Shown here: one piece after another, positions 1 to 64,000 of the stretch
How positions within the stretch are numbered: the first letter of the stretch is position 1
Layout of the letters: the number at the start of each line of letters is the position of its first letter
Source: a virus
IMG/VR virus record: IMGVR_UViG_3300024264_000019
Span: 1 to 64,000 of that record
Direction: 5' to 3' (one strand)
DNA length: 64,000 bases
Position numbers and translations under genes: made by a program
The notes under the pieces: generated by a model
The model's input: only the letters and a program-made list of their open reading frames with translations
Databases searched by the model: none
Told to the model about the DNA's origin: nothing

Positions 1-105
1 CACGATTGGTTCGTAACCTTGGCGTGACCAACTAATTTTCCATAAGTCAATAAGTTCGTTTTGGGAAGGGTGGTTGATATTCTGGTAGTATGTGTAAATT
101 TTCAC
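1..105 (-). CDS. Partial CDS, N-terminal 35 residues, possible glycosyltransferase-like protein
   Basis: A minus-strand frame runs off the left edge of the window. It starts at a GTG (103-105); an in-frame TAA lies three codons upstream, so this start or a later one must be used. The visible residues begin VKIYTYYQNINHPSQNELI and continue with a Trp-rich stretch (LWKISWSRQGYEPIV). That type of N-terminus (W-x-x-S-W-x-x-x-G-[WY]-E-P) occurs in phage and viral glycosyltransferase-like proteins, which fits the neighbouring sulfotransferase and glycosyltransferase genes. The functional guess is weak because most of the protein is missing. Confidence 0.5.
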   Translation of the reverse strand, partial: MKIYTYYQNINHPSQNELIDLWKISWSRQGYEPIV

Positions 106-137
106 GGTAAATTATGCTATGCGCGTTTTCACCTCTT

Positions 138-221
138 TTACAAAATCAAAGTTGAATCTGTTGATTCTGTTTCTTTTATGTAATTAAGAAGGTCTTTTGA
201 ATTATTCGCCTTAATATTCAT
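138..221 (-). CDS. Candidate 27-residue ORF coupled to the sulfotransferase gene
   Basis: A short minus-strand frame starts at an ATG overlapping the last codons of the sulfotransferase gene and ends at TAA, 32 nt before the GTG of the next gene. The peptide is Asn/Lys/Thr-rich and ends STLIL. It fills most of the gap between two genes of the same operon, which is why it is listed. There is no recognisable domain and no clear ribosome binding site. It may equally be non-coding. Confidence 0.2.
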   Translation of the reverse strand: MNIKANNSKDLLNYIKETESTDSTLIL

Positions 222-861
222 ACCCTTTTAATTCTATTAAACTTTTTTCTTTTTCTGCGACTAATTCAATAGTCTTCTTGGTGTAAATATTTGCATATCC
301 AGTTTTAGTAGAGCTTTTATTAGAGTGAAGGAGAGGTGAATGCGAAACGTTAACTTTATCACATAAAAATTTAAATTCTTCGTTTAAATTTTCAAATTCC
401 GCTATATGCGAAACCATGATTTTATTATCTTTATCTGTGTAATAGTCACTTTGGCAATTATTGCCAATAATGATATTTTTTAATATTTTTTCATCTGTTC
501 TATTTTTAAATAACTCTTCGCATATTTTGCCTTGATTGATATTGGGGGTGTTCCATGTGATGTTTGCGTCTTTATTTTTGTATTTTTCTGCATACTCTTT
601 TAAATATTTAAAAAAACTGTAATAACGATCCCACGGATTACGAACGATAACAAAAGAAAAATAATCAGAAAAGTTTTTGTTTAGTTTTTGCAATGAATTG
701 CGACATTGTTGTGCAGTTCCGTGTTGATAAAAATCAGCATTTAAATTTGGTTCACCAATAATATCAATTATATTTTGTGGTACAAAAGTTTCTCGCAAAG
801 ACCTTGTAGCAGTTTTGGGAATATCAATTGTTATGAATTTATTTTTGTGGGAAATTAGCAT
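211..861 (-). CDS. PAPS-dependent sulfotransferase (Sulfotransfer_2-like)
   Basis: This 216-residue protein has both cofactor-binding signatures of cytosolic and Golgi-type sulfotransferases. The 5'-phosphosulfate loop is IPKTATRSLRE (residues 14-24), following a short beta strand. The 3'-phosphate motif is RNPWDRYYSF (73-82), after strand FSFVIV. Such enzymes move a sulfuryl group from PAPS to a sugar or protein hydroxyl. Length fits a compact single-domain member and no signal peptide is present, so it should act in the host cytoplasm. It lies directly downstream of a glycosyltransferase/sulfotransferase fusion gene, which suggests a carbohydrate acceptor. The actual substrate is not visible. 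Confidence 0.85.
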   Translation of the reverse strand: MLISHKNKFITIDIPKTATRSLRETFVPQNIIDIIGEPNLNADFYQHGTAQQCRNSLQKLNKNFSDYFSFVIVRNPWDRYYSFFKYLKEYAEKYKNKDANITWNTPNINQGKICEELFKNRTDEKILKNIIIGNNCQSDYYTDKDNKIMVSHIAEFENLNEEFKFLCDKVNVSHSPLLHSNKSSTKTGYANIYTKKTIELVAEKEKSLIELKGYEY

Positions 862-870
862 ACAACGAAT

Positions 871-3756
871 TTATTTTTGCGAGTATTTATTGAATACTTT
901 TTGGTCAAAAAAAGTTCTTTCTTGGAATTTAGATAAAGCTAATTCGGAAACTTCTTTTTTATCTATTTTTTTTGAGTTTTTGTTTTTATTATAATTGAAC
1001 TTGCTTAAATTTAAGTTTGGGTGCACTTTATTAATATCAGAAAAAACCAAGTCGTCGCAAATTTTATAAACTTCATCCAATAAAACATCGATATCGTGAA
1101 CTTCGCAAGTTCGAAATAAATTAAAAATTTCACAAAACAACTGGTAAACATTTTCATTTAAGATTTCTGAATCTGGTAGATCTAGAAGGTTTCTAATTAA
1201 CCAAGAATCTTCAGCCTCTGAACTGGATATATACTGATCAAAAGTTAACAACCCTAGGGATTTATGATTTGGCTCATGTGATGAAATAGATGAGTTGATA
1301 TAATTGTATAAAGAAACCGCTCTTTCGAAAGGATCTCTAATGGTGGTATACATGAGGAAACCAAAATCATTTACATTAAATAATTTAACGAATTCATCTA
1401 CGAACCTAAGGCCATTAGGTAAGACGTCTACCTTATGAGGTATAATTGATTCTAAAAAATCTTTACTTAAATTTTCATAACTGATAGTGAATTCATTACC
1501 ATTTGTATTATCTACTGGTTTTAAGATTTTACTATTCAAGTCGTTTTGATTAAAATTTAATTTAAAACCAGAAATTCTAAAAATTCCACGACCAGAGTTG
1601 TCTCTAACTGTATAATGCCTTATTCTAAATAATTGATTCATTGATTTTTCATCTAGCGAAAATTCACGAAGCATAGAAGCTCTTTTAGCGCAAGTAAACT
1701 TTTCTGATTTACTAATTACATAACTACCACCATTTTTGGGCACGTGAAAAAACATTGGAATAATATTTTTTTTATTTTTAAGATTCGAATACTTTTGAAA
1801 AGTTTCTTTTTTTTGATTAAATTTTTCTTCAAAATTAAAATTATTTTCTGTTTTGTTTATTTTAAAACCGATGAGATCACTTCTTAATTCCTCTAGTTTT
1901 TGTTGGCTGTTATTAATTTGCTCAATCTCCTCTATTTTATTTTTAGAAAATATATGAAAAAAATGATAATTTAACTCGTTCTGGATTTCAAAAATTTTTA
2001 AAGACTGAGGGTCGAGATGTTTTTTTTCAACTTGAAATTTATTCTTAGATTCATTTTTTTGAACCATGTAATCAAACCAATCAGTAGGTATATCTTCAGG
2101 AGTGATATCGTAAATATTTTTATAGACGACTGAGATTTGTTTGAATAAAGAATCTGTATCATCTTGCACATTGTTCATTTTAATGAAATGTATTTTTTCT
2201 GAAATTGCTTCAAAGGTATTAATGTGTTTAGTATTAATTTCTTGAAAACTAGGAATCATTAATAACCTTCTCAAAAACCAACCATCTTCTTGCTCAATAC
2301 CCGAAATAAAATCATTAAAGGAATTTAAATTTTCTTGTTTGTTTTTATTTTCATATCCACCACGACTAAACTCCGACAGGGTTTTTTCAAAAGGATCTCT
2401 CAACACTGTAAACGGAGAAAAATAATAAAATTTATCATCAAAAACTTTCTTTAAATCAAGGATTTTTTCTACACCCTCTGGATAAACGAAAACGCTGAAG
2501 GGGAAAAATTTATTTAATAAATTTTTATCAAAATCTTTTAAGTTTATTTCGTAATGGTTTGAGTTTTCGTGTTTTAATATTTTATTTGATAACATTTCCT
2601 TAGTATCTTCCGACCTGAGTGAAATAAATACTGAAAATATATATTGACCTTTTTCTACGACGCTAACTCTAGCTGCGCTAAAAAGATCGCAAGGTAATTT
2701 TTTCTCATGGTAGAAGCGGTGAAAACAATGCATTAAACCTAGGGTTGTTATTCCAGCTTGTTTAGGTATATGAAAAAACAAGGGTATCCCAATTTTTGAT
2801 ATAGATGGAGTGAAGAATTTTTTTGAAAAGTTTAAAACTTCTTCACAATTTTTATTAGATATTGAACTAGCTTTAGCTTCTAATAAAAGTGGGTCACCAT
2901 CTCCATATGAAAAATTATTTTTAGATGTTTTATGGTGCAGCAGGAATGTTTTCGGGTAATGTTTTAAGAATGTTTCTTTGTTGACATTTTGATCGGAATC
3001 ATCACACGCATTGGTTATATAATCTATATCTAGTAATTGATTAAAGTCATTAAAAAAACCTTCGGGACATTCTTTCCTTCTCCACTCATCTATAGCTATA
3101 TCAAAATTTAGTTGTTTTTTTCCATTTTTTACTGCGCTTTCCATATAAGCTTCAGATTTATTCAAAATTTCTTTTAAGTCTTTAGTGTTTTGATAAATAG
3201 CTATTCCATTGAGGTGATCTTTATAATCTAGTATTCTGTGCCATCTAGAAACGCCTTTATATTTGGAGCCAGCAATAGAAAAACTGTTTTCAATAGAGAA
3301 TTTTAATAACGCATCAAACCAATAATCTTGAACAATTTGAATATCAGATTCTAAAAGCAAGAAGTTTTTATATTGAGAAAATTGACTTAATAAAACTTTC
3401 AGAGAATCAAAGAAAGAGATAGCTGGACCCGAGCACAAACCCAATCTAGGAATTTTAACCTCTTTTTGAATATCATTAGTTTTCCAAGATGGTTTATATA
3501 TATTATCTTCATCTTTAATGTTTAATATTTTAATATATACCTTATTAATAAATTGACTATCAGCATATTGCAGTAATCTTTCATAATTATCTTCACTTGA
3601 TTTATCAAAAAATAGAAATAAATCAAAAGAGTTTTCGTTGGAAGGAGTGTTTTTTAAAATTTTTACTATAGAACTTTCTAAAAGTCCACTCTCATATTCT
3701 TTTTTTGTACTAGGGTAAAAAACAGCTAAATCTAGTGAGTGTTTGAGGTCCGTCAT
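871..3756 (-). CDS. Trifunctional glycosyltransferase - sulfotransferase - sulfotransferase fusion
   Basis: The 961-residue protein divides into three parts. Residues 1-310 resemble a GT-A glycosyltransferase, with FLLLESDIQI (132-141) as the likely acidic metal-binding strand and a His-rich segment near 266-275. Residues 320-610 form a first sulfotransferase domain: FFHIPKQAG (327-335) is the PAPS loop and TVLRDPFEKTLSEF (450-463) the 3'-phosphate motif. Residues 665-950 form a second: FFHVPKNGGS (669-678) and TTIRDPFERAVSLY (804-817). The two sulfotransferase halves align along their length, including DGWFLRRLL and DSWLIRNLL after the second motif, so they arose by internal duplication. The likely role is transfer of a sugar followed by sulfation. 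Domain assignments are firm for the sulfotransferases and moderate for the glycosyltransferase. Confidence 0.8.
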   Translation of the reverse strand: MTDLKHSLDLAVFYPSTKKEYESGLLESSIVKILKNTPSNENSFDLFLFFDKSSEDNYERLLQYADSQFINKVYIKILNIKDEDNIYKPSWKTNDIQKEVKIPRLGLCSGPAISFFDSLKVLLSQFSQYKNFLLLESDIQIVQDYWFDALLKFSIENSFSIAGSKYKGVSRWHRILDYKDHLNGIAIYQNTKDLKEILNKSEAYMESAVKNGKKQLNFDIAIDEWRRKECPEGFFNDFNQLLDIDYITNACDDSDQNVNKETFLKHYPKTFLLHHKTSKNNFSYGDGDPLLLEAKASSISNKNCEEVLNFSKKFFTPSISKIGIPLFFHIPKQAGITTLGLMHCFHRFYHEKKLPCDLFSAARVSVVEKGQYIFSVFISLRSEDTKEMLSNKILKHENSNHYEINLKDFDKNLLNKFFPFSVFVYPEGVEKILDLKKVFDDKFYYFSPFTVLRDPFEKTLSEFSRGGYENKNKQENLNSFNDFISGIEQEDGWFLRRLLMIPSFQEINTKHINTFEAISEKIHFIKMNNVQDDTDSLFKQISVVYKNIYDITPEDIPTDWFDYMVQKNESKNKFQVEKKHLDPQSLKIFEIQNELNYHFFHIFSKNKIEEIEQINNSQQKLEELRSDLIGFKINKTENNFNFEEKFNQKKETFQKYSNLKNKKNIIPMFFHVPKNGGSYVISKSEKFTCAKRASMLREFSLDEKSMNQLFRIRHYTVRDNSGRGIFRISGFKLNFNQNDLNSKILKPVDNTNGNEFTISYENLSKDFLESIIPHKVDVLPNGLRFVDEFVKLFNVNDFGFLMYTTIRDPFERAVSLYNYINSSISSHEPNHKSLGLLTFDQYISSSEAEDSWLIRNLLDLPDSEILNENVYQLFCEIFNLFRTCEVHDIDVLLDEVYKICDDLVFSDINKVHPNLNLSKFNYNKNKNSKKIDKKEVSELALSKFQERTFFDQKVFNKYSQK

Positions 3757-3798
3757 GCTGTTTTAATATACACAAGAATAAAAATTTTAACAGCATAA

Positions 3799-3826
3799 TT
3801 GATTTAAAATCAATAAAAAGTATAAT
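3799..3826 (+). promoter_or_regulatory. Sigma-70-like promoter for the plus-strand glycan operon
   Basis: TTGATT (3799-3804), 16 nt spacer, TATAAT (3821-3826), and an ATG only 3 nt later at 3830. If the transcript starts about 7 nt after the -10 box, it would begin at or just inside that ATG. The first usable Met could then be the one at 3848. Confidence 0.5.
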
Positions 3827-3829
3827 GTT

Positions 3830-4201
3830 ATGTGTAAAAGTTCATTAATGGAATTGTCAAATATAATTGGAGTTGTTTTTGCGGAGATGCATGAAGATGA
3901 CACTAATCAGTTATTAAGTCAAATGTCTAAATCTCAACTTGAGACTGGTAGAGATTTTTTTTACATATTTTCAGAAAATAAAAAAGTAAAAGATAAAATT
4001 ACTAAAACTTGTTTTAGGGATTTAGCTTTTAGCGGTTTAAGTAATGATGATGAAGTTGAAATATTAAAGGGGATTGATTATATTATATCGTCAAAAGAAT
4101 TTAAGGAAGATAAAGCTTTGCAAAAAAAAACCATTATAATTCCATCTGAAGAGTCTTTTTATTTTGATATTGAAGAAAGCATGATTAATAAAATCTTATG
4201 A
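3830..4201 (+). CDS. Hypothetical protein preceding a glycosyltransferase
   Basis: The 123-residue product is not recognised. It is acidic and soluble, with no membrane segment, and contains a hydrophobic strand (NIIGVVFAEM) near the N-terminus. An alternative start (MELSNIIGVV) at 3848 is possible because the promoter lies so close to the first ATG. Its stop overlaps the start of the next gene by 4 nt (ATGA), so it is translationally coupled to the glycosyltransferase and probably works with it. It could be a glycosyltransferase partner or an extra N-terminal domain that became a separate gene. Confidence 0.6.
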   Translation: MCKSSLMELSNIIGVVFAEMHEDDTNQLLSQMSKSQLETGRDFFYIFSENKKVKDKITKTCFRDLAFSGLSNDDEVEILKGIDYIISSKEFKEDKALQKKTIIIPSEESFYFDIEESMINKIL

Positions 4202-5067
4202 AAAAGTTTAGTTTTATAGCTGTTTCCAGAAACGATAATTATGGAGGAGACGCAAAAAAAAGATTAGAGAATACTATAAACTTACTTGGAGATTTAATTA
4301 TTGAATCTGGACATTGTGAAATATTTGAAATAATAATTGTTGATTGGGGGTCTTTCCTACCTAGCTTGCATAAAGTTTTAAATATAAATAAAAAAATTAA
4401 AAAATTAATAAAATTTATTATTGTTCCATTTGGGATCGTTAATTATTATAATAGGGAATCATGCTTCTCAGAAGTCCACGCAATGAATTGTGGATTTAGG
4501 AGGATGTCTGGAGATTTTTTTATAAGAATTGATCAGGATACAATAGTTGGAGAGAGATTCATAAAATACTTAATAGAATCCGATGAGATACCAAGCGTTG
4601 CTTTTTCAGGAAGGAGAGATTTTGATAAAGATCAAGATGGGTCGATTAATTATTATAAAAATATAATCAAGAGTGAAAAAAGTTTAGAAGTCCCTATAAT
4701 TCATTACGAAAACGCTTACAATAACTTAAAGAAAGGTAATTTTTCTTGTTTTTATGGAGGAGCTGTTGGGTGCCTAATGGTTAAAAGAAAGGCTTTTGAA
4801 AAAGTCAGTGGTTTTAATGAAGAATTAGTTTTTTTAAATCAAATGGATGTTGATTTGTTTAATAGGCTTTCCGTACATTATAATATATATAATTTAGGGT
4901 TGAAAGTTGATTTTGATTTTTACCATCAATACCATGATCGTTCTGACAATTTAAGTAGAGCTCCGAATTCTATAGCTTACAGGAGAGAAGTTTTACCGAA
5001 TAACAACCCCATAGACTGGGGTTTGAATAGCGAAGATTTAGAGGTTTATCAGTATGATGACAAATAA
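4198..5067 (+). CDS. GT-A family 2-like glycosyltransferase
   Basis: This 289-residue protein has the layout of a nucleotide-sugar-dependent GT-A enzyme. It shows an N-terminal strand FSFIAVSRNDN (4-14), a second strand EIIIVDWGS (44-52), and the metal/nucleotide site FFIRIDQDTIVG with the DxD triad DQD at 112-114. A C-terminal acceptor-side block reads GAVGCLMVKRKAFEKVSGF and then a Met-Asp-Val-Asp segment (QMDVDLF), typical of galactosyltransferase-like family 2 enzymes. It is coupled to the preceding small gene by ATGA. The gene ends 1 nt from the end of the convergent gene at 5069. Sugar donor and acceptor are unknown. Confidence 0.8.
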   Translation: MKKFSFIAVSRNDNYGGDAKKRLENTINLLGDLIIESGHCEIFEIIIVDWGSFLPSLHKVLNINKKIKKLIKFIIVPFGIVNYYNRESCFSEVHAMNCGFRRMSGDFFIRIDQDTIVGERFIKYLIESDEIPSVAFSGRRDFDKDQDGSINYYKNIIKSEKSLEVPIIHYENAYNNLKKGNFSCFYGGAVGCLMVKRKAFEKVSGFNEELVFLNQMDVDLFNRLSVHYNIYNLGLKVDFDFYHQYHDRSDNLSRAPNSIAYRREVLPNNNPIDWGLNSEDLEVYQYDDK

Positions 5068-5068
5068 A

Positions 5069-6085
5069 TCATTTGCATAAAAATTTAGAAATATCTGTGA
5101 CAAAAAAATCCGAATAAGTATGTTTTTTAGTTGGAGCGTCTAACCAATTATATTTTGATATTAACCTCCAGCAGTTATCAATTGAATTACTTTCAGTTTT
5201 TATAACTCCTCTTGAAGGGTCTGGTACAAATCCTGGAATTTTATTTTCTATAAAGTTTTTGATATTACATTTTTCTCTATATAAAGATTTGTGGTTATGG
5301 ATGCATTTTACAAAGCCAGATATGCCTATATTTTTGCAGTTAACCCCGAGCTTTATTAGTTTGTCTATTAATAATATTTCACAAAGGTTAGTTCCTAGAT
5401 GCTGGGAAAAATCATTTAAGTTATTTTTTATAAGCTGTAAGGAGTTAAATTTAAAAGCCCAAGCGTCTGAACTCCATGGTTCTAAGTAAGGGAGGTCTTC
5501 ATATCGATCTATTGATTTATTTTTAAATTCTTCATCAGACCATTTTTCCACAAAAAGATTCTTTCCAACATCTAATTTATTGTTTACATATTCATATCTA
5601 GTCATCGAAAGAAAGAGGGGTGTTGGTCTTTTTTCAAAATTTATATATTTTAAAGTTTTTATAGATTCATCGAAATAACAATCAGAATTAGATATTAGAT
5701 ATATATTATTATTGTTATCGAAGTGATTATTTAAAATATACTCAAAGGCTATTTTGTAATTAAGCCTTAGTTTAATAGATATTATTTTACATTTACGACT
5801 ATACCCGAAGATTTTTTTTACATTTTTACCATCTATATTTTCGGTGAATAAAAAAATTTCATCTATAAGTTTATTGTTTATGTTTTTTTTTATAGATTCT
5901 ATAATTTCTAAATTTCTAGATTCATTTAAACTTTGATGATACTGTGTTATTAGGATGGTTTTTCTGTTAGACTCTGGCTTTTTAAACTCACTTAAATTAG
6001 GGTGAATTGAAGACTCTACTCCTGATTTTACTAATTCAGAAATTGATTGATGAGTTTTATTGACAGCTTTCACAGGACTCACCAT
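5069..6085 (-). CDS. Putative glycosyltransferase (viral GT-A-like)
   Basis: A 338-residue protein with alternating strands KTILITQYHQS, DEIFLFTEN and NIYLISNSDCYFDESI; the SNSD triad after a hydrophobic strand is the probable acidic sugar-nucleotide site. Further on, PLFLSMTRYEY and EPWSSDAWAFKF match the general pattern of glycosyltransferases found in large viruses and marine phages. The start overlaps the 3' end of the reductase gene by 29 nt. The first 40 residues look unstructured, and the GTG codons just after the ATG could also serve. The gene is convergent with the preceding glycosyltransferase. Function is inferred from fold features and context only. Confidence 0.65.
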   Translation of the reverse strand: MVSPVKAVNKTHQSISELVKSGVESSIHPNLSEFKKPESNRKTILITQYHQSLNESRNLEIIESIKKNINNKLIDEIFLFTENIDGKNVKKIFGYSRKCKIISIKLRLNYKIAFEYILNNHFDNNNNIYLISNSDCYFDESIKTLKYINFEKRPTPLFLSMTRYEYVNNKLDVGKNLFVEKWSDEEFKNKSIDRYEDLPYLEPWSSDAWAFKFNSLQLIKNNLNDFSQHLGTNLCEILLIDKLIKLGVNCKNIGISGFVKCIHNHKSLYREKCNIKNFIENKIPGFVPDPSRGVIKTESNSIDNCWRLISKYNWLDAPTKKHTYSDFFVTDISKFLCK

Positions 6086-8495
6086 TCTTCATAGCTTCTA
6101 TACTGCAAGATTTTGGTTCATTATCTTCTGATTTTTCAATTTTAGTAGCAGCTCTATTCCTTAAATAATAGGTTGTTTTTAAACCTTTCTCCCAGCAGGA
6201 CATATATAAATCATTGAGATATTTTAATGAAGTTCCACTATTATATAAGTTGAAACTTATGGATTGATCAATCCATTTTTGTCTAGCAGCGGTACAGTCA
6301 ATGAGTTTAAACATGTCTCTATCAAACGCAGTCTTATATTTCTCTTTTAAGTCTTCTGGGATATTAGTATTTGCTATTGATAAGTCACCATCAACCCCCT
6401 TGATGAAGTTAGAAATTTCAGGATTCCATAAGCCTCTATCCTTCATGTCTTGAACGAAATAAGGGTTAGTTATATAAAAATTACCACTCTTGTTTTCATA
6501 AACAAATAAAACAGAAAAATTTGGCTCAATACTTTGTTCAACACCATTAATATAACCAATGGTGGCTGTAGGCGCTATAGCCATAACGTTAGAGTTTCTC
6601 ATTCCATGATCACGAACGTGAGATCTAACTTCCGTCCAGTCATTGAGAGTTTGACCGTCACCAGTTAACGGTTTTTCTGTAGCTGATTTATTGGGGTTTT
6701 CCGAATTACTTTTATAAGCTATTAAATTATTGTAAGAATCGATAGGGAAAACGTCTTGTGACCAAAGCGAACCTTCGTAAGTTTCATAGGAACCTCTTTC
6801 TTGAGCGAGCATTGAACTCGCGTGAATAGCATTTAACGAATAAAACTCAAAAAGCTTGTCATTGAATGCTATAGATTCATTACTATCAATGTTTATATTC
6901 TTGATGTGAAGGATATCATGAATACCCATCATTCCTAAACCAATAGGTCTATTTTTAAGGTTGGAGTTACTAGCTTCTTTAGTTGGGTAAAAATTAATAT
7001 CAATAACGTTATCAAGCATTCTAATGGCTGTGTGAATGGTTGATTTGAGTAGTTCATAATTTAGGTCTCCATCAACCATGTGGTTAACTAGGTTGATAGA
7101 ACCAAGGTTACAAACAGCGGTTTCTCCGATTTTTACTTTTTCCCCGCTTTTATACTCGGACGCTTTAGTATGAAGAGTAATCTCTGTGCATAAATTTGAG
7201 CTGTGAACGACGCCTTCATGTTGGTTGGTATACCTAATGTTACAGGGATCTTTAAACGTGTTCCAGGGGTGAGACGTTTCAAAAAGAACTTTTAACATTT
7301 TTTTCCACAATTCTTTTGCGGTTGTGATGCGATAGTTTTTAATTAAACCTTCTTCTGCTTGATCACATAGTTTGTTATACTTTTTATCAAATTCCTCCCC
7401 AAAACAATCGTGAAGATCTGAATCTTTAGGGTCAAAAAAGTACCAAACATCTTCATTTTTAACTCTGCGCATGAATTCATCTGGTATCCAGGACGCTGTA
7501 TTCATATCGTGACATCTTAATCTATCATCCCCAGTGTTCCTTCTTAGGTTTAGGAATTCCTCAAAATCCAAATGCCAAGGCTCGAGATATGCGCACCCAG
7601 CGCCTGGGCGTTTACCGCCTTGGTTTACTGCAATCAAGAGGTCGTTATAAATTTTTAACCAAGGAATTAAGCCGCTAGAAATACCACTAGTTCCTAAAAT
7701 ATTCGAACCTGTTGATCTAAAAGGTGTAACATCTAGACCTAAACCTCCAGCAAATTTTGATTTCCTAGCTTCTTGCCAGGCTCCATCAAAGATACCATCT
7801 ATACTATCATCAAAAGTATTAAGGTAGCAAGAGCTTAATTGAGAGTGGGTCGTTCCACTATTGAATAACGTTGGGGTGGATGGAGTATAAAGCATACTAC
7901 TTATCAAATTATAAAATTCAATAGCCTTTTCGTTTTTATTTTTTTCATTGATAGCTAAACCCATAGCTACTCTCATCCAGAAAGATTGAGGAGCCTCTGA
8001 GCATTTACCATCAACCCTTAAGAAATATCTATCAGTTAATATTTGGATACCTAAGTATTTAAAATTTAAATCCCTTCGTATTTTTAGAGATTCAGATAAT
8101 TTAGGGAGATCAAAAGTTAGGAGTTCCTTATTTAGTCTTTTTTCTTTTACTAACTTTTTAATGTTTTGAATAAAACTCTTCCTGTATTGTAGTTTAAAAG
8201 CGTCTGAGTCAACACCTTCCTTAAACACCTCTTTGTATAAGTTGTTTAGCAATAACCTTGCCGCAGCAAGCGAGTAATTAGGCTCTTTTTCAATCTTCTC
8301 CCTTGCTGATAATATTAAAGCTTTATCAATATCTTTAGTCGGAATCTTATCAAAAAGTTGTAATTGAGCATCTAGTACTATTTCACTAGGAGACACATCT
8401 TCAATACCTTCACAAGCTCTTTGCGCGCTAGCATTTATCTTATCAACCTGGAAGTCTTCGAGTCTACCGTTTCTTTTTTTTATTTTAATTTGCAT
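6057..8495 (-). CDS. nrdA: Class I ribonucleoside-diphosphate reductase, large (alpha) subunit
   Basis: This 812-residue enzyme reduces ribonucleotides for phage DNA synthesis. An ATP-cone allosteric domain lies at residues 1-90. The active-site triad appears as NLCTEI (434-439), with the thiyl-radical Cys at 436. A redox Cys is in SSCYLN (223). The Tyr pair needed to receive the radical from NrdB is present in TTYYLRNRAAT (about 776-777), and the C-terminus ends CESCQ, the CxxC that shuttles electrons. These features place it in class I and argue that it is intact. No nrdB is found in this window, so the small subunit must be elsewhere in the genome or come from the host. A strong promoter was not identified. 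Confidence 0.95.
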   Translation of the reverse strand: MQIKIKKRNGRLEDFQVDKINASAQRACEGIEDVSPSEIVLDAQLQLFDKIPTKDIDKALILSAREKIEKEPNYSLAAARLLLNNLYKEVFKEGVDSDAFKLQYRKSFIQNIKKLVKEKRLNKELLTFDLPKLSESLKIRRDLNFKYLGIQILTDRYFLRVDGKCSEAPQSFWMRVAMGLAINEKNKNEKAIEFYNLISSMLYTPSTPTLFNSGTTHSQLSSCYLNTFDDSIDGIFDGAWQEARKSKFAGGLGLDVTPFRSTGSNILGTSGISSGLIPWLKIYNDLLIAVNQGGKRPGAGCAYLEPWHLDFEEFLNLRRNTGDDRLRCHDMNTASWIPDEFMRRVKNEDVWYFFDPKDSDLHDCFGEEFDKKYNKLCDQAEEGLIKNYRITTAKELWKKMLKVLFETSHPWNTFKDPCNIRYTNQHEGVVHSSNLCTEITLHTKASEYKSGEKVKIGETAVCNLGSINLVNHMVDGDLNYELLKSTIHTAIRMLDNVIDINFYPTKEASNSNLKNRPIGLGMMGIHDILHIKNINIDSNESIAFNDKLFEFYSLNAIHASSMLAQERGSYETYEGSLWSQDVFPIDSYNNLIAYKSNSENPNKSATEKPLTGDGQTLNDWTEVRSHVRDHGMRNSNVMAIAPTATIGYINGVEQSIEPNFSVLFVYENKSGNFYITNPYFVQDMKDRGLWNPEISNFIKGVDGDLSIANTNIPEDLKEKYKTAFDRDMFKLIDCTAARQKWIDQSISFNLYNSGTSLKYLNDLYMSCWEKGLKTTYYLRNRAATKIEKSEDNEPKSCSIEAMKNGESCESCQ

Positions 8496-8645
8496 GGTTT
8501 TATTTTAATTACACTTTTGATCGCCAATCTTTAAAGATAATACAATAAAAGATTAACTTTTACAAGAAAAAAAACTTTTTTCCTATATAATATAATTATA
8601 ATATATATATAATATTATTTATAAAATAAATTTTATGGAAAATAC

Positions 8646-8674
8646 TTGACATAATACAATTAATTTGTTAAAAT
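8646..8674 (+). promoter_or_regulatory. Sigma-70-like promoter driving the 8.7-10.6 kb operon
   Basis: TTGACA (8646-8651), a 17 nt spacer and TAAAAT (8669-8674), placed 19 nt before the ATG at 8694. The region 8496-8645 between the divergent genes is very AT-rich (poly-A and TATA runs) and shows no ORF. It may act as an upstream AT element. Confidence 0.7.
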
Positions 8675-8693
8675 GATTCTTACATAAATATAA

Positions 8694-9002
8694 ATGAAAA
8701 ACATTTCCACACAAAGAATAATCGAAAATGACATAGAAAGCATGTATCACATATCTTCAGCAGACTGGGAATCAATTATAATTGAAACATCCCATGATAA
8801 AGCTGTTTCAAAATGCATGGAAGATATGTTTGACATTTATGGTCAAAACTTAAATATAAGTCCAGCAATCATATCTGTCGACATGACTAGGTTTTCATTA
8901 AATTTCAATGAGGATCATACTAAAATATATTCTACATCAATGGTCCTCTCTGATATAGGCAAACACGACTTAGCTAAAAAATTTAAAAAAATAATGGAAT
9001 GA
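8694..9002 (+). CDS. Hypothetical protein, first gene of the nucleotide/replication operon
   Basis: The 102-residue product is soluble and weakly acidic. It contains ISSADWESIIIETSHDKAVS (about 20-39), the sort of conserved short phage protein often seen beside replication genes. I do not recognise the family. It is the first gene after a good promoter and overlaps the following kinase gene by 4 nt (ATGA), so its dose is tied to that of the kinase. Confidence 0.7.
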   Translation: MKNISTQRIIENDIESMYHISSADWESIIIETSHDKAVSKCMEDMFDIYGQNLNISPAIISVDMTRFSLNFNEDHTKIYSTSMVLSDIGKHDLAKKFKKIME

Positions 9003-9559
9003 TAATTGGAGTATCAGGAGTAGCGAGGAGCGGAAAAGATACATTCTTTAACCTCCTAAAAACGAACTTAAGAGGTAAGGAGTATGGAGTTTGTAAAAGA
9101 TTTGCTTTTGCAGATGAAATAAAAAAAGAGCTGAACAAAATAACGATTCCCAATTTTGGCATAGACTGCACTAAGGTCCCAAATAAAGATAAAGAGAAAG
9201 TTAGACCGTTAATGGTAGCTTACGGAACCCACTTAGCGAGATCTATAAATTCTAATCACTGGATAAATAGAATAAAACCTCATGTCGAGTCACATTATAA
9301 ATCGGGAGGCATATGCGTTATAACTGATGTTAGATATCCCAATGAACAAGAATTTATCAAAGAAAATTTTGAGCATTCTTTCAATGTTCATATTCATAGA
9401 TTTGGATTTGATCCAATAAATGAAGAAGAGGAGAGTAACGCTCCACTACTTCAACAAAAATCAGACTATCAAATATCTTGGAAGACTTTTAATAATGTAA
9501 ATGAAGGAGACGCCCTAGTTCAAGGGTTTATTAATGAAAAACTCAGAAGAAGAGAATGA
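8999..9559 (+). CDS. Deoxynucleoside monophosphate kinase-like P-loop protein
   Basis: The 186-residue protein begins with a Walker A loop, GVSGVARSGKDT (4-15), which resembles phage dNMP kinases such as T4 gene 1 in length and in the RSGKD variant. DVRYPNEQEF (110-119), following the strand ICVIT, is the second signature of that group. Such enzymes phosphorylate dNMPs so that host nucleotides can be recycled into phage DNA, which agrees with the ribonucleotide reductase next door. Substrate bases cannot be read from sequence. It is coupled upstream by ATGA, and its 3' end overlaps the next gene by 26 nt. Confidence 0.75.
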   Translation: MIIGVSGVARSGKDTFFNLLKTNLRGKEYGVCKRFAFADEIKKELNKITIPNFGIDCTKVPNKDKEKVRPLMVAYGTHLARSINSNHWINRIKPHVESHYKSGGICVITDVRYPNEQEFIKENFEHSFNVHIHRFGFDPINEEEESNAPLLQQKSDYQISWKTFNNVNEGDALVQGFINEKLRRRE

Positions 9560-10136
9560 AATTTTAAAAAATATACAAAAAGGACGAAACACATCCTTAA
9601 ACCTTAACAAGATATTAGATCTCCACTCTAATATCTTTTACAAGATATGTAATAAGTATATGTACTCTAGTTTTCATTTTCATAGGGAAGACTTCCTTAT
9701 GGATAAAAATCTATTTATTTATCAATGCATATTAGATTATAAATTTGATAAAGGTGCTAAATTTAGCACCTATTTAGCTAGTAGGGTTAAATGGTTTTGC
9801 CTGAATTTTTCCAGAAAACATAAAAGAACATCTAGTAATGTATTTAATATGGATAAAGACTGCATGGAATCAATGCCTTGCCCTTCTGGAGACCGCTCTA
9901 ATAATAACTCTTATAACGCTGAAAATAAAGATACGTTAACATCTTTCATAGAAAATCTTAAAAAAAATAAAGATAAAAGACTTTACAAAATATTCCATTT
10001 AAGGTATATTAAAGGTAAACACAACTCTGTTATGCCTTGGTCAGAAGTTTCAAAAAACCCTGACATTAACCTAAGTATACAGGGTTGCATAAATGTTCAC
10101 GATAAATATTTAACAAAAATAAGAAAGGAAAAATAA
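9534..10136 (+). CDS. RNA polymerase sigma factor-like protein (region 2)
   Basis: A 200-residue protein whose clearest part is FDKGAKFSTYLASRVKWFCL (71-90), which matches sigma-70 region 2 (F-D-x-x-K-G-x-K-F-S-T-Y, then a basic helix with aromatic residues). A basic segment follows (FSRKHKR, 92-98). The C-terminal 70 residues are basic and could supply a region-4-like helix-turn-helix, but this is not obvious. It may redirect host RNA polymerase to phage promoters. The neighbours are a kinase and an SSB in the same operon. A second sigma-like gene lies at 54561. Confidence 0.6.
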   Translation: MKNSEEENEILKNIQKGRNTSLNLNKILDLHSNIFYKICNKYMYSSFHFHREDFLMDKNLFIYQCILDYKFDKGAKFSTYLASRVKWFCLNFSRKHKRTSSNVFNMDKDCMESMPCPSGDRSNNNSYNAENKDTLTSFIENLKKNKDKRLYKIFHLRYIKGKHNSVMPWSEVSKNPDINLSIQGCINVHDKYLTKIRKEK

Positions 10137-10137
10137 T

Positions 10138-10635
10138 ATGGCTTACTACTTAAATCAATTTCACTGCATAGGTAATCTAGTTGCCGCGCCAGAATTAAAA
10201 AGCGCTGGGCAAAATAAAGTTTGCAAATTCAGGATAGCTGTTAATAACCCCCATAATGAAAAAGCTTTATTTTTCTATATTGATGTTTGGGGGAGGGAGG
10301 GTGAAAAATGCATGATGCTCAAAAAAGGAGCTCAAGTATTTATCTCAAACGCTTCAATTATACCAAAGCAATATACAAAAACAAGCTCTCAAGGCGAAGA
10401 ATTAACTTGTACAACCTTCACTGTTAATGTCGATGGATATTGCGGTAAAATCCAATTTGGACCAAAAGTTGAAATTGAAAACTCTGAAAAAACTTCTACC
10501 AGCAAAAACTACAAAAGCAAAAAAAATAAGAAGGAAAAGGTTGAAGAAGAAATTTCAGATTCACCCAGTGATACAGTCATTAACTCTGAACCAGATGAAG
10601 AACATGATTCGTTTGCTGAAGAATTTGAGTTTTAA
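10138..10635 (+). CDS. ssb: Single-stranded DNA-binding protein
   Basis: The 165-residue protein has the bacterial-type SSB layout. An OB-fold spans residues 1-110, with strand FHCIGNLVAAPEL (8-20), the FRIAVNN strand, and IDVWGREGEKC corresponding to the usual V-x-[WF]-[GR] strand. A Lys-rich linker follows, then an acidic C-terminal tail ending in a Phe (SFAEEFEF), the type of tail that recruits replication partners. It starts 1 nt after the sigma-like gene, with an AAAGGAAA ribosome binding site. It should coat single-stranded DNA during phage replication. Confidence 0.85.
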   Translation: MAYYLNQFHCIGNLVAAPELKSAGQNKVCKFRIAVNNPHNEKALFFYIDVWGREGEKCMMLKKGAQVFISNASIIPKQYTKTSSQGEELTCTTFTVNVDGYCGKIQFGPKVEIENSEKTSTSKNYKSKKNKKEKVEEEISDSPSDTVINSEPDEEHDSFAEEFEF

Positions 10636-11750
10636 TTTATTTTTTTTATTTTATTATGCAGGTCAATATAAGTGCTATTAATAAACTCTCCCCTATCTTT
10701 TTTAAAAGATATCTGAGCTGCAATTAAAAGTAAAACAGCTAAAGGGTCAAAAACCACCATTATAACAACAATAATAAGCCTTACAGCTTGATCGTTTTCA
10801 AAGTTCTTACCTGTAGTATCAGTTATTAATCCAACTACATACTTTAATGGTCCAATCTCTGTTTCTAATAACATAATCTTTTCATCGAACTTCAACTTCT
10901 CTCTTTTTAGTTCTTGGATTTTACTTTCAGATTTAATAATTTCTTTTAAGTAATCTTCGTTTTCCCTCTCAATGTTTTCTTCTTTTACTATAGCTACTTC
11001 GCTTAATGTTTTTATAGATTTATATAAAACATTATATTCAGAGTTGTAATTATTTTTAATTTCTTCTATTTTATTTTTAATTAAGTTTAATTCTGCTTCA
11101 TTCTCTAGCCTCTTTTGACCTTGAGACTCTTTAATGTTTTTAATTTCTTTTTGTTTATTATAAAATAGTCCGCCTTTCCTTACCTCTATAGCGCTTAACT
11201 CTTGATCTAATCTTTCTTCAATTTCTTTAATTTTTTGAATTTTATTTTTTTCAAATTCAATATCTTTATTAAATTTATCTTCGAGCATTTTTATATTTTC
11301 CTGAATATTATTTTTTTGATTATTGGAACGGTCAATAGGGTTTAATGTTTTATTTTCATTATTAACTATATAGCCCTCATATTTTTTAATTAAGCTTTCC
11401 TCTGTTTTTATCCTTAACTCAAATTCTTCAATAAAAGTTCTTTCTTTTTCTGTTAAGTATTGGTGCTCCACATGAGATTTACTAAGAAACCCAAAAATAC
11501 CTAAACTAGTTATGCCCATTAAAACTAAAACGGAAAAAGTTAAATAACTCCTTAATAATAGTTTGGATTTTTTCCAATTCCTATGCAGCCATATTACAGT
11601 AATTACCTTAGCTATTTCTAGTATAGAAGCCATAATTATTACGGATTCCTTTTCTCCAGGAAATATTGTAGCTAAGCCAATAATACTAAAATAAGCGCCA
11701 ACAATAGATAGTGCTAGCGCTGTTGTTATTGTTATTAAAAAATAAAACAT
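10632..11750 (-). CDS. Membrane protein with long coiled coil (conserved marine-phage type)
   Basis: The 372-residue protein has three N-terminal membrane helices (about 2-28, 36-56 and 67-89), the last ending in the conserved-looking ITSLGIFGFLSKSHVEHQ. A charged coiled coil of about 210 residues follows (100-310, rich in Lys/Glu/Ile), and a final membrane helix lies near 323-346. It is therefore an inner-membrane protein whose coiled coil faces one compartment. Proteins of this layout occur in many large marine phages without known function. It lies tail-to-tail with ssb, overlapping by 4 nt, and stands alone on the minus strand here. Confidence 0.7.
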   Translation of the reverse strand: MFYFLITITTALALSIVGAYFSIIGLATIFPGEKESVIIMASILEIAKVITVIWLHRNWKKSKLLLRSYLTFSVLVLMGITSLGIFGFLSKSHVEHQYLTEKERTFIEEFELRIKTEESLIKKYEGYIVNNENKTLNPIDRSNNQKNNIQENIKMLEDKFNKDIEFEKNKIQKIKEIEERLDQELSAIEVRKGGLFYNKQKEIKNIKESQGQKRLENEAELNLIKNKIEEIKNNYNSEYNVLYKSIKTLSEVAIVKEENIERENEDYLKEIIKSESKIQELKREKLKFDEKIMLLETEIGPLKYVVGLITDTTGKNFENDQAVRLIIVVIMVVFDPLAVLLLIAAQISFKKDRGEFINSTYIDLHNKIKKIN

Positions 11751-11775
11751 AATATTTATTACTATACACTTTTTG

Positions 11776-11804
11776 TTGATAAATTACTAATTAATTGTTA
11801 TTAT
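11776..11804 (+). promoter_or_regulatory. Sigma-70-like promoter, nearly leaderless
   Basis: TTGATA (11776-11781), a 17 nt spacer and TATTAT (11799-11804), followed by only 8 nt before the ATG at 11813. Transcription should start at or within 1-2 nt of the initiation codon. Confidence 0.6.
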
Positions 11805-11812
11805 GTAATTAC

Positions 11813-12202
11813 ATGCCTATATATATTTATAAACACCCAACTAAAGATCAACATATAGAAGTTATCCAATCTATGAATGAAGAGCATGTCTACTTCGATG
11901 AAGATAATCTTCAGTGGCAAAGAGTCTGGTCTAACCCTCAATTAAATTGTGAATCCAATATAGATCCATTTGATAATGTTTCATTTATAGAGAAAACTGG
12001 AAAAATGAAAGGTTCGTTTGGGGATGTTCAAGATTATTCCAAAGAACTGTCAGATAAAAGAAAAAATATGAATAATGGCGTAGACCCCGTTCAGCAAAAA
12101 TATTTTAATGATTATTCTAAAAAAAGAAAAGGAGCTAAACACGCTACTGAATTAAAACAAAGATCATGGGAAAACAAAAACTGGAAAGTAACATACGACT
12201 AA
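11813..12202 (+). CDS. Conserved phage protein starting MPIYIYKHP (degenerate FmdB-like)
   Basis: The ATG at 11813 was chosen over a TTG at 11795 because MPIYIYKHP is a typical N-terminus and the promoter -10 box overlaps the longer start. The product is 129 residues. The start resembles FmdB-type regulatory proteins (MP-[IL]-Y-x-Y), but the Cys pairs of their zinc ribbon are absent. The C-terminal part (YSKELSDKRKNMNNG, then DPVQQKYFNDYSKKRKG) is basic and looks like proteins conserved in cyanophages and related myoviruses. Function is unknown. It is the first gene of a three-gene plus-strand group. Confidence 0.65.
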   Translation: MPIYIYKHPTKDQHIEVIQSMNEEHVYFDEDNLQWQRVWSNPQLNCESNIDPFDNVSFIEKTGKMKGSFGDVQDYSKELSDKRKNMNNGVDPVQQKYFNDYSKKRKGAKHATELKQRSWENKNWKVTYD

Positions 12203-12203
12203 A

Positions 12204-12737
12204 ATGAGCATATCAATATATAAACCAAATTCTAAAAATACGGGATGCGCCTTTAGCTTCAGATACGGAGTTCAGAGAAATCAAGAACCCTGCTTATATG
12301 TAAACTCAATCAAACAGTATAGCTGGGACGATAGCAAAAAAACTGGAAGTTTCGGGTCTAATAGCGATAACCCATCCAAAAATCTATCAATAAAATTCAA
12401 CGAGTTTGAGTGTGGGTCCATACTGAGCGCTTTTGAAAACAGATATGAATATAATACCTTCCACAATTACGAAGGAAATAAAACAACTATAAAATTTTCC
12501 CCATGGGATAAACCCATGAAAGTTTCATCCTTAAATCGAAAAACTAAAAAATTTGAAGAGAGCTACTCAACGGTCCCAGCTTTTGGGGTCTCAATAACTA
12601 GGAATGGCTCTGACACTTTCAAAATTCCACTTGAACCTGGAGAGGTTGAGGTGGTATCTCAATTTATTAAAGTTATAATCAATAAAACTATCAATCATAG
12701 AATTGAAGCTCAAATAGCTAACGCAAAAAAAACTTGA
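12204..12737 (+). CDS. Conserved phage hypothetical, possible single-stranded nucleic-acid-binding protein
   Basis: A 177-residue, mostly beta-strand protein with a basic middle. Strands such as CAFSFRYGVQ and LYVNSIKQYSW, followed by a C-terminal helix after SDTFKIPLEPGEVEVVSQFI (about 136-155), suggest a PC4/whirly-like arrangement, which is a guess from the pattern of strands plus helix. It starts 1 nt after the preceding stop, so the two genes are co-transcribed. The -35 box for the next gene overlaps its last codons. Confidence 0.6.
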   Translation: MSISIYKPNSKNTGCAFSFRYGVQRNQEPCLYVNSIKQYSWDDSKKTGSFGSNSDNPSKNLSIKFNEFECGSILSAFENRYEYNTFHNYEGNKTTIKFSPWDKPMKVSSLNRKTKKFEESYSTVPAFGVSITRNGSDTFKIPLEPGEVEVVSQFIKVIINKTINHRIEAQIANAKKT

Positions 12738-12762
12738 CATTACTTAAAAAATAAGCTAATAT
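12734..12762 (+). promoter_or_regulatory. Consensus promoter for a leaderless transcript
   Basis: TTGACA (12734-12739), exactly 17 nt, then TAATAT (12757-12762). The ATG at 12769 is 6 nt after the -10 box, which puts the expected transcription start on the A of the ATG. Confidence 0.75.
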
Positions 12763-12768
12763 CATAGC

Positions 12769-13539
12769 ATGTCAAAAACAGAAACAATCGACAATTCATT
12801 CGGCCCTGATAATTTCAAAAGAGATGAGAATGGATTATTACAGAATGTTAAATACGTCTTCAATGAAGATGGTTCTATAAATTGGAGAGCTATGGTTAGG
12901 GAAGAGCATTTATTCCCAAATAAAGCTTGGTTTGAAAGGTTCAACAAGCCTTTGCCTAAAGTCATTAAAGGATTAAAAGATCACCAGCTACTCATAAAGC
13001 TTTCTGGAATTAAAGAGTTAGCTAGGTTAAGGGGGTTTAACTCTGTTTCTTATGAAACAGTAAAGTGCTCTTATGAACATGTAGCTGTAAAATGTAATAT
13101 TAATTTTATATCTAATTATGAAACTTTATCAGAAACCTCTTATGAAGACATGGCTAACGCAACAATTAATAATTGTAGCAGTTTTGCCGTTAAGTTTCTA
13201 GAAACAATAGCTTGCAACAGATCTTTTGTTAGAGCTGTCAGAAATTTCTTGAATATTCACATTGTAGGCTTAGACGAAATGGACACGTCTGACTCTAGTA
13301 AATCAAATGAAGCTACTGGAGCAAGCCTGTCTCCCTCCTTCTCTATAGATCAAACCTTAGAAAAATTCGCTAAAGATATTATTAACTGTCAAGATTTTGA
13401 ATGTTTTAAAGAGTACTTACTATCTCTTAAAGATACTAATGTTTATATTAATAGTGAAATACCTAACTGGGCTAGCTATAAAGATATACCAGCTAAGGAC
13501 TCTAGAATTTTATTAAAAATAATTAAAGAAAACTCTTAA
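12769..13539 (+). CDS. Conserved phage protein, possible Rad52-like annealing protein
   Basis: The 256-residue protein is not firmly identified. VFNEDGSINWRAMV (about 30-43) followed by a strand-rich block (TVKCSYEHVAVKCNINFISNY) and the helix NRSFVRAVRNFLNIHIVGLDEM (about 149-170) recalls phage single-strand annealing proteins. In those, a conserved R-A-x-R-x-x-L helix follows a beta sheet that binds DNA. A Ser/Thr-rich linker (175-190) precedes a small C-terminal domain. Position next to ssb-type replication genes is compatible. It has its own leaderless promoter. Alternative: any replication-associated phage protein. Confidence 0.5.
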   Translation: MSKTETIDNSFGPDNFKRDENGLLQNVKYVFNEDGSINWRAMVREEHLFPNKAWFERFNKPLPKVIKGLKDHQLLIKLSGIKELARLRGFNSVSYETVKCSYEHVAVKCNINFISNYETLSETSYEDMANATINNCSSFAVKFLETIACNRSFVRAVRNFLNIHIVGLDEMDTSDSSKSNEATGASLSPSFSIDQTLEKFAKDIINCQDFECFKEYLLSLKDTNVYINSEIPNWASYKDIPAKDSRILLKIIKENS

Positions 13540-13541
13540 AG

Positions 13542-14297
13542 TTGAAGGTTTTACTAATAGGAGAATCTTGCGAAGATGTATATTTTTTTGGTGAATGCAC
13601 GAGGTTAAGCCCAGAAGCTCCAGTTCCAGTCTTAGACTACTTTTGTAAAAAAAAATTCTTAGGCATGTCGGAAAATGTATTAAGAAACTTAAAAAGTTTT
13701 AATTTTAATTTAGACTTCATATCTAATAATCCAAGCCTTCTAGTTAAGGAAAGATATATTGATAAAAAATCAAAAAAACAATTATTAAGAGTTGATAAAG
13801 GTTTTAGCGTTAAACCCTTATCTTTAAACGCTAATGTTTTAAAAAAAATTAAAACAGCTGACTTAATTGTAATTTCAGATTACAACAAGGGTTTCTTAAC
13901 TCAAGAAATTTGCAAAAAAATTAATAAAAAAAGAAAAGGTTTTATGTTTGTTGATTCAAAAAAACCAGACTTGTCTTGCTTTGAGAATTGTTTTATAAAA
14001 ATAAACAATTTAGAGTTTTCCGTAAAACCAAAACTCCCAAAGAGATGCGACATGATTATAACTCAAGGTTCTAAGGGGGCCTTGTATAAAAATAAAAAAT
14101 ATAAAGCCCCAAAGGTTAATGTTCATGACGTTTCTGGAGCGGGAGATGTTTTTTTATCTGTTCTCTCTGGGGTTTTTATTAAAACAAAAAATATTAAAAA
14201 ATCAATAAGAGCAGCCGTTGAATTATCCTCTAAGTCTGTATCTTATTTTGGCAACTATCAAATATCTAAAAAAGATATTAGTCAATATATTTCCTGA
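13542..14297 (+). CDS. PfkB-family sugar kinase resembling HldE kinase domain
   Basis: A 251-residue ribokinase-fold protein. TRLSPEAPVPVL (20-31) is the segment characteristic of the heptose-7-phosphate kinase domain of HldE/RfaE. FLGMSENVLRNL (39-50) replaces the usual GGAANVA loop, and DVSGAGDVF (196-204) contains the catalytic base in the GAGD motif. The start is a TTG two nt after the preceding stop, fixed by the conserved N-terminal strand KVLLIGESCEDVYFFG. Only the kinase half of HldE is present and it is about 50 residues shorter than host versions. It probably phosphorylates a sugar used for a phage-directed glycan. Its 3' end overlaps a convergent gene by 20 nt. Confidence 0.75.
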   Translation: MKVLLIGESCEDVYFFGECTRLSPEAPVPVLDYFCKKKFLGMSENVLRNLKSFNFNLDFISNNPSLLVKERYIDKKSKKQLLRVDKGFSVKPLSLNANVLKKIKTADLIVISDYNKGFLTQEICKKINKKRKGFMFVDSKKPDLSCFENCFIKINNLEFSVKPKLPKRCDMIITQGSKGALYKNKKYKAPKVNVHDVSGAGDVFLSVLSGVFIKTKNIKKSIRAAVELSSKSVSYFGNYQISKKDISQYIS

Positions 14298-14628
14298 TTA
14301 AAAAATATATTAATACTGGATAAGTAAAAAAAGCAAAAGGTATTACCATTAAATTAACATCAAGGTAAATAGCTATTACTCCAGAAAAAACTGCACCAAC
14401 CCAATGGCTAAAACATATAGGGCAAGTTATTAGTTCCCCAAGTATTCCCCAGTTTTTATAAACGTACTCATCAAAGTCAGTCGGAGTGTAAACCATTTTA
14501 TTTATACGCCTAAAGAAAAACCATACTTTTAAAAATTTAACTTTTAAAGTTGTTGTTTGCCATGTAAATATCCAATTTAATGCAGCTAGAAAACCCCAAA
14601 CATAAACCTCTATAATTTCTTGAACCAT
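14278..14628 (-). CDS. DUF1360-like small membrane protein
   Basis: The 116-residue protein has about three membrane helices (8-25, 74-92 and 94-112) and the motif ITCPICFSHWVG (67-78), the Cys-Pro-x-Cys-x-x-x-Trp signature of DUF1360 proteins, which are common in phages and have no known function. It sits at the 3' end of the long minus-strand structural region and converges with the sugar kinase gene. A role at the host membrane is likely. Nothing indicates holin function in particular. Confidence 0.75.
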   Translation of the reverse strand: MVQEIIEVYVWGFLAALNWIFTWQTTTLKVKFLKVWFFFRRINKMVYTPTDFDEYVYKNWGILGELITCPICFSHWVGAVFSGVIAIYLDVNLMVIPFAFFTYPVLIYFLIRKYID

Positions 14629-14640
14629 ATATTATATATA

Positions 14641-16197
14641 TTAATCATGAAAATGAATTATTCCACCAAATATATTGAAACCCTGAATCAAAGTTGTAAA
14701 ATTTAAATTTTCTTGGTAAGAGTCGTAATTTTTTATAGGATTGTAAATCATTGGTCCAGATCCACCTAAAGCAAATTGTACAGAATCCGCAACAAATACA
14801 TCCCCATTCCCTACAGCTATTGGTCCAGCTGATATAGAATACTCTGGATTATAAGATGTTGGATCTTGATCGATACTGCTTCTTGAAAAATCAGCACAAG
14901 ATGATGGAGACTCAACCCACCCCTTTCTGGAAGATATTATATTCCCAGAGTGGTCTAAAAAATACACACCGTTTTGCCACATACTCAAAACTATATAATT
15001 CTCATCAACTCCTATCCCTGTTGGGAATGTTCCTATTTGCTCTGGGCTTTTTATATTCTCGACGCCTCCCGAACAAGTTGCTAGTAAAGACCTAGAATTT
15101 AAAATGTAACTATTTCGTTGGTTTAATATTATAGCGCCGTAAGACCCTTTGAAATCTTGTAAGGTGTTAAAGTCAAAACAGTTAATAAAATCATCAAGAC
15201 ACCAAGGGTTGTTTTTGTATTGATCATCCTTAAATAATAAATTCCCATTTTTATAAACACTTCCTTGTACCCGATCTGGAAAATTAGATACAGCTGTAAA
15301 GAAAACGTCATCCCCTATTGCGTCAACAGCTGTGACTTGCTCATTAAAACCTATAGGATCATACTCAACTCTCGGAATTTTAGTGTCTGGATTGATAGTC
15401 ACCTTGGCTCCATAACACCCTCTCCGCGTACCAATAAAAACACGCTCAGATCCAGATTTCATATCTGTTACGTCTGAATTTAAATCTATTTTTTTAATAA
15501 AAGCTGACCCCACCTTACCTTCTAATATTTTAGATATTTTGTATACATAAACTCCATGCGATTGTTTTTTAATACTTAAAAGACTTTGGGTGTAAGATCC
15601 GTACTCTGGATAATTATTTGGATTTGGCGGTGGGGTATAACCACAAGTCCCTACGTAGAGGTATCCATTCAAACATGCTACTTTATTGGCAATCGTTCCC
15701 GAAAAAGATGCTACGTTTTTATATGTATTATTTTCTATATCGTAATACACAACATCCTGTCCTCTAGCTATAAATATAGATTTTGATGTGTAAAAATCAG
15801 CTCCATAAGATCCTGTAAAATTATCAAATCCATACCTTGTGCCTCTTCTATCACCACTCCAGTAATAATCACCAAACCTCCCCTGAAAAGATCTCGTATT
15901 TCCTCCGCTTCCATTAATATTTGTGTGAGCGGTTACACTTTTGTTTTTATACTTACTTATTATAACCCCAGCAGACCCGTGACAAGAAACTAAAAAATCA
16001 TCACTAACTCTTATATCGTAGGTGAAATTTGGATTCGCGCCACCCCCTAAACTTAGCACGTTCAGAGACTCAGTCCTAGAGGAAAAATATTCTGATTGTA
16101 AATACGGCTGTGAACTCGTGGAAGGATTTCCATAATATTTAATCCTACCATCAATAATCTCTCTTTCTTCAGGGCTGCAACAGTGGCCTACTCCCAT
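14641..16197 (-). CDS. Tail-associated protein with beta-propeller-like repeats
   Basis: The start was set at MGVGHCCSPEEREI (16197), 1 nt after the stop of the preceding gene, rather than the longer frame to 16272. The 518-residue product contains recurring strands such as NGYLYVGTCGY, SERVFIGTRRGCYG, DDVFFTAVSNF and NYIVLSMWQNGVYFLD at intervals of about 40-60 residues, as expected for beta-propeller blades. Gly, Tyr and Asn are abundant. It is last but one in the tail operon, so a receptor-binding or tail-tip function is likely. Receptor and exact blade number are unknown. Confidence 0.6.
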   Translation of the reverse strand: MGVGHCCSPEEREIIDGRIKYYGNPSTSSQPYLQSEYFSSRTESLNVLSLGGGANPNFTYDIRVSDDFLVSCHGSAGVIISKYKNKSVTAHTNINGSGGNTRSFQGRFGDYYWSGDRRGTRYGFDNFTGSYGADFYTSKSIFIARGQDVVYYDIENNTYKNVASFSGTIANKVACLNGYLYVGTCGYTPPPNPNNYPEYGSYTQSLLSIKKQSHGVYVYKISKILEGKVGSAFIKKIDLNSDVTDMKSGSERVFIGTRRGCYGAKVTINPDTKIPRVEYDPIGFNEQVTAVDAIGDDVFFTAVSNFPDRVQGSVYKNGNLLFKDDQYKNNPWCLDDFINCFDFNTLQDFKGSYGAIILNQRNSYILNSRSLLATCSGGVENIKSPEQIGTFPTGIGVDENYIVLSMWQNGVYFLDHSGNIISSRKGWVESPSSCADFSRSSIDQDPTSYNPEYSISAGPIAVGNGDVFVADSVQFALGGSGPMIYNPIKNYDSYQENLNFTTLIQGFNIFGGIIHFHD

Positions 16198-16198
16198 A

Positions 16199-16450
16199 TC
16201 ATCCTTCTTTCCAAGCTTGAGTTCCAAGTACATACATCTTATACTTTTCTCCATCCTCCGAACAATAATCAATTTTCCTAAGTTTTAATTCTAGTAGTGA
16301 TGGCTTGCTATCAACTGTTGGTAAGGGCTGAACTGATTCTCCAGAATCTATGTTAAACCTAAATTCACTGCCATCACTAGTTATTACTATATGAGACTCA
16401 CCATTATCAACGTACATTTTTACTAATTTACTTGCTTTTATATTCCTCAT
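16199..16450 (-). CDS. Hypothetical small tail-operon protein
   Basis: An 83-residue, beta-strand-rich protein (VKMYVDNGESHIVITSDGSEFRFNID). The ATG overlaps the previous stop by 1 nt (TAATG) and its own stop lies 1 nt before the next ATG, so the three genes are translationally coupled. No family recognised. A small tail-tip connector or chaperone is plausible from position. Confidence 0.6.
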   Translation of the reverse strand: MRNIKASKLVKMYVDNGESHIVITSDGSEFRFNIDSGESVQPLPTVDSKPSLLELKLRKIDYCSEDGEKYKMYVLGTQAWKEG

Positions 16451-18852
16451 TATCTTATCAGGTTTTGTAGTGATACTTTTGCAGCATCCATACCTCTAAA
16501 ATCTGGAGTGCTTGATTTTTCAGAAAAAGAATATTTTGCATTCATTTTTCCATCGTTAATTGTTATAGATAGAGCTTCTAAAAATTTCATTTGATTTTCT
16601 GTTAACGAGTACAACTCATTAACCAAGGAAAAAGAAATAGTTTCTATAAACGGCACTGAACCAGGTTGACCACAACTAAAACTAAAGGGAGGTCTTTTTA
16701 TGTAATTAACATTATTCTCTCTCCATAAAACTTTTGCCGCTTGCTCTTGATTATACGCTATTCCTTCGTACCAGGATAAGTTATTAACTTTATGAAATTT
16801 ATGTCTATTTAATTTGTAAGCTTGACTATCAGGCGGATCAATAAAGTGGGATTTACATTTTTGTATATGCTCTCTCCTTGATACTGCAATTTTTTCATTT
16901 ATTGTCTCTATCTGCTCTTGTTCCGTTAGAGAGTTTCTATTCTTTCTTAAATTATCCTCACCTAAAGCTGATTTATTTCCAGTATAAAAAGTGTCTGGGT
17001 CTCGAACGCCGCTCCAAAAAGCTCTTGCTCGCCCACCGTTTCTTTTTTCCCCATGTGTATTTATTGTATTAACTGCATTTTGATAAAGATTTTGAGCTCT
17101 CGTGTATAACGTTCCATATTTTACAGCAGCCACTCCGCCAAATTGAGTTCCGCCCTTCGCAAGTGTTGATGCTGATATGTCTATGAAGTTTTCAACTCCA
17201 TTTAGGTTAGCTTCCATTGGTATAGATGGGAATGGTATAGATCCATAATCCGCTAAAATAATTCCCTCATTTGGGTTGTCCGTGCCAACAAGAGAGGCTA
17301 TTGAAGTGCTAGCTCCCTCCCCAGTGAACCCAAACTCTCTTGCCTGGGTCTGCCCTGGAACGAATGATAAACTCGCGGTTCCAGTTATAGTCCAAGTCCT
17401 TGACCCCATCGGCTGAGGAGCTGTTCCGTAATTTTCAAAACCAAAAGTTTGGGGGAAATAATTATCTTTAGCATCGCCCTGTTGAGTTATTCCTTTGGTT
17501 CCTCCAGTATATTCATCCGCTCTCTTTGCATACCAAAATCTTCCATCATTTTCCCAAGCTGTAACAGCTTCGTCAAAATCAACATCTTGCATACCTGAAG
17601 CAAATAAAGCTTGTTTTGCTAATTCGATAAAATCTTCGTTTCTTAAAGCGTATTCAGCGTTTTTATACCACGTGTAACCCGCTAGGTGTTCCATATCATA
17701 TAATTCTGATACTCCAGGATCAACTGGATCTCCGTATTGTGAAATAGCGTAAGCTGCTCCCAGCTCTGTAAAAATAGGGTGGTGTTTAACTATATTCCAA
17801 GCTAAAGCGCTAACATTATACAGATGACCGAATTGCAATTTGCTAGTTAATCTGACATCTCCTGAGTGAAACGTTCCAGAGTTATTTACGTAATAATTAT
17901 TTGTTGTATTGGTTGATGTGTCTTGGTGATCTCTCCTATATCTACCAGGAGTTCTTGATATTAATTGATACTCCGTTTCGTATCCAGCGCTATAATCCTT
18001 AGTTATACTTGAGCTTGTTGCTGAATCTGGAACCGTAATACCATTAAGCGTTAACTTTTCCTTTGTTCCGTATCCTGAATCTATATTCAAGTACTTAATT
18101 CCATGTATTGAATTCGCTACAAATAACTTTCCAAATCTACTACCAATTGATGATAAAACGTCAAAATACGTGCCTGAATCATTAAATACTCCATCTATCG
18201 GACTGGTGTTTTTCACTAGCGGGAAAAAATTAAATAGCTCATGAGCCATGTAATAATATTCTCCAAACTCTACCATCGGGTCAGGCAGACCTGGGCTGTG
18301 ATTTTTAACGAATTCTTCTGGCGTAACGTTAAGAACATTTTCTGGAAGTCCATCATTATTTATAAATAACTTACCAGAATTTAATTTACTATAATAAGCT
18401 CTTAGGTAATTTCTATCAACTAGTATATTTTTAGGAACTCCATCGAATTTTGACATAGGTATTCCACTAATATTAAAAAACTCACGGCCTATAAAAGTAT
18501 CATAAAATCCATCTGCTGGTCCAGCTGCTATGAAACTTGTTGAATACTCCAACCAAATAGTATCAATTAATCTTACATTTGTGACTACCCCAGATGAAGA
18601 TTTATCTACTGAAACTGAAGCCACAGTCCAATTTGAGGGGTTCAATATTGGAATGCCCAACGTTTTAATATAATTTGTTATCTTAAACCCTAAGTCTTTA
18701 TAGTCATCAATCTCTCCAATCAGGGAAGCGTCTATTGTTGGACCTGAAGCTGGAGATAAATTCATATTTAACGAAACGAATCTCGAGCAGAATGCTTCAA
18801 TATTTTTCTTAGTGCAGAGCTGTGTTGGTGTTGGTGTTGGTGTTGTACTCAT
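16450..18852 (-). CDS. Large virion protein with N-terminal TPTPTPT segment
   Basis: This 800-residue protein begins MSTTPTPTPTQLC, a Thr/Pro segment like those in other virion proteins of this window. The rest is globular, with an Asn/Gly/Tyr-rich composition typical of tail fibres or tail-tip proteins, and several aromatic-rich parts (FGEYYYMAHELFNFF; SRTWTITGTASLSF). The C-terminal 150 residues include an unusual basic helix region and GVAYNQEQAA-like helices. It lies between two other tail-tip genes with 8 nt spacing upstream. Structural role is inferred from position; no enzymatic motif is seen. Confidence 0.6.
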   Translation of the reverse strand: MSTTPTPTPTQLCTKKNIEAFCSRFVSLNMNLSPASGPTIDASLIGEIDDYKDLGFKITNYIKTLGIPILNPSNWTVASVSVDKSSSGVVTNVRLIDTIWLEYSTSFIAAGPADGFYDTFIGREFFNISGIPMSKFDGVPKNILVDRNYLRAYYSKLNSGKLFINNDGLPENVLNVTPEEFVKNHSPGLPDPMVEFGEYYYMAHELFNFFPLVKNTSPIDGVFNDSGTYFDVLSSIGSRFGKLFVANSIHGIKYLNIDSGYGTKEKLTLNGITVPDSATSSSITKDYSAGYETEYQLISRTPGRYRRDHQDTSTNTTNNYYVNNSGTFHSGDVRLTSKLQFGHLYNVSALAWNIVKHHPIFTELGAAYAISQYGDPVDPGVSELYDMEHLAGYTWYKNAEYALRNEDFIELAKQALFASGMQDVDFDEAVTAWENDGRFWYAKRADEYTGGTKGITQQGDAKDNYFPQTFGFENYGTAPQPMGSRTWTITGTASLSFVPGQTQAREFGFTGEGASTSIASLVGTDNPNEGIILADYGSIPFPSIPMEANLNGVENFIDISASTLAKGGTQFGGVAAVKYGTLYTRAQNLYQNAVNTINTHGEKRNGGRARAFWSGVRDPDTFYTGNKSALGEDNLRKNRNSLTEQEQIETINEKIAVSRREHIQKCKSHFIDPPDSQAYKLNRHKFHKVNNLSWYEGIAYNQEQAAKVLWRENNVNYIKRPPFSFSCGQPGSVPFIETISFSLVNELYSLTENQMKFLEALSITINDGKMNAKYSFSEKSSTPDFRGMDAAKVSLQNLIR

Positions 18853-18860
18853 TTTAAAAA

Positions 18861-20528
18861 TTACACAACAGAATCAAAATATTCCCTTGTTTCCGCTATG
18901 GACGCTTGGCTATTGTTTATATTATAACTTTTATTCTGCCCTATTTTTACTTTTTCTTCACTCGAGAAAAACTCTTGCTCCATGGTTAAGAAAATACTAT
19001 TTATTTTCTCAGTTAATTTATTCAACGCATTATCTTTATCATTTTCTTCATTACCAGTTTTGTTTATGTATTCACCAGATGCGTTAATTGATACAGAGCC
19101 CTTAGTGAAACCAGACCTCGTAACAGTATATTGATTCATACCTCCTCCGAAATTCATATCAACTGAATATTTTGGAGATCTCATATTCACCGAGGATGAA
19201 CATTGAAAATTTTTAAAATCTTCAGGTTTATCTTTATTTGAAAAATTATAATTAAATTTTATTTCACCGCCTTTTTGATTTTCTTCAATACTACTACTTT
19301 CAGGTTCGCCAAGTAATGTCACATTTGTTAAAAATTGATTTATCTCTTGTTGAGCCTCTTGATGAGCCCAGCTTTCGTATAATACTGAATCGTAAGGTTT
19401 ATTTATAAAATTTGAATGCACCAATCTCCATCTTTCCTCAATAGGCCCTTGTGCTAAAATTAATCCGTCTATTGATAAACTTACAACACTATCTTCCCCC
19501 ACGCTTATAGATGTATTTAATTGTGTAGAAACCCCGCACTCATTAAAACTATCATCATTATTAAAATTTAAAGAAAATGAAATTGTTCCAGCTCTCTCGT
19601 TTTCGTTAAAACTAATACTTCTTGGTATTCTATTGTACCCCTCATCCCCGTAAGCGTTAATTATTTCTTGATAGAAATCAATATCCTTAACTTGGTTCCT
19701 AACATCATTAAAATTAGAATCAATTCCAGCTGTTATTTCTCCACTAATTTCTATTTGGTTTATTCCACCAAAAGTACTCGACTTATTAATTGCATATCGA
19801 ACTACGCCAACATCATTCGAGGAGCCATTTTTATCTAATAAATAATTTTCTTGCACTTGTACAGAATTACTTATTCTGTCTATTTTTTCAGACTCAGAGG
19901 TTAATATTAGCGCAGCATTTTCAGATCCTAATGGTTTACTTGTGTTATTTCTTCCTCGAAAATTATCAACAAAATCAATGGCGTTTTGTAAAGCTGAGGA
20001 TATTTCCGTGTCATTCAACCCATTCAATTCTCCATCTTGAGTGTTAATACCATTTGCTGATATCGATCTTTGTATTGAGTAAACATCGTCTTCCATCTTT
20101 TCAATCGAAGTTGAGTTCACGGGTTTATCTATGCCGTAAAATTCGTTATGAGTTAATTCATCGTAGCATTCTATTTTTATTGAATATTCTAGTGTTTTTT
20201 TATAGTCTTGCTCTGGAAAAGAAATCTCTGAAATTATACAGAAATCTTTTTGTAATATTATTTCTCCATCTTCTTTAATTTCAAGTTTTTTAAAATCTTC
20301 AGAAAAAGCTTGAACCAGTTCATCTCTTCTTTGTTTCAAGAAGTTGAAGTAATCGCAATTTGCAATTTCTTCACTAAAATAAATCTGTCCATTTAATTCT
20401 ATTTTTTCTTTTACTCCCTTCTTGTCTCCAAAAAAAACATCTGATGTAGATCTTTTCACCTCGGGAGTTGGTAGATTTTTACTGGAAAAGAAGTCTGCGT
20501 TATTATAAAATATATTTACTTTTTTCAT
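18861..20528 (-). CDS. Virion protein with repeated beta modules
   Basis: The start MKKVNIFYNNADFFSSKN (20528) was chosen because it lies 4 nt after the preceding stop; a longer frame to 20582 would overlap that gene. The 555-residue product contains at least two similar segments of the form SISFNEN...GTISFSLNFNN and SSIEENQ...GEIKFNYNFSN, each followed by a Cys and further strands. Comparable segments occur in the 1198-residue protein upstream, so the two proteins share a building block. A tail-tip or baseplate-hub structural role is likely. No ribosome binding site is visible. Confidence 0.6.
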   Translation of the reverse strand: MKKVNIFYNNADFFSSKNLPTPEVKRSTSDVFFGDKKGVKEKIELNGQIYFSEEIANCDYFNFLKQRRDELVQAFSEDFKKLEIKEDGEIILQKDFCIISEISFPEQDYKKTLEYSIKIECYDELTHNEFYGIDKPVNSTSIEKMEDDVYSIQRSISANGINTQDGELNGLNDTEISSALQNAIDFVDNFRGRNNTSKPLGSENAALILTSESEKIDRISNSVQVQENYLLDKNGSSNDVGVVRYAINKSSTFGGINQIEISGEITAGIDSNFNDVRNQVKDIDFYQEIINAYGDEGYNRIPRSISFNENERAGTISFSLNFNNDDSFNECGVSTQLNTSISVGEDSVVSLSIDGLILAQGPIEERWRLVHSNFINKPYDSVLYESWAHQEAQQEINQFLTNVTLLGEPESSSIEENQKGGEIKFNYNFSNKDKPEDFKNFQCSSSVNMRSPKYSVDMNFGGGMNQYTVTRSGFTKGSVSINASGEYINKTGNEENDKDNALNKLTEKINSIFLTMEQEFFSSEEKVKIGQNKSYNINNSQASIAETREYFDSVV

Positions 20529-20532
20529 AAAA

Positions 20533-23500
20533 TTAACATGTTGAAAATACATCATTAATGCAAGGTAGCACTTGTCCAGCATCAGGCCCGTCAGTTAAAT
20601 TCACAGAGCAAGAACAATCGCACTCAGTTTCACCACAATTAGTGAAATATCCAGCGCCACTAATATGCTGCGCTCCACAAAGGGAACAGTCTACGGTAGC
20701 TGGAGTTGGTGTGGTAGTGGTTGTTGAGGTTGGTGTGGTAGTGGTTGTTGAGGTTGGTGTGGTAGTGGTTGTTGAGGTTGGTGTGGTAGTAGTTGTTGAA
20801 GTTTGAGTTAAAGTAGTTGTTGAGGTTGTGGTGCTTGTCGGTGTTAAAGGAGTTTCATAATCGATTACGCAATTCACAGTTAAAGAACTTTCTGAGCAAT
20901 CAACCTCTTTTACAATCACTGAATATATAAGTTCGTTGTTTGAAAACTCATTACAATTGTCATACACTTGGTTTTTATTTAAAACTCTCTGGCCTCTATT
21001 AAATTCTTGCGATAAGGAACAATTTTTATAACCAACAATCTCAAAGCATTTTCCCGAGCTCCAGTTTGATACCCCTGATATAATTTGTTCCGCTAGTGTT
21101 AATGAGGATCCTGTTGGAATTATTATTTCTTGATTTATGTATCTCTGCTCAACGTTGGTAAACTCAGTTCTTTCGCTCCCACAAAGTTTAAAGACAACTG
21201 TGTTGTAAACAACAACTCCATTATTAAAATACGGGTGAGACTGATTGTTCAAATTTGATTTTATTACTTTTGAGGCTGAATTAACACTACCATAAGAATA
21301 CTCAAACGTTCCAGGGTTCACCATTGCTCCCGTGTAATTTTCGTCAGTTCCCATGCAGGAGCCATCGTTACTAGACCTTATTAAACAACTTATATCTTCT
21401 TCATAAAACTCAGGGACGCTAACTTCAAAGAATTCGCAATCATCAGTATATGGAGGGGTAAAATTTGAACCGCCAGGAATATCAAATATAAAACTATACC
21501 ATCTATCTCCAGACCCAGACCTTATACAGTCTTTGACGTTATTATTACTTGCGTATGAATTTGATATTAGTGTTTCGTTTAAAATTGACGCGGATCCACT
21601 ATCATCGAAGCATTGTTTACCTTTGATTAAAACAGCTCCCTGTATATTGACTAGAGCATCTATATTATCGTTAAAATTTTCAGGTATAAACACTTCAACT
21701 CTTTCAGTAGTTTGCGTCGGGGTTGGGGTGGTATTTATGGGTGTTGGGAAAATAGTGGGAGTGGCGGTTTGAGTCGGGGTAGGTGTCTTAAAATAGAAAT
21801 TAAAATCTGTTAACGTGGGTAATGGTGTCGGGGTTAGTTCGACAATTGGTGTTGAAAAATCATAACCATAATCGTTATAGTTCCACGCTTGAGTTGGTGG
21901 TGGCGTAAAACTGTATTGATAATCTATGGGGTTAAATACTTGATTTTCAAACATAGTGGGCGTTGGAACATTCCCCAAATCTACCCACCCATGTTTACTA
22001 TCTCCATCGGTGGATGTCGGGCATTCGGATAGATCTATAACAGATCTATTGTATTGAATTTTATCCTCCTCTTGATTGTGAGAAAAATCTTCGTTTACTG
22101 TAAATTCTAATTTATTATATGTATCTTGTACATAACTTTTAGTTCCCTCCGACCCCAGTCCAAACATTAAATTTTTATGCAAAAGAATAGTTTTTGATGC
22201 GTTTAATAAATCCAGCACACCAACTCCTTTATTTCCAAAAACCGAAATAGATACATTTATACCCTTTGGTTGGAATAAATCTCCCATGAGCTGAGCTACC
22301 GCATTACAATTAACAGCAAACTCATTAAATACCCCAACTCTTTCATCAATAGAAACTTCTATATCGTATTTTTTAACTAAATTTTTAACGGAATCTGGCA
22401 TATCGCTATAGGAAGGCTTATTGCTATATACCAACCCATAGCTTATTCTCCCAGAAACATCCTCAATGGATAAAGTTCTACCTATTTCTATAAAATCCCC
22501 AGATAAACTATACGCTGTCTTTGCGTTATTTATAATCGTATTCTTATTAGAATCAAAATCTAACAAAGATTGCTTTGCGTTTAACTTTCTACTGTTGGAA
22601 TTATCACCCTTGCCCTGCGCCGTTCCATTAAAAGATAATAATTGATACCCTTCCGAGTTTTCTATACTTAAAGAATCTTCAAGCTTATAATATTTACTTG
22701 TTGATTTTACATTCCTAGTGTCATTTGTGTAAGTTATGCTCAGCTCTGATGTGCAACTTTTAAAATCAAATGAAACAGTTTTATTTTCTTCTATATCATA
22801 AATGTTATTTTCATCAATAGTTTGAGTTCTAGTTGGCGTTGGGCATCCAAATTTATAGTAATCATTATAAGACGCTAAAGCGTTAACACATCTATCCCTC
22901 GATGCAGCTTCAACAATGTTTGTGTAATTTTTAATCTTAGCATCTGTTCTTTGTGATAAACATTTAATTTCATTTTTATCAGCGACCGTTATTATTCCCT
23001 CTTCTCCGATCTCAATTGTTAAAGTGTTTTTGTTTGAATAATTTCCAGAATCATCGATTTCTGAATATTTTATTTTTTTTGATATTGAATAAGATAAATT
23101 AATTTCGTCAAAGCTTTCTACCGTCTCAAAATTATCAAAAAGTTTTTGCATTGAATATTTCTCAGAAATACTACTTGTTATTATTGGATACTCCGATGAA
23201 GATGATAATAAAAAACTAGCAAATGCTCTTGATTTCTCTAGAGGTGTGTCTTCTTTTTTACATAAATAAAAATTATCAAAAAAAGTATCTCTACTTTGAT
23301 TTGCATTCAAACTAAATAAAACAGAAGAATTTGATGAGACACTAAACTCAATTTTCTTTCTACCCGTTTTCTCTTCGAGGGATATTGTTTTATCTAAACA
23401 ACTTAGGCTACAAACTCCCACTGAGCTTGAGTCTTGGCCTAGATAATCAAATTCTAGGATGTACGTACCAGCGTCAAGACTTACGCTTTGTGTTGAAGTC

Positions 23501-24129
23501 TCACCAGCTTGCACTTTAATTGAGCCCTTACCTTTGTTTCTTAAATTAGCTATTTTTTGATTCTGTAAAGATGCGTTTTGCCATAAGTTTTTCCTTTTTG
23601 GCATTATCGACGATCTTCTATCAAATGAGCAATCAATCGAGTGGTTAATATCTACATCGTCACCATTTTGTTTAAAGTCAAAGCTTTCACTAATTGATTT
23701 TAAATATTTAAAATCTTCTTCTGATATACTTGAATCACTAAAACTCAAATCGCTAACGCTATTCTGGCTTAATTTTAATTTGGTAATATCAGCTGATTCG
23801 TTAAATTCTATTTGAGCTACGTAACTAGCGTCTTGAATATGACTCCCCCTAACAGAGTAAGATATAATCAATCCCTCTCCGAAACTTACATCATTAATAA
23901 AAATTTCTTGTAAACCATGGCTAATAGATCCATCTTGAGAGTTTAAAGAATTTTCTACCTCAATTAAATCATTAGTTTCTTTTAATATTTGCTTGACCCC
24001 ACTAGTGTTTGATAAACTTAGTAAGTTTCCAGATATGTTTATATTTTTTTTCTTTCTGAAAATTAAATCTGTACCAACCTTACCATTCTCAAACGATACT
24101 CCGAGTATTTCTACGTTATTAAATTTCAT
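20533..24129 (-). CDS. Large tail protein with mucin-like Thr/Pro linkers and Cys-rich C-terminal knob
   Basis: The 1198-residue protein has three zones. Residues 1-680 are beta-rich, with repeats similar to those of the downstream gene (for example KTVSFDFKSCTSELSITYTN). Residues about 700-810 are Pro/Thr-rich with short TPTPTQT and PTPLPTLT linkers around aromatic patches (YNDYGYDF). Residues 810-1085 form another globular part. Residues about 1085-1144 are an array of 8-residue TSTTTTTP units. The final 53 residues contain eight Cys, including the very last residue, and look like a disulfide-bonded or metal-bound knob. It follows the tape measure gene, so it should be at the tail tip. The Thr runs are possible O-glycosylation sites. 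Confidence 0.65.
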   Translation of the reverse strand: MKFNNVEILGVSFENGKVGTDLIFRKKKNINISGNLLSLSNTSGVKQILKETNDLIEVENSLNSQDGSISHGLQEIFINDVSFGEGLIISYSVRGSHIQDASYVAQIEFNESADITKLKLSQNSVSDLSFSDSSISEEDFKYLKSISESFDFKQNGDDVDINHSIDCSFDRRSSIMPKRKNLWQNASLQNQKIANLRNKGKGSIKVQAGETSTQSVSLDAGTYILEFDYLGQDSSSVGVCSLSCLDKTISLEEKTGRKKIEFSVSSNSSVLFSLNANQSRDTFFDNFYLCKKEDTPLEKSRAFASFLLSSSSEYPIITSSISEKYSMQKLFDNFETVESFDEINLSYSISKKIKYSEIDDSGNYSNKNTLTIEIGEEGIITVADKNEIKCLSQRTDAKIKNYTNIVEAASRDRCVNALASYNDYYKFGCPTPTRTQTIDENNIYDIEENKTVSFDFKSCTSELSITYTNDTRNVKSTSKYYKLEDSLSIENSEGYQLLSFNGTAQGKGDNSNSRKLNAKQSLLDFDSNKNTIINNAKTAYSLSGDFIEIGRTLSIEDVSGRISYGLVYSNKPSYSDMPDSVKNLVKKYDIEVSIDERVGVFNEFAVNCNAVAQLMGDLFQPKGINVSISVFGNKGVGVLDLLNASKTILLHKNLMFGLGSEGTKSYVQDTYNKLEFTVNEDFSHNQEEDKIQYNRSVIDLSECPTSTDGDSKHGWVDLGNVPTPTMFENQVFNPIDYQYSFTPPPTQAWNYNDYGYDFSTPIVELTPTPLPTLTDFNFYFKTPTPTQTATPTIFPTPINTTPTPTQTTERVEVFIPENFNDNIDALVNIQGAVLIKGKQCFDDSGSASILNETLISNSYASNNNVKDCIRSGSGDRWYSFIFDIPGGSNFTPPYTDDCEFFEVSVPEFYEEDISCLIRSSNDGSCMGTDENYTGAMVNPGTFEYSYGSVNSASKVIKSNLNNQSHPYFNNGVVVYNTVVFKLCGSERTEFTNVEQRYINQEIIIPTGSSLTLAEQIISGVSNWSSGKCFEIVGYKNCSLSQEFNRGQRVLNKNQVYDNCNEFSNNELIYSVIVKEVDCSESSLTVNCVIDYETPLTPTSTTTSTTTLTQTSTTTTTPTSTTTTTPTSTTTTTPTSTTTTTPTPATVDCSLCGAQHISGAGYFTNCGETECDCSCSVNLTDGPDAGQVLPCINDVFSTC
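20708..20803. repeat. Tandem 24-bp repeats, about four units, inside the 1198-residue protein gene
   Basis: Four near-identical 24-bp units encode TSTTTTTP octapeptides on the minus strand. The last unit has a few substitutions, and related but diverged units continue to about 20850. The 24-bp period is the same as in the array at 42.7-43.5 kb. Confidence 0.85.
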
Positions 24130-24130
24130 T

Positions 24131-27100
24131 TTATCTTAAAACTCCTTGAGGATCAATTTTAGGAGCTAATGCTGTTGCTAAATAATCAAGTATGACACCC
24201 TCTTGTAATATACTTCTTAATTGATCTCTCATCACTGGAGTTAATACGCCCTTAACCACTTCAGAATTAAAGTCGAAGGTTATTCCTCCTTTAACCTCAT
24301 GATTAATAACTAACCCACCTAACTGCTCAGATAACTGAGCGGGTAATTCTTGAATAACTTTTATCGCTGCAGAAAAATCTTGGCTACCCTCTGGCGGACT
24401 AGTTGTGGGCGGTTTTTCTCCATCTGAATTACCACCATTTGGAGGGGTTTCTACTGGAGGTTCACCCTCTTGACTTGTCAATCTATTAACAAGGTCTTGT
24501 AGTGGAGTTGTGATAGTGCTTAAATTAGTAACTGCTAATCCTTGTTTCCATAAATTACCAAGCTGCACTGTTAATCCCTTTATTGGATCTTTTACTAGAT
24601 TTGGGTCTAAACCTTCTTTTCCAGCCACTTTTTTAAGTTCTTCAGCGACTCTTTCGCTATTTTTTAAATCTGCTTCTAAATTTGCTTTTATTTTTTCAAA
24701 AACAGGTCTTAATTCTGCGGCTTTTTCTGGGTCCATGTTTTGTAACTGTTCCATTATATCATTCACATTAGCTAGAGCAACGATGTAATTTTCTGTATCT
24801 GAATTCAATCCAGTGAAAATCGTCGATGAAACCCCAAGTACATCAGCGAGTGTTCTAAACGCGTCTATACTATCAGCTACAGGTGCAGCTGAATCGTCAG
24901 TAGGTAGGCGACCAAGCGTCGGTATAATTGAGGAGTCAGAGTTTATAGCTGCGTCAACCCCCGTTTTAATATCACCATCATTCAACCTCCGACCTCCTTG
25001 GTTTTCTAGTCTTGAGGATGACGCATCACCTGATGCTATCAGTTGATTAATAGCCACTCTTTGTAGCTCCGCTATCATTTTTTGCGAGCTAGCAACTTCT
25101 AGATCTCTCGCATTCTGAGCTATTCTATTACCCTTTTGCCCCGTGCCCTTAATGGAGCCCAGAAAGCCCTTCATTTCCTTAAGTGTTACATTTCCATCCT
25201 TGTTGCCTGCAGCAAATTCTGCAAACTGCCTTGCTAGCATTTGATTTTGTTCGCTTTGTTGTCTCTGAACATCTTGTTCAAATTTACCTGTTCCACTAGT
25301 GGGTTTAGGTTCTTTTATATTCATCTCTCGTTTTTCAATTTCGCTGGGGTTAAACAAAGCAGACATATCAATATTGCTAGCTACTTCGTTCATTAATTCA
25401 GTAATTAATCCGCTTTCGTTCCTACGCTTAATGTCATCATTCTCAATAGAAGCTTGCCTTCCTTGGAATCCCCTTGGGTCAATATAATTTCTAGATGATA
25501 AATATTCATTAGCTGAAGATCTTGCCATCGTTTTTGTTTCACCTTGGTAATCTTTTAAACTTTGATTTGATTGAAACCTACTCATCATAGTATCAACGTT
25601 TTGTTGAGCTTGCAACATGTTCTGATACTCTGATAGTAGCTTCTCTTCAAGGTTAACTATTTTTGATTGAATTTCTACTGCTTTTTGGATTCCATCACCC
25701 ATACTCTCCAAAGCTTCCTTTCCGTCAAGCGCTGACTGAGCGAATTCTTTTAAAACCGCTCCCCCAAAAGTAAGCATTGTACCATCTTCAGAGGTAGCTA
25801 ATCTATCAAAATTCTCAAAGCTTTGCGCTCCGCCAGGCATTTCTTCTAATGATTTTCCCACTTTTGAAGTTGATAACTTTCCAGTTTTAGCGAAGTTGCT
25901 CATGGCTTCTTTAAATAAATCATTAAAAGCTCTAGCCTCTTCTTGTTGCATTCCCGCGTCTAACTTTAAATCTGTTTGTCTAGCTAAAGCAATTTCTTCC
26001 TGAGTTTTTCCTCGCAAGTCTTCACTACCACTAACAAAAGATGTTCCTTCGGATATTCTACTTGCTACCTGTTGCTGAGCTAGCATTCTCGCTTGAGTTT
26101 CGAAACTATCATTTAAGTTTCTAGCCATATCTGTAGCTTCCCCAAGCTTACCTTGCATAGGATCCCTTCCTGACAAAGTTTCCTTGTTGTAATCATATGT
26201 ATTACCTTCTCCAGTTAAAAAATCAAGACCTGTTTTCGCTCCTGCAACAGCTGTTTGCACTAAATCTCCAAACCAACTTTTTGCAACCGTTCCTGGCCCC
26301 ATCTTATCATCCTCATTAGCAGCTGTTCCAGCTTGAAGTAGTGCAGTTCTTGCTGCTGCTTGTGCCCCCATATTTTTAATAGCTTCTCCTAATAAAGCTA
26401 ATTTTTGGGACGCGCTCATACCTGAGTTAGCTAATTGATTCATTCTTGATTGGACCTCTGGGTCTGAAATTTTATTTATAGATTCTCTTATTTGAGTATT
26501 TGCAGCTATTATTCCCTTTGTATCTCCTGATTGAGAAGCTGCTTGTAGTTGCTGAACTCCCATAGCTAAATTCTGAATACTAGATGTATCCTTCATAACT
26601 TTATCCAAATCCTTCTTGGCTTTACTTAAGGCTTTAAACGTGTCAGCTTGAGAGTCTCTATTGCTCATTTGATTCAGCCCACTACTTACTCCTTGAAAAG
26701 CTCCTAATCCCATACCTATAGGCCCAAAAGCTGCACCCATAGCAGCAGAATTAAGTACATCCATACCTAATCTCCCGCTGCCGCCCACTGCTTCATCCTG
26801 TCTTCCATCCCTTATCATTTCTGCGGCCATTGGTCCCATAAACATCGCCCCCATTGATGCGCCCCCCGCCATTGCATTCGCGTTAGACATTCTCTGCCTA
26901 GCTACAGGAGACAATCCATGTTTTCTAATTTTATTAAAACCTCTACTTCCCTGACTTCTTTGATTGTGCCTGTCTTGTTGTTGTTTTAATTCAAAACCTT
27001 TATCTGAGTCCATTCCAGCGTATGGGTTTAGGATTTTATCTCTACCTAATAATTTACTTTGTTTTCTTTCTTGCTCAAGTTTGAACAGCTCTTTCTCTTT

Positions 27101-30100
27101 TATTAATTTTTTTTCTTCTGGCGATATCGCAAATGAAGGTATTCCGTGAGTTTTTGGATTTAACCCTGTTTTATTAGCTCTGTTAATTCCTTGTTGTATA
27201 CCCATTGGTTCATCAACCGTGTTTATCACAGCGAGTCCCTGTGGGTTCATAGGTCCCTTCAATAAAGAGCTTTTTTCAACTTTTATCTTGCTTGAAGATA
27301 TCCCTCTTTGTTTCAGAGCTTCTGATTCCCTTGCTATCGCTTGATCCAACGCGAAATTTGGCAAAAACCCGTTTCCATAATTTGATATTTTCCCTTTAAA
27401 ACTTGGGTTTGCTGAATGCCTTAGGTACTCAGGGTCCATATTTTTAAGAGATGATACGTTAGCTTTTTTATTATTATAAAAAAGGATTAATTTTTCTTGT
27501 AGCTCTTTTGGTAGATTTTTGAACTCGCTTGAATTTGTAAATCTTTTAATATTATCTAAATCTTGAATTCGATTTCGTTTGCTAATTTTAAATGGTTGTT
27601 TTCTATCTATCGAAGTGACAGGTCGAGTCTTTAATTCTCCTTGTTTTGAACCTTGAATTCTGCGATTAAAATCAGCTACTCTCCCACTAAGATTAGAGAA
27701 CTCTTGACCACCTAAAGGTTTAGATGCTTGAATTTTTTTATTATGAGCAAGTATTAAATTTGCAAGTTTACTAAAGTTTGGAATATGACCTTTAGAAAAT
27801 CCAAGAATTTGAAATACATCATCAATTTTGTCAAGTCCAAATTTTTCATGTATTCTTTGGAACTTTCGAGCTCCCCCTGCGGCTTTTACATACGCATCAA
27901 TTTTGTATTGTTCATTCTTATTTTTTCCAATTTTTAATTCCTTAAGGTATTTATTTTTATTAAACTGCTTAAACCTTCTCGCTGGCCTAGCAAAATTCGG
28001 TATTCTCCCCTCAGAGAATCTATTACTTCTCGATCCAAATCTATACTCTGGTAAACCATCCCCACCAAGCCTCCTCGTTAATGAAGTAGGTCTTTTTTTT
28101 CCTGGTTTACCTCTTTGTGTTTTCTTTGAGTATTTTTGGTAAAACTCATCAAGAGCTTCTTTTTGTATTTTAATTTTTTCTATCTGTTTTTCGATATTTC
28201 TTAACTCGTTAACATCTCCACCTGATCTTCCAGATAATAAATCCATTGCTTTTGATTGAGTTGATTTAAAATCATACTTTATATCTTCGTTTTTTCGTTT
28301 ATAGCTTTCTGCGTCTTTTCTTTTTAAATAAAAAGTGTCTGAACCCATTTTTATAGGAACTCCCGAAACCGACTCTCTTAGACTTTTGGTTAATTTATTA
28401 TTTTTTAATTTGTCTCTGTATTTATACATCGCATATCCCGCCAGCCCAATTCCAGTCCCTACTCCCCCAGTAGTTAATAAATCTCCAACTACCGATCCTC
28501 CTACCCCTGCTCCTCCTGCTCCTCCTACCCCCAAAGCCAACTTTCCTGCGGCTACTGCCTTCCCTCCCAATCCAACTGTCTGCCCGACTGATGATAGTCC
28601 AGATAAACCTTTAATTCCCAAACCTATCGCTCCAGCTCCAGCTCCTAAAGCGCCAGCAACCCCTAGGCGTTTTTTATTTTTATTAAGAAACTCTCTTGGT
28701 TTACTAAATTTCTCTTTTCCGAATTTTTGTAAACCTATTAATTTATTTTGAATATTTAAAAACTGTTTCTGTCCAAATTCTTTCGTTTTAGACGCTCCTG
28801 TTCTAGCGTAATATGTTAATGGTGATATTAATTTTTCACCAAGAAAAGCCTTTCCGTCTTTAATTCTTGAACCTAACTGTTTATAGTTTACATTTGTTAA
28901 TTGGTCAAAGCTTTTATTAAAAATACTAGGACCTTTGGCTTTCCCCGTTTTAGAAACTTCTTCATAATTCTCTAATACATACAATAGATCTCTAAAGGAA
29001 TTAACCCCCTTACCCCAAGCTGAAGAAATACCTTTAAATATTTTTGATCTTTCGGTTTTGTTTTGAATAGATTTAGTTTTTTCAATAATTGATTTTTTAG
29101 TTTTCTCTTCTTTGCTTGACCCTGAACTCCAAGATCCTACTTCAGGGTTAAAAGAGTTTTTTCCAAAACTGTTAAAAAAATCATTCATCCATTTTTTTGA
29201 ATCTTGATATTTGTCTCTTGTTTTTCTAATTTTCTTGTGGCCAAAAGCTAGAACGTTCCTACCCACACTTTTAGATCTTTCGTATTTTTCATTCAAACCT
29301 TCAATAAATCCAGACATGGGCAAACTCATTTTCTTATCTTTAAAATTTTTCAATCCATTTACGACGCTAGAACCAACCCTACTCCCACCTTTCCCCACTA
29401 AGGATAAAGTTTCTGAAATTCCCCTAGTGGCATCAATTTGCCTAAAGGGTCCCGTTGCGGATGCGATTGATCTTACAGCTCCACTAGCAATTGCTTTAGG
29501 TAAATTAATGGCAGTTGATTTCACGAAATTCCCAGCCTTATCCACAAAGTATGTTCCATATTGTTTAACATCCTGTTTCATTCCTTGGAGTTTTTCACGT
29601 CTAGCTGTTCTTTTTTCTATTTGAGCTTTAGCTTTGTTTTCGACCTCAAACAGTCTTTGCACTTTTTTTCCATTAGGGTCTTCGCTACCCTTAAAATCTA
29701 CATTTTTTCCAGTCGACTTGGAATAATATCTTGTCGTTTGAGTTTGGTCATTTGATCCAACAAATTTTAAATCATTATACTTTATTCCATCTGGACCTGT
29801 AGCCCTAAATGTAGCATTCCTAACTATATTTGATCTATTCTTTAAGCTATTTAATTTAGAACTCTCTAAAGCCTCTTTTGCTTCAACAGCTTTTTTAATA
29901 AATTTTTCTTTTTTCTCCAAAGCTTTCTTACTAGCTCTTTCCACAGGGCTCATTAAATTCATATTTCTTAAATCTATTATATTAGCAAGGTCCGAAGGTA
30001 TTGCTCCAACGGTATTCATGAATTTTCCTCCCATAGCTACAGCTTTATCTTTCACCGCAAGTCCTAATTGTTGAGCTTTTTCACTTACATATCCTGGGCT

Positions 30101-33100
30101 TAACATTGACGTGTTTATTCCCCGACCCTTCTTCTTTTTATTTTTTTCTTGGAGTTGTCTTCGTTTTTCGGTTGAGGCTTGCGAGTGAATTACCGTTTGA
30201 TTCAGGAAGTTATCGAGATCCAAACTTCTTCCTCCATTTTTTTGAATTAATGAACTTATACCTTCTCCACTCATTCCCCAATACCCCTTATCTTTAAAGA
30301 AATGTCTCTTGTCAATATCAACTGCAGATCTCATATCTTTTTGTCTTTTCTCTAAGGGTGTCGCTCCTGATCCAAGGAAAAAATTTAAATGTTCTGCTAG
30401 CCCTGATTTTTGTTGAAACTTCACAAGTCTACTGTTCACCTCTCCTTGAATCAGTTTTTTATTCTTAGGGTCTAGTATTATTCTTCTTAAATCTTTTGGC
30501 GATATTTCTTTACCATCAATTTTAATCTCTTGATTTTTCCTGTCTATTACTAAACTTCTGTTTCCAGCAACTTCTTTAGCTTCCTTTGTGAAATTCTTAT
30601 CTCCACTTAACATCGACTCTTTAACTATAGACTCAATAAATCCAACGCTACCAGTATTCGGATCTAATTTTCTAATACTTTTATCTCTATCCCTTAATGC
30701 AAAATTAGGTATGTATCCGCTTGATAAATTCTGAACTCCAATTTGTTTTTCTATATTACCAACTCTTGAAACTAAACCTTGAACCGTATTCTGAATTTGA
30801 GAAACTGCATTCATTGAAACCGCAGCTCCAACAGCACTAGTTTTGGCAATTCTTGAGCTCCTCTTGGTTTGCGAGCCAATACTAGCTTCCTGGTTACCAG
30901 GGAAAGCTCCATAGCCTTTTTGCTTCCCTAAGTATCTCACTCCTGTCATTTTACCGTACTCAACATCAAAACTTTTTTGCCTCAACCATTCTTTTTTTGA
31001 TAGTTTTTTATCGATTAAATAATGGTGATCCATGTGATTATATTTCTTCGAAGCTTCTTTATGGTTTTTAGCGAAACCTGCTGTGACTAAATCTTGCTTT
31101 TGGTTTTTCCTTAGACCTGCAAAATTTGGTATATATCCAGTAGCAGCTTTAGTGAGGGGCCCATAGGACTTTCTGCTCGTCCTCGAAACTTCCATCTGTT
31201 TTTCTTTTTGCGCTTTAGATAGCTTCACTGTGTTTTGCGGTATCTTTAATACCTTTGAGCTAAAATCCCTCTTCGTATCCGCGTTAAGAGCTATTTTTGC
31301 ATCAGCGAATGGAGTGTAATATCCAAATAGCTTTTGAAGTTTTTCGTCAGGAGTACCATTGATATCAAAACTCGCATTGTTTTTTGTAAAAAGCCTGTTT
31401 TTTCCTACAGCCTGCAAAGCTGTTTCAAAAATCGAGCCAGAAGCTGAGCCCACGCTTCCTGCGTTAGCCATTCTACTAATTCCAGGAATATTCATTCCGA
31501 AATTTCCAGCGCCAGCCATTTCTCTAGCTAATCTAGATGACTCCCCAAGCATTAAATCTTCTATTCTGCTTCTTATATTACCTTCTGTATTTTTTAAAGA
31601 CTTTGGTTTTATTCCCTCAACTCTATATTTCATCCTCACATTACCCTTTTCCGTCTTGTAGGAAGTATCAACTCTTCTTCTTATATTGTTTGTAGCTACA
31701 AGCATTGTTGCTTGAGTAGAAGCGTCAATCGTTGGCATTTTATTTTTAATATCTCTAGAAGCTTGCTTTTTTGCCACTATATTTTCTTTAGAGTTTTGAG
31801 CTTTAAAACCTTTTATTTTTTTCTGATCCTCAACGGAAAACATATTTAAATAAACCTTTTCACCCTGCGGGTCTTTAGAGAAATCTCCATCTTTCAACCT
31901 GTTAATTTTTTGAGTAGTAAAGAAACCTTTTTTAGTTTGAACTCCAGCTGCAAAATTTGGAGTCTTAGCTCTAGCTGATCCATATGTCCTGGGATCAACC
32001 CCTTCAGCTTTAGCTCTTTTTATTCCTTGAGAAATTCCCATTGGTTCGTCACGGGTATTGGTGACAGCTAAACCTATTGGGTTTTCTTTTGTAATTAAAT
32101 CTGGACTTCTTTCAATTCTTATTTTTGATCTTGGTACTCCAGCTTCAGTTTCTCTCTGAAGTGCTTCTGATAAAGCGTTTCTCGCAAAATTAGGGATTAA
32201 ATTTGAATTTACTTCAGATGAGTTTGCGTAGTTTGGGATAAAACCTTTCCCCATAGTTTTTATATCAATTTTGCCACCTTTTTTGAAGTGTTTCCTTAGG
32301 GATAATAATTTATCTGGATTATATCCCATCTTCATTAACATCTGAAAATCACCCTCTAAACCTTTTTTGAAATAAGATTCTAGCCAGAGTTTTTGAAACT
32401 CCCCACCCATCCCCTTTTTCACGGTGCTCACGCTCTCTCTTTTGAATAGAGAAGATTTAAATTTTATATTTTTATTAGCTGGATCCTTTAATGTGTCTTG
32501 TATTTTTTGATATCTATTTCTTTTATCAATAAAATTTGGTATAAACCCACTTGAAGCTGACCTAACTCCTCCACTGGGAATTCTATGATTTGGATCTAAA
32601 AACAAACTTTGACTTTGGGAGGAATCTTTTCTTTTAATAAAATCTTCAATTGATTTTGGAATTGTTGCGTTTTTGTTTAAATTATTAGTTACGTATTTTT
32701 TGTAAAATTCTAATTCTTTCTGATTATCAATAGACTTGATTCTTGTTGAGAAAATTTTCGATAATTTATCTTGGCTCGAGTATTTGTATATTGCTTGTTT
32801 ATTTTTAAAATCAGGGTCGATCATGCTCCTTAAAACCCTGAAAGAATCTGTTTGTTTGAAACTTTCTTTATTTGCAGATATTACAGATTGGCTTAATTTA
32901 GTATCTGAGGGAGTTATCATGTTGATTCCTCCACCAAATAAAGCGTTACCAGAGGTTAAATTAATATTTTCTCTTTTATTATTTTTGTGCCCTATTGGTT
33001 TTTCACCCAGCCCTTTTTGTTTCGCAGCTACCATATTTAAATATTGGTCCGCAGCTTTCTTTAAAGCTACAACAACATTTTGCTTTTTAGTGGCTTTTGT

Positions 33101-35614
33101 TTCGAAAAGTCTATCTTTTTTTACTCCTTTTTTTCTAGCTGACAGATCAAAACTTGCTCCATCAGGAATATACTGAACATCAGAATAACCCTTTTTTTGT
33201 AAAAAAACCTTGCTTTGATACTCCCCCTCTAAGCCTTTTATTTTCGATGATAAACCTTGAAACAAATCACCTAATTGCTTTGGTTGTTTTTCAGTTTTTG
33301 AGTAATTATTAAATTTGCTATTTTGAATATTCTTAGCGGTTTCTAAAATTCCTTTATACGGTCCACTTTTTATTTGACTTCCGTATCTATTTCTAAAAGC
33401 CTTGACAGCTTTTTGATTTGTTTGATATTTTGTTAAACCTTTTTTCTCGGCTTCTGGACTTTTTTCTATCAATCCTGGCACCCCCTCACTCCCCCTAATT
33501 ATTTTTGCAGCATTTTTACCAAAAAAATCGTTATTCAAATCCATTTTTTGAACTTTTACCCTACCTATGAACCTGTCTGTTAAATCTGACAATCTAGATA
33601 TAGGCCCTTTACCAGCCGCTGACGCCCCTAGTTCTAGTGAGCTGTATGAATGTTTTTTATTTAATAATTTATTGAAATTAGGTATGAATCCATTTGCGGC
33701 TGTAATTTTTTTAGCGCCTTTTGGTAAGCCATACTGTTTAGCCATATCTCTATTGAAAATAGCCGTACCACCACCACCTCCAAAATTATTAACAGCCCAT
33801 TCTCCAGTATGAGCTACCACGTTTTCACTCCTCCCTCTTCCCATTTTATGGTTTTTTATTAAAACTGGCTTATCTGTTTTTCTAGCCCCACCAACTCCAG
33901 AGTTAATATCTTGTTTTTCTTTATTTAAAGATGGGAGAAACCCATTAGACATCCTTAAAGTATTCCTCCCTTTTGTTTTTGAAGCTCCCTTTCCGACTGG
34001 CACGAATCCTTTCTCTGATGCCCCAACTCCAATTAATCTAGAGCTCGCTGCGATTCTTTTTATTAAAGCCTCTTGTTTTAATCTTTCAGCGGTTTCCTGT
34101 TTAATTAAATTTAAAATTATTTGCTCTTGCTTTGCTGTACTACTTCCAGCTGCAAGAATTTTTTGGTATATTCCAGAATTAGTACTTAAGATTTGTCCTA
34201 TAGCTGCTTGTAACCCCTGCTGTCTTTTTGATTCTCTATTTAAACCAAGAATGTCAGAAAAAGCTTCTTTGGCGAATTTTGTTACAAGCCCAAAAATCTT
34301 AAGAAAAGCAGCTCCTAATATTACCATTCCAGGCCCAGTTAAAAAACTTCCAATCCCTCTTATTAAATTTTTAGCTACATTACTACCTTCATTTTCTGAA
34401 AGTAGATCGTTTAATTTTTGAGCTAAGCTATTTAGGAATGTTAAAATTTCTTTAAAATTTCCTGAAAAAGCTAAGTTCCCTATTGATGAGGCTAATTCTT
34501 TTGCGCTAAGCTGAGTTTGAGTAAACATAGCTGACAAGGTGGTGTTTAAATCTTTATTTCTTTGTATAGCTTCGTTTGTCGTATTATTTGCAACCCCCAA
34601 CGCTTTATTGTAAATTGAGTACCCACTATTTAAGTCTTGAATTAACGCTTGGAGATTTTGTATTTGGTAAACTCCAGCCAACTGCTCCGCTGTGTAGGCT
34701 TTTTGACTATCGCTTAATGTTTTATAGACTCCCGCATAATCTAGAATAACTGACATTGAATCTCTAAAACTTCCATCGTTATTTTTTGTAGTCACACCTA
34801 TTTCTTCTAAGGCTTCTCTGACCCCACTCCTCTTAATCCTTGTAAAAATACTCTTAAATCCATTACCAATAACAGACCCACCTCTAGCGGTTCTTTGTTG
34901 AACCGCAGTTACCACAGCAGCTAACTCGTTAAAAGAAACCCCTGAAGACTGAGCTACAGCCCCAGCTCTTGACATAGCTTCAGCTAAATCTGCAGATGAA
35001 ACAGCAAAAGCTGCGTCAACATTAGCCATTCTGTTAATTATTTGTGAATGAGTAATTCCTTCTTTATTAAAAGAGTTGATTGCAGCTGTTAAAGTTTCTG
35101 TCGACTTAACAGCATCTAAGCCTGACAATCGACTTAAGATTAAAGCTGAATTCACCCGAGCTAAAGTTTCTTCTGCGCTTAATCCTTGTCTAGCAAGTTC
35201 CGTGGCTGATTCCGCAACATCCTTAAAAGATGTTGCTGTATTTCTAGCAACATCAAAAAGTCCAGCTCCAAATTTTTGCATAGCTTGGTTTGAGGCTTCC
35301 ATAACTACCTGCACGTCTTTTAAAGATTTTTCGACTTCAGCGGTTGTTTGAATCATAGCTCTAAATGCGTCACTTACCCCATTAATTACTCCAACAGCAG
35401 CTCCAAAAGCAAAAACTCTAGCTGCAGAAGCATCCATGGATTTTTGAAACTCACTAGCTGAATTAGTTATTCTACCAAGGGGTTGAACGATACCATTGGC
35501 GTTTAGCGTAGGCGACATCTGCATTTTATTAACAGCTCTCTGCGCGCCCTGCGCATCTCTAATTATACTCTGCCTGTAACCAGTTGCAGCTGTAGGTATA
35601 TTAACAACACTCAT
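24131..35614 (-). CDS. Giant tape measure protein (3827 residues)
   Basis: Residues about 50-330 form a typical phage tail tape measure core (FRAMIQTTAEVEKSLKDVQ; TELARQGLSAEETL; AEAMSRAGAVAQSSG). A membrane-like helix (415-440) follows, then very long Lys-rich regions, Gly/Ala-rich hydrophobic stretches (2316-2398 and about 2905-2980) and helical C-terminal parts. The protein fixes tail length and is ejected during infection. At 0.15 nm per helical residue it would span up to about 570 nm. It contains about ten copies of a GFIPNFA-like motif, a duplicated 80-residue module, and three segments resembling PD-(D/E)XK nuclease cores, described under findings. A degenerate EF-hand-like loop (GNKDGNVTLKE) lies in the C-terminal third. 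Confidence 0.9.
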   Translation of the reverse strand: MSVVNIPTAATGYRQSIIRDAQGAQRAVNKMQMSPTLNANGIVQPLGRITNSASEFQKSMDASAARVFAFGAAVGVINGVSDAFRAMIQTTAEVEKSLKDVQVVMEASNQAMQKFGAGLFDVARNTATSFKDVAESATELARQGLSAEETLARVNSALILSRLSGLDAVKSTETLTAAINSFNKEGITHSQIINRMANVDAAFAVSSADLAEAMSRAGAVAQSSGVSFNELAAVVTAVQQRTARGGSVIGNGFKSIFTRIKRSGVREALEEIGVTTKNNDGSFRDSMSVILDYAGVYKTLSDSQKAYTAEQLAGVYQIQNLQALIQDLNSGYSIYNKALGVANNTTNEAIQRNKDLNTTLSAMFTQTQLSAKELASSIGNLAFSGNFKEILTFLNSLAQKLNDLLSENEGSNVAKNLIRGIGSFLTGPGMVILGAAFLKIFGLVTKFAKEAFSDILGLNRESKRQQGLQAAIGQILSTNSGIYQKILAAGSSTAKQEQIILNLIKQETAERLKQEALIKRIAASSRLIGVGASEKGFVPVGKGASKTKGRNTLRMSNGFLPSLNKEKQDINSGVGGARKTDKPVLIKNHKMGRGRSENVVAHTGEWAVNNFGGGGGTAIFNRDMAKQYGLPKGAKKITAANGFIPNFNKLLNKKHSYSSLELGASAAGKGPISRLSDLTDRFIGRVKVQKMDLNNDFFGKNAAKIIRGSEGVPGLIEKSPEAEKKGLTKYQTNQKAVKAFRNRYGSQIKSGPYKGILETAKNIQNSKFNNYSKTEKQPKQLGDLFQGLSSKIKGLEGEYQSKVFLQKKGYSDVQYIPDGASFDLSARKKGVKKDRLFETKATKKQNVVVALKKAADQYLNMVAAKQKGLGEKPIGHKNNKRENINLTSGNALFGGGINMITPSDTKLSQSVISANKESFKQTDSFRVLRSMIDPDFKNKQAIYKYSSQDKLSKIFSTRIKSIDNQKELEFYKKYVTNNLNKNATIPKSIEDFIKRKDSSQSQSLFLDPNHRIPSGGVRSASSGFIPNFIDKRNRYQKIQDTLKDPANKNIKFKSSLFKRESVSTVKKGMGGEFQKLWLESYFKKGLEGDFQMLMKMGYNPDKLLSLRKHFKKGGKIDIKTMGKGFIPNYANSSEVNSNLIPNFARNALSEALQRETEAGVPRSKIRIERSPDLITKENPIGLAVTNTRDEPMGISQGIKRAKAEGVDPRTYGSARAKTPNFAAGVQTKKGFFTTQKINRLKDGDFSKDPQGEKVYLNMFSVEDQKKIKGFKAQNSKENIVAKKQASRDIKNKMPTIDASTQATMLVATNNIRRRVDTSYKTEKGNVRMKYRVEGIKPKSLKNTEGNIRSRIEDLMLGESSRLAREMAGAGNFGMNIPGISRMANAGSVGSASGSIFETALQAVGKNRLFTKNNASFDINGTPDEKLQKLFGYYTPFADAKIALNADTKRDFSSKVLKIPQNTVKLSKAQKEKQMEVSRTSRKSYGPLTKAATGYIPNFAGLRKNQKQDLVTAGFAKNHKEASKKYNHMDHHYLIDKKLSKKEWLRQKSFDVEYGKMTGVRYLGKQKGYGAFPGNQEASIGSQTKRSSRIAKTSAVGAAVSMNAVSQIQNTVQGLVSRVGNIEKQIGVQNLSSGYIPNFALRDRDKSIRKLDPNTGSVGFIESIVKESMLSGDKNFTKEAKEVAGNRSLVIDRKNQEIKIDGKEISPKDLRRIILDPKNKKLIQGEVNSRLVKFQQKSGLAEHLNFFLGSGATPLEKRQKDMRSAVDIDKRHFFKDKGYWGMSGEGISSLIQKNGGRSLDLDNFLNQTVIHSQASTEKRRQLQEKNKKKKGRGINTSMLSPGYVSEKAQQLGLAVKDKAVAMGGKFMNTVGAIPSDLANIIDLRNMNLMSPVERASKKALEKKEKFIKKAVEAKEALESSKLNSLKNRSNIVRNATFRATGPDGIKYNDLKFVGSNDQTQTTRYYSKSTGKNVDFKGSEDPNGKKVQRLFEVENKAKAQIEKRTARREKLQGMKQDVKQYGTYFVDKAGNFVKSTAINLPKAIASGAVRSIASATGPFRQIDATRGISETLSLVGKGGSRVGSSVVNGLKNFKDKKMSLPMSGFIEGLNEKYERSKSVGRNVLAFGHKKIRKTRDKYQDSKKWMNDFFNSFGKNSFNPEVGSWSSGSSKEEKTKKSIIEKTKSIQNKTERSKIFKGISSAWGKGVNSFRDLLYVLENYEEVSKTGKAKGPSIFNKSFDQLTNVNYKQLGSRIKDGKAFLGEKLISPLTYYARTGASKTKEFGQKQFLNIQNKLIGLQKFGKEKFSKPREFLNKNKKRLGVAGALGAGAGAIGLGIKGLSGLSSVGQTVGLGGKAVAAGKLALGVGGAGGAGVGGSVVGDLLTTGGVGTGIGLAGYAMYKYRDKLKNNKLTKSLRESVSGVPIKMGSDTFYLKRKDAESYKRKNEDIKYDFKSTQSKAMDLLSGRSGGDVNELRNIEKQIEKIKIQKEALDEFYQKYSKKTQRGKPGKKRPTSLTRRLGGDGLPEYRFGSRSNRFSEGRIPNFARPARRFKQFNKNKYLKELKIGKNKNEQYKIDAYVKAAGGARKFQRIHEKFGLDKIDDVFQILGFSKGHIPNFSKLANLILAHNKKIQASKPLGGQEFSNLSGRVADFNRRIQGSKQGELKTRPVTSIDRKQPFKISKRNRIQDLDNIKRFTNSSEFKNLPKELQEKLILFYNNKKANVSSLKNMDPEYLRHSANPSFKGKISNYGNGFLPNFALDQAIARESEALKQRGISSSKIKVEKSSLLKGPMNPQGLAVINTVDEPMGIQQGINRANKTGLNPKTHGIPSFAISPEEKKLIKEKELFKLEQERKQSKLLGRDKILNPYAGMDSDKGFELKQQQDRHNQRSQGSRGFNKIRKHGLSPVARQRMSNANAMAGGASMGAMFMGPMAAEMIRDGRQDEAVGGSGRLGMDVLNSAAMGAAFGPIGMGLGAFQGVSSGLNQMSNRDSQADTFKALSKAKKDLDKVMKDTSSIQNLAMGVQQLQAASQSGDTKGIIAANTQIRESINKISDPEVQSRMNQLANSGMSASQKLALLGEAIKNMGAQAAARTALLQAGTAANEDDKMGPGTVAKSWFGDLVQTAVAGAKTGLDFLTGEGNTYDYNKETLSGRDPMQGKLGEATDMARNLNDSFETQARMLAQQQVASRISEGTSFVSGSEDLRGKTQEEIALARQTDLKLDAGMQQEEARAFNDLFKEAMSNFAKTGKLSTSKVGKSLEEMPGGAQSFENFDRLATSEDGTMLTFGGAVLKEFAQSALDGKEALESMGDGIQKAVEIQSKIVNLEEKLLSEYQNMLQAQQNVDTMMSRFQSNQSLKDYQGETKTMARSSANEYLSSRNYIDPRGFQGRQASIENDDIKRRNESGLITELMNEVASNIDMSALFNPSEIEKREMNIKEPKPTSGTGKFEQDVQRQQSEQNQMLARQFAEFAAGNKDGNVTLKEMKGFLGSIKGTGQKGNRIAQNARDLEVASSQKMIAELQRVAINQLIASGDASSSRLENQGGRRLNDGDIKTGVDAAINSDSSIIPTLGRLPTDDSAAPVADSIDAFRTLADVLGVSSTIFTGLNSDTENYIVALANVNDIMEQLQNMDPEKAAELRPVFEKIKANLEADLKNSERVAEELKKVAGKEGLDPNLVKDPIKGLTVQLGNLWKQGLAVTNLSTITTPLQDLVNRLTSQEGEPPVETPPNGGNSDGEKPPTTSPPEGSQDFSAAIKVIQELPAQLSEQLGGLVINHEVKGGITFDFNSEVVKGVLTPVMRDQLRSILQEGVILDYLATALAPKIDPQGVLR

Positions 35615-35643
35615 AATTCCTTTTTCCTTACTTCTGTATACAC

Positions 35644-36633
35644 TTATTTTTTATGCATATTCATGAAATCTTCCATATTCAATTCTCCACCTTTTTCTTT
35701 TGCTATGTCGTGTATGCCTTTACCTCTCTGCTCTCGAACTCCCATTTTCTCTAAATCTTTCTTGCTCGCTCCAACATATGAAAATCCATCAGAGTTGTTT
35801 GATCTATCTAAGACTCTTTTAGCTTTTTCCTTTTTAACTTTTGACTCTTCTAAATATGCTAATATCTTACCTGCGTCTTTTGATATATCATCTGGTATTT
35901 CTTTGTTTTCAAATATAGATTTAAACATTTTTCCGTAATTTAATAAATTAATTTGATAATAACTTAAATCAAGAGGGTGTTTTTTAAAAAAACCAGAAAG
36001 ATCTTTGTCGTAAAGATTTAATAAATTTTTAAACATACCCGATATTGATAACTGCTGTATATTTTTATCGCTAAATTTATCCATAACTTCATTGTACTCA
36101 TTATATAACTTTTGCAATGAGAAGACGTCTAGCTCATCAAACTCACTTTTTTTCCACCTCAACTCCTTACACTCCACATCTAAAAACAAAGTTTTTTGAA
36201 GAAACGTTTCATTACTTTTTTTATCTGCATAATTTTCAGCGCTAATCCTTGTTAATTCGTTTCTAATTTTTTTATTTTTTAAATGCTTAGTCTCAATCTC
36301 ATCTATTCTTTGTTGTATTTTTTTCTTTTCTGAATCTTTAAATAAATTAATCAAAGTTTGTTTTAAATTTTTTAATTCAGTTGAATGTACCAGCAACTCT
36401 TCTTCGTCTTTCTTTGTCCACTGCTCTGTCTCATCTAAGGTTTTTAATAACTCTTCCTCTGTTGGTACGCCTTTTCCCTTCGCCTTTAACAATAAAGCCT
36501 CTCTATCCTCCTCCATAACCGCAATATCATCTACTCCAGGATGCTTAACATAAAAAAGGCTTCCCTGAAAAGTTAACTCAGAAAAGCCTTTTTTAATTTC
36601 TGTAAAAATTTTATTTAATTTTTCTTCTTTCAT
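35644..36633 (-). CDS. Putative tail assembly chaperone or tail morphogenesis protein
   Basis: The 329-residue protein is highly charged and helical, with HPGVDDIAVMEEDREALLLKAKG near the N-terminus and long Lys/Glu helices after it. It lies directly before the tape measure gene, where siphophages encode the chaperones that keep the tape measure protein soluble. The first gene of the pair (36644) ends 10 nt upstream, and I see no overlap or slippery heptamer that would make a classical frameshift pair. Function therefore rests on position and composition. Confidence 0.5.
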   Translation of the reverse strand: MKEEKLNKIFTEIKKGFSELTFQGSLFYVKHPGVDDIAVMEEDREALLLKAKGKGVPTEEELLKTLDETEQWTKKDEEELLVHSTELKNLKQTLINLFKDSEKKKIQQRIDEIETKHLKNKKIRNELTRISAENYADKKSNETFLQKTLFLDVECKELRWKKSEFDELDVFSLQKLYNEYNEVMDKFSDKNIQQLSISGMFKNLLNLYDKDLSGFFKKHPLDLSYYQINLLNYGKMFKSIFENKEIPDDISKDAGKILAYLEESKVKKEKAKRVLDRSNNSDGFSYVGASKKDLEKMGVREQRGKGIHDIAKEKGGELNMEDFMNMHKK

Positions 36634-36643
36634 CCTGCATGAT

Positions 36644-37513
36644 TTAAGCAGGTTCTTTTTCTTCTTTTGTTGACTCAGTTAAATCTTCTTCCTCCTCCTC
36701 CTCTTCTTCATTCCTTTGATTAGTTTTCATTTCTTTGAAAATATCATCGAGACCTTCTTGTCCTTGAGTTCCACTTACGTACCATATTGTCACAATAGAA
36801 GAAATTTTATCTATTATTTTTTCATACAACTCTTCCCCCTCTTCTTCAGCAAGTTCGTAAGCTTTATATTTTTCTTTAAAATCATCCCCCTCGAATAAAT
36901 TTTCAAAAGGAGCGTCATCAGCTTCACCCTCTACAAAATAAGACAAATGAAGAATGTACCACATGATAGCTCTATTTCTAGCCTTAACATCAGCGGTGTG
37001 ATCAAATAATGAATTTTGAACCATTTCGTACTCAGTTAAGTCTTTCTTAATTTCAGACATTTCTTTTACAGCTTGCTCTAATTTAATTTTTTGCCGCTCT
37101 GATAATTTTCCATTCTCACTTAGGATTGAGAATTGTTGAACTTCTAGTTGCTTACTATGCATTTTATACAACAACGTGGAGTACAACTTTTGCTCTTTTT
37201 CTGACCATACCCCCCCTTGGTTACCATACTGCTTAGCTAGCATCGCTTTTGTCAACATGCCCATTTTTATGAATTTATTCAATTCTAAACTATAGAACAT
37301 GTCACCTTCTTCAAGCTCGCTTCTGTTTGGTTTTTTAATAACCACTTTATATGGAACATCTTTCTTGACTGTAACTTTTTCTTTCGAAGTTACGACTTCC
37401 ATCTTCCCTGTTTCTTTATTTTTTCGTTTTGATTTTTTTTCAACTTCTTCCTCGACTTCCTTATTTAAATCGACCGAGAAAGAGTAGAGCGTATTTTTTT
37501 CTGTAATATTCAT
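36644..37513 (-). CDS. Putative tail assembly chaperone
   Basis: A 289-residue soluble protein. The N-terminal part is very basic (KKSKRKNKETGK), the middle contains DMFYSLELNKFIKMGMLTKAML and aromatic helices (RAIMWYILHLSYFVEGE), and the C-terminus has a run of eight Glu (about 269-276). Such charge segregation and location between major tail protein and tape measure genes fit a tail assembly chaperone. No frameshift signal was found, so if it is the gpG equivalent it is not fused to the next gene by a simple slippage site. Confidence 0.5.
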   Translation of the reverse strand: MNITEKNTLYSFSVDLNKEVEEEVEKKSKRKNKETGKMEVVTSKEKVTVKKDVPYKVVIKKPNRSELEEGDMFYSLELNKFIKMGMLTKAMLAKQYGNQGGVWSEKEQKLYSTLLYKMHSKQLEVQQFSILSENGKLSERQKIKLEQAVKEMSEIKKDLTEYEMVQNSLFDHTADVKARNRAIMWYILHLSYFVEGEADDAPFENLFEGDDFKEKYKAYELAEEEGEELYEKIIDKISSIVTIWYVSGTQGQEGLDDIFKEMKTNQRNEEEEEEEEDLTESTKEEKEPA

Positions 37514-37521
37514 ATTTCCTT

Positions 37522-38229
37522 TTACCTGTATTTGTAGTTAAATTTTTCGATATCTTTTTTGTATATTTCTGAAACCTTATTAGCTGTTTCATCAGTGTAA
37601 TACTCCCAATAAGGCTTCCTGCTTGATGAGTTTATTTTTCCTATCTCTGAATAGTTTAATTCAAAGTTTTTACATATTTCCTTTAAGTCGTCTTGTAAGT
37701 TTTCCACCCTGTAGACTTTATCCACCATTAAGTTTTCATTCTCATCGTAAAGGTGATCATATTGAGGTAATGTATGCCAAAATAAGTCGGTGTGATTTTT
37801 GGGGGCGGGTATAGCCTTTATAAAATCTTCAAATTTTTCAATGCTAGATCTATTTTTCCATGCGGAGACAACTCGATCCCAAGGATTCCTAACGAAAGCA
37901 AATTTGAAATAGTTATTCCATGTACTTTGATTAATAAGTTTGTAACATTTTTTTTCATTATCATTAATGTTCTCAATGTATATTGCTTTATTATTTGTTA
38001 GATTAGCTATTGTATTTTTTCTAGATATCAGATTAATATTATTTTTAATTCTTTGGCAGCAACCCTTTGAGTATTCGAAATCTGGAGCCACATCATCTCT
38101 TTTTCCATTTATAGGTGAATATCTAATATTCTCCCAACCCTGGGAGTTTAAAAACACACTTAATGAAGTTCCAGCGTTTTTAGGGACGTGAAAAAAAAGA
38201 GCTTTTTTATTGTGACTTATTTTTGCCAT
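37522..38229 (-). CDS. Sulfotransferase inside the tail morphogenesis operon
   Basis: The 235-residue protein shows a complete Sulfotransfer_2-type pattern. ALFFHVPKNAGTSLSVFL (10-27) is the PAPS 5'-phosphosulfate loop, and FAFVRNPWDRVVSAWKN (110-126) the 3'-phosphate motif. Two adjacent Cys (57-58) and a C-terminal Tyr-rich helix follow. It is flanked by the small gene at 38246 and the chaperone gene at 36644, with 8-16 nt gaps, so it is expressed with the tail proteins. This timing suggests that a virion component, perhaps a glycosylated Thr-rich segment, is the acceptor, which is inference. It is clearly different from the sulfotransferase at 211. Confidence 0.85.
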   Translation of the reverse strand: MAKISHNKKALFFHVPKNAGTSLSVFLNSQGWENIRYSPINGKRDDVAPDFEYSKGCCQRIKNNINLISRKNTIANLTNNKAIYIENINDNEKKCYKLINQSTWNNYFKFAFVRNPWDRVVSAWKNRSSIEKFEDFIKAIPAPKNHTDLFWHTLPQYDHLYDENENLMVDKVYRVENLQDDLKEICKNFELNYSEIGKINSSSRKPYWEYYTDETANKVSEIYKKDIEKFNYKYR

Positions 38230-38245
38230 ACATCTTATAGTAAAA

Positions 38246-38530
38246 TTATTTCTTGATTTTTATATCAAAATTTTCCATATAAGATATTAATTCTCTTCGA
38301 GCGTCGTTTCCAGAATCTAGGATTTTCTTCCTAAGGAAGTTTAATTGAGCTTCATCTAAATATTCAGCTTGGGTTAAAATCTTCTCTTCTTCGGGAATGG
38401 ATTTTTTTAATTTATCAAATTGTACATCGTGATCTCTTTGAAGCTCTTGTATGAGCCCCAAGAAATGTTTGTACAAACTCGTGATTGATCTAACCACCTG
38501 AAACTCTAGTAGTTCTCGTTCGTTTTTCAT
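38246..38530 (-). CDS. Small helical protein after the major tail protein gene
   Basis: The start was placed at MKNERELLEFQVV (38530) because the longer frame to 38560 runs into the terminator. The 94-residue product is helical and charged (ITSLYKHFLGLIQELQRDHD), with no known family. A -10-like TATAAG ends 6 nt before the ATG and an AAGG lies in the same place, so it may have its own transcript after the terminator. It may be a further tail assembly factor. Confidence 0.6.
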   Translation of the reverse strand: MKNERELLEFQVVRSITSLYKHFLGLIQELQRDHDVQFDKLKKSIPEEEKILTQAEYLDEAQLNFLRKKILDSGNDARRELISYMENFDIKIKK

Positions 38531-38560
38531 ATATACCTTATACCTTATATGAGTATACAC

Positions 38561-38592
38561 AAAAAAACCTCGCCTGAGACGAGGTTTTTTTT
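38561..38592 (-). terminator. Intrinsic terminator after the major tail protein gene
   Basis: A 7-bp stem, AACCTCG/CGAGGTT (38566-38572 with 38580-38586), has a 7-nt loop and is flanked by A-runs on one side and T-runs on the other, so it can work in either direction. It lies just 3' of the major tail protein gene, which would give that abundant protein its own short transcript. Confidence 0.9.
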
Positions 38593-38610
38593 GCCTTTAA
38601 GTTTTAAAGA

Positions 38611-39894
38611 TTAAGGGAGGGTTGGAGTTGTAGTAGTCGTGGTCGTGGTCGTAACTGTAGGAGTTTGAACGGGTAGGCCACTATTAGCAGTTACTGAATT
38701 ACCAGCTTCACTAATCAAGAAAATACCATTTTCAGAATCATTTGCTCCTCCAACTTGGGAGGAAAATGTGAGATCAACTGTTTTATTGTCTCCAATAGAC
38801 GCTGAAAAAGATTGTGTGTCAAGAATAGCATTCTTCATTAAGTATACCAAAGCGTTGTTTTTTCCACATCTAGTATTCAATACAATAGCTATATCTCTCT
38901 TTTGCTCAGATCCGCAAAGCAATCCGTCAAGACTACCATCAGAAAATTCTGTCATTAAAGCTGATACGCTCAATGTCATATTCACAGGAAAATCAACTTT
39001 TCGCTTGAATGGGTATAAGCTGCCTAATCGATTCAATGGACTTCTTCCAACAGGAACATCAAGTGAAATGTTTTGTACGTGAATCGCGCTTTGAGATTTA
39101 GTTTCATTTACACCTGGAAGAACTGCTCCTCCAACGCTTAATTTTCCAGCTTCATTTGTATTGAAATATCCCTTCGCATCAAAATCAATCGATATATCAC
39201 CAGGACGAATAGCAAAAAGCTCCTCACCACCTACAGAAATATCTCCATCGCTTGACGTTACATTGGTAAAGTTAACTTTATTAGGTAACCTAGCTCCAGT
39301 AGAAGAATCAGTATCAATAGCAGGATTATCAAAAGCCGCATTTAGCCCGTTTTTAAACATGATATTAGAAGCTTCAACTGAGACACTTGCTGATGCAAGT
39401 TCTCCAACCGCAGCGGTAATACCATAACTTGTAATAAATCCATTTCCAATTCCAATAACTCCATGATCTGCGGCAGATACTGGATTTTGTCCATGAACGT
39501 CTTCACCTTCTGGAACAGTTACTACATAATAATTAAGTTCATCAAAATCATTTGATCCATCAAGAAGTTGTTTGGTCATTGGTATTGCACCGCTTAATTG
39601 AAAATTAGAGCCACTATTAATATTAAAACCAAGATCTGCCTCTTGAGTACCATCTGTTAAATAGTAAGAAAAATCTAAACCTACTGTGGGAGGCTCTGTC
39701 ACTTCTCTTGAAAGTGCGGCTAGTTGCCCAAATTCGTTAACATCAGTACGAGAAACCTCAAGGTTGTAGCTCATATCTTGTACTCTATTTATCTCTTTTA
39801 AGTCGCCATCGTCAATTAAATCCGAGGCTCCTGTCCCTTTAAGTTTACTAGTGTAAAGAGATTCACTTTGGTATATTACTCTATCTGTTGCCAT
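38611..39894 (-). CDS. Major tail (tube) protein with Thr-rich C-terminal tail
   Basis: The 427-residue protein is beta-rich, and its position between neck genes and the tape measure gene, with a strong terminator directly after it, fits the highly expressed tail tube subunit. Segments such as NLEVSRTDVNEFGQ, ASVSVEASNIMFKNG, ISIDFDAKGYF and MTLSVSALMTEF suggest two related beta domains. The last 17 residues are TPTVTTTTTTTTTPTLP, an exposed mucin-like extension that is unusual for tail tube proteins. Because hundreds of copies line a tail, this would place a dense Thr coat on its surface. Confidence 0.75.
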   Translation of the reverse strand: MATDRVIYQSESLYTSKLKGTGASDLIDDGDLKEINRVQDMSYNLEVSRTDVNEFGQLAALSREVTEPPTVGLDFSYYLTDGTQEADLGFNINSGSNFQLSGAIPMTKQLLDGSNDFDELNYYVVTVPEGEDVHGQNPVSAADHGVIGIGNGFITSYGITAAVGELASASVSVEASNIMFKNGLNAAFDNPAIDTDSSTGARLPNKVNFTNVTSSDGDISVGGEELFAIRPGDISIDFDAKGYFNTNEAGKLSVGGAVLPGVNETKSQSAIHVQNISLDVPVGRSPLNRLGSLYPFKRKVDFPVNMTLSVSALMTEFSDGSLDGLLCGSEQKRDIAIVLNTRCGKNNALVYLMKNAILDTQSFSASIGDNKTVDLTFSSQVGGANDSENGIFLISEAGNSVTANSGLPVQTPTVTTTTTTTTTPTLP

Positions 39895-39954
39895 AATTTT
39901 TTAAAAGTTTTAAGTTATACATTTATATACATCAAAATTTAATAAATGTGAAAT

Positions 39955-40833
39955 TTATCTTTTGAAAATTTTCCTAGGGTTTCTTGGCTTGCATAAAGTA
40001 AAATCAATAAAGCCTATCTTGTAGTCGCTTGATGATGTTATCTTCTCCCTAGATCTATCTGTTAATTTAGAAGATCTAACTTCTTCAACGAATACAAATT
40101 CAGATGAATTATTAATCAAATTTCCATATTTATAAGGGTGCTGCTTAATGTGTGAAAACTCCCCAAATGGAAAATCTTCAAATTCAATCAATCCAAAATT
40201 AGTTCTTGCAGAGTCTCTGAATAAAGATAATACTCCATCTAATGTGTAATTAGAATCCGCAACTATTACAGCTCTCATATTTAAGACTGTGCTATCCATA
40301 CCCCCCATTGCGAATGGCACGTTTTCAGAATTCTCCAGTGTTATAAACATTGCAGGGACTGTATATATCTTATCGCTGAACCCTCCGTTTGTTTGTAAAT
40401 AAGTTTGATTAGCTGGAGAGATGATGAAATCACTATTTAAAATAACACTTTCTTCTGTTTCGTCTGTTATGTATATATTAACCGTCTTATACGCAAAATC
40501 CCCTGTTATATTTAATGATTGACTCGATCCATGGCGACTCGTTGTATCAACTAACACTCTTCCATTATTGTAATCTATGTATATTCCATCTTTATCCTTG
40601 ACCGTAGATCCATCAATTACCACTTCGTCAGGAACCGCAATCTTATCGGATGACCACATAAATTGCCTATAGGGACTATAGAAAGCGTTATAATTCAAAG
40701 GAGTATCTACTGTATCTACGTATACAAAAGTATGATTTATTGATGGCTGATAAGCTTGAGCGAAATATGATAATCTATCATCGCACCATAGATAAAAACT
40801 AGACAATAATTTATGATCAAAACCCGCATTCAT
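39955..40833 (-). CDS. Neck or tail-completion protein (hypothetical)
   Basis: A 292-residue beta-rich protein with aromatic strands (FYLWCDDRLSYFAQAY; GIYIDYNNGRVLVD; VNIYITDETEESVIL). It lies immediately before the major tail protein gene and its ATG overlaps the upstream gene by 4 nt. In this position phages encode tail terminator or head-tail joining proteins. I do not recognise the family from sequence. Confidence 0.55.
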   Translation of the reverse strand: MNAGFDHKLLSSFYLWCDDRLSYFAQAYQPSINHTFVYVDTVDTPLNYNAFYSPYRQFMWSSDKIAVPDEVVIDGSTVKDKDGIYIDYNNGRVLVDTTSRHGSSQSLNITGDFAYKTVNIYITDETEESVILNSDFIISPANQTYLQTNGGFSDKIYTVPAMFITLENSENVPFAMGGMDSTVLNMRAVIVADSNYTLDGVLSLFRDSARTNFGLIEFEDFPFGEFSHIKQHPYKYGNLINNSSEFVFVEEVRSSKLTDRSREKITSSSDYKIGFIDFTLCKPRNPRKIFKR

Positions 40834-41426
40834 TTTACTGATCTATTAATGTTAATTTTTAAATTATTTAAAATATTTGATAAATATTTAGTATTCCTAA
40901 ATTGTCCTGATCTTACTTTATTTTTAGTTTGAATTCCTTGACCCGATCTACCAGATAGAGTCATCCTGTTTATGTAGTTACCCAAACCAGATATTCCTTT
41001 TTCAATACCTTCAGCCCAACTTCTTCCGCTAACCCAAGGCATTGGGCTAGCTGAGAAAATCTCTTCCTTGGATGGAAGTTCAACTTGAAATTTTAAAATC
41101 ATCGATCTTTGAGAGCTTGGTATTGATTTAATGTTTAAAGCTTTTTTTAATATTAATCTGATTGGAGTTATAGGATCCATTCCTTCCTCAAAACCAATAT
41201 AGGAATATAAATTCCCATATCCACCCAATGTACCGCTTTCATTCCAACCTTCTGGGCCAGATTCAATTTCTTTAGTAACTGGGTGAGATTCAAACTCTTT
41301 AATCATTTCTCTATGAGCTTGGTTTACTCCTTGAATGATTTTTTTCTCAATATGTTTTCCAACTATAGGTCCAACTTGACTATTTTCTATTCTTTTTAAA
41401 GCTCTCTCGTTGATTTTTATATTCAT
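40830..41426 (-). CDS. Head-tail connector region protein
   Basis: The 198-residue product is basic, with an N-terminal helix (ERALKRIENSQVG) and a region KKIIQGVNQAHREMIKEFESHPVTKEIESG that resembles the helix and P-V-x-T-G segment of HK97 gp10-type neck proteins. This likeness is weak. Context (between the putative head-completion gene at 41428 and the gene before the major tail protein) supports a neck role. It is coupled to both neighbours by short overlaps or gaps. Confidence 0.55.
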   Translation of the reverse strand: MNIKINERALKRIENSQVGPIVGKHIEKKIIQGVNQAHREMIKEFESHPVTKEIESGPEGWNESGTLGGYGNLYSYIGFEEGMDPITPIRLILKKALNIKSIPSSQRSMILKFQVELPSKEEIFSASPMPWVSGRSWAEGIEKGISGLGNYINRMTLSGRSGQGIQTKNKVRSGQFRNTKYLSNILNNLKININRSVK

Positions 41427-41427
41427 A

Positions 41428-41874
41428 TCATCCCCTTCTTTTCAAGAGTATATTGTAATATTTAATTGAAAACATGCCAGATTTCGCCGCATCGGAAGAA
41501 ATATTAAAAAGTTCACCATCAACTTCGATATCAGTAGCTTTTTTTAATAAGTTATACCCTTCTTCGTTGATTTTTATTCTTATGTGGTCGGAAGGTATAT
41601 CTATACCTAATATTTCATTTTCACTGCTTTGCCTCAGAAATTCAAAATTTCCAGCATAAGCTATTCTCGCTTTTAATTTTAAAGTCTCAACGATTTTATC
41701 ACTACCTTTTTGATTCTTAATTCTAGAATATAGAGCGTTATAAGTATTATTAGTAGCGACAAAAACTTTTTTTTCTTTTTTAAATATTGTAATCTCTCTA
41801 GCAAAAGTATCATGAATATCATCAAATACTTTATCAAATCTACTTTTATCTGAACTTGATATTAAATCGCTCAT
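41428..41874 (-). CDS. Head completion/neck protein (hypothetical)
   Basis: The start at MSDLISSSDKSRFDKVFDDIH (41874) follows the previous stop by 2 nt and was preferred to a longer frame that overlaps the 780-residue gene. The 148-residue product has a helix followed by strands (REITIFKKEKKVFVATNNTYNALY), a pattern seen in small phage head-closure proteins. C-terminal KYYNILLKRRG is basic. Family not recognised. Confidence 0.55.
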   Translation of the reverse strand: MSDLISSSDKSRFDKVFDDIHDTFAREITIFKKEKKVFVATNNTYNALYSRIKNQKGSDKIVETLKLKARIAYAGNFEFLRQSSENEILGIDIPSDHIRIKINEEGYNLLKKATDIEVDGELFNISSDAAKSGMFSIKYYNILLKRRG

Positions 41875-41876
41875 TA

Positions 41877-44219
41877 CTATGGAGTTGGAGTTGGAGCTGT
41901 ATTTATTATAAAATTGCACACGCCGTTTGTTCCATTCCACTCAATTGTTGCGCTCACACAGGTTGTGTCATCATCACAATGACAGCATCCTGCACAAGAT
42001 TCAAATACATGTGAGCCTGTTTGAGGCACTTTTTTAATCATCCAGCTATTATATTGACTAACGTCCTGAAACTTATTACCGCCCCCACCGCAACCAATAT
42101 CATCACCCACAAACGCGCTACAGTTACTAACTGGTACGGAATCATTTACTAAATTATAACACCTACTATCCGACATAAATGTATCTAGAGCTACATCGCC
42201 ATCAGCATATCCTATAAATTGATTTTCAATACCAGATATATTTTCTGGACAAGTTAATAAGTCTATGCATCTAGTTGGATCTATCTGGGTAGGATTACAA
42301 GGCGCATATTCAGCACAAAACCCAAAACCGCATGTGGTTTGCGGGCTCGGAGAATTATCTTTGAAAGATTGTAGGGATTTAAAAAATGAAGCTTTTGATT
42401 CAAGCGTAAAAGGCTGAGCGCTAAAAGTAAGAATGTCTGCAATTGATTTCGTTATATAAACCTTATTAGTTGTTAATACATTTGAAAAAGCGGTTATGTT
42501 TAAAGCTGTTACTCCATTAATCTGCAGCTCTATATTTGACTCTTTCTGACCCACTGGCGCTCCTAGGCATATCCTAGCACCAACCAAAGCGTCACTCGTA
42601 TACGAAAGAGTAGAACCTTTTGTTCCATTTGTGGAATTCGCATAGAATATTTCTCCGCCTTCTATGCAGCACTCTAGGGGTGTTGGCGTACTAGTATGAG
42701 TGAGAGTACTTGTTGAAGTGTGAGTGAGTGTTGGCGTACTAGTATGAGTGAGAGTATTTGTCGAAGTATGAGTGAGTGTTGTCGTACTAGTGTGAGTGAG
42801 TGTTGGCGTACTAGTATGAGTGAGAGTACTTGTCGAAGTATGAGTGAGTGTTGTCGTACTAGTGTGAGTGAGTGTTGGCGTACTAGTATGAGTGAGAGTA
42901 CTTGTCGAAGTGTGAGTGAGTGTTGGCGTACTAGTATGAGTGAGAGTACTTGTCGAAGTATGAGTGAGTGTTGGCGTACTAGTATGAGTGAGAGTACTTG
43001 TCGAAGTATGAGTGAGTGTTGGCGTACTAGTATGAGTGAGTGTTGACGTGCTAGTATGAGTAAGCGTTGTTGTCGAAGTGCTAGTAGCTGTTAGCGTTGA
43101 AGTTGGTGTTGGTGTTGGAACATCTGGCGTTTCGGTAGCTGTTGAGGTATGAGTAACTGTTGACGTACTAGTATGAGTGAGTGTTGGCGTACTAGTATGA
43201 GTAACTGTTGACGTACTAGTATGAGTAACTGTTGGCGTACTAGTATGAGTGAGAGTACTTGTTGAAGTGTGAGTGAGTGTTGACGTGCTAGTATGAGTAA
43301 GCGTTGTTGTCGAAGTGCTAGTAGCTGTTAGCGTTGAAGTTGGCGTTGGAACATCTGGCGTTTCAGTTGTTGTCGAAGTGCTAGTAGCTGTTAGCGTTGA
43401 AGTTGGCGTTGGAACATCTGGCGTTTCAGTTGTTGTCGAAGTGCTAGTAACTGTTGGCGTGCTAGTATGGGTGAGAGTAGACGTGGTGGTAGTCGTTTTT
43501 GTAATTGTAGGGGTTACTGTACTTGTTTGCGTCTCGGTCGCTGTAAGGGTGCTAGTTGGCTCATTACACGGCGGTGTAGGGGTCAATGTCGCAGCTTTTT
43601 CTGGACAGTCTACTAATTCTTCTTTACAATCTTTGGGTTTTTTATCACAAGATGTGGTTTTTATGCCCTGACTAACCACCTGTCTTGGTAACGAATTATA
43701 AAGATTATAATATTGCACCATATCTTTAATTCTCAAGTCAGCTTCTTTTGATATAGACTTGTAAGTTTGAGCTGCCTGAATTTTTTGTTGAGGGGTGGTA
43801 ATTAAAGACTGCCTCTTGATAGAAGAATCCCCTTCTCTTAACTCTACCCAGTCAGTCATGGTTACAGAAGACTCCCCTGTTGTAGTGGTTGAACTACTAG
43901 AGGAAACTCCTTTTAATGCTAAGCGACTCTCTCTTTTGTAAAACTCCCTTAAGTATAATTGTATTAAGATAGATATTTCTTCGGGTCTTAACCTTGGACA
44001 TATATCATTCTTCTTAGTTATTCTATGGCTCGAATGTATTAATATATTTAATTGACCTATGTTCGTTTCTATCCAAGCTGAAATTCTAGCTTTGAAGGTC
44101 TTTATTTTGGGAACGTCTTCAGCAACGCCTGAATCAAAAAAGTCATAAAACTCTGATTCGTATATACTTTCAGCTATTTCATCAACTTGACTATATTCGC
44201 AATCACAGTCTTCTAACAT
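41877..44219 (-). CDS. Neck protein with long mucin-like Thr/Ser repeat region and Cys-rich domain
   Basis: The 780-residue protein has an N-terminal helical domain (1-180) suited to a head-tail connector or adaptor. A Cys-containing hinge follows (190-215), then about 300 residues (220-515) of 8-residue units such as LTHTSTPT and LTHTSTST, interrupted by TETPDVPTPTST segments. A C-terminal globular domain (516-780) has about 17 Cys, including ESCAGCCHCDDDTTC, and the chain ends NTAPTPTP. The repeat region should be an extended, heavily Thr/Ser-decorated stalk that holds the Cys-rich head away from the neck, like collar fibres. The function is inferred; the repeat and Cys content are seen directly. 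Confidence 0.7.
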   Translation of the reverse strand: MLEDCDCEYSQVDEIAESIYESEFYDFFDSGVAEDVPKIKTFKARISAWIETNIGQLNILIHSSHRITKKNDICPRLRPEEISILIQLYLREFYKRESRLALKGVSSSSSTTTTGESSVTMTDWVELREGDSSIKRQSLITTPQQKIQAAQTYKSISKEADLRIKDMVQYYNLYNSLPRQVVSQGIKTTSCDKKPKDCKEELVDCPEKAATLTPTPPCNEPTSTLTATETQTSTVTPTITKTTTTTSTLTHTSTPTVTSTSTTTETPDVPTPTSTLTATSTSTTTETPDVPTPTSTLTATSTSTTTLTHTSTSTLTHTSTSTLTHTSTPTVTHTSTSTVTHTSTPTLTHTSTSTVTHTSTATETPDVPTPTPTSTLTATSTSTTTLTHTSTSTLTHTSTPTLTHTSTSTLTHTSTPTLTHTSTSTLTHTSTPTLTHTSTSTLTHTSTPTLTHTSTTTLTHTSTSTLTHTSTPTLTHTSTTTLTHTSTNTLTHTSTPTLTHTSTSTLTHTSTPTPLECCIEGGEIFYANSTNGTKGSTLSYTSDALVGARICLGAPVGQKESNIELQINGVTALNITAFSNVLTTNKVYITKSIADILTFSAQPFTLESKASFFKSLQSFKDNSPSPQTTCGFGFCAEYAPCNPTQIDPTRCIDLLTCPENISGIENQFIGYADGDVALDTFMSDSRCYNLVNDSVPVSNCSAFVGDDIGCGGGGNKFQDVSQYNSWMIKKVPQTGSHVFESCAGCCHCDDDTTCVSATIEWNGTNGVCNFIINTAPTPTP
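42681..43560. repeat. Tandem 24-bp repeat array coding LTHTST[PS]T units
   Basis: More than 25 imperfect 24-bp units, often arranged as 48-bp pairs (one unit with Pro, one with Ser), fill most of the middle of the 780-residue protein gene. Longer copies around 43080-43460 repeat a segment coding ETPDVPTPTSTLTATSTS. Such arrays can expand or contract by slippage, and assembly errors are possible here. Confidence 0.9.
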
Positions 44220-44319
44220 TACTAACCCTTTTGTTTTGCGCTGTTAACGCTGTTTTTATAAAAGAATTTATACTAATGTTTAAATACCCACTCGGGTGAA
44301 TAGTAGTGAGTATCCTCAT
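44203..44319 (-). CDS. Candidate 38-residue ORF upstream of the neck protein
   Basis: A frame starting ATG AGG ATA (44319) encodes MRILTTIHPSGYLNISINSF and a further 18 residues. It starts a few nt after the SAP-domain gene and overlaps the neck protein gene by 17 nt. Its composition looks like a protein (mixed hydrophobic and polar residues). A competing 18-residue frame starts with ATGA overlap at the previous stop. No family is known. Confidence 0.4.
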   Translation of the reverse strand: MRILTTIHPSGYLNISINSFIKTALTAQNKRVSNVRRL

Positions 44320-44325
44320 TTTGAA

Positions 44326-44709
44326 TCATGATAAATTAAACAACTTCTTTTGATCCTCTGTTAAATCTTCCGTGTTAATCATTGGTTTTGTGGACTGGAA
44401 AGATCTTCCTTTCCCACCAACAACAACCGCGTTAAATTCTTTCTTGAGTTTATTCTTTAAGGTTGTTTTATTTCCTGATGGAAAAACACCTGCACTCACA
44501 GCTAAAGACTGCAAGTCGGTAAGATTCATGTTAGCCAAATTCTCTTCAAACTTGCTCTCGCTAGAGGTTTTAAAAGGGTTTGGAATACTAGGTCTTAGTA
44601 AATTTTCTAGATCTCTAATTTTTTCAACTTCAGATTGGTTACTTGACTTTCCATCTGTATATAAGGGAGTTTTCTTCGTTTTTATGTTTGTTTTTTTTAT
44701 TGATGTCAT
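44326..44709 (-). CDS. SAP-like (HeH) domain protein
   Basis: The 127-residue protein has a basic N-terminus (MTSIKKTNIKTKKT) and a central helix-extension-helix segment: MNLTDLQSLAVSAGV, then PSGNKTTLKNKLKKEF (about residues 61-92). This matches the SAP/HeH pattern of L-x-x-L-x-x-x-x-x-G and G-x-K-x-x-L. Such domains bind nucleic acid or serve as small assembly modules, and short HeH proteins occur between capsid and neck genes in many phages. It is the first gene after the capsid terminator. Confidence 0.65.
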   Translation of the reverse strand: MTSIKKTNIKTKKTPLYTDGKSSNQSEVEKIRDLENLLRPSIPNPFKTSSESKFEENLANMNLTDLQSLAVSAGVFPSGNKTTLKNKLKKEFNAVVVGGKGRSFQSTKPMINTEDLTEDQKKLFNLS

Positions 44710-44753
44710 AGCTGCTTGATATAATTTGATACACTTTTATGTTACCCCTGGGA

Positions 44754-44782
44754 ATAAAAAAATCCACCGAGTAGGTGGATTT
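44754..44782 (-). terminator. Intrinsic terminator after the major capsid gene
   Basis: A 7-bp stem, ATCCACC/GGTGGAT (44762-44768 with 44774-44780), has a 5-nt loop and a run of T residues on the minus-strand 3' side. It closes the capsid transcript. Confidence 0.9.
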
Positions 44783-44812
44783 CTTTAAAGTTGATAAATT
44801 ATCAGACTTCTC

Positions 44813-46045
44813 TTACATAACAATACCTGTAAGAGCTCGGCTGTCAACAACCATTCTACCTTCTTCAATCGAACCATAATATCCGATCTTCTGTTGGCGA
44901 ACAGTGTATTGATCATCAGCTGCTAAGTTTAACTCAGCACCTGTTTCCGAATCAGTAGCGATAGCTCTCATGAGAGACTCTCTAGAGCGATCAATACCGA
45001 TAATCAATTGATCTCCACCTGTAGCGTTACTAAACGTTGCTCCACCGTGTCCTTTATCTCCACTACCTGCAGCGTCAAGAGTTGCAAACACCTCGTTAAA
45101 CTTTTGCTCTTGTCCAAGCTCATTAAGCTCAGTAAACGCAAGTCCATAAAGCTCAGCAGCTCCAGCGTTAGCATACAATGCATTACGCATTTGCTCGGTT
45201 GCAGGAATAACACCAGCACCTTGGTTAACAACTGTTTGTCCGCTAACGGCTCCAGCTGTTACTGGCTCTGCAGCTCCGCCTCCTGTAACATTAGCAGTCT
45301 GTGAACTAACTGTTGCTCCTGTTACATCAAGAGTTCTTTGCATACCACGAGTATTAATCGGGTTGTAAGCCATTGCTCGGATTTCACCCATAACTTCTGG
45401 AGAAATGAGCAAGTCAGTAACTCCACGGTTATTGGTGATAGGTGTTCCCTTATTCCAAGCGGTATTAATCCTCTTGGCGTGAGTGATAAGCTTATTAACA
45501 TCAGCAAGCAAGAATTGTCCTGCGTTATGAGATGAAACAACATGATCTTTACTGTTTGTTGAAGCCTGAGCTAAAACTCCCAATACAAGATTAGCAGATG
45601 TAGCTTCTTGTTTAAGCATCAATTCTTGAGCCAAACGAGAAAACGTCTTGCTTATGACATCGAGCCTAGAACGAGCGGCGTACCTGCGATCAAAATCAAT
45701 AGCTGTTTCAAGCCTGTAAGTAGTAAACTTAAGTTCACTATGCGAGGGCATGATAGAGTTAGATGGAAGACCTCCAGGGACATTCTGAGTATAAATACTA
45801 ATGTAATCAGTATCAGTAATGTCATGGTACAGATCCAAAGGGATCGAGGGGTTATCATCTTCGTTAAATGAAAAGCTTGTAAACATATTGCTCAAAGTTG
45901 GAGCGTTGTTAATAACTTCAGCTAAAACTGGAGCGATAAATTCAGCAGCAGCAGCTTGCGCTTCATGTGCTACATTGCGATTCTTGGAAGCCATCGCTTT
46001 AATGAGCTCAACTTGTTCTTCTGTTCGTTTTAATGTAATATTCAT
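44813..46045 (-). CDS. Major capsid protein (HK97-fold candidate)
   Basis: A 410-residue protein placed after the protease/scaffold and decoration genes and before a strong terminator. An Ala/Glu-rich N-terminal helix (EEQVELIKAMASKNRNVAHEAQ) is followed by APVLAEVINNAPTLSNMFTSFSFNEDD and the LRLETAIDFDRRY-like spine helix segment (FTTYRLETAIDFDRRYAARSRLD). TDLLISPEVMGEIRAMAYNPINTRG corresponds to the conserved P-domain strand of many major capsid proteins. It has a normal ribosome binding site (AAGGAAA, 11 nt before the ATG), in contrast to the leaderless genes. A cleavage site for the prohead protease is not obvious. Confidence 0.85.
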   Translation of the reverse strand: MNITLKRTEEQVELIKAMASKNRNVAHEAQAAAAEFIAPVLAEVINNAPTLSNMFTSFSFNEDDNPSIPLDLYHDITDTDYISIYTQNVPGGLPSNSIMPSHSELKFTTYRLETAIDFDRRYAARSRLDVISKTFSRLAQELMLKQEATSANLVLGVLAQASTNSKDHVVSSHNAGQFLLADVNKLITHAKRINTAWNKGTPITNNRGVTDLLISPEVMGEIRAMAYNPINTRGMQRTLDVTGATVSSQTANVTGGGAAEPVTAGAVSGQTVVNQGAGVIPATEQMRNALYANAGAAELYGLAFTELNELGQEQKFNEVFATLDAAGSGDKGHGGATFSNATGGDQLIIGIDRSRESLMRAIATDSETGAELNLAADDQYTVRQQKIGYYGSIEEGRMVVDSRALTGIVM

Positions 46046-46064
46046 AATATAAATTTTCCTTAAA

Positions 46065-46733
46065 TTATCCGAGTTGAATTAAAGCTACGTCGTAGCCAGC
46101 TCCTGCTCCAGTAGCAATAACTTTAGCAAAAGCAGTCTTGCCATCGTTAAGTGTAAGTTGTCCACTTCCACCAGATTTTAAAACAGATCCTGGAACAATT
46201 CCTCCAGATCCAATTCCACTCGCATGAAAGATACCAGCTCCGCTAGCTATTAGTTTCGAAACTTTCACAGTAAAGAAACCTTTTGTTGCTACAGGCACCG
46301 CTTCTCCAGGAAGCACGGCTTGAAGCTCGTCTTTCTTAACATCATAGTTAAGTAACTTCATTAAGTTTTCATCCCATGCTAGTGTTGGGCGAAGTGTTAA
46401 TCCAACTGCGCTTGTAGCATCAGCAGCTGTGACGCCAAAACTCATTTGAGTTGTTGGGTAAATACTTCCTTGTTTCATTGCGAATCCTTGATCTCCTGAT
46501 CCAATTGCTCCAAGATAACTATCATGAGTTCTTGCAGGTTGATCAGCTCCAAGCTTATCATTAGTGGTTGCAGTATCAACCAATGTACCTGACCAATTGC
46601 CTCCATTGTTAAAAGCGGAGTCACCAGGTTTGAGATTTATATACTCACTTCCTGCGCCAGTGCTTACATCAAGAGAAAAGAGGTTGATAACATCCTTCTC
46701 GTCGTATTGTCTAAATGGTAATAGTTTATGCAT
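46065..46733 (-). CDS. Capsid decoration or head accessory protein
   Basis: The 222-residue protein is rich in Gly, Ala, Ser and Thr, with many short strands (GVTAADATSAVGLTLRP; GFFTVKVSKLIASGAGIFHASG). It lies between the scaffold and major capsid genes, as do lambda gpD-type decoration proteins. It is 19 nt upstream of the capsid gene on the same transcript. Family assignment rests on position and composition. Confidence 0.6.
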   Translation of the reverse strand: MHKLLPFRQYDEKDVINLFSLDVSTGAGSEYINLKPGDSAFNNGGNWSGTLVDTATTNDKLGADQPARTHDSYLGAIGSGDQGFAMKQGSIYPTTQMSFGVTAADATSAVGLTLRPTLAWDENLMKLLNYDVKKDELQAVLPGEAVPVATKGFFTVKVSKLIASGAGIFHASGIGSGGIVPGSVLKSGGSGQLTLNDGKTAFAKVIATGAGAGYDVALIQLG

Positions 46734-46745
46734 TTTTTTTATAGG

Positions 46746-48317
46746 TTAAAATTTTACAGATATATTCTCTCTAGCAAAAGCCATAGAGAATTTTTCTTTT
46801 AGTGTTGGTTCTTCAGTTGCGCTTTCCAAATTATTATTTGTTGCGATTTCAGAAGCTTCTTCAGTTACTCCTGCGAGAACTTCTTCTACTTCCACCACTT
46901 CTTCTGTTGCTTCAATTTTTTCAGTGAGTGTAGAATCTTCTCCAGAAATTCTTTTTTGAACTTCAGCTTCAACTTTTTGTGCAAAGATTTTTTCTTGTTC
47001 TTCTAGATACTTTTTATTTTTATGGGCCCACATTACTTGGAGTTTTGACGCGTACTCTTCAAAAGATTTTTCATCTAAACTAAGTTCTTGAACCTCTTTA
47101 GCTAAAAGCTTCTTATCTTGATCGTTAATTTCGTAGCTAGCTTCAATAGTTTCCATTCGAGCGTTAAAAGCTTCTTCTTTTTGGCTTTCTAAAATTTCGC
47201 CATTCAAAGATTCAACTTCAGTCTTAGACTGAGTTAGCTCAGTCCTTAAAGATTCAATTTCCTCTTTTAAATTAGCTTCTACTTTTTGAAGCTCTTCTTT
47301 TTGAGCGTCGATAGCGGAAAGTTCTTTTTCATATTCGTCGCTTTTGGATTTAATTGCATCTCCAATTACGCGACTAATATTAGCTACAGCTTCTTGAGTG
47401 AAATTATGCTCGGGCATTTTTTCGTCTAGAAGCACTTTAAATTCTTCGATGAGTTCTTGTTTTTGCATATTAGAAATTTGGTTAATATCATTATTTACAT
47501 CAATTTTTTCTTTTTGTGAAGTTTTTTTTTGATTTTTATTTGCTAGATCTTCTTCTTCAAACTCTTCAGCCTCAATCTTCTCTTTTTTTTTGTGCACCAA
47601 AACACCTTTAACATCCGCAGCTGGATTACCAGTAAAGCCTATTCCTAATGGGTAAACTTCTCCAGCTACAACTCTATATATTGGCGTACCATCTTTCAAC
47701 TCACCTTCTCCATCAAAACTCCTTAGGTATTCAGATAATTCTTTTACTTGTTTTTCATCAGTTACGATTTCAGCTTCATTTAAATCTTTACTACCAAGTG
47801 CTATATTGTATTCATTAAACCCAAGTTCCCAGCTCGCTGAAACAGACTCGTACAATTCATCTTCTTCATCACTTGACTTTAATACCAATTTACTAAATTC
47901 AGGAAAAGAGTGAGAGTAAACAACTGCCCCAAGTGCTATATTAAATTTCCCAGAAAATTCGTCGGGAATATCTTCAATTAAATTACCAGAGCTGAAATCT
48001 GAAAATCCTGTTGATACAATATGACCAACGACTTTCTTTTTATTGTGTTCTATATTAGTTGGTTTATTTAAAAAGTATTTTCTTATTTTCTTTGCTGTAA
48101 TAGTATCAATGCCATCATCGTTCTTATTAATTGTATTTACTACTGCAGCATTAAATGCAACTCCAAGAATATCAATATTTTGATCAAAATCAATATCTTG
48201 AGGAATTAATTCATTTAAATCACTCTTTGAAGCTTGACTAGTATAAGAATTAGCTATAGATATTAACTGGTCAACTTTTAAGTTATTTGAGAAATTAGTT
48301 TTGTATTTAAAGTTCAT
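46746..48317 (-). CDS. Prohead protease fused to scaffold (putative)
   Basis: The 523-residue protein has a globular N-terminal part (1-255) with PTNIEHNKKKVVGHIVSTGF (about 80-99) and ELYESVSASWELGFNEY (about 153-169). Together these look like the His and Ser segments of phage prohead maturation proteases (His-Ser type). Residues 260-523 are Glu/Lys-rich coiled coil (KEELQKVEANLKEEIESLR), typical of internal scaffold, with an acidic tail and a conserved-looking end (LKEKFSMAFARENISVKF). Fusion of both functions in one polypeptide is known in several phages. Catalytic residues are suggested, not proven. Confidence 0.6.
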   Translation of the reverse strand: MNFKYKTNFSNNLKVDQLISIANSYTSQASKSDLNELIPQDIDFDQNIDILGVAFNAAVVNTINKNDDGIDTITAKKIRKYFLNKPTNIEHNKKKVVGHIVSTGFSDFSSGNLIEDIPDEFSGKFNIALGAVVYSHSFPEFSKLVLKSSDEEDELYESVSASWELGFNEYNIALGSKDLNEAEIVTDEKQVKELSEYLRSFDGEGELKDGTPIYRVVAGEVYPLGIGFTGNPAADVKGVLVHKKKEKIEAEEFEEEDLANKNQKKTSQKEKIDVNNDINQISNMQKQELIEEFKVLLDEKMPEHNFTQEAVANISRVIGDAIKSKSDEYEKELSAIDAQKEELQKVEANLKEEIESLRTELTQSKTEVESLNGEILESQKEEAFNARMETIEASYEINDQDKKLLAKEVQELSLDEKSFEEYASKLQVMWAHKNKKYLEEQEKIFAQKVEAEVQKRISGEDSTLTEKIEATEEVVEVEEVLAGVTEEASEIATNNNLESATEEPTLKEKFSMAFARENISVKF

Positions 48318-48444
48318 AAATTATTTTTTCTTCAGCCCAAGCTTCTTGGGAGATTTCTTTACCTTCTTCATGTTCGCAGTCACAAAATAAATCATGCTGT
48401 CTAATCCTTGCGGATAAATCTATTGAGATTTTCTGTATTGGCAT
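48307..48444 (-). CDS. Small 45-residue protein before the protease/scaffold gene
   Basis: ATG at 48444, TAA at 48307, overlapping the protease gene start by 11 nt. The peptide (MPIQKISIDLSARIRQHDL, then FCDCEHEEGKEISQEAWAEE) has a CxC pair and an acidic helix, and reads like a genuine small protein. It is preceded by TTAACA-17 nt-TACAAT ending 5 nt before the ATG, the same leaderless arrangement seen elsewhere in this genome. Function unknown. It may serve in capsid assembly. Confidence 0.6.
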   Translation of the reverse strand: MPIQKISIDLSARIRQHDLFCDCEHEEGKEISQEAWAEEKIIYEL

Positions 48445-48449
48445 ACGTT

Positions 48450-48478
48450 ATTGTACACCTAAAAATTAATAGTGTTAA
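48450..48478 (-). promoter_or_regulatory. Leaderless-type promoter for the capsid gene cluster
   Basis: On the minus strand: TTAACA (48478-48473), a 17 nt spacer and TACAAT (48455-48450), with 5 nt before the ATG at 48444. Confidence 0.6.
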
Positions 48479-48490
48479 TAAAAAATAAAA

Positions 48491-50569
48491 TTATTTACTA
48501 TGCCAAAGTATCGCTGCTGGATAATCAGTTAACTGGTGATTTGATGATACTTCTAATATTTCTGGCAGAATAATTTGTTTTTCAATTTCCTCAGGGTTTT
48601 TTATGCAAGCTTCTATTCTTGATTCCCAGGAATCTTTCTTTCCCGAAACGACAACTGTTTCGATAAGACTATCTACAGTTTCGTTTTGCTGTTTATTCAA
48701 CCTCTTTACTTTGTATTTCTCCTTTACCCTGCTTGATGCGAAAGATCTCAACTTCTCAATATCGTAAATTACCGATTGTAAGTTTTTTCTCGAATATAAA
48801 TCTTTCGCAGTCGCTCCTGTCGGTCTTCCAGCTTCTTTTGGCGGGGTTTTTTTTAAAACTTGTTGTTGATTTTGAGCTGGGCTTTGAGTTGAATTTTTCT
48901 TAATCTGTTGCTCTTTTAAACCTCTTTCTTCTTCTGCCCCTGGAGGCTCAACTAGCGGAACTCCTCCAATAAGAGGGTTATACATACCCTTCTCTCTGTC
49001 TTCTACATATTTTTCTTGAGCTGGTTGCAAGGTGTCTGCATTTGGGAATAAACCAGTTCTTATTGATTGCATTCCTTGCTCTGGAGATATTACTCCAATT
49101 TCGAGCAATCTAGTTATAACTCTCTGAAACTGAACTTCGTCTTTTATATCAACTTCTTGAAATTTAACCGTTGGGTACTTTCTGAATCCCATATTCTTGC
49201 AAAGCATTTTTACTTGAGGCATTATAAAATCATTTACAAATGCGTTTCGAGCTTCTTTTAATCTTTCTAAAAATATTTGAGCTTTTATTTGAGTGCTTGA
49301 GTAATTTTCTTTACCAACTATAATGTTCTGCAAGCCTTCTCTAATATCTTGGTTTACGATCTCGTATTTTTGCGGACCTAATATTTTATTCACGTCAGGA
49401 ATAACAAAGTCAGCTTTAGTGGTGTAGTCACTAACTAGCACTCTACCTACGCTTTCATTTTGAAACAAACATTGCATCGCGCTCATGCTGTGCGGGTTAA
49501 TACCCCCTTTATCTGGCTCAGCCCCCATGGTGATCAATAGAACAACGTTTTCAATAGTTCTACTAATTGCTTGATCGATTTTTTTCAATTCAATTTTCCA
49601 GTTTAAATCATCTAAAACAGGGAATCCAAAAGGAATAGCAAAAGGTTCGTAATCTTGTTTTTTATAAAAAGAATATATTATTTTTTCAGGGTTTAAAGGT
49701 ATAAGTACTCCTGATCTATGATAGCTATTTTTTGTAATCTTTTCTTGAACTTCTTTTGGTAATGAATCGAAAATATCTTGATCCTCTTGAGTAGATGGGT
49801 TTTTGAGTTTTTCAAGCTCATACTCTGATAATACTTTTTTGTACACCCCTTGGCTAAAAGAACTCGTTCTTGATGCAACTATATCGTATGGATTTAATAA
49901 TATATATCTGACGGGTATTTTCTCAGGATCTAAATATTTGTGACTAGCGCTTCCATATATTTTATTCAATTTTAAAACATCTTCTTTTGAAAACTCTCCA
50001 TCTATTCTATAAAAAAATATATTACCACTTCTATAATACTCTCTAAAATATTGATCTTTTAACTTCCATAAGTTGATTTTTTCGAACCATTTATATATAA
50101 AACTTTTTGCGTTTTCAGATCCTCCCTCTAGATATATTTCAGAGTTTGAGAATTCAGACATCACATCAATAGCATTTCTAAATATAGGGATATTAGCATA
50201 TGCTTTTTGGCAAAGTTCTATAGATTCTCTGACGTCAACACCATCAACGTTAACGTTGTATGGCAATAACCCCTCCGCTATGTTTTTGTATTTTTCAGAT
50301 TTAGGCTTGGAGCCGAATCTCCCCCTCATTCCAGAAGTGGATTTGTCCGCCCCCCTTAATGCGTCTGTTACTGTATTGCAAGAGCTCTTAGATTGAAAAA
50401 GTTGGGGTTTCTGACCTAGATTACTAGCGTTGCTAGTGTAATAATTATCTCCGCACAAAACTGGTTCTACAGGGTCAATTCCAACTGGCTCGTTAAACTG
50501 ATTAGTTTTGTCAAACTTTTTCCAGTAGTTTGATTTTTTTTTATATTTTCTTTTCTTTGAGTCGCTCAT
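48491..50569 (-). CDS. Portal protein
   Basis: The 692-residue protein forms the dodecameric DNA gate at the capsid vertex. Recognisable segments are SIELCQKAYANIPIFRNAIDVMSEF (N-terminal helices), KYLDPEKIPVRYILLNPYDIV, the crown-side helix FLERLKEARNAFVNDFIMPQVKMLCKNMGF, and VEPPGAEEERGLKEQQ in a disordered C-terminal part. The start was set at MSDSKKRKYKKK (50569) because a good -10 box overlaps the longer GTG start at 50584. A basic N-terminal tail is present. Location directly after the large terminase is standard. Confidence 0.85.
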   Translation of the reverse strand: MSDSKKRKYKKKSNYWKKFDKTNQFNEPVGIDPVEPVLCGDNYYTSNASNLGQKPQLFQSKSSCNTVTDALRGADKSTSGMRGRFGSKPKSEKYKNIAEGLLPYNVNVDGVDVRESIELCQKAYANIPIFRNAIDVMSEFSNSEIYLEGGSENAKSFIYKWFEKINLWKLKDQYFREYYRSGNIFFYRIDGEFSKEDVLKLNKIYGSASHKYLDPEKIPVRYILLNPYDIVASRTSSFSQGVYKKVLSEYELEKLKNPSTQEDQDIFDSLPKEVQEKITKNSYHRSGVLIPLNPEKIIYSFYKKQDYEPFAIPFGFPVLDDLNWKIELKKIDQAISRTIENVVLLITMGAEPDKGGINPHSMSAMQCLFQNESVGRVLVSDYTTKADFVIPDVNKILGPQKYEIVNQDIREGLQNIIVGKENYSSTQIKAQIFLERLKEARNAFVNDFIMPQVKMLCKNMGFRKYPTVKFQEVDIKDEVQFQRVITRLLEIGVISPEQGMQSIRTGLFPNADTLQPAQEKYVEDREKGMYNPLIGGVPLVEPPGAEEERGLKEQQIKKNSTQSPAQNQQQVLKKTPPKEAGRPTGATAKDLYSRKNLQSVIYDIEKLRSFASSRVKEKYKVKRLNKQQNETVDSLIETVVVSGKKDSWESRIEACIKNPEEIEKQIILPEILEVSSNHQLTDYPAAILWHSK

Positions 50570-50575
50570 TTCTAC

Positions 50576-50603
50576 ATGATACACTCAAAAGTATCAAAGT
50601 CAA
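50576..50603 (-). promoter_or_regulatory. Leaderless-type promoter for the portal gene
   Basis: On the minus strand: TTGACT (50603-50598), a 16 nt spacer and TATCAT (50581-50576), with 6 nt to the ATG at 50569. It lies in the 42 nt gap after the terminase gene. Confidence 0.6.
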
Positions 50604-50611
50604 CTTAAAAG

Positions 50612-52471
50612 TTACTTTATAAACATTGGTGTAAATGTATTTAAAGCTTCTTCTTTATGATGAGTTATGTCTGTGTATATTTTTATCATCCAACTTCCAA
50701 GAATTAAAGCTGAGTAGCAATCTTTCCTAGCTTTACTTGGGCCAGTTGTTCTTTTTAATGTTAAAGGGAGGTCGAAAGTTTGATTCCCCTGGGGGGAGGA
50801 TTTCACTTCGATTAAGGCGCACTGACCCTTTGTGTAGGACATCATATCGTGTTGATGTTCAATTAGGTCTATCATTTTAGCTCCATCGCTCTGCTTCTCT
50901 TCCTCCTCCGCAAAATTCATAAATTTTAAATTTTTTATGGGAATTTTTTTTCTCCTCTGTGATTGAAAGTGCTCGTCAGTAGCTTGAGATGCGAACCATA
51001 TTCTCTTGTGGTCAAAATTAGCTTGCAGTAATTCATTAGCTCTGCGAATCCAATCTGAAGTTGGTTTTCTGAGTATGCATGGTATTCCTTCTTTTGAAAA
51101 TTCTCTCTTGGCGTCTCTTAATGATTTTTGATAATTCTCTACATCATCAAATTCAGTTTCTATGTTGTTAATCTTAATACCAAAAGATTTAAATAAAGAA
51201 CTTTCTTTTACCGCGCTCATGAATTGCACTCCTCCATTGTAATCACCTACAATAGCTATAATATTAAAATTATTTAATAAATAAGAAAAGTAATTAATAT
51301 GATTTTTTAAAGTCTCCCCTGCCATTGCGTAAACATGAACCAGGGTCCCGATTCCCGTCTTTTTATCAAGTTTAAAGACTTGCATTGCAAAATCATCAGA
51401 GCTTTCTGATTCAGCCCAACTTGGATCGAATGACAGAATATACTGATCCTCAAGTGACCCCTTTACTTCAACGCTGGGTGAAGACCCCTCCTCTATTGTA
51501 CAATCTTGCATTTTAGAAATCTTAAAATAGCCAGAGCTATCATCAGTGAAGATCGCTCCAAACTCTCGGTCGTACTGACTTTGGCTCATTGTTGATTTTG
51601 CTTGTTCAACAAGATTTTGATCATATAATTGTTTAGGTGCGCAATCGTATGAAAAGTGCATAATAGACCTACTGGCATTACTGTTATTTTCATTTAAGAT
51701 TAATTGTTCAAAATTTTCATACAATTTGTATAAATATTCAAATTTATAACTAGCCGAGGAAAGCATTATTAATTTATTGTTAGGCCAGACGTATCGCTCC
51801 TCCTCCTTCATCTTTCCTTCTTTTATTAATTTTGTTTCAAGGTTGTGCATGTCCTCTCTTTCTTTTGGGTTTTGAACAACCGAAAGGAATGGCACAATAA
51901 CTTCGTTGTAAATCCTTTCAGGCATCAATAGCATTTCATCGATAATTATCCTGTGAAATCTAAAACCTCTTAGCTTTGATCCGTCACCAAGCGGCAAAGC
52001 TCGTATGGAGCTGCTCCCTATCTCCATTACCCATTCGTCGTTTTGCTTTGATACTCTTGTGATGCAATTTGATAAATATTTTGCTTCTGGCTTTGCAGCA
52101 ATATCTTCAATTTTTTTAAAAATCATCTTAGCCTGTCTGAAGGATTTTGATAATATACCTATATCTACTCCCTGATGCATTATAGCGTCCATAAAGGCGA
52201 AAATTCCAGTCGTCCAAGACTTAGACATACCTCTAGACCAGATACCTAAAAAATAGTCAGAATTGAACATAGCTTTTATAGCCATGTGCTGAAAAGGGAA
52301 CAGGTCAACTCCAGCTATTAAATTTGCAGAAAACGTAGTGTTCTCCCTCAAGAATTTGTAAAGTAATACTTTAGCTTCTTGCTCGTTTAAAAAACCTTCT
52401 TTTGATTTTATTTCTTTATTAATATCTTTCGTCAAGATGCTTCTGTTTTGATCGCCTGTTTCCCAAGTCAT
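50612..52471 (-). CDS. terL: Terminase large subunit (DNA packaging ATPase/nuclease)
   Basis: The 619-residue packaging motor has an ATPase domain with a variant Walker A, WSRGMSKSW (78-86), where the loop reads GMSKS; Walker B IIIDE (175-179) with the catalytic Glu; and motif III SSA (238-240). The nuclease domain shows SFDPSW (347-352) and IVGDYNGG (407-414) with the metal-binding Asp residues, and a third acidic region near DLIEHQHDMMSY. Together these define an intact TerL. No clear ribosome binding site is seen before the ATG. It is followed by the portal gene. Confidence 0.95.
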   Translation of the reverse strand: MTWETGDQNRSILTKDINKEIKSKEGFLNEQEAKVLLYKFLRENTTFSANLIAGVDLFPFQHMAIKAMFNSDYFLGIWSRGMSKSWTTGIFAFMDAIMHQGVDIGILSKSFRQAKMIFKKIEDIAAKPEAKYLSNCITRVSKQNDEWVMEIGSSSIRALPLGDGSKLRGFRFHRIIIDEMLLMPERIYNEVIVPFLSVVQNPKEREDMHNLETKLIKEGKMKEEERYVWPNNKLIMLSSASYKFEYLYKLYENFEQLILNENNSNASRSIMHFSYDCAPKQLYDQNLVEQAKSTMSQSQYDREFGAIFTDDSSGYFKISKMQDCTIEEGSSPSVEVKGSLEDQYILSFDPSWAESESSDDFAMQVFKLDKKTGIGTLVHVYAMAGETLKNHINYFSYLLNNFNIIAIVGDYNGGVQFMSAVKESSLFKSFGIKINNIETEFDDVENYQKSLRDAKREFSKEGIPCILRKPTSDWIRRANELLQANFDHKRIWFASQATDEHFQSQRRKKIPIKNLKFMNFAEEEEKQSDGAKMIDLIEHQHDMMSYTKGQCALIEVKSSPQGNQTFDLPLTLKRTTGPSKARKDCYSALILGSWMIKIYTDITHHKEEALNTFTPMFIK

Positions 52472-52484
52472 AATGTTTTATTTT

Positions 52485-53414
52485 TTATATTTTTAATGTT
52501 CTATTGTCTATATGATACTGAATATCTGACTTCCATATTTCTGGTCCAGCTTGCAAGAGTAATTTTATTAAATTTTCTGACCTCTTTCTTCCGCCTGAAA
52601 AAATAAATTGACAATGATTTGCGAAGTTGTGAGATATTAATCTCATTTGATGCCATACGAATGCTAAATTTGATTTATGAGCTCCGTGGTTATTGTTTCT
52701 AATTATTTTATCAATAGAGCTTTCTATAACAATGTACATAAACGAATCAAAACTTACACACCTATCCATTTCCTTACAGAATCTATCATAACCAACTGTC
52801 ATTGTTGACTTGAAATCTGTTTCGCTTTTTCTGTCAATATAAGTACTACTATACATTTCTCCTGACGCTGTATAATCTCCAAAGTCTAATTTCTGCAAAG
52901 TGCTATTTGAAAAATTAAGGGGTTGCTGCTCTCTAGTGTCAATTAGTATCTCAAAATTGTTTAAATTTTTACTTTCTTTTAAAAATTTACTTTTTATACT
53001 TTTATTTAATAATGGCTCAACCTGAAGCCTGCGACAGGCTTCATTATATGAACCAAAAAACTCTTTATATATCTTTATCTCAGGTAGCTCAAGTAATTTT
53101 AATTCTAAATGATTAGGCGCGTATTTTAAATTTTTACTAACTATTCTATTTTTTAACATTAATAATAATATTTGTTGCACGTGCTCATGGTCAGCTGTTG
53201 CTGCCCACTTTTCTAATTCAACGCTATTAGAAAAAAAGGTATTAAAATATTGCTCTTTATTTTTAAAAGGAATCAATTCATTGGTATATAAATTATATCT
53301 AGGATAATATGTAATATAATATTCAGATAATAGTATGCCATGAGCCTTAATATGAGTATGTAAGGATCTTTCGGATTTAAACTCCGCTTCGCATATTTTA
53401 CATTTTACACTCAA
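52485..53414 (-). CDS. C2H2 zinc-finger plus ERCC4-type nuclease
   Basis: The 309-residue protein starts with TTG (53414), fixed by the zinc finger that begins at residue 5: Cys5, Cys8, His21 and His25 have exact C2H2 spacing. After a helical middle, residues 155-270 form an ERCC4/XPF-like nuclease: ILIDTREQQPL (156-166), LDFGDY (176-181) and IDRKSETDF (193-201), the last a variant of the ERKxxxD core with Asp in place of the first Glu. The enzyme should cut branched or flap DNA. Placed directly before terL, it might resolve branched replicative DNA ahead of packaging, as Holliday junction resolvases do in other phages. That role is inference. Confidence 0.8.
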   Translation of the reverse strand: MSVKCKICEAEFKSERSLHTHIKAHGILLSEYYITYYPRYNLYTNELIPFKNKEQYFNTFFSNSVELEKWAATADHEHVQQILLLMLKNRIVSKNLKYAPNHLELKLLELPEIKIYKEFFGSYNEACRRLQVEPLLNKSIKSKFLKESKNLNNFEILIDTREQQPLNFSNSTLQKLDFGDYTASGEMYSSTYIDRKSETDFKSTMTVGYDRFCKEMDRCVSFDSFMYIVIESSIDKIIRNNNHGAHKSNLAFVWHQMRLISHNFANHCQFIFSGGRKRSENLIKLLLQAGPEIWKSDIQYHIDNRTLKI

Positions 53415-53419
53415 CGCAA

Positions 53420-53518
53420 TTAAATTTGTTTGTTTTTAAAAAAGATAAATGACTCTCCAATTGCCTTTAATGGCAACAAGAGATTTAGATACCGCGAAAA
53501 CTTCCTGTAGAAGGTCAT
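53420..53518 (-). CDS. Candidate 32-residue ORF between HTH protein and nuclease genes
   Basis: An ATG (53518) overlaps the previous stop by 4 nt (ATGA) and has GGGAG 7 nt upstream. The frame ends 5 nt before the TTG of the nuclease gene, filling the gap. The peptide is basic and hydrophobic (NLLLPLKAIGESFIFFKNK near its end). A second overlapping frame starting at a TTG reads MYDLLQEVFAVSKSLVAIKG and is equally plausible as protein, so only one of the two, if any, is real. Confidence 0.3.
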   Translation of the reverse strand: MTFYRKFSRYLNLLLPLKAIGESFIFFKNKQI

Positions 53519-54564
53519 ACAACGTCTCCCTTCGATATCCCTAGTACTCTAGCCTTCCAAGAGTCCATACTCTCCAAATTGGTAGCTTCTTGATCGATTA
53601 GCATTTTTTGCTTCTCAGCCATGTCTACCATTCTTTCCCTGTCTGCTTCATTTTGAAAAGTTCTAACTAATGATAATATAGATGCATTATCTTTATGTTT
53701 ATTTTTAACTCTTTCTTTTCTATCTCCATTTAATCTCGCTATCAATGTCTCTTGTCTCTTTTCACATTGATTATACTCTTCACTTTTTGTTTTTAATAAT
53801 TCTGCTAATCTAACAGTCATATCTCTTTGATCCTCACACTCTTCAAACATTCTATTTAATTTATCTATAGCTTTACTTATATTTTTTAAATGTATATAAT
53901 CCATACAAACATTAATATATAAATTTAATTCATCACTAGTTAAGTCTGGTTTATCCCATACAGATCTTATATATTCAGCTTCGAATAAATGTCTATCATC
54001 CATAGCGCTATATGTGTTAACAACCTGAAGGAATCTAGGAGCTGACAAAAACTTAATGGTATTCTCTAAATGATCCAAGTCGTTTCTTGTCAACTCTTTT
54101 TCTGTTAATTCTTCTTGGCAGTATTCGTTAACCTTTTTAATCACTCTTGAAATTGATTTTGGCGCGAAATACTGAGCGTTCATAGCGCTTTCGTCTGGAT
54201 GTAAGAGCCTTTGATCAATATCTTCTATGAATTTAGCCACTTCCGTAACCTCTTTCGTTAAATTTGTTACGTTTATGTCTGGAAATAATATTTTAGATAT
54301 CTCGTAAGAGCTCATTCCTTCTTTAGCGTACTGAACTATAAACTCTTTTTGCTCTTGATTAAATTCAACATCTTCTCTTTTTTCCTTCTCTGTAGTTTTG
54401 TAATTTAACTTTTTATCCACTAAGAATTTCCTGACAGCTCTCCCCTCTTTAGTTCTTCCGTCTAAGCTTTCATCCTTAAAGGTTTGTCTAGTTAATTTTA
54501 TTAAGTCGTTGATTTTATCAAAGTTATTAGTGATAAATTCTTTTTGTTCTTCTGATAATTTCAT
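53515..54564 (-). CDS. HTH-containing protein, possible terminase small subunit
   Basis: The 349-residue protein contains NQEQKEFIVQYAKEGMSSYEISKILFPD (about 69-96), a helix-turn-helix with the look of small terminase or homeodomain-like DNA-binding segments, followed by long helical regions (NVCMDYIHLKNISKAIDKLNRMF; EDQRDMTVRLAELLKTKSEEYNQ). It lies two genes before terL and overlaps the sigma-like gene by 4 nt. A small terminase is the usual occupant, but at 349 residues it is longer than most. It could instead be a regulator. Confidence 0.45.
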   Translation of the reverse strand: MKLSEEQKEFITNNFDKINDLIKLTRQTFKDESLDGRTKEGRAVRKFLVDKKLNYKTTEKEKREDVEFNQEQKEFIVQYAKEGMSSYEISKILFPDINVTNLTKEVTEVAKFIEDIDQRLLHPDESAMNAQYFAPKSISRVIKKVNEYCQEELTEKELTRNDLDHLENTIKFLSAPRFLQVVNTYSAMDDRHLFEAEYIRSVWDKPDLTSDELNLYINVCMDYIHLKNISKAIDKLNRMFEECEDQRDMTVRLAELLKTKSEEYNQCEKRQETLIARLNGDRKERVKNKHKDNASILSLVRTFQNEADRERMVDMAEKQKMLIDQEATNLESMDSWKARVLGISKGDVV

Positions 54565-55292
54565 ATTATATCGTTTCTATTTATTAATTTTTTAGCTAAA
54601 TTTTTAAAAGTTTTCTCAAAATTTTTAATCTGCTTGTATCCAGCGCTTCGACCTCTTTCACTAGTTTTGTATCCCAATTTTTCAGCAGCTTTATTTATGT
54701 CTAAATTTTTAATGTATAGCATTTCATATATAGTGTATTGTTTTTCATTTAAAGTTTGCTTCATTAATTTATGAAGTTTTTTACTAGCAATATCAATATC
54801 AAAAGAGTTGTTGCATTTTTGCTGAAAGTCTTCAGTATCTAAGCTAGATGCTGTGTTTATATGAAATGAATGTTTTTTTGTTTTATTCCATTTCTTGAAT
54901 AAAGGGCAAGATGTATCTTGTTTTCCGCTTTTAGTCCAACTGCAAGTGTTATTCGATTCGTTAATGTTATCAATTGAACCCCCCGAATTAAATGGGCACC
55001 TTCCACAAGGTCTCAAGAAGTTACCGTAGGTATTTCTTAATAAATTTTTAATTTGGTTTGATATAATTCTATTAAGCCAAGGATCTAAGCTTCTACTTTG
55101 ATCCCATAATCCCCACTTAATGTAAACATGATTAGATATGATTTGCTTTACATCTTCCCAATCTATCCAGGGCGAACTACTTAAAAACCAACTTTTTTTC
55201 CGAGATTCAATTTTTTGAATTACGTGGTCGTATTTATCCTCGAAGGTTACTTTTTTAGGTTTAAGCTTCTTCTTCGGTTGATCTTTGCTCAT
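54561..55292 (-). CDS. Sigma factor-like protein with a four-Cys insertion
   Basis: The start MSKDQPKKKLK (55292) was preferred to a longer frame, because its distance from the preceding gene is more natural. The 243-residue product has WIDWEDVKQIISNHVYIKW followed by SLDPWLNRIISNQIKNLLRN (about 42-87), like sigma region 2 with its DNA-melting aromatic residues. Four Cys follow (96, 99, 117 and 129), spaced as a possible zinc site. Near the C-terminus, LNEKQYTIYEMLYIKNLDINKAAEKLGY resembles a region 4 helix-turn-helix. It probably directs late transcription. It overlaps the preceding gene by 32 nt and the next by 4. Confidence 0.6.
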   Translation of the reverse strand: MSKDQPKKKLKPKKVTFEDKYDHVIQKIESRKKSWFLSSSPWIDWEDVKQIISNHVYIKWGLWDQSRSLDPWLNRIISNQIKNLLRNTYGNFLRPCGRCPFNSGGSIDNINESNNTCSWTKSGKQDTSCPLFKKWNKTKKHSFHINTASSLDTEDFQQKCNNSFDIDIASKKLHKLMKQTLNEKQYTIYEMLYIKNLDINKAAEKLGYKTSERGRSAGYKQIKNFEKTFKNLAKKLINRNDII

Positions 55293-55566
55293 GTGGCAAC
55301 TTGCCAGCAATCTCTTCAAAAGTAAAAGTTCTTTTTTCAGCTATATCTATATCATATTGAAGTCTACTGATGTTTGGCACGTAATCTATGTTTGTAGTAT
55401 CATCGCTATTTATAGCGTCAGATACGTTGTGTGAATTCGCAACGGAACCTTTTGTTATTTTTTTAACAAGTTTATTGAGAGGTTCCCCACAATGACTACA
55501 AAACTTTGGCTCAATGCCAATGTAACTATTTTTCGCTCCACATGATTTACAATATTTAACGCTCAT
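55261..55566 (-). CDS. Small zinc-ribbon protein
   Basis: The 101-residue protein has an N-terminal zinc ribbon with Cys6, Cys9, Cys23 and Cys26 (YCKSCGAKNS and KFCSHCGEPL), followed by a disordered, acidic C-terminal half. Zinc ribbons of this kind bind nucleic acid or mediate protein contacts. It is coupled upstream by ATGA and overlaps the sigma-like gene downstream, so the two may act together. Confidence 0.7.
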   Translation of the reverse strand: MSVKYCKSCGAKNSYIGIEPKFCSHCGEPLNKLVKKITKGSVANSHNVSDAINSDDTTNIDYVPNISRLQYDIDIAEKRTFTFEEIAGKLPHEQRSTEEEA

Positions 55567-55796
55567 TCTATAATATATATTATTTTATTTTCACTAGCTT
55601 TAGAATAAAACCTAGGGTTATCACTATTATCTAATTTTTGACTATTTATAATAACAATGTTATTAGCGTTTACATTTAATTCTTTAACTAAATCACTAAT
55701 TGTTTCTTGTTTCTTTTTTTTGATTCTAGAAGCGTTTAAACAAGCAACTGTAATAGCGGAAAGAGCTCCGATAAGAGAAGATATAATAATTTCCAT
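55563..55796 (-). CDS. Small membrane-anchored protein
   Basis: A 77-residue protein with one N-terminal hydrophobic helix (MEIIISSLIGALSAITVACLN, residues 1-21 approximately), then a basic stretch (RIKKKKQ) and a soluble tail with short strands (NNIVIINSQ). The positive-inside rule places the tail in the cytoplasm. It overlaps the zinc-ribbon gene by 4 nt. Function unknown. Confidence 0.65.
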   Translation of the reverse strand: MEIIISSLIGALSAITVACLNASRIKKKKQETISDLVKELNVNANNIVIINSQKLDNSDNPRFYSKASENKIIYIIE

Positions 55797-55836
55797 ACGT
55801 TATATATAATAAGCATTTATCATAGATAATTCAATT

Positions 55837-56028
55837 TTAAATTCTTTCAATAGTTTTAGCTTCAAGTTTAAGCGTTCCTTTTTTAAATAAACCTTCATTA
55901 TTATCAAGCAAAATAATAACAAAAGTTTTCCCATGATCGTCAAACCCTATTTGTGTATAAATTTTAATTACTTTTCCCGACTTAATGTCATTATCATAAT
56001 GAAATTTAATATAATCCCCCTCTTTCAT
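55837..56028 (-). CDS. Small beta-barrel-like hypothetical protein
   Basis: The start MKEGDYIKFHYDND (56028) overlaps the protease stop by 4 nt (ATGA), which decides against the longer frame. The 63-residue product resembles a small SH3-like or KOW-like barrel (GDYIKFHYDND, SGKVIKIYTQIG, KTFVIILLDN). It is translationally coupled to the protease gene. No function is known. Confidence 0.6.
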   Translation of the reverse strand: MKEGDYIKFHYDNDIKSGKVIKIYTQIGFDDHGKTFVIILLDNNEGLFKKGTLKLEAKTIERI

Positions 56029-57230
56029 TTTTGTTCGTTTTGAAATTTTTTGTCCCAATCTACATTGCCATTCTCATCTATGTATGGTGGTTTAGGTACG
56101 TCCACTTGTTGACTGCATTGGTACAACCCAACAGCTCCAACGAATAGCGCAAACGCGCTCAAGACAATCCAGGCGATATATTTCTTAAACCAATCTTTAA
56201 ATTTTAATTCAGGCTTAGGCTCTGGTTCAGGCTTAGGCTTAGGCTCTGGTTCAGGCTTAGGCTTAGGCTCTGGTTCAGGCTTAGGCTCTGGTTTAGAATC
56301 TTCAATAATCAAATCTTTAACATTTACGATTCCGTGCCCCCAGTAATTATCCTTACCTGAATCGCCTTTATCAATTGTATATTTCAATAAATGTTCTTTT
56401 ATTTGATCTACGGTTTTGCAATCATTTTGCCCAGATTCCTTTTCTTGTTTTTTATGTTTTGATAGCATGAGAGCAACAATTCCAACCATAAAAGGACAAG
56501 CCATGGAAGTGCCGCTTAGTACTGCATATGAATTATTTAAAAACGTGCTGTACACATTAACCCCTGGGGCAGCCCAATCCACTTCTGGACCTTTAGATGA
56601 AAACGAAGCGATCCTGCCCATTTCATCATACGCGGCAACAGCAATTGTCTCCTCATAAGCTGCGGGCCAGTTAACTCCTGAGTGGCCACTGTTTCCCGCC
56701 GCGCAAATTACAGGTATATTCATTTCATATAAAGTTTTAATTTTTTGCTCAATTAATGCGTGCGGACGAGATGACCCTAGGCTCATTGATACAATGTCAG
56801 GTTTTTCGTCGATAGCGTATTCCAAAGCTTTAACAAGACCATCAAATGTACCTGACCCGTTTTTATTTAAAGCTTTCACTGATACGCATGTTGACCTAGG
56901 CGCTACGCCAACCATTCCGAATTTATTATTTTTTGAACATATAATTCCAGTGCAATGACTTTGGTGCCCATTTAGATCTTCATGAGGCTCATTTAGTATA
57001 AAATTTTCACCAATCTTTGCGTTATCACCTATATCTTCATGAACGGGGTGTCCAGTGTCAATAACAATTATTTTCACCCCTTCTCCTTTGGTAATCTTCC
57101 AAGTTTCTGGAATCTTAGACTGTTTAACTCCCCAATCAATAATTTGATTTTTACTCAAATCATTAATTTCTTCTATACATATTATTGGTAGAGAAGTCTT
57201 AATTTTGTTTAATTCTTTATAGTTATACAT
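56025..57230 (-). CDS. Subtilisin-like serine protease with C-terminal membrane anchor
   Basis: The 401-residue S8-family protease has all catalytic parts: Asp58 in VIDTG, His92 in NGHQSHCTG, oxyanion Asn180 in AAGNSG, and Ser242 in SGTSMACPF. The fold ends near residue 308. A PKPEPEP-type linker (313-340) and one membrane helix (IAWIVLSAFALFVGAVGLY, 352-370) follow, then a short tail. No signal peptide or long propeptide is seen, so the catalytic domain may stay in the cytoplasm, attached to the inner face of the membrane, or insert by its C-terminal helix. A role in virion processing or in host membrane protein cleavage is possible. The linker DNA is repetitive. Confidence 0.9.
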   Translation of the reverse strand: MYNYKELNKIKTSLPIICIEEINDLSKNQIIDWGVKQSKIPETWKITKGEGVKIIVIDTGHPVHEDIGDNAKIGENFILNEPHEDLNGHQSHCTGIICSKNNKFGMVGVAPRSTCVSVKALNKNGSGTFDGLVKALEYAIDEKPDIVSMSLGSSRPHALIEQKIKTLYEMNIPVICAAGNSGHSGVNWPAAYEETIAVAAYDEMGRIASFSSKGPEVDWAAPGVNVYSTFLNNSYAVLSGTSMACPFMVGIVALMLSKHKKQEKESGQNDCKTVDQIKEHLLKYTIDKGDSGKDNYWGHGIVNVKDLIIEDSKPEPKPEPEPKPKPEPEPKPKPEPEPKPELKFKDWFKKYIAWIVLSAFALFVGAVGLYQCSQQVDVPKPPYIDENGNVDWDKKFQNEQK

Positions 57231-57287
57231 ACATATACATACACAATATTACTGTATATATATTTATGGAATTTTTACAATTAAATA

Positions 57288-57452
57288 TTAATCCCAATTA
57301 CCTTTAGTGGGGTAATTTTTAAACTTGCCCCAATCAACGCTAAAAGCGAATTCTTCACTATCATCATTTATTTCAGTTTTGATTTCAGCTTTTTTCAGGT
57401 GAAAATATTTTAGTAGAGTTTTTTTAAAGATTGTATATTGTACTTTATTTAT
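57288..57452 (-). other. In-frame open extension after the PhoH stop codon
   Basis: The 54 codons after the phoH TAA stay open in the same frame and end at 57288. They read like protein (KAEIKTEINDDSEEFAFSVD, then WGKFKNYPTKGNWD), yet there is no ATG, GTG or TTG start in this frame. Either the stop is read through, an unusual CTG (about 57393) is used, or it is the remains of an older gene. The other 57 bases up to the protease gene are AT-rich with no ORF. Confidence 0.35.
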
Positions 57453-58178
57453 TTATAATTCTTCTAATTTTTTAACTATATATTTTAATATTTCGCTTCT
57501 CTTAATGTCTTTATGAGTGAAGTGAAAATTATATATTCCTTGATTAGCACTATCTTCATCATCAAAAGCGCTTGTTATAGACTGGAAGCCGCTTTTTCCG
57601 TTAATATCGCTTTGCATTGGATCTCCACAGATTAACATTTTCGTATTCTCTCCGATTCTTGTTAATAGCGTAATAAGTTCTTTGGTTGTGAAATTTTGAG
57701 ATTCATCAGCTATTATGACTTGATCCTTGAAACTAGCTCCTCTGAGATAGTTTATTGGCATCGCAGATACAATATTCTTACTTAGCATCATTCTGGATTC
57801 TGAAGGGCTTGTAAGCTCATGTAGCTTGTCAGTTAAAGGCATCATGAATGGACAAAACTTTTCATCAATCGACCCAGGAAGAGCTCCCATTCCTCTATCT
57901 GCGCTTTCTATAATAGATCGAATATAACTAATGCCATAATCGTTGTTCATGTTAAACAAGTGTAACGCGGCGTAGATCGCCATAAAGGTCTTACTCGTTC
58001 CAGCGGGGCCAGATATGAATACTATTTTCGTTTTTTTATCAAAAATAATTTTCAGTAATTCATTTTGTTTTTCAGTAAATTCAATTTTTTTTGTTTTAAT
58101 CTTGATTTTACCCATAGAATTAACTATTTCATTTATATCTTCATCATTAACAATTTCAGATTTTTTCTTTCTTGGCAT
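57453..58178 (-). CDS. phoH: PhoH-like P-loop ATPase
   Basis: The 241-residue protein has Walker A ISGPAGTSKTFMA (55-67) and Walker B VIIADESQN (154-162), followed by TTKELITLLTRIGENTKMLICGDPMQSD, all standard for the PhoH family (helicase superfamily 1-like core). The N-terminal 30 residues are basic and acidic and probably disordered. PhoH-like ATPases are very common in marine phages and are linked to RNA handling or phosphate stress in hosts, although the phage role is unknown. It has a clear promoter upstream and an open frame after its stop. Confidence 0.9.
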   Translation of the reverse strand: MPRKKKSEIVNDEDINEIVNSMGKIKIKTKKIEFTEKQNELLKIIFDKKTKIVFISGPAGTSKTFMAIYAALHLFNMNNDYGISYIRSIIESADRGMGALPGSIDEKFCPFMMPLTDKLHELTSPSESRMMLSKNIVSAMPINYLRGASFKDQVIIADESQNFTTKELITLLTRIGENTKMLICGDPMQSDINGKSGFQSITSAFDDEDSANQGIYNFHFTHKDIKRSEILKYIVKKLEEL

Positions 58179-58188
58179 ATGTATTTAT

Positions 58189-58217
58189 AGTATAGTGTTA
58201 CCACATTTAAATTTCAA
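58189..58217 (-). promoter_or_regulatory. Promoter for the phoH transcript
   Basis: On the minus strand: TTGAAA (58217-58212), a 17 nt spacer and TATACT (58194-58189), with 10 nt to the ATG at 58178. Any leader would be only a few nucleotides long. Confidence 0.65.
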
Positions 58218-58410
58218 TGGATATTTAAATGGTCTACATTTTATATGTACACGATTTTTTTTGAAAAAGCAATTGTAAACGTTAACTCTTGCGTGACTTT
58301 TTGAGAAAAACCACCCCCCTCGTTAAATAAGGGTGGCGGGGGGCTAAAAAATTCAAAAAACGGGGGTGGGATCGTGCAATAAAATAATTGAATCTTTTTT
58401 GCCTTTATGC
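58218..58410. other. Divergent intergenic region with G/C-rich palindromes
   Basis: About 190 bp without a gene between the phoH promoter and the first right-arm promoter. It contains CCACCCCCC (58311-58319), GGGTGG (58331-58336), GGGGGG (58338-58343) and CGGGGGTGGG (58361-58370). Two mutually exclusive hairpins can form, pairing CCACCC with GGGTGG or CCCCCC with GGGGGG. These are conspicuous in an AT-rich genome and could be a terminator, an origin or a boundary element. No coding is seen. Confidence 0.45.
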
Positions 58411-58439
58411 TTGCAATTCAATGGGCAAAGCCTTAGTTT
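58411..58439 (+). promoter_or_regulatory. Leaderless promoter 1 of the right arm
   Basis: TTGCAA (58411-58416), 17 nt, TAGTTT (58434-58439), then 6 nt (ATATAC) to the ATG at 58446. Confidence 0.65.
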
Positions 58440-58445
58440 ATATAC

Positions 58446-58661
58446 ATGAACATTACTAAAGGATTAAAAGTCGGAAGCCTATATCATTCACGGGCAAATA
58501 ATAAAGTCGTGCGTCTCGTTTCACTTGATCGCATTAAAGGTGGCTTGCAAGTTGCAACAATCAAGCATCACAAACAAGATCATTTGTTTGAATCGGAGGT
58601 TTACATCTCTGACTTAATCAAGGCAACTACTGAACAAGTCAAGGCTTACTTTAAAAGGTAA
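58446..58661 (+). CDS. Hypothetical small basic protein
   Basis: The 71-residue product has strands KGLKVGSLYHSRANNKVVRLVSLDR and GGLQVATIKHH, like a small SH3-type barrel, followed by an acidic helix ending KAYFKR. Not recognised. It is the only gene of its transcription unit unless the next one is co-transcribed; a new promoter starts 4 nt after its stop. Confidence 0.6.
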   Translation: MNITKGLKVGSLYHSRANNKVVRLVSLDRIKGGLQVATIKHHKQDHLFESEVYISDLIKATTEQVKAYFKR

Positions 58662-58664
58662 GTC

Positions 58665-58693
58665 TTGACACGACAAACAATAAAAGCCATAAT
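58665..58693 (+). promoter_or_regulatory. Leaderless promoter 2 of the right arm
   Basis: TTGACA (58665-58670), 17 nt, CATAAT (58688-58693), then 5 nt to the ATG at 58699. Confidence 0.65.
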
Positions 58694-58698
58694 TAGGA

Positions 58699-58872
58699 AT
58701 GATTAAAATAATAAGAAACCCAAACTTTGCCGAATGGCTCGACATTAAAGTATTCGACAAACTAATCGACAACGCCAAGACACAGGCGAAAGCTATGAAA
58801 ATAGCCGAGCAAGTCAAAAGCAAAAACCCACATTTTCAAATTGTAACAATAGAGGAAAAGACAAATGCGTAA
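58699..58872 (+). CDS. Hypothetical 57-residue protein
   Basis: The small frame lies exactly behind a leaderless promoter and overlaps the next gene by 8 nt. The product (starting MIKIIRNPNFAEWLDIKVFD) is a helix-rich basic protein with a C-terminal strand HFQIVTIEEK, compatible with a beta-alpha-beta fold. It looks like a real gene, but no family is recognised. Confidence 0.6.
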   Translation: MIKIIRNPNFAEWLDIKVFDKLIDNAKTQAKAMKIAEQVKSKNPHFQIVTIEEKTNA

Positions 58873-59170
58873 AGTAACAGAGCAAATAAAGCAAGCCTTC
58901 AATCAAGGCTTATCTAAAAAAGTCGGCAACACAAGAACAGACGGCAATAGCGTTTTCTTGCATGGTAACGAGATAATAAAGCGTGATGCAAGCGGGCTTG
59001 TAATGGCTACCCTTGCAGGGTGGAATACTCCCACAACAAGAGAAAGGATCAATGGCATAACAGGATTAGGCATTTATCAAAAGAACTTCGTTCCTATGTT
59101 AAACGGGCAAGAAGTTGATTCATACGATTGGCTAGTTCATACGACCAATACAGAGGAGGGTACAATATGA
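58865..59170 (+). CDS. Hypothetical protein
   Basis: The 101-residue product begins MRKVTEQIKQAFNQGLSKKV and contains TDGNSVFLHGNEIIKRDASG and LATLAGWNTPTTRERINGI. Proteins with this pattern of an N-terminal helix and a Gly/Asn-rich core occur in plasmids and phages, without known activity. It overlaps the upstream gene by 8 nt and is coupled downstream to a 16-codon frame by ATGA. Confidence 0.6.
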   Translation: MRKVTEQIKQAFNQGLSKKVGNTRTDGNSVFLHGNEIIKRDASGLVMATLAGWNTPTTRERINGITGLGIYQKNFVPMLNGQEVDSYDWLVHTTNTEEGTI

Positions 59171-59217
59171 CTTGCATAATCCTCTTATCAGTTGCACTAT
59201 ACCTCTATTCACTTTAA
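59167..59217 (+). CDS. Candidate 16-residue hydrophobic peptide
   Basis: ATG at 59167 overlaps the preceding TGA (ATGA), with a strong GGAGGG ribosome binding site 6-8 nt upstream. The peptide, MTCIILLSVALYLYSL, is almost entirely hydrophobic and could span or sit in the membrane. It is followed 11 nt later by palindromic element A. Very short, but the coupling and ribosome site favour translation. Confidence 0.4.
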   Translation: MTCIILLSVALYLYSL

Positions 59218-59227
59218 TTAAAACGCT

Positions 59228-59334
59228 CTCCTAAGTCGCTGATAGTCAGGCACTTAGGCGGGCGGCTGCCGCCCTCGTAAGTGATTGGTAAACAACGACT
59301 TGCGAAAGCCTTGTTCATAAACCATGCCAATTCA
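59228..59334 (+). repeat. Palindromic element, copy A
   Basis: Three nested stems: outer AAGTCG/CGACTT (59233-59238 with 59296-59301), middle CACTTA/TAAGTG (59251-59256 with 59278-59283) and apex GGGCGG/CCGCCC (59260-59265 with 59269-59274) around CTG. The similarity to copy B continues for about 30 bp after the outer stem (TTCA, then ACCATGCCAATT). It lies 3' of the 58699-59217 gene group. No T-run follows, so it is not a standard terminator. Confidence 0.85.
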
Positions 59335-59383
59335 CGCAGTATAATAATGCAATAAAATAACTGCAATATAATTGCGAATAAAT

Positions 59384-59412
59384 TTGACTTTAGTTAAAAA
59401 AAGCCTTAGTTT
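59384..59412 (+). promoter_or_regulatory. Leaderless promoter 3 of the right arm
   Basis: TTGACT (59384-59389), 17 nt, TAGTTT (59407-59412), then 6 nt to the ATG at 59419. The surrounding 25 bp (AATAAATTTGACTTTAG and following A-run) is repeated at promoter 4. Confidence 0.75.
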
Positions 59413-59418
59413 ATATAT

Positions 59419-59769
59419 ATGAAATCATTATACAACACAGACACAGAAGAATTCACTTTTAGCTTTATCATGTGCATTGAGGGTAAATCCTACCGAGTCG
59501 AGGCAGTAGCTTGTCAAGACGACATCCTGTTGAGCGATCAATATCGCCCCGAATACATTGACGCATACATGGCTAAATTGACAAACGAAAAAACAAACGA
59601 ATTGACAGAGTCAAATGTCTACAAAAATACAGATCTTTTAAAGGTTGTAAGCGACAAACTTACAGAAAGGCTAATTACGAACGCGAGCAAAACTTGGTTT
59701 GTTACTGATGCCCCAAGGCTTTTCCTTGAGCAATTCGATACTCGCCTAGAAATAATGTTTAATAAATAA
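59419..59769 (+). CDS. Hypothetical acidic protein
   Basis: The 116-residue product starts MKSLYNTDTEEFTFSFIMCI with beta strands (FTFSFIMCIEGKSYRVEAVAC) and continues as helices with many Thr/Asn/Glu. Not recognised. It is a single-gene unit: leaderless promoter upstream and the next promoter beginning 13 nt after its stop. No palindromic element follows. Confidence 0.6.
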   Translation: MKSLYNTDTEEFTFSFIMCIEGKSYRVEAVACQDDILLSDQYRPEYIDAYMAKLTNEKTNELTESNVYKNTDLLKVVSDKLTERLITNASKTWFVTDAPRLFLEQFDTRLEIMFNK

Positions 59770-59781
59770 CCACAAATAAAT

Positions 59782-59810
59782 TTGACTTTAGTTAAAAAAT
59801 AAACGATAGT
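59782..59810 (+). promoter_or_regulatory. Leaderless promoter 4 of the right arm
   Basis: TTGACT (59782-59787), 17 nt, GATAGT (59805-59810), then 6 nt to the ATG at 59817. TAGTAT (59807-59812) is an alternative -10 box. Confidence 0.65.
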
Positions 59811-59816
59811 ATAAGT

Positions 59817-60032
59817 ATGACAGAAAGAGAAATAAAATCAAAAATTAGAGACTTAAAGAATCGATTAGATGCCGACCATTATGAAAGAGGCGTCGGGTTT
59901 GTACCTGCTAAGGGTTCAACTCGCGAATGGATCTTATCTAGCTTAGAAACCTTCGAGAAGATGTTGCCAAGAGCAAAGCATGACGACCAAGTAGCTCTTT
60001 ATGGTTGGAGATCAGTCGAAAGAAACGCTTAA
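59817..60032 (+). CDS. Hypothetical small protein
   Basis: The 71-residue protein has an N-terminal helix (TEREIKSKIRDLKNRLDADHYERG) and a Trp-containing C-terminal part (TREWILSSLETFEKM; ALYGWRS). It resembles small DNA-associated accessory proteins of plasmids or phages in composition only. First gene of a three-gene unit that ends at palindromic element B. Confidence 0.6.
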   Translation: MTEREIKSKIRDLKNRLDADHYERGVGFVPAKGSTREWILSSLETFEKMLPRAKHDDQVALYGWRSVERNA

Positions 60033-60051
60033 ACCACTTAAACCAAAAATC

Positions 60052-60252
60052 ATGACAGACACACTAAAGCAAGAAAAAAGAAGGCTTCAAGCCATCATTG
60101 ACAACAATAACAACGAAGCAGAAAATGGATCTGCTTCGGCTCAAATGCAAGTAATATCTGCACAGGCGGATCTTGACAGAATCGCACAGAGTGAGCTTGC
60201 TCAGTATATAGCAAGCACGCCTTTACCTAAACCTTTAATCTTAGTAGACTAA
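60052..60252 (+). CDS. Hypothetical small helical protein
   Basis: The start MTDTLKQEKRRLQAIIDNNN (60052) was preferred to an ATG at 60001 that would lie inside the preceding gene. The 66-residue product is mostly helix (likely coiled coil), with a Pro-rich end (ASTPLPKPLILVD). No ribosome binding site is evident. The next ATG is 4 nt after the stop. Confidence 0.55.
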   Translation: MTDTLKQEKRRLQAIIDNNNNEAENGSASAQMQVISAQADLDRIAQSELAQYIASTPLPKPLILVD

Positions 60253-60255
60253 GCC

Positions 60256-60429
60256 ATGCAGTACATAAAAGAAACAATCAACAAACTAAATCAACAAATT
60301 AAAGCTTTAAATCACGAAAGGGTTAAAGCTGTAAGATTGGGCAATAATAAGAAGGCTTCGGACATTGAAATCATACAAATAGAATTAGACAATAAAATAA
60401 CACAATTAGAGGGTTTAGCACATCGATAA
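60256..60429 (+). CDS. Hypothetical 57-residue coiled-coil protein
   Basis: A frame from ATG 60256 to TAA 60429 encodes a single amphipathic helix (MQYIKETINKLNQQIKALNH, then further heptad-like repeats with Ile/Leu). Adjacent to a similar helical protein, it might pair with it. Followed 6 nt later by palindromic element B. Confidence 0.55.
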   Translation: MQYIKETINKLNQQIKALNHERVKAVRLGNNKKASDIEIIQIELDNKITQLEGLAHR

Positions 60430-60434
60430 AGCCC

Positions 60435-60540
60435 TTCCCTAAGTTACTGATAATCAGGCACTTACGGGATCGGCTGCCGCCCTCGTAAGTGCTTGGTAAA
60501 CAACGACTTACGAAACACCTGTTCACATACCATGCCAATT
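60435..60540 (+). repeat. Palindromic element, copy B
   Basis: Same design as copy A: TAAGTT with GACTTA outer arms (one G.T pair), CACTTACG/CGTAAGTG middle stem, and GGCTGCCGCC at the apex. It shares the 3' extension (GTTCA, then ACCATGCCAATT) with copy A. It follows the 60256 gene. The 75 bp after it contain a small CCTAT/ATAGG hairpin and no gene. Confidence 0.85.
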
Positions 60541-60616
60541 ACCACACCTAAAAAGATGACCTATCCTACTAGCAGAATAGGGCAAAAACATAGTTGAAAG
60601 GTAATTCGCTATTGAT

Positions 60617-60645
60617 TTGACTTCAATAGGCTTAGCCTTTACATT
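60617..60645 (+). promoter_or_regulatory. Leaderless promoter 5 of the right arm
   Basis: TTGACT (60617-60622), 17 nt, TACATT (60640-60645), then 6 nt (GTATTT) to the ATG at 60652. Confidence 0.75.
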
Positions 60646-60651
60646 GTATTT

Positions 60652-60807
60652 ATGGAAATTAAAATTAAATCTCTCTCTACTTGGGCTAATGTCGTTTTTG
60701 AATTATATATCGGAAACAATTATTCAGGATCATTTGATTCTTTCAAGGAAGCCCAAAGCTACGGGCTTAAACTGACAAACTCTTTTCTTTTACTAGAAAA
60801 TAAGTAA
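60652..60807 (+). CDS. Hypothetical 51-residue protein
   Basis: The small frame sits exactly behind a leaderless promoter. The product starts MEIKIKSLSTWANVVFELYI, continues GNNYSGSFDSFKEAQSYGLK and ends FLLLENK. It has alternating strands and one helix, consistent with a tiny beta-rich domain. Its position makes it very likely to be expressed. Function unknown. Confidence 0.65.
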   Translation: MEIKIKSLSTWANVVFELYIGNNYSGSFDSFKEAQSYGLKLTNSFLLLENK

Positions 60808-60850
60808 AAAATAATTCGCAATTAATTAAAACATAGTTTACTTTATATAT

Positions 60851-61108
60851 ATGGAAGATAATAATCAAGATCGGATATCAATTGGTGATGTCATAGACAA
60901 TAACGCATATAAGAATGAAAAAGCTTATAATTTGACAAGGGCTCTTCTAGATATTGCTATTCTTGCAAGAGCTGTAAAGCATACAGCAAGCGAAGATATT
61001 AGAGGGAATGGAATGGTGGCAATTGACAATGTCAATGATTGGATGACCGAAATCAATAACATTGCAAATAAAGCCGTTAAAAAAGAAATGTTAACAGAAA
61101 AACTATAA
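60851..61108 (+). CDS. Hypothetical protein, first of a two-gene unit
   Basis: The 85-residue helical protein starts MEDNNQDRISIGDVIDNNAY and has YNLTRALLDIAILARAVKHT. A TACTTT hexamer (60839-60844) ends 6 nt before the ATG, matching the arm's rule, though the -35 box (TCGCAA, 60816-60821) is poor. The next gene starts 12 nt downstream with an AAGGAA ribosome binding site, so the second cistron uses a normal initiation signal. Confidence 0.6.
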   Translation: MEDNNQDRISIGDVIDNNAYKNEKAYNLTRALLDIAILARAVKHTASEDIRGNGMVAIDNVNDWMTEINNIANKAVKKEMLTEKL

Positions 61109-61120
61109 GGAAATATAATT

Positions 61121-61462
61121 ATGGAAAATTTAGATGCAGCTTTTGAACTTTACGAAATTGACGAAGAAACTTTGACTTGTTCTTACTCGGATGATGACGG
61201 ATCTTATATCGAGTTGACTTGCTCCTTATGGACTGATGAAATTGACAACCTTTGGGGTGATCAAGTTTCATCTGTTTCCTTAATTGGTTACTTTGACAAA
61301 GTTGAACAAGTTGAATCCTTTGATGTAAATGGTAAAAAAGTTGACTTTGTTAAGCTTGACGAAGTTGAAAGAGTCAAAAAAATACTCGAAAATGAAGAAT
61401 TTGAACTTGAAGAAACCTCTTGCAAAGTTGACTATTCCCCTCGCTACTATGATCTAGTATAA
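61121..61462 (+). CDS. Hypothetical strongly acidic protein
   Basis: The 113-residue product has very many Asp and Glu and few basic residues in its first 60 positions (ELYEIDEETLTCSYSDDDGS), with beta strands and Trp/Tyr. Acidic small phage proteins sometimes mimic DNA to block host nucleases, but no such homology is claimed. It has an AAGGAA ribosome site and is followed by palindromic element C. Confidence 0.6.
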   Translation: MENLDAAFELYEIDEETLTCSYSDDDGSYIELTCSLWTDEIDNLWGDQVSSVSLIGYFDKVEQVESFDVNGKKVDFVKLDEVERVKKILENEEFELEETSCKVDYSPRYYDLV

Positions 61463-61478
61463 TAGTAGAATAAGTCAC

Positions 61479-61558
61479 CTTCCTAAGTTACTGATAGTCA
61501 GGCACTTAGCGAGGCGGCTGCCGCTTCTGTAAGTGCCTAACAGCCAACGACTTACAGA
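61479..61558 (+). repeat. Palindromic element, copy C
   Basis: Arms CTTCCTAAGTTACTGATAG at the 5' side and CCAACGACTTACAG at the 3' side. The middle stem is GGCACTTA/TAAGTGCC (8 bp), and the apex GGCGGCTGCCGC. It lies 3' of the 60851-61462 unit. The A and B 3' extension is absent here. The remaining 130 bp to the next promoter are AT-rich and empty. Confidence 0.85.
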
Positions 61559-61691
61559 TCGATGGAATAAGTTAGGAAAAAAGTGTTATAATACGCGAAG
61601 CAAAAATCGTATTTTTATACTTTTTTATATGTATTTGTCTATTTACTATTTATACTATTTACTATTAAGTGAAAAAGTTTTTCAATTCTAT

Positions 61692-61720
61692 TTGACTTCT
61701 ATTAATATATGTATTAGTTT
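61692..61720 (+). promoter_or_regulatory. Leaderless promoter 6 of the right arm
   Basis: TTGACT (61692-61697), 17 nt, TAGTTT (61715-61720), then 6 nt (TATAAT) to the ATG at 61727. The TATAAT itself is a second possible -10 box, but would put the start inside the gene. Confidence 0.75.
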
Positions 61721-61726
61721 TATAAT

Positions 61727-61873
61727 ATGATAAATAAGAAAATTGAAAAATTCATTCAAGACAATGATCTTGTTCGTGTTCTAGCTAGTCCAATGTCCGA
61801 GACCTTTGATCTCTGGGAATGCCCAGGCGGTCATGTTTGGACTTTTGAGATGATCGAGCAAGCAATAAAATAA
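61727..61873 (+). CDS. Hypothetical 48-residue protein
   Basis: A short frame directly behind a leaderless promoter. The product starts MINKKIEKFIQDNDLVRVL and ends with a Trp-rich, Cys-containing part (FDLWECPGGHVWTFEMIEQA). The Gly-Gly and Trp/Cys spacing suggests a compact fold. The next promoter begins 12 nt after its stop. Confidence 0.65.
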   Translation: MINKKIEKFIQDNDLVRVLASPMSETFDLWECPGGHVWTFEMIEQAIK

Positions 61874-61885
61874 TTGCGAATAAAT

Positions 61886-61914
61886 TTGACGCAACTTAAA
61901 AAATAGATTACCTT
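61886..61914 (+). promoter_or_regulatory. Leaderless promoter 7 of the right arm
   Basis: TTGACG (61886-61891), 17 nt, TACCTT (61909-61914), then 7 nt to the ATG at 61922. Confidence 0.7.
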
Positions 61915-61921
61915 TATATAT

Positions 61922-62137
61922 ATGACAGAAAAAAATGATTCACTTACTCGCCTTGCTCACGCCACTGGAATGACCGACATAGAATTTGAGGAACGCTCTC
62001 GAATTCAATCTGAACTTGCCCATCAACAAGTTGTCCGCCAGTGGGAGGAGGATCAGGAGGCTGACCGCCAAGCTCTAAAGGGGTTTTCGGAGAATGAGGA
62101 TGTTGATTGGGGTTATCATGACCAACTAGAGTTTTAA
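61922..62137 (+). CDS. Hypothetical acidic small protein
   Basis: The 71-residue product begins MTEKNDSLTRLAHATGMTDI and is a helical, acidic protein with many Glu and Gln (EEDQEADRQALKGFSENEDV). It is followed 5 nt later by palindromic element D. Not recognised. Confidence 0.6.
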   Translation: MTEKNDSLTRLAHATGMTDIEFEERSRIQSELAHQQVVRQWEEDQEADRQALKGFSENEDVDWGYHDQLEF

Positions 62138-62142
62138 TGTAA

Positions 62143-62213
62143 ACTCTTTATAATCAGCCACTTAGGTGGTTGGCTGCCGCCCGCCCTAAGTGCTTGATAC
62201 TCAAAGACTTAAA
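62143..62213 (+). repeat. Palindromic element, copy D
   Basis: A more diverged copy. The middle stem is CACTTAGG/CCTAAGTG (62159-62166 with 62185-62192), the apex GGCTGCCGCCC, the outer arms TCTTT/AAAGA, and AGACTT is kept at the 3' end. It is 3' of the last plus-strand gene. The 135 bp that follow, up to the end of the convergent gene at 62350, hold no gene. Confidence 0.75.
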
Positions 62214-62349
62214 GCGGGGGTTTTACCAATAACAACTACTTCACATAAAGATATAATAAAAAAGCCAAAAAGATTATTTCAATCATTCTTCTTTCAAATC
62301 CTCCCACATTAAGTAAAAAACAAAAAGCCAAGGTGAAAACAATACTAAT

Positions 62350-62613
62350 TCAAGAATCATTATAAATGCCTTTCATTTGGTCAGAGATGCCCATGTCTTC
62401 ATCTTCTTCGTCAATATCTTCTGCTGAATCAGTAAAGAGAAACTGAGATTCGTCAGCAAGATCTTCTTTTTGAGCATCTAGCAAACCATGCTCGGTTACT
62501 ACTTGCTCTGTTTTAATCTCTGCAATAAATTCCTCTATGGGCTGAGATGGCGTTATGGATTTTGAGTTTTCGACTGCTTTAGCGATAACTGCGATTCTTT
62601 GTTCTTCTGTCAT
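62350..62613 (-). CDS. Hypothetical very acidic protein
   Basis: The 87-residue product is extremely acidic towards its C-terminus (DSAEDIDEEDEDMGISD), with a helix at the start (EEQRIAVIAKAVENSK). It has no recognised domain. It uses a leaderless promoter whose -35 box lies within the last codons of the upstream gene. A DNA-mimic or adaptor function is possible, but nothing proves it. Confidence 0.6.
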   Translation of the reverse strand: MTEEQRIAVIAKAVENSKSITPSQPIEEFIAEIKTEQVVTEHGLLDAQKEDLADESQFLFTDSAEDIDEEDEDMGISDQMKGIYNDS

Positions 62614-62619
62614 AATAGT

Positions 62620-62648
62620 AATATAGTTTAGTTGTGATTAGTAGTCAA
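62620..62648 (-). promoter_or_regulatory. Leaderless promoter 8 of the right arm
   Basis: On the minus strand: TTGACT (62648-62643), 17 nt, TATATT (62625-62620), then 6 nt to the ATG at 62613. The -35 box is formed by the last Leu-Asp-Tyr codons of the upstream gene. Confidence 0.75.
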
Positions 62649-63000
62649 GTCCTAATTCTTTGTTGTGATCCGCTTGAGTCTTTCTTAATAAATCAACCCA
62701 TGTAAATCCATTAAGTTGGGCATCTCTCATGTGTTTGCTAATTTGAACAGGAGATTGCCAACCAAGAACATCGCCACATACTGCAAGAGGAATATCCACA
62801 TCTTTGAAAGTCATTAAAACTTCAAACTCCTTATCGTCAACATGACCATAAAGACCATGACCATCTCCTGAATTAGCGATCACAGAAATCATAAAGTCGC
62901 CAAACTTTAATTGAGCGATGACTTTCTCTGTGCCTGTTCCTTCGTACATTGTAATAAAAGCAAGGTTATCGAAGTCGAGTAATTGTTGTTTTGTTGTCAT
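62638..63000 (-). CDS. Hypothetical protein
   Basis: The 120-residue product has a central beta part (KVIAQLKFGDFMISVIANSG, then LYGHVDDKEFEVLMTF) and a C-terminal helical section with Trp (GFTWVDLLRKTQ). Not recognised. It has its own leaderless promoter. Its last codons overlap the promoter of the next gene. Confidence 0.6.
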   Translation of the reverse strand: MTTKQQLLDFDNLAFITMYEGTGTEKVIAQLKFGDFMISVIANSGDGHGLYGHVDDKEFEVLMTFKDVDIPLAVCGDVLGWQSPVQISKHMRDAQLNGFTWVDLLRKTQADHNKELGLDY

Positions 63001-63006
63001 AAGTAT

Positions 63007-63035
63007 AATGTAATCTAGTTTAATTGTCTTGTCAA
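63007..63035 (-). promoter_or_regulatory. Leaderless promoter 9 of the right arm
   Basis: On the minus strand: TTGACA (63035-63030), 17 nt, TACATT (63012-63007), then 6 nt to the ATG at 63000. Upstream CTTTTTATTTGACAAG is identical in promoter 10. Confidence 0.8.
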
Positions 63036-63055
63036 ATAAAAAGAATAAATTTTCA

Positions 63056-63262
63056 CTAGAATTTTAATGCTTGTAATCGAGTGTTTTTCTTTAACCATCT
63101 GCGCAACGGATGAAATGCTCTAGCACTAAGGTGGGCTAAATACTGCTGTCCATTCTTGGCAAGAATCATATGACCGCTTGCTGTCTCACGAACCTCTTGG
63201 ATATCAGGACATTTCCGTAATTGTTTTAACACTTTGCGAGTTCCACTTTCTGAATGTTTCAT
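63056..63262 (-). CDS. Small basic protein, possibly HicA-like fold
   Basis: The 68-residue basic protein (VLKQLRKCPDIQEVRETASG, then GHMILAKNGQQYLAHLSARA, ending RRWLKKNTRLQALKF) resembles the HicA/YcfA small double-stranded-RNA-binding fold: an N-terminal helix, two strands around a Gly-His, and a C-terminal R-R-x-L helix. HicA proteins are mRNA-cleaving toxins or phage regulators. No HicB partner lies next to it, and the match is only by pattern. It has its own leaderless promoter. Confidence 0.5.
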   Translation of the reverse strand: MKHSESGTRKVLKQLRKCPDIQEVRETASGHMILAKNGQQYLAHLSARAFHPLRRWLKKNTRLQALKF

Positions 63263-63268
63263 AATACT

Positions 63269-63298
63269 AATATAATCTTGTTAGGTGGTGCTTGTCAA
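63269..63298 (-). promoter_or_regulatory. Leaderless promoter 10 of the right arm
   Basis: On the minus strand: TTGACA (63298-63293), 18 nt, TATATT (63274-63269), then 6 nt to the ATG at 63262. Confidence 0.75.
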
Positions 63299-63334
63299 AT
63301 AAAAAGAATAAAAAAAGAAAGAATTAAAACGCTT

Positions 63335-63412
63335 ACGCAAGTACGTGAATAACAACCACTTACATCGGCGGCAGCGGCGGCACCTAAGTGCCTGACAATC
63401 AAAGACTTAGTA
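63335..63412 (-). repeat. Palindromic element, copy E (minus strand)
   Basis: On the minus strand it starts at the stop codon of the 63407 gene. It shows AAGTCTTTGATTGTCAGG, the CACTTA/TAAGTG middle stem, GCTGCCGCC at the apex, and ACTT closing the outer arm. The 5' half of the apex stem is lost (GCCGCC instead of GGCGG), although CTGCCGC is kept as in all copies. Orientation follows the minus-strand genes. Confidence 0.75.
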
Positions 63413-63613
63413 GCCTAACCATTCAAGAACTTTTTGGGCTGAGTATCCGTCTTGATCGCCCATGTCCTCAAAAAATTTGCAAATTTCTTCGTTTGATGTG
63501 ACCCCGTGTTGCTCTAACTCTTTCAATGCCCTATCTTGCGAAATATCAACGGCATAAGCTGAGTCAAAATAATCGTTTCCAATTTCTGTTCTAATTTCAA
63601 TTTTTTCACTCAT
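63407..63613 (-). CDS. Hypothetical acidic small protein
   Basis: The 68-residue product (MSEKIEIRTEIGNDYFDSAY, then helices ending VLEWLGY) is acidic. Its ATG overlaps the preceding stop by 4 nt and has a good AAGGAG ribosome site, so as a downstream cistron it is initiated in the usual way. Element E starts at its stop codon. Confidence 0.6.
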   Translation of the reverse strand: MSEKIEIRTEIGNDYFDSAYAVDISQDRALKELEQHGVTSNEEICKFFEDMGDQDGYSAQKVLEWLGY

Positions 63614-64000
63614 GAATTTTCTCCTTCTACTACAAACCCTGTTTCGTCTTTCTTGGCAAGACCTTTTTCGATAAGACCAACAACAACACCTTTCTTGTCA
63701 AGAAATCGCAAGTCAGTTTCATCACCATTGACGACCTCAAAACCTTTCCATGTTTTGGGTAATTGATTGCGAAATACAACGGCAACATTGCCACCCATTA
63801 AAAGAACCATTTCGCACTTTTTATCGTTATTCTCTGAGCGAGAAAAAGTCAAATGATAATTAGAGGGAAACTTTGCCTCGCCCTTGATAAAAGGCTTGCC
63901 AAGGAAAGAACACATTCTCTTGAATGACTTGGTATAATCGTAAAATTGAGTGGATGAATGTTTTTCTAGAATGGTCACACCATCCTCATTGATCTCATTT
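63610..64000 (-). CDS. Partial CDS, hypothetical protein cut by the window end
   Basis: The frame remains open past a GTG at 63978 to the window edge (NEINEDG precedes the V), so the true start is probably outside. The visible 130 residues include beta strands (CEMVLLMGGNVAVVFRNQLP), FEVVNGDETDLRFLDKKG and an acidic end. Not recognised. It is translationally coupled to the next gene. Confidence 0.6.
   Translation of the reverse strand, partial: NEINEDGVTILEKHSSTQFYDYTKSFKRMCSFLGKPFIKGEAKFPSNYHLTFSRSENNDKKCEMVLLMGGNVAVVFRNQLPKTWKGFEVVNGDETDLRFLDKKGVVVGLIEKGLAKKDETGFVVEGENS

Follow-up and report, generated by a model that had tools for sequence, protein, structure and literature searches.

The REP/BIME sequences of enterobacteria are inverted palindromic units, composite in structure, that occupy 3' ends as well as the spaces separating convergent genes. 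In phages, the promoter-early stem-loops (PeSLs) of the T4 type are reportedly the subject of work by Arbiol in 2010 and Comeau in 2014. One account presents PeSLs as promoter-terminator motifs that mediate modular shuffling in T4-type phages (PMC4503421). Two further systems are known from mycobacteriophages: in the SAS/ESAS arrangement of cluster K, 17 bp inverted repeats with 4-13 bp spacers lie near a 13-bp start-associated sequence (PMC3203893), and in cluster A the stoperators are 13-bp asymmetric sites that are bound by a monomeric repressor and have been proposed to halt elongation (PMC9283540).

We analyzed a 64,000-nucleotide stretch of viral DNA (the window), taken from a virus record of 78,208 bases. 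An element of ~72 bases, in which two 25-base palindromes (P1 and P2) flank a GC-rich core, was found at all five places where the initial annotation had reported a repeat, with refined limits and with the shared motifs in the order that it gave. Copy 1 (59232-59302, + strand) consists of the P1 dyad (59232-59256), a GC core with a GGCWGCC center (59257-59277) and the P2 dyad (59278-59302); copy 2 (60440-60510, +) of P1 (60440-60464), core (60465-60485) and P2 (60486-60510); and copy 3 (61484-61554, +) of P1 (61484-61508), core (61509-61529) and P2 (61530-61554). Copies 4 (62140-62211, +) and 5 (63338-63409, -) have cores of 22 nt. The small-gene groups ended by copies 1-4, all on the + strand, occupy 58446-59170 (ORFs 58446-58661, 58699-58872, and 58865-59170), 59419-60429, 60652-61462, and 61727-62137, and their 3' ends are 61, 10, 21, and 2 nt from the element, respectively; copy 4 is placed tail-to-tail, with convergent gene groups on either side. 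Copy 5 ends a group on the - strand, the 3' part of which lies at 63407-63978; its second gene (GP88 family) continues past the window, and ORF 63407-63613 (-) stops at the first TAA of the copy. The core pattern, CACTTA followed by a short gap and GGC(A/T)GC(A/C/G)GC, occurred seven times in the window versus 0 in 100 shuffles. Beyond the window, five further copies were present at 64411-64481, 65220-65291, 66683-66754, 68144-68215, and 69577-69648, and all ten copies of the record lie inside a single ~10 kb small-gene array adjoining phoH, with the terminase and large structural-type ORFs located elsewhere in the window, away from the array.

The wider search, over related viral contigs, yielded about 270 distinct copies in relatives. 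In each element, a 12-base arm, TAAGTCGTTGAT, occurs four times and builds two 25-bp dyads, between which lies a core of 83% GC; in the idealized dyad, TAAGTCGTTGAT-N-ATCAACGACTTA, two arms face each other head to head across a single base. Iterative profile searches of the related viral contigs gave 100 copies, and a single-dyad search raised the number to 339 dyad pairs, spread over 65 sequences (722,589 bases), with 0 pairs in the shuffled control. The filtered set comprised 272 distinct elements at 53 loci, which are not all independent because some came from the same or near-identical contigs. Core length was near-constant within each phage, the modal length accounting for 85% of a record's copies, and it varied across phages (25, 22, 21, 23, 17, and other lengths; range, 14-28 nt). 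At the variable arm positions, identity was 63% within and 61% between records, whereas core identity was 66% within versus 53% between; therefore, the arms are shared by nearly all of these phages and the core is phage-specific. Arm positions A2, A3, and T9 were near-invariant among 1088 arms, and, since this set was picked by weight matrix, part of the invariance reflects selection, although a looser set gave the same pattern. The retention of CTGCCGC in all copies, pointed out in the initial annotation, holds in the window's sub-lineage, whereas other phages have different cores; the recognition by sequence that it suggested is supported by arms conserved across phages.

According to automatic gene calling, 85 copies were placed tail-to-head, 16 tail-to-tail, and three head-to-head. 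Two of the three head-to-head calls look genuine (one in G009, the other in G012 with an inverted one-gene cassette), and the remaining one (G010:584) was discarded as a gene-calling error after inspection of the sequence. Thus, the position directly after a gene group, as described initially, applies to all five copies of the window but is not an absolute rule, at least two copies being head-to-head in relatives. The accompanying claim that the element follows the strand of its gene group was reduced to a tendency (49 copies match, 10 do not, and 26 are unscorable), and the record copy at 64411-64481 runs opposite to its genes. The stop codon of the upstream gene coincided with the terminal TAA of the element in 28 of 117 cases.

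The side of the element that faces a gene head carries promoter-like sequences. In the window's sub-lineage, 49 of 92 head sides have a -35 box, TTTTTTCTTG, that begins 19-21 nt from the element, a distance at which none of the 117 tail sides has it, and an ATG follows 61-63 nt past the element, downstream of this box. The promoter has the form TTG(CG), ~20 nt, TAnn(A/G/T)TG, and its spacing probably resembles that of the Bacteroidota promoter. As read from the sequence, it terminates at the ATG, and therefore the messages look leaderless; after copy 1, for example, a promoter-like sequence (59384-59421, +; TTGACT ... TAGTTTATATATATG) ends at the ATG of ORF 59419-59769. On approximately 40% of head sides the promoter is of a different class and its distance from the element varies. 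A second promoter class, at 70-180 nt, serves rightward operons, among them the ones that follow copies 1-3 in the window. The fixed 62-nt spacing from element to start is limited to the window's sub-lineage and is not general in the wider family; descent by copying of the whole element-promoter unit could account for it.

Compared by description, PeSLs are the system that the element would seem to work most like. Both combine a boundary palindrome and an early promoter as a repeated unit in a shuffled small-gene region, the spacing being fixed in 49 of 92 cases here; the element differs in that a GC core separates the two dyads of its palindrome, without a T-run or covariation, in an uncultured lineage. 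Like SAS/ESAS, it is an inverted repeat with a spacer, is found many times in the non-structural half of a genome, lies upstream of some of the genes, and has a repeat consensus that varies by phage; unlike them, it has four 12-bp arms and a GC core of 14-28 nt, and no SAS-like motif was seen. It shares with stoperators the location in short intergenic spaces and the correlation with transcription direction, but protein recognition is a fact for stoperators and putative for the element, which is symmetric and a composite of 25-bp dyads; assignment to the stoperators was thus rejected for want of a 13-bp asymmetric site. REP/BIME sequences are likewise composite inverted palindromic units at comparable gene borders, whereas the element differs in sequence, is bound up with phage early operons, and comes with no RAYT-type transposase that we could find; with no PF01797 protein in 16 records and arms not homogenized within genomes, REP/BIME membership was also rejected. 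The element thus has features in common with PeSLs, ESAS, and stoperators, and we do not assign it to any of the three.

With moderate confidence, we propose that the element is a putative protein-recognized DNA operator or insulator at operon borders, which would double as a joint for cassette recombination. It would act as a double-stranded DNA recognition site with a GC-rich spacer of fixed length per phage, and we infer that a sequence-specific protein, presumably as one dimer per dyad, binds the four half-sites at the borders of early operons. Once bound, the element may serve as an operator or insulator that sets neighboring operons apart, may stop elongating polymerase arriving from either side, and would fix the upstream edge of the leaderless promoter of the following operon. 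General recombination at the elements would then exchange, move, or invert whole cassettes; because every cassette ends in the same sequence, the element would supply the homology for exchange. Four points weigh against this proposal: the other promoter class on many head sides, the restriction of the 62-nt spacing to one sub-lineage, the chance that this spacing stems from copying of the whole unit, and the stable RNA folds of individual copies.

The alternative that survives best is that the element functions as a structured 3' RNA, as the initial annotation had suggested. Here, a transcribed long hairpin would bring about the end, the processing, or the protection of the transcript in both directions, as a factor-dependent terminator or an RNase III-type site. 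We consider this unlikely, although it would account for the element nearly always adjoining a gene 3' end, for the separation of convergent operons by exactly one element in most arrays, and for the agreement between transcription direction and core orientation in 49 of 59 scorable copies. Individual copies also folded well as RNA (mean z of about -3 and mean energy of -24 kcal/mol; z < -2 in 64 and at least 10 P1-P2 pairs in 75 of the 101 copies folded), as would be expected for sequences of such symmetry. However, RNAalifold returned zero consensus pairs on 76 copies, and complementarity between the halves, within the halves, and in the core equaled that of shuffled partners with one pair excepted, a result with which the 272-copy set agreed. 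The single covarying pair, at position 6 of the inner arms, alternates between C-G and G-C in a lineage-like switch. The arms otherwise vary independently, which a DNA site under protein binding would predict and a stem would not; the structured RNA was therefore not upheld, the lack of covariation on 76 and then 272 copies being what the initial annotation had itself named as evidence against it. It is possible to draw its outer, middle, and apical stems, but they pair only as well as the symmetry of the consensus would make them. An excess of anti-complementarity (z of about -5 to -6) is not claimed, as it was absent from the reliably oriented set, and we left the negative z values uninterpreted because near-palindromic cores make orientation uncertain.

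Termination by itself was also considered. Of 117 gene-end sides, 112 had no T-run terminator either within the element or behind it, which argues against the 3' RNA, and the longest T-run within 15 nt of the element was at most 3 in 65 of 101 copies. As initially stated, no T-run follows the five copies of the window, ruling out an ordinary terminator there, and an intrinsic (rho-independent) terminator was rejected since the combination of a GC-rich hairpin and an immediate T-run was not found. In most of these phages, canonical terminators with hairpin and T-run already sit between the c12 stop, often also the c15 stop, and the next element; therefore, the element is not needed as a terminator at those borders, whereas at other borders it could act as one. 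The two head-to-head copies also speak against a 3' RNA. Neither Rfam (0 window matches above the gathering score) nor a tRNA/tmRNA scan of the window recorded a known RNA.

Returning to the proposed operator and recombination joint, we compared gene maps of 13 regions and observed the same gene groups, each closed by an element, in orders that differed between phages. The c5-c22 group is located before the c19..c13 group in G012, after it in G002, and behind c7-c12 in G003; no element lies between c22 and c19 in the window's phage and in G014, where another gene is found instead, and one cassette is inverted in G012. In pairs of elements, one flank was at least 84% identical (up to 98.7% over 300 bp) and the other largely unrelated, indicating a switch at the border. 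When switch points were placed by likelihood in 26 pairs, which are non-independent and several of which share events, they were spread over the flank, the halves, and the core, with several of the best-resolved points at the edge between near half and core. A sharp crossover in the core, at which the flank comparison had hinted, was not upheld by this placement. The scattered breakpoints and the permutation of cassettes fit a putative general recombination at a common border sequence, which we infer as the route of exchange. As for the mobile or recombination site raised in the initial annotation, its link with recombination of small-gene cassettes held, but a dedicated mobile or site-specific site did not, given the scattered breakpoints and the lack of a recombinase or Y1 transposase.

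That the element is where an integron-like or resolvase-like cassette system carries out site-specific recombination, with crossover in the core, appears improbable on the same data. Such a site would explain why cassettes are permuted and inverted at element borders, why chimeric elements are half shared and half not, and why the best-resolved recent switches fall within the core or at its edge. However, the breakpoint posteriors run from the near flank to the far flank without a single crossover position, and a site of this kind would not need a fixed spacing between element and promoter. In addition, a search limited to tyrosine recombinases (PF00589), serine recombinases (PF00239), and Y1 transposases (PF01797) detected its positive controls but no such protein in 16 large records, which are possibly incomplete. 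An integron attC-type site was rejected in particular, with neither a phage-encoded recombinase nor a fixed crossover found.

The strict composite pattern was found in none of 84,980 species genomes, and single dyads were found in 13 bacterial contigs. One Microscillaceae genome (6.8 Mb) contained the exact 25-bp dyad 824 times, and a matrix scan of 148 kb of it gave 191 dyads, which were rarely paired and about one-third of which were inside ORFs; in a sample of 296 genomes of its phylum, dyads were confined to this one. Equally improbable is an origin of the element as a mobile palindromic repeat of the REP/BIME or MITE type, carried by transposition to its places between operons: the element is multi-copy, palindromic, and intergenic, with inverted repeats at its ends, and the Microscillaceae genome is rich in exact dyads and matrix hits, but the arms are hardly more alike within than between genomes, unlike the outcome of recent spread, related phages retain the positions at the same cassette ends, the 16 phage records lack a PF01797 transposase, and the bacterial dyads are mostly single, often inside ORFs, and not composite.

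Homologues of the window's PhoH were identified in 39 of the 40 element-bearing records tested, at 36-81% identity; therefore, the element marks one deep uncultured caudoviral lineage. The element region had no match in any isolated phage of the phage collection, and we found no matching sequence or description of the element in the literature. A broader version of the operator proposal, which we offer as a speculation and think rather unlikely, is that a single conserved DNA-binding protein would read the universal four-copy 12-base arm throughout the lineage, the phage-specific spacing and spelling of the core would confer identity, and every early operon would be a plug-in cassette, insulated and interchangeable. 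Since at least one bacterial genome uses this dyad hundreds to thousands of times, phages and host would then be expected to have the protein in common. On the operator proposal itself, the element would be a boundary code for early operons that has persisted among phages with PhoH identities down to 36%, in a lineage with no cultured member. The element would offer a simple test of how phages hold shuffled accessory genes transcriptionally apart and a sequence handle by which to recognize the lineage in metagenomes, and the dyad of the Microscillaceae genome may be a route to the host and the binding protein.

Genes c12 and c36 are linked to the element by co-occurrence alone. The nearest cultured-phage relative of the array genes was a c12 homologue of Salinibacter phages, 26% identical; in one phage with such a distant homologue, M8CC-19, the 20.7 kb checked contained no dyad. 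The terminase of the window gave a weak match to a T4-type domain.

Downstream of the stop codons of gene clusters c12 and c15 of the small-gene array, a canonical hairpin and T-run terminator precedes the element (L022:1311-1341 and L022:5680-5700 in the record DNA beyond the window, record positions 65311-65341 and 69680-69700), and these terminators are conserved in relatives. A second conserved motif, GTWCAnnAAnCRTGCCAAYY, was observed after the element and before rightward operons in many relatives, and lies at 59312-59332 and 60520-60540 in the window. Read as its reverse complement (TTGGCAYG...), this motif resembles a sigma-54 promoter that would be directed back through the element. 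In most operons of window 58446-62137 and L022, the -10 box ends approximately 6 nt ahead of the ATG; thus, the early genes of these regions appear to be leaderless.

Exact copies of the TAASTNNYTGATNATCARNNASTTA dyad occur 824 times in the Microscillaceae MAG G015 (L045, L049, and L111-L122), where matrix matches reach a density of approximately 1.3 per kb, ORF interiors included, and 0-8 times in near kin of this MAG. In G015, the dyad is like a highly iterated palindrome.

Within the array, the 109-aa protein of cluster c46 (L035:6772-7101) carries a YIGKTR motif like that of GIY-YIG nucleases and had no Pfam match. It is accompanied by a 330-aa c45 protein, and the pair is located within an operon in one relative (G003) and forms a separate cassette in another (G012).

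Elsewhere in the window, a phage-encoded sigma factor (54561-55319), whose homologue at L039:14829-15557 matches Sigma70_r2, was kept in 17 of 48 loci. A single ORF of 3,827 aa (24131-35614, minus strand) probably encodes a giant structural protein, and a subtilase-family protease (56025-57230, minus strand) bears a proline linker of the PEPKPKPEP type and a hydrophobic stretch at its C-terminus.
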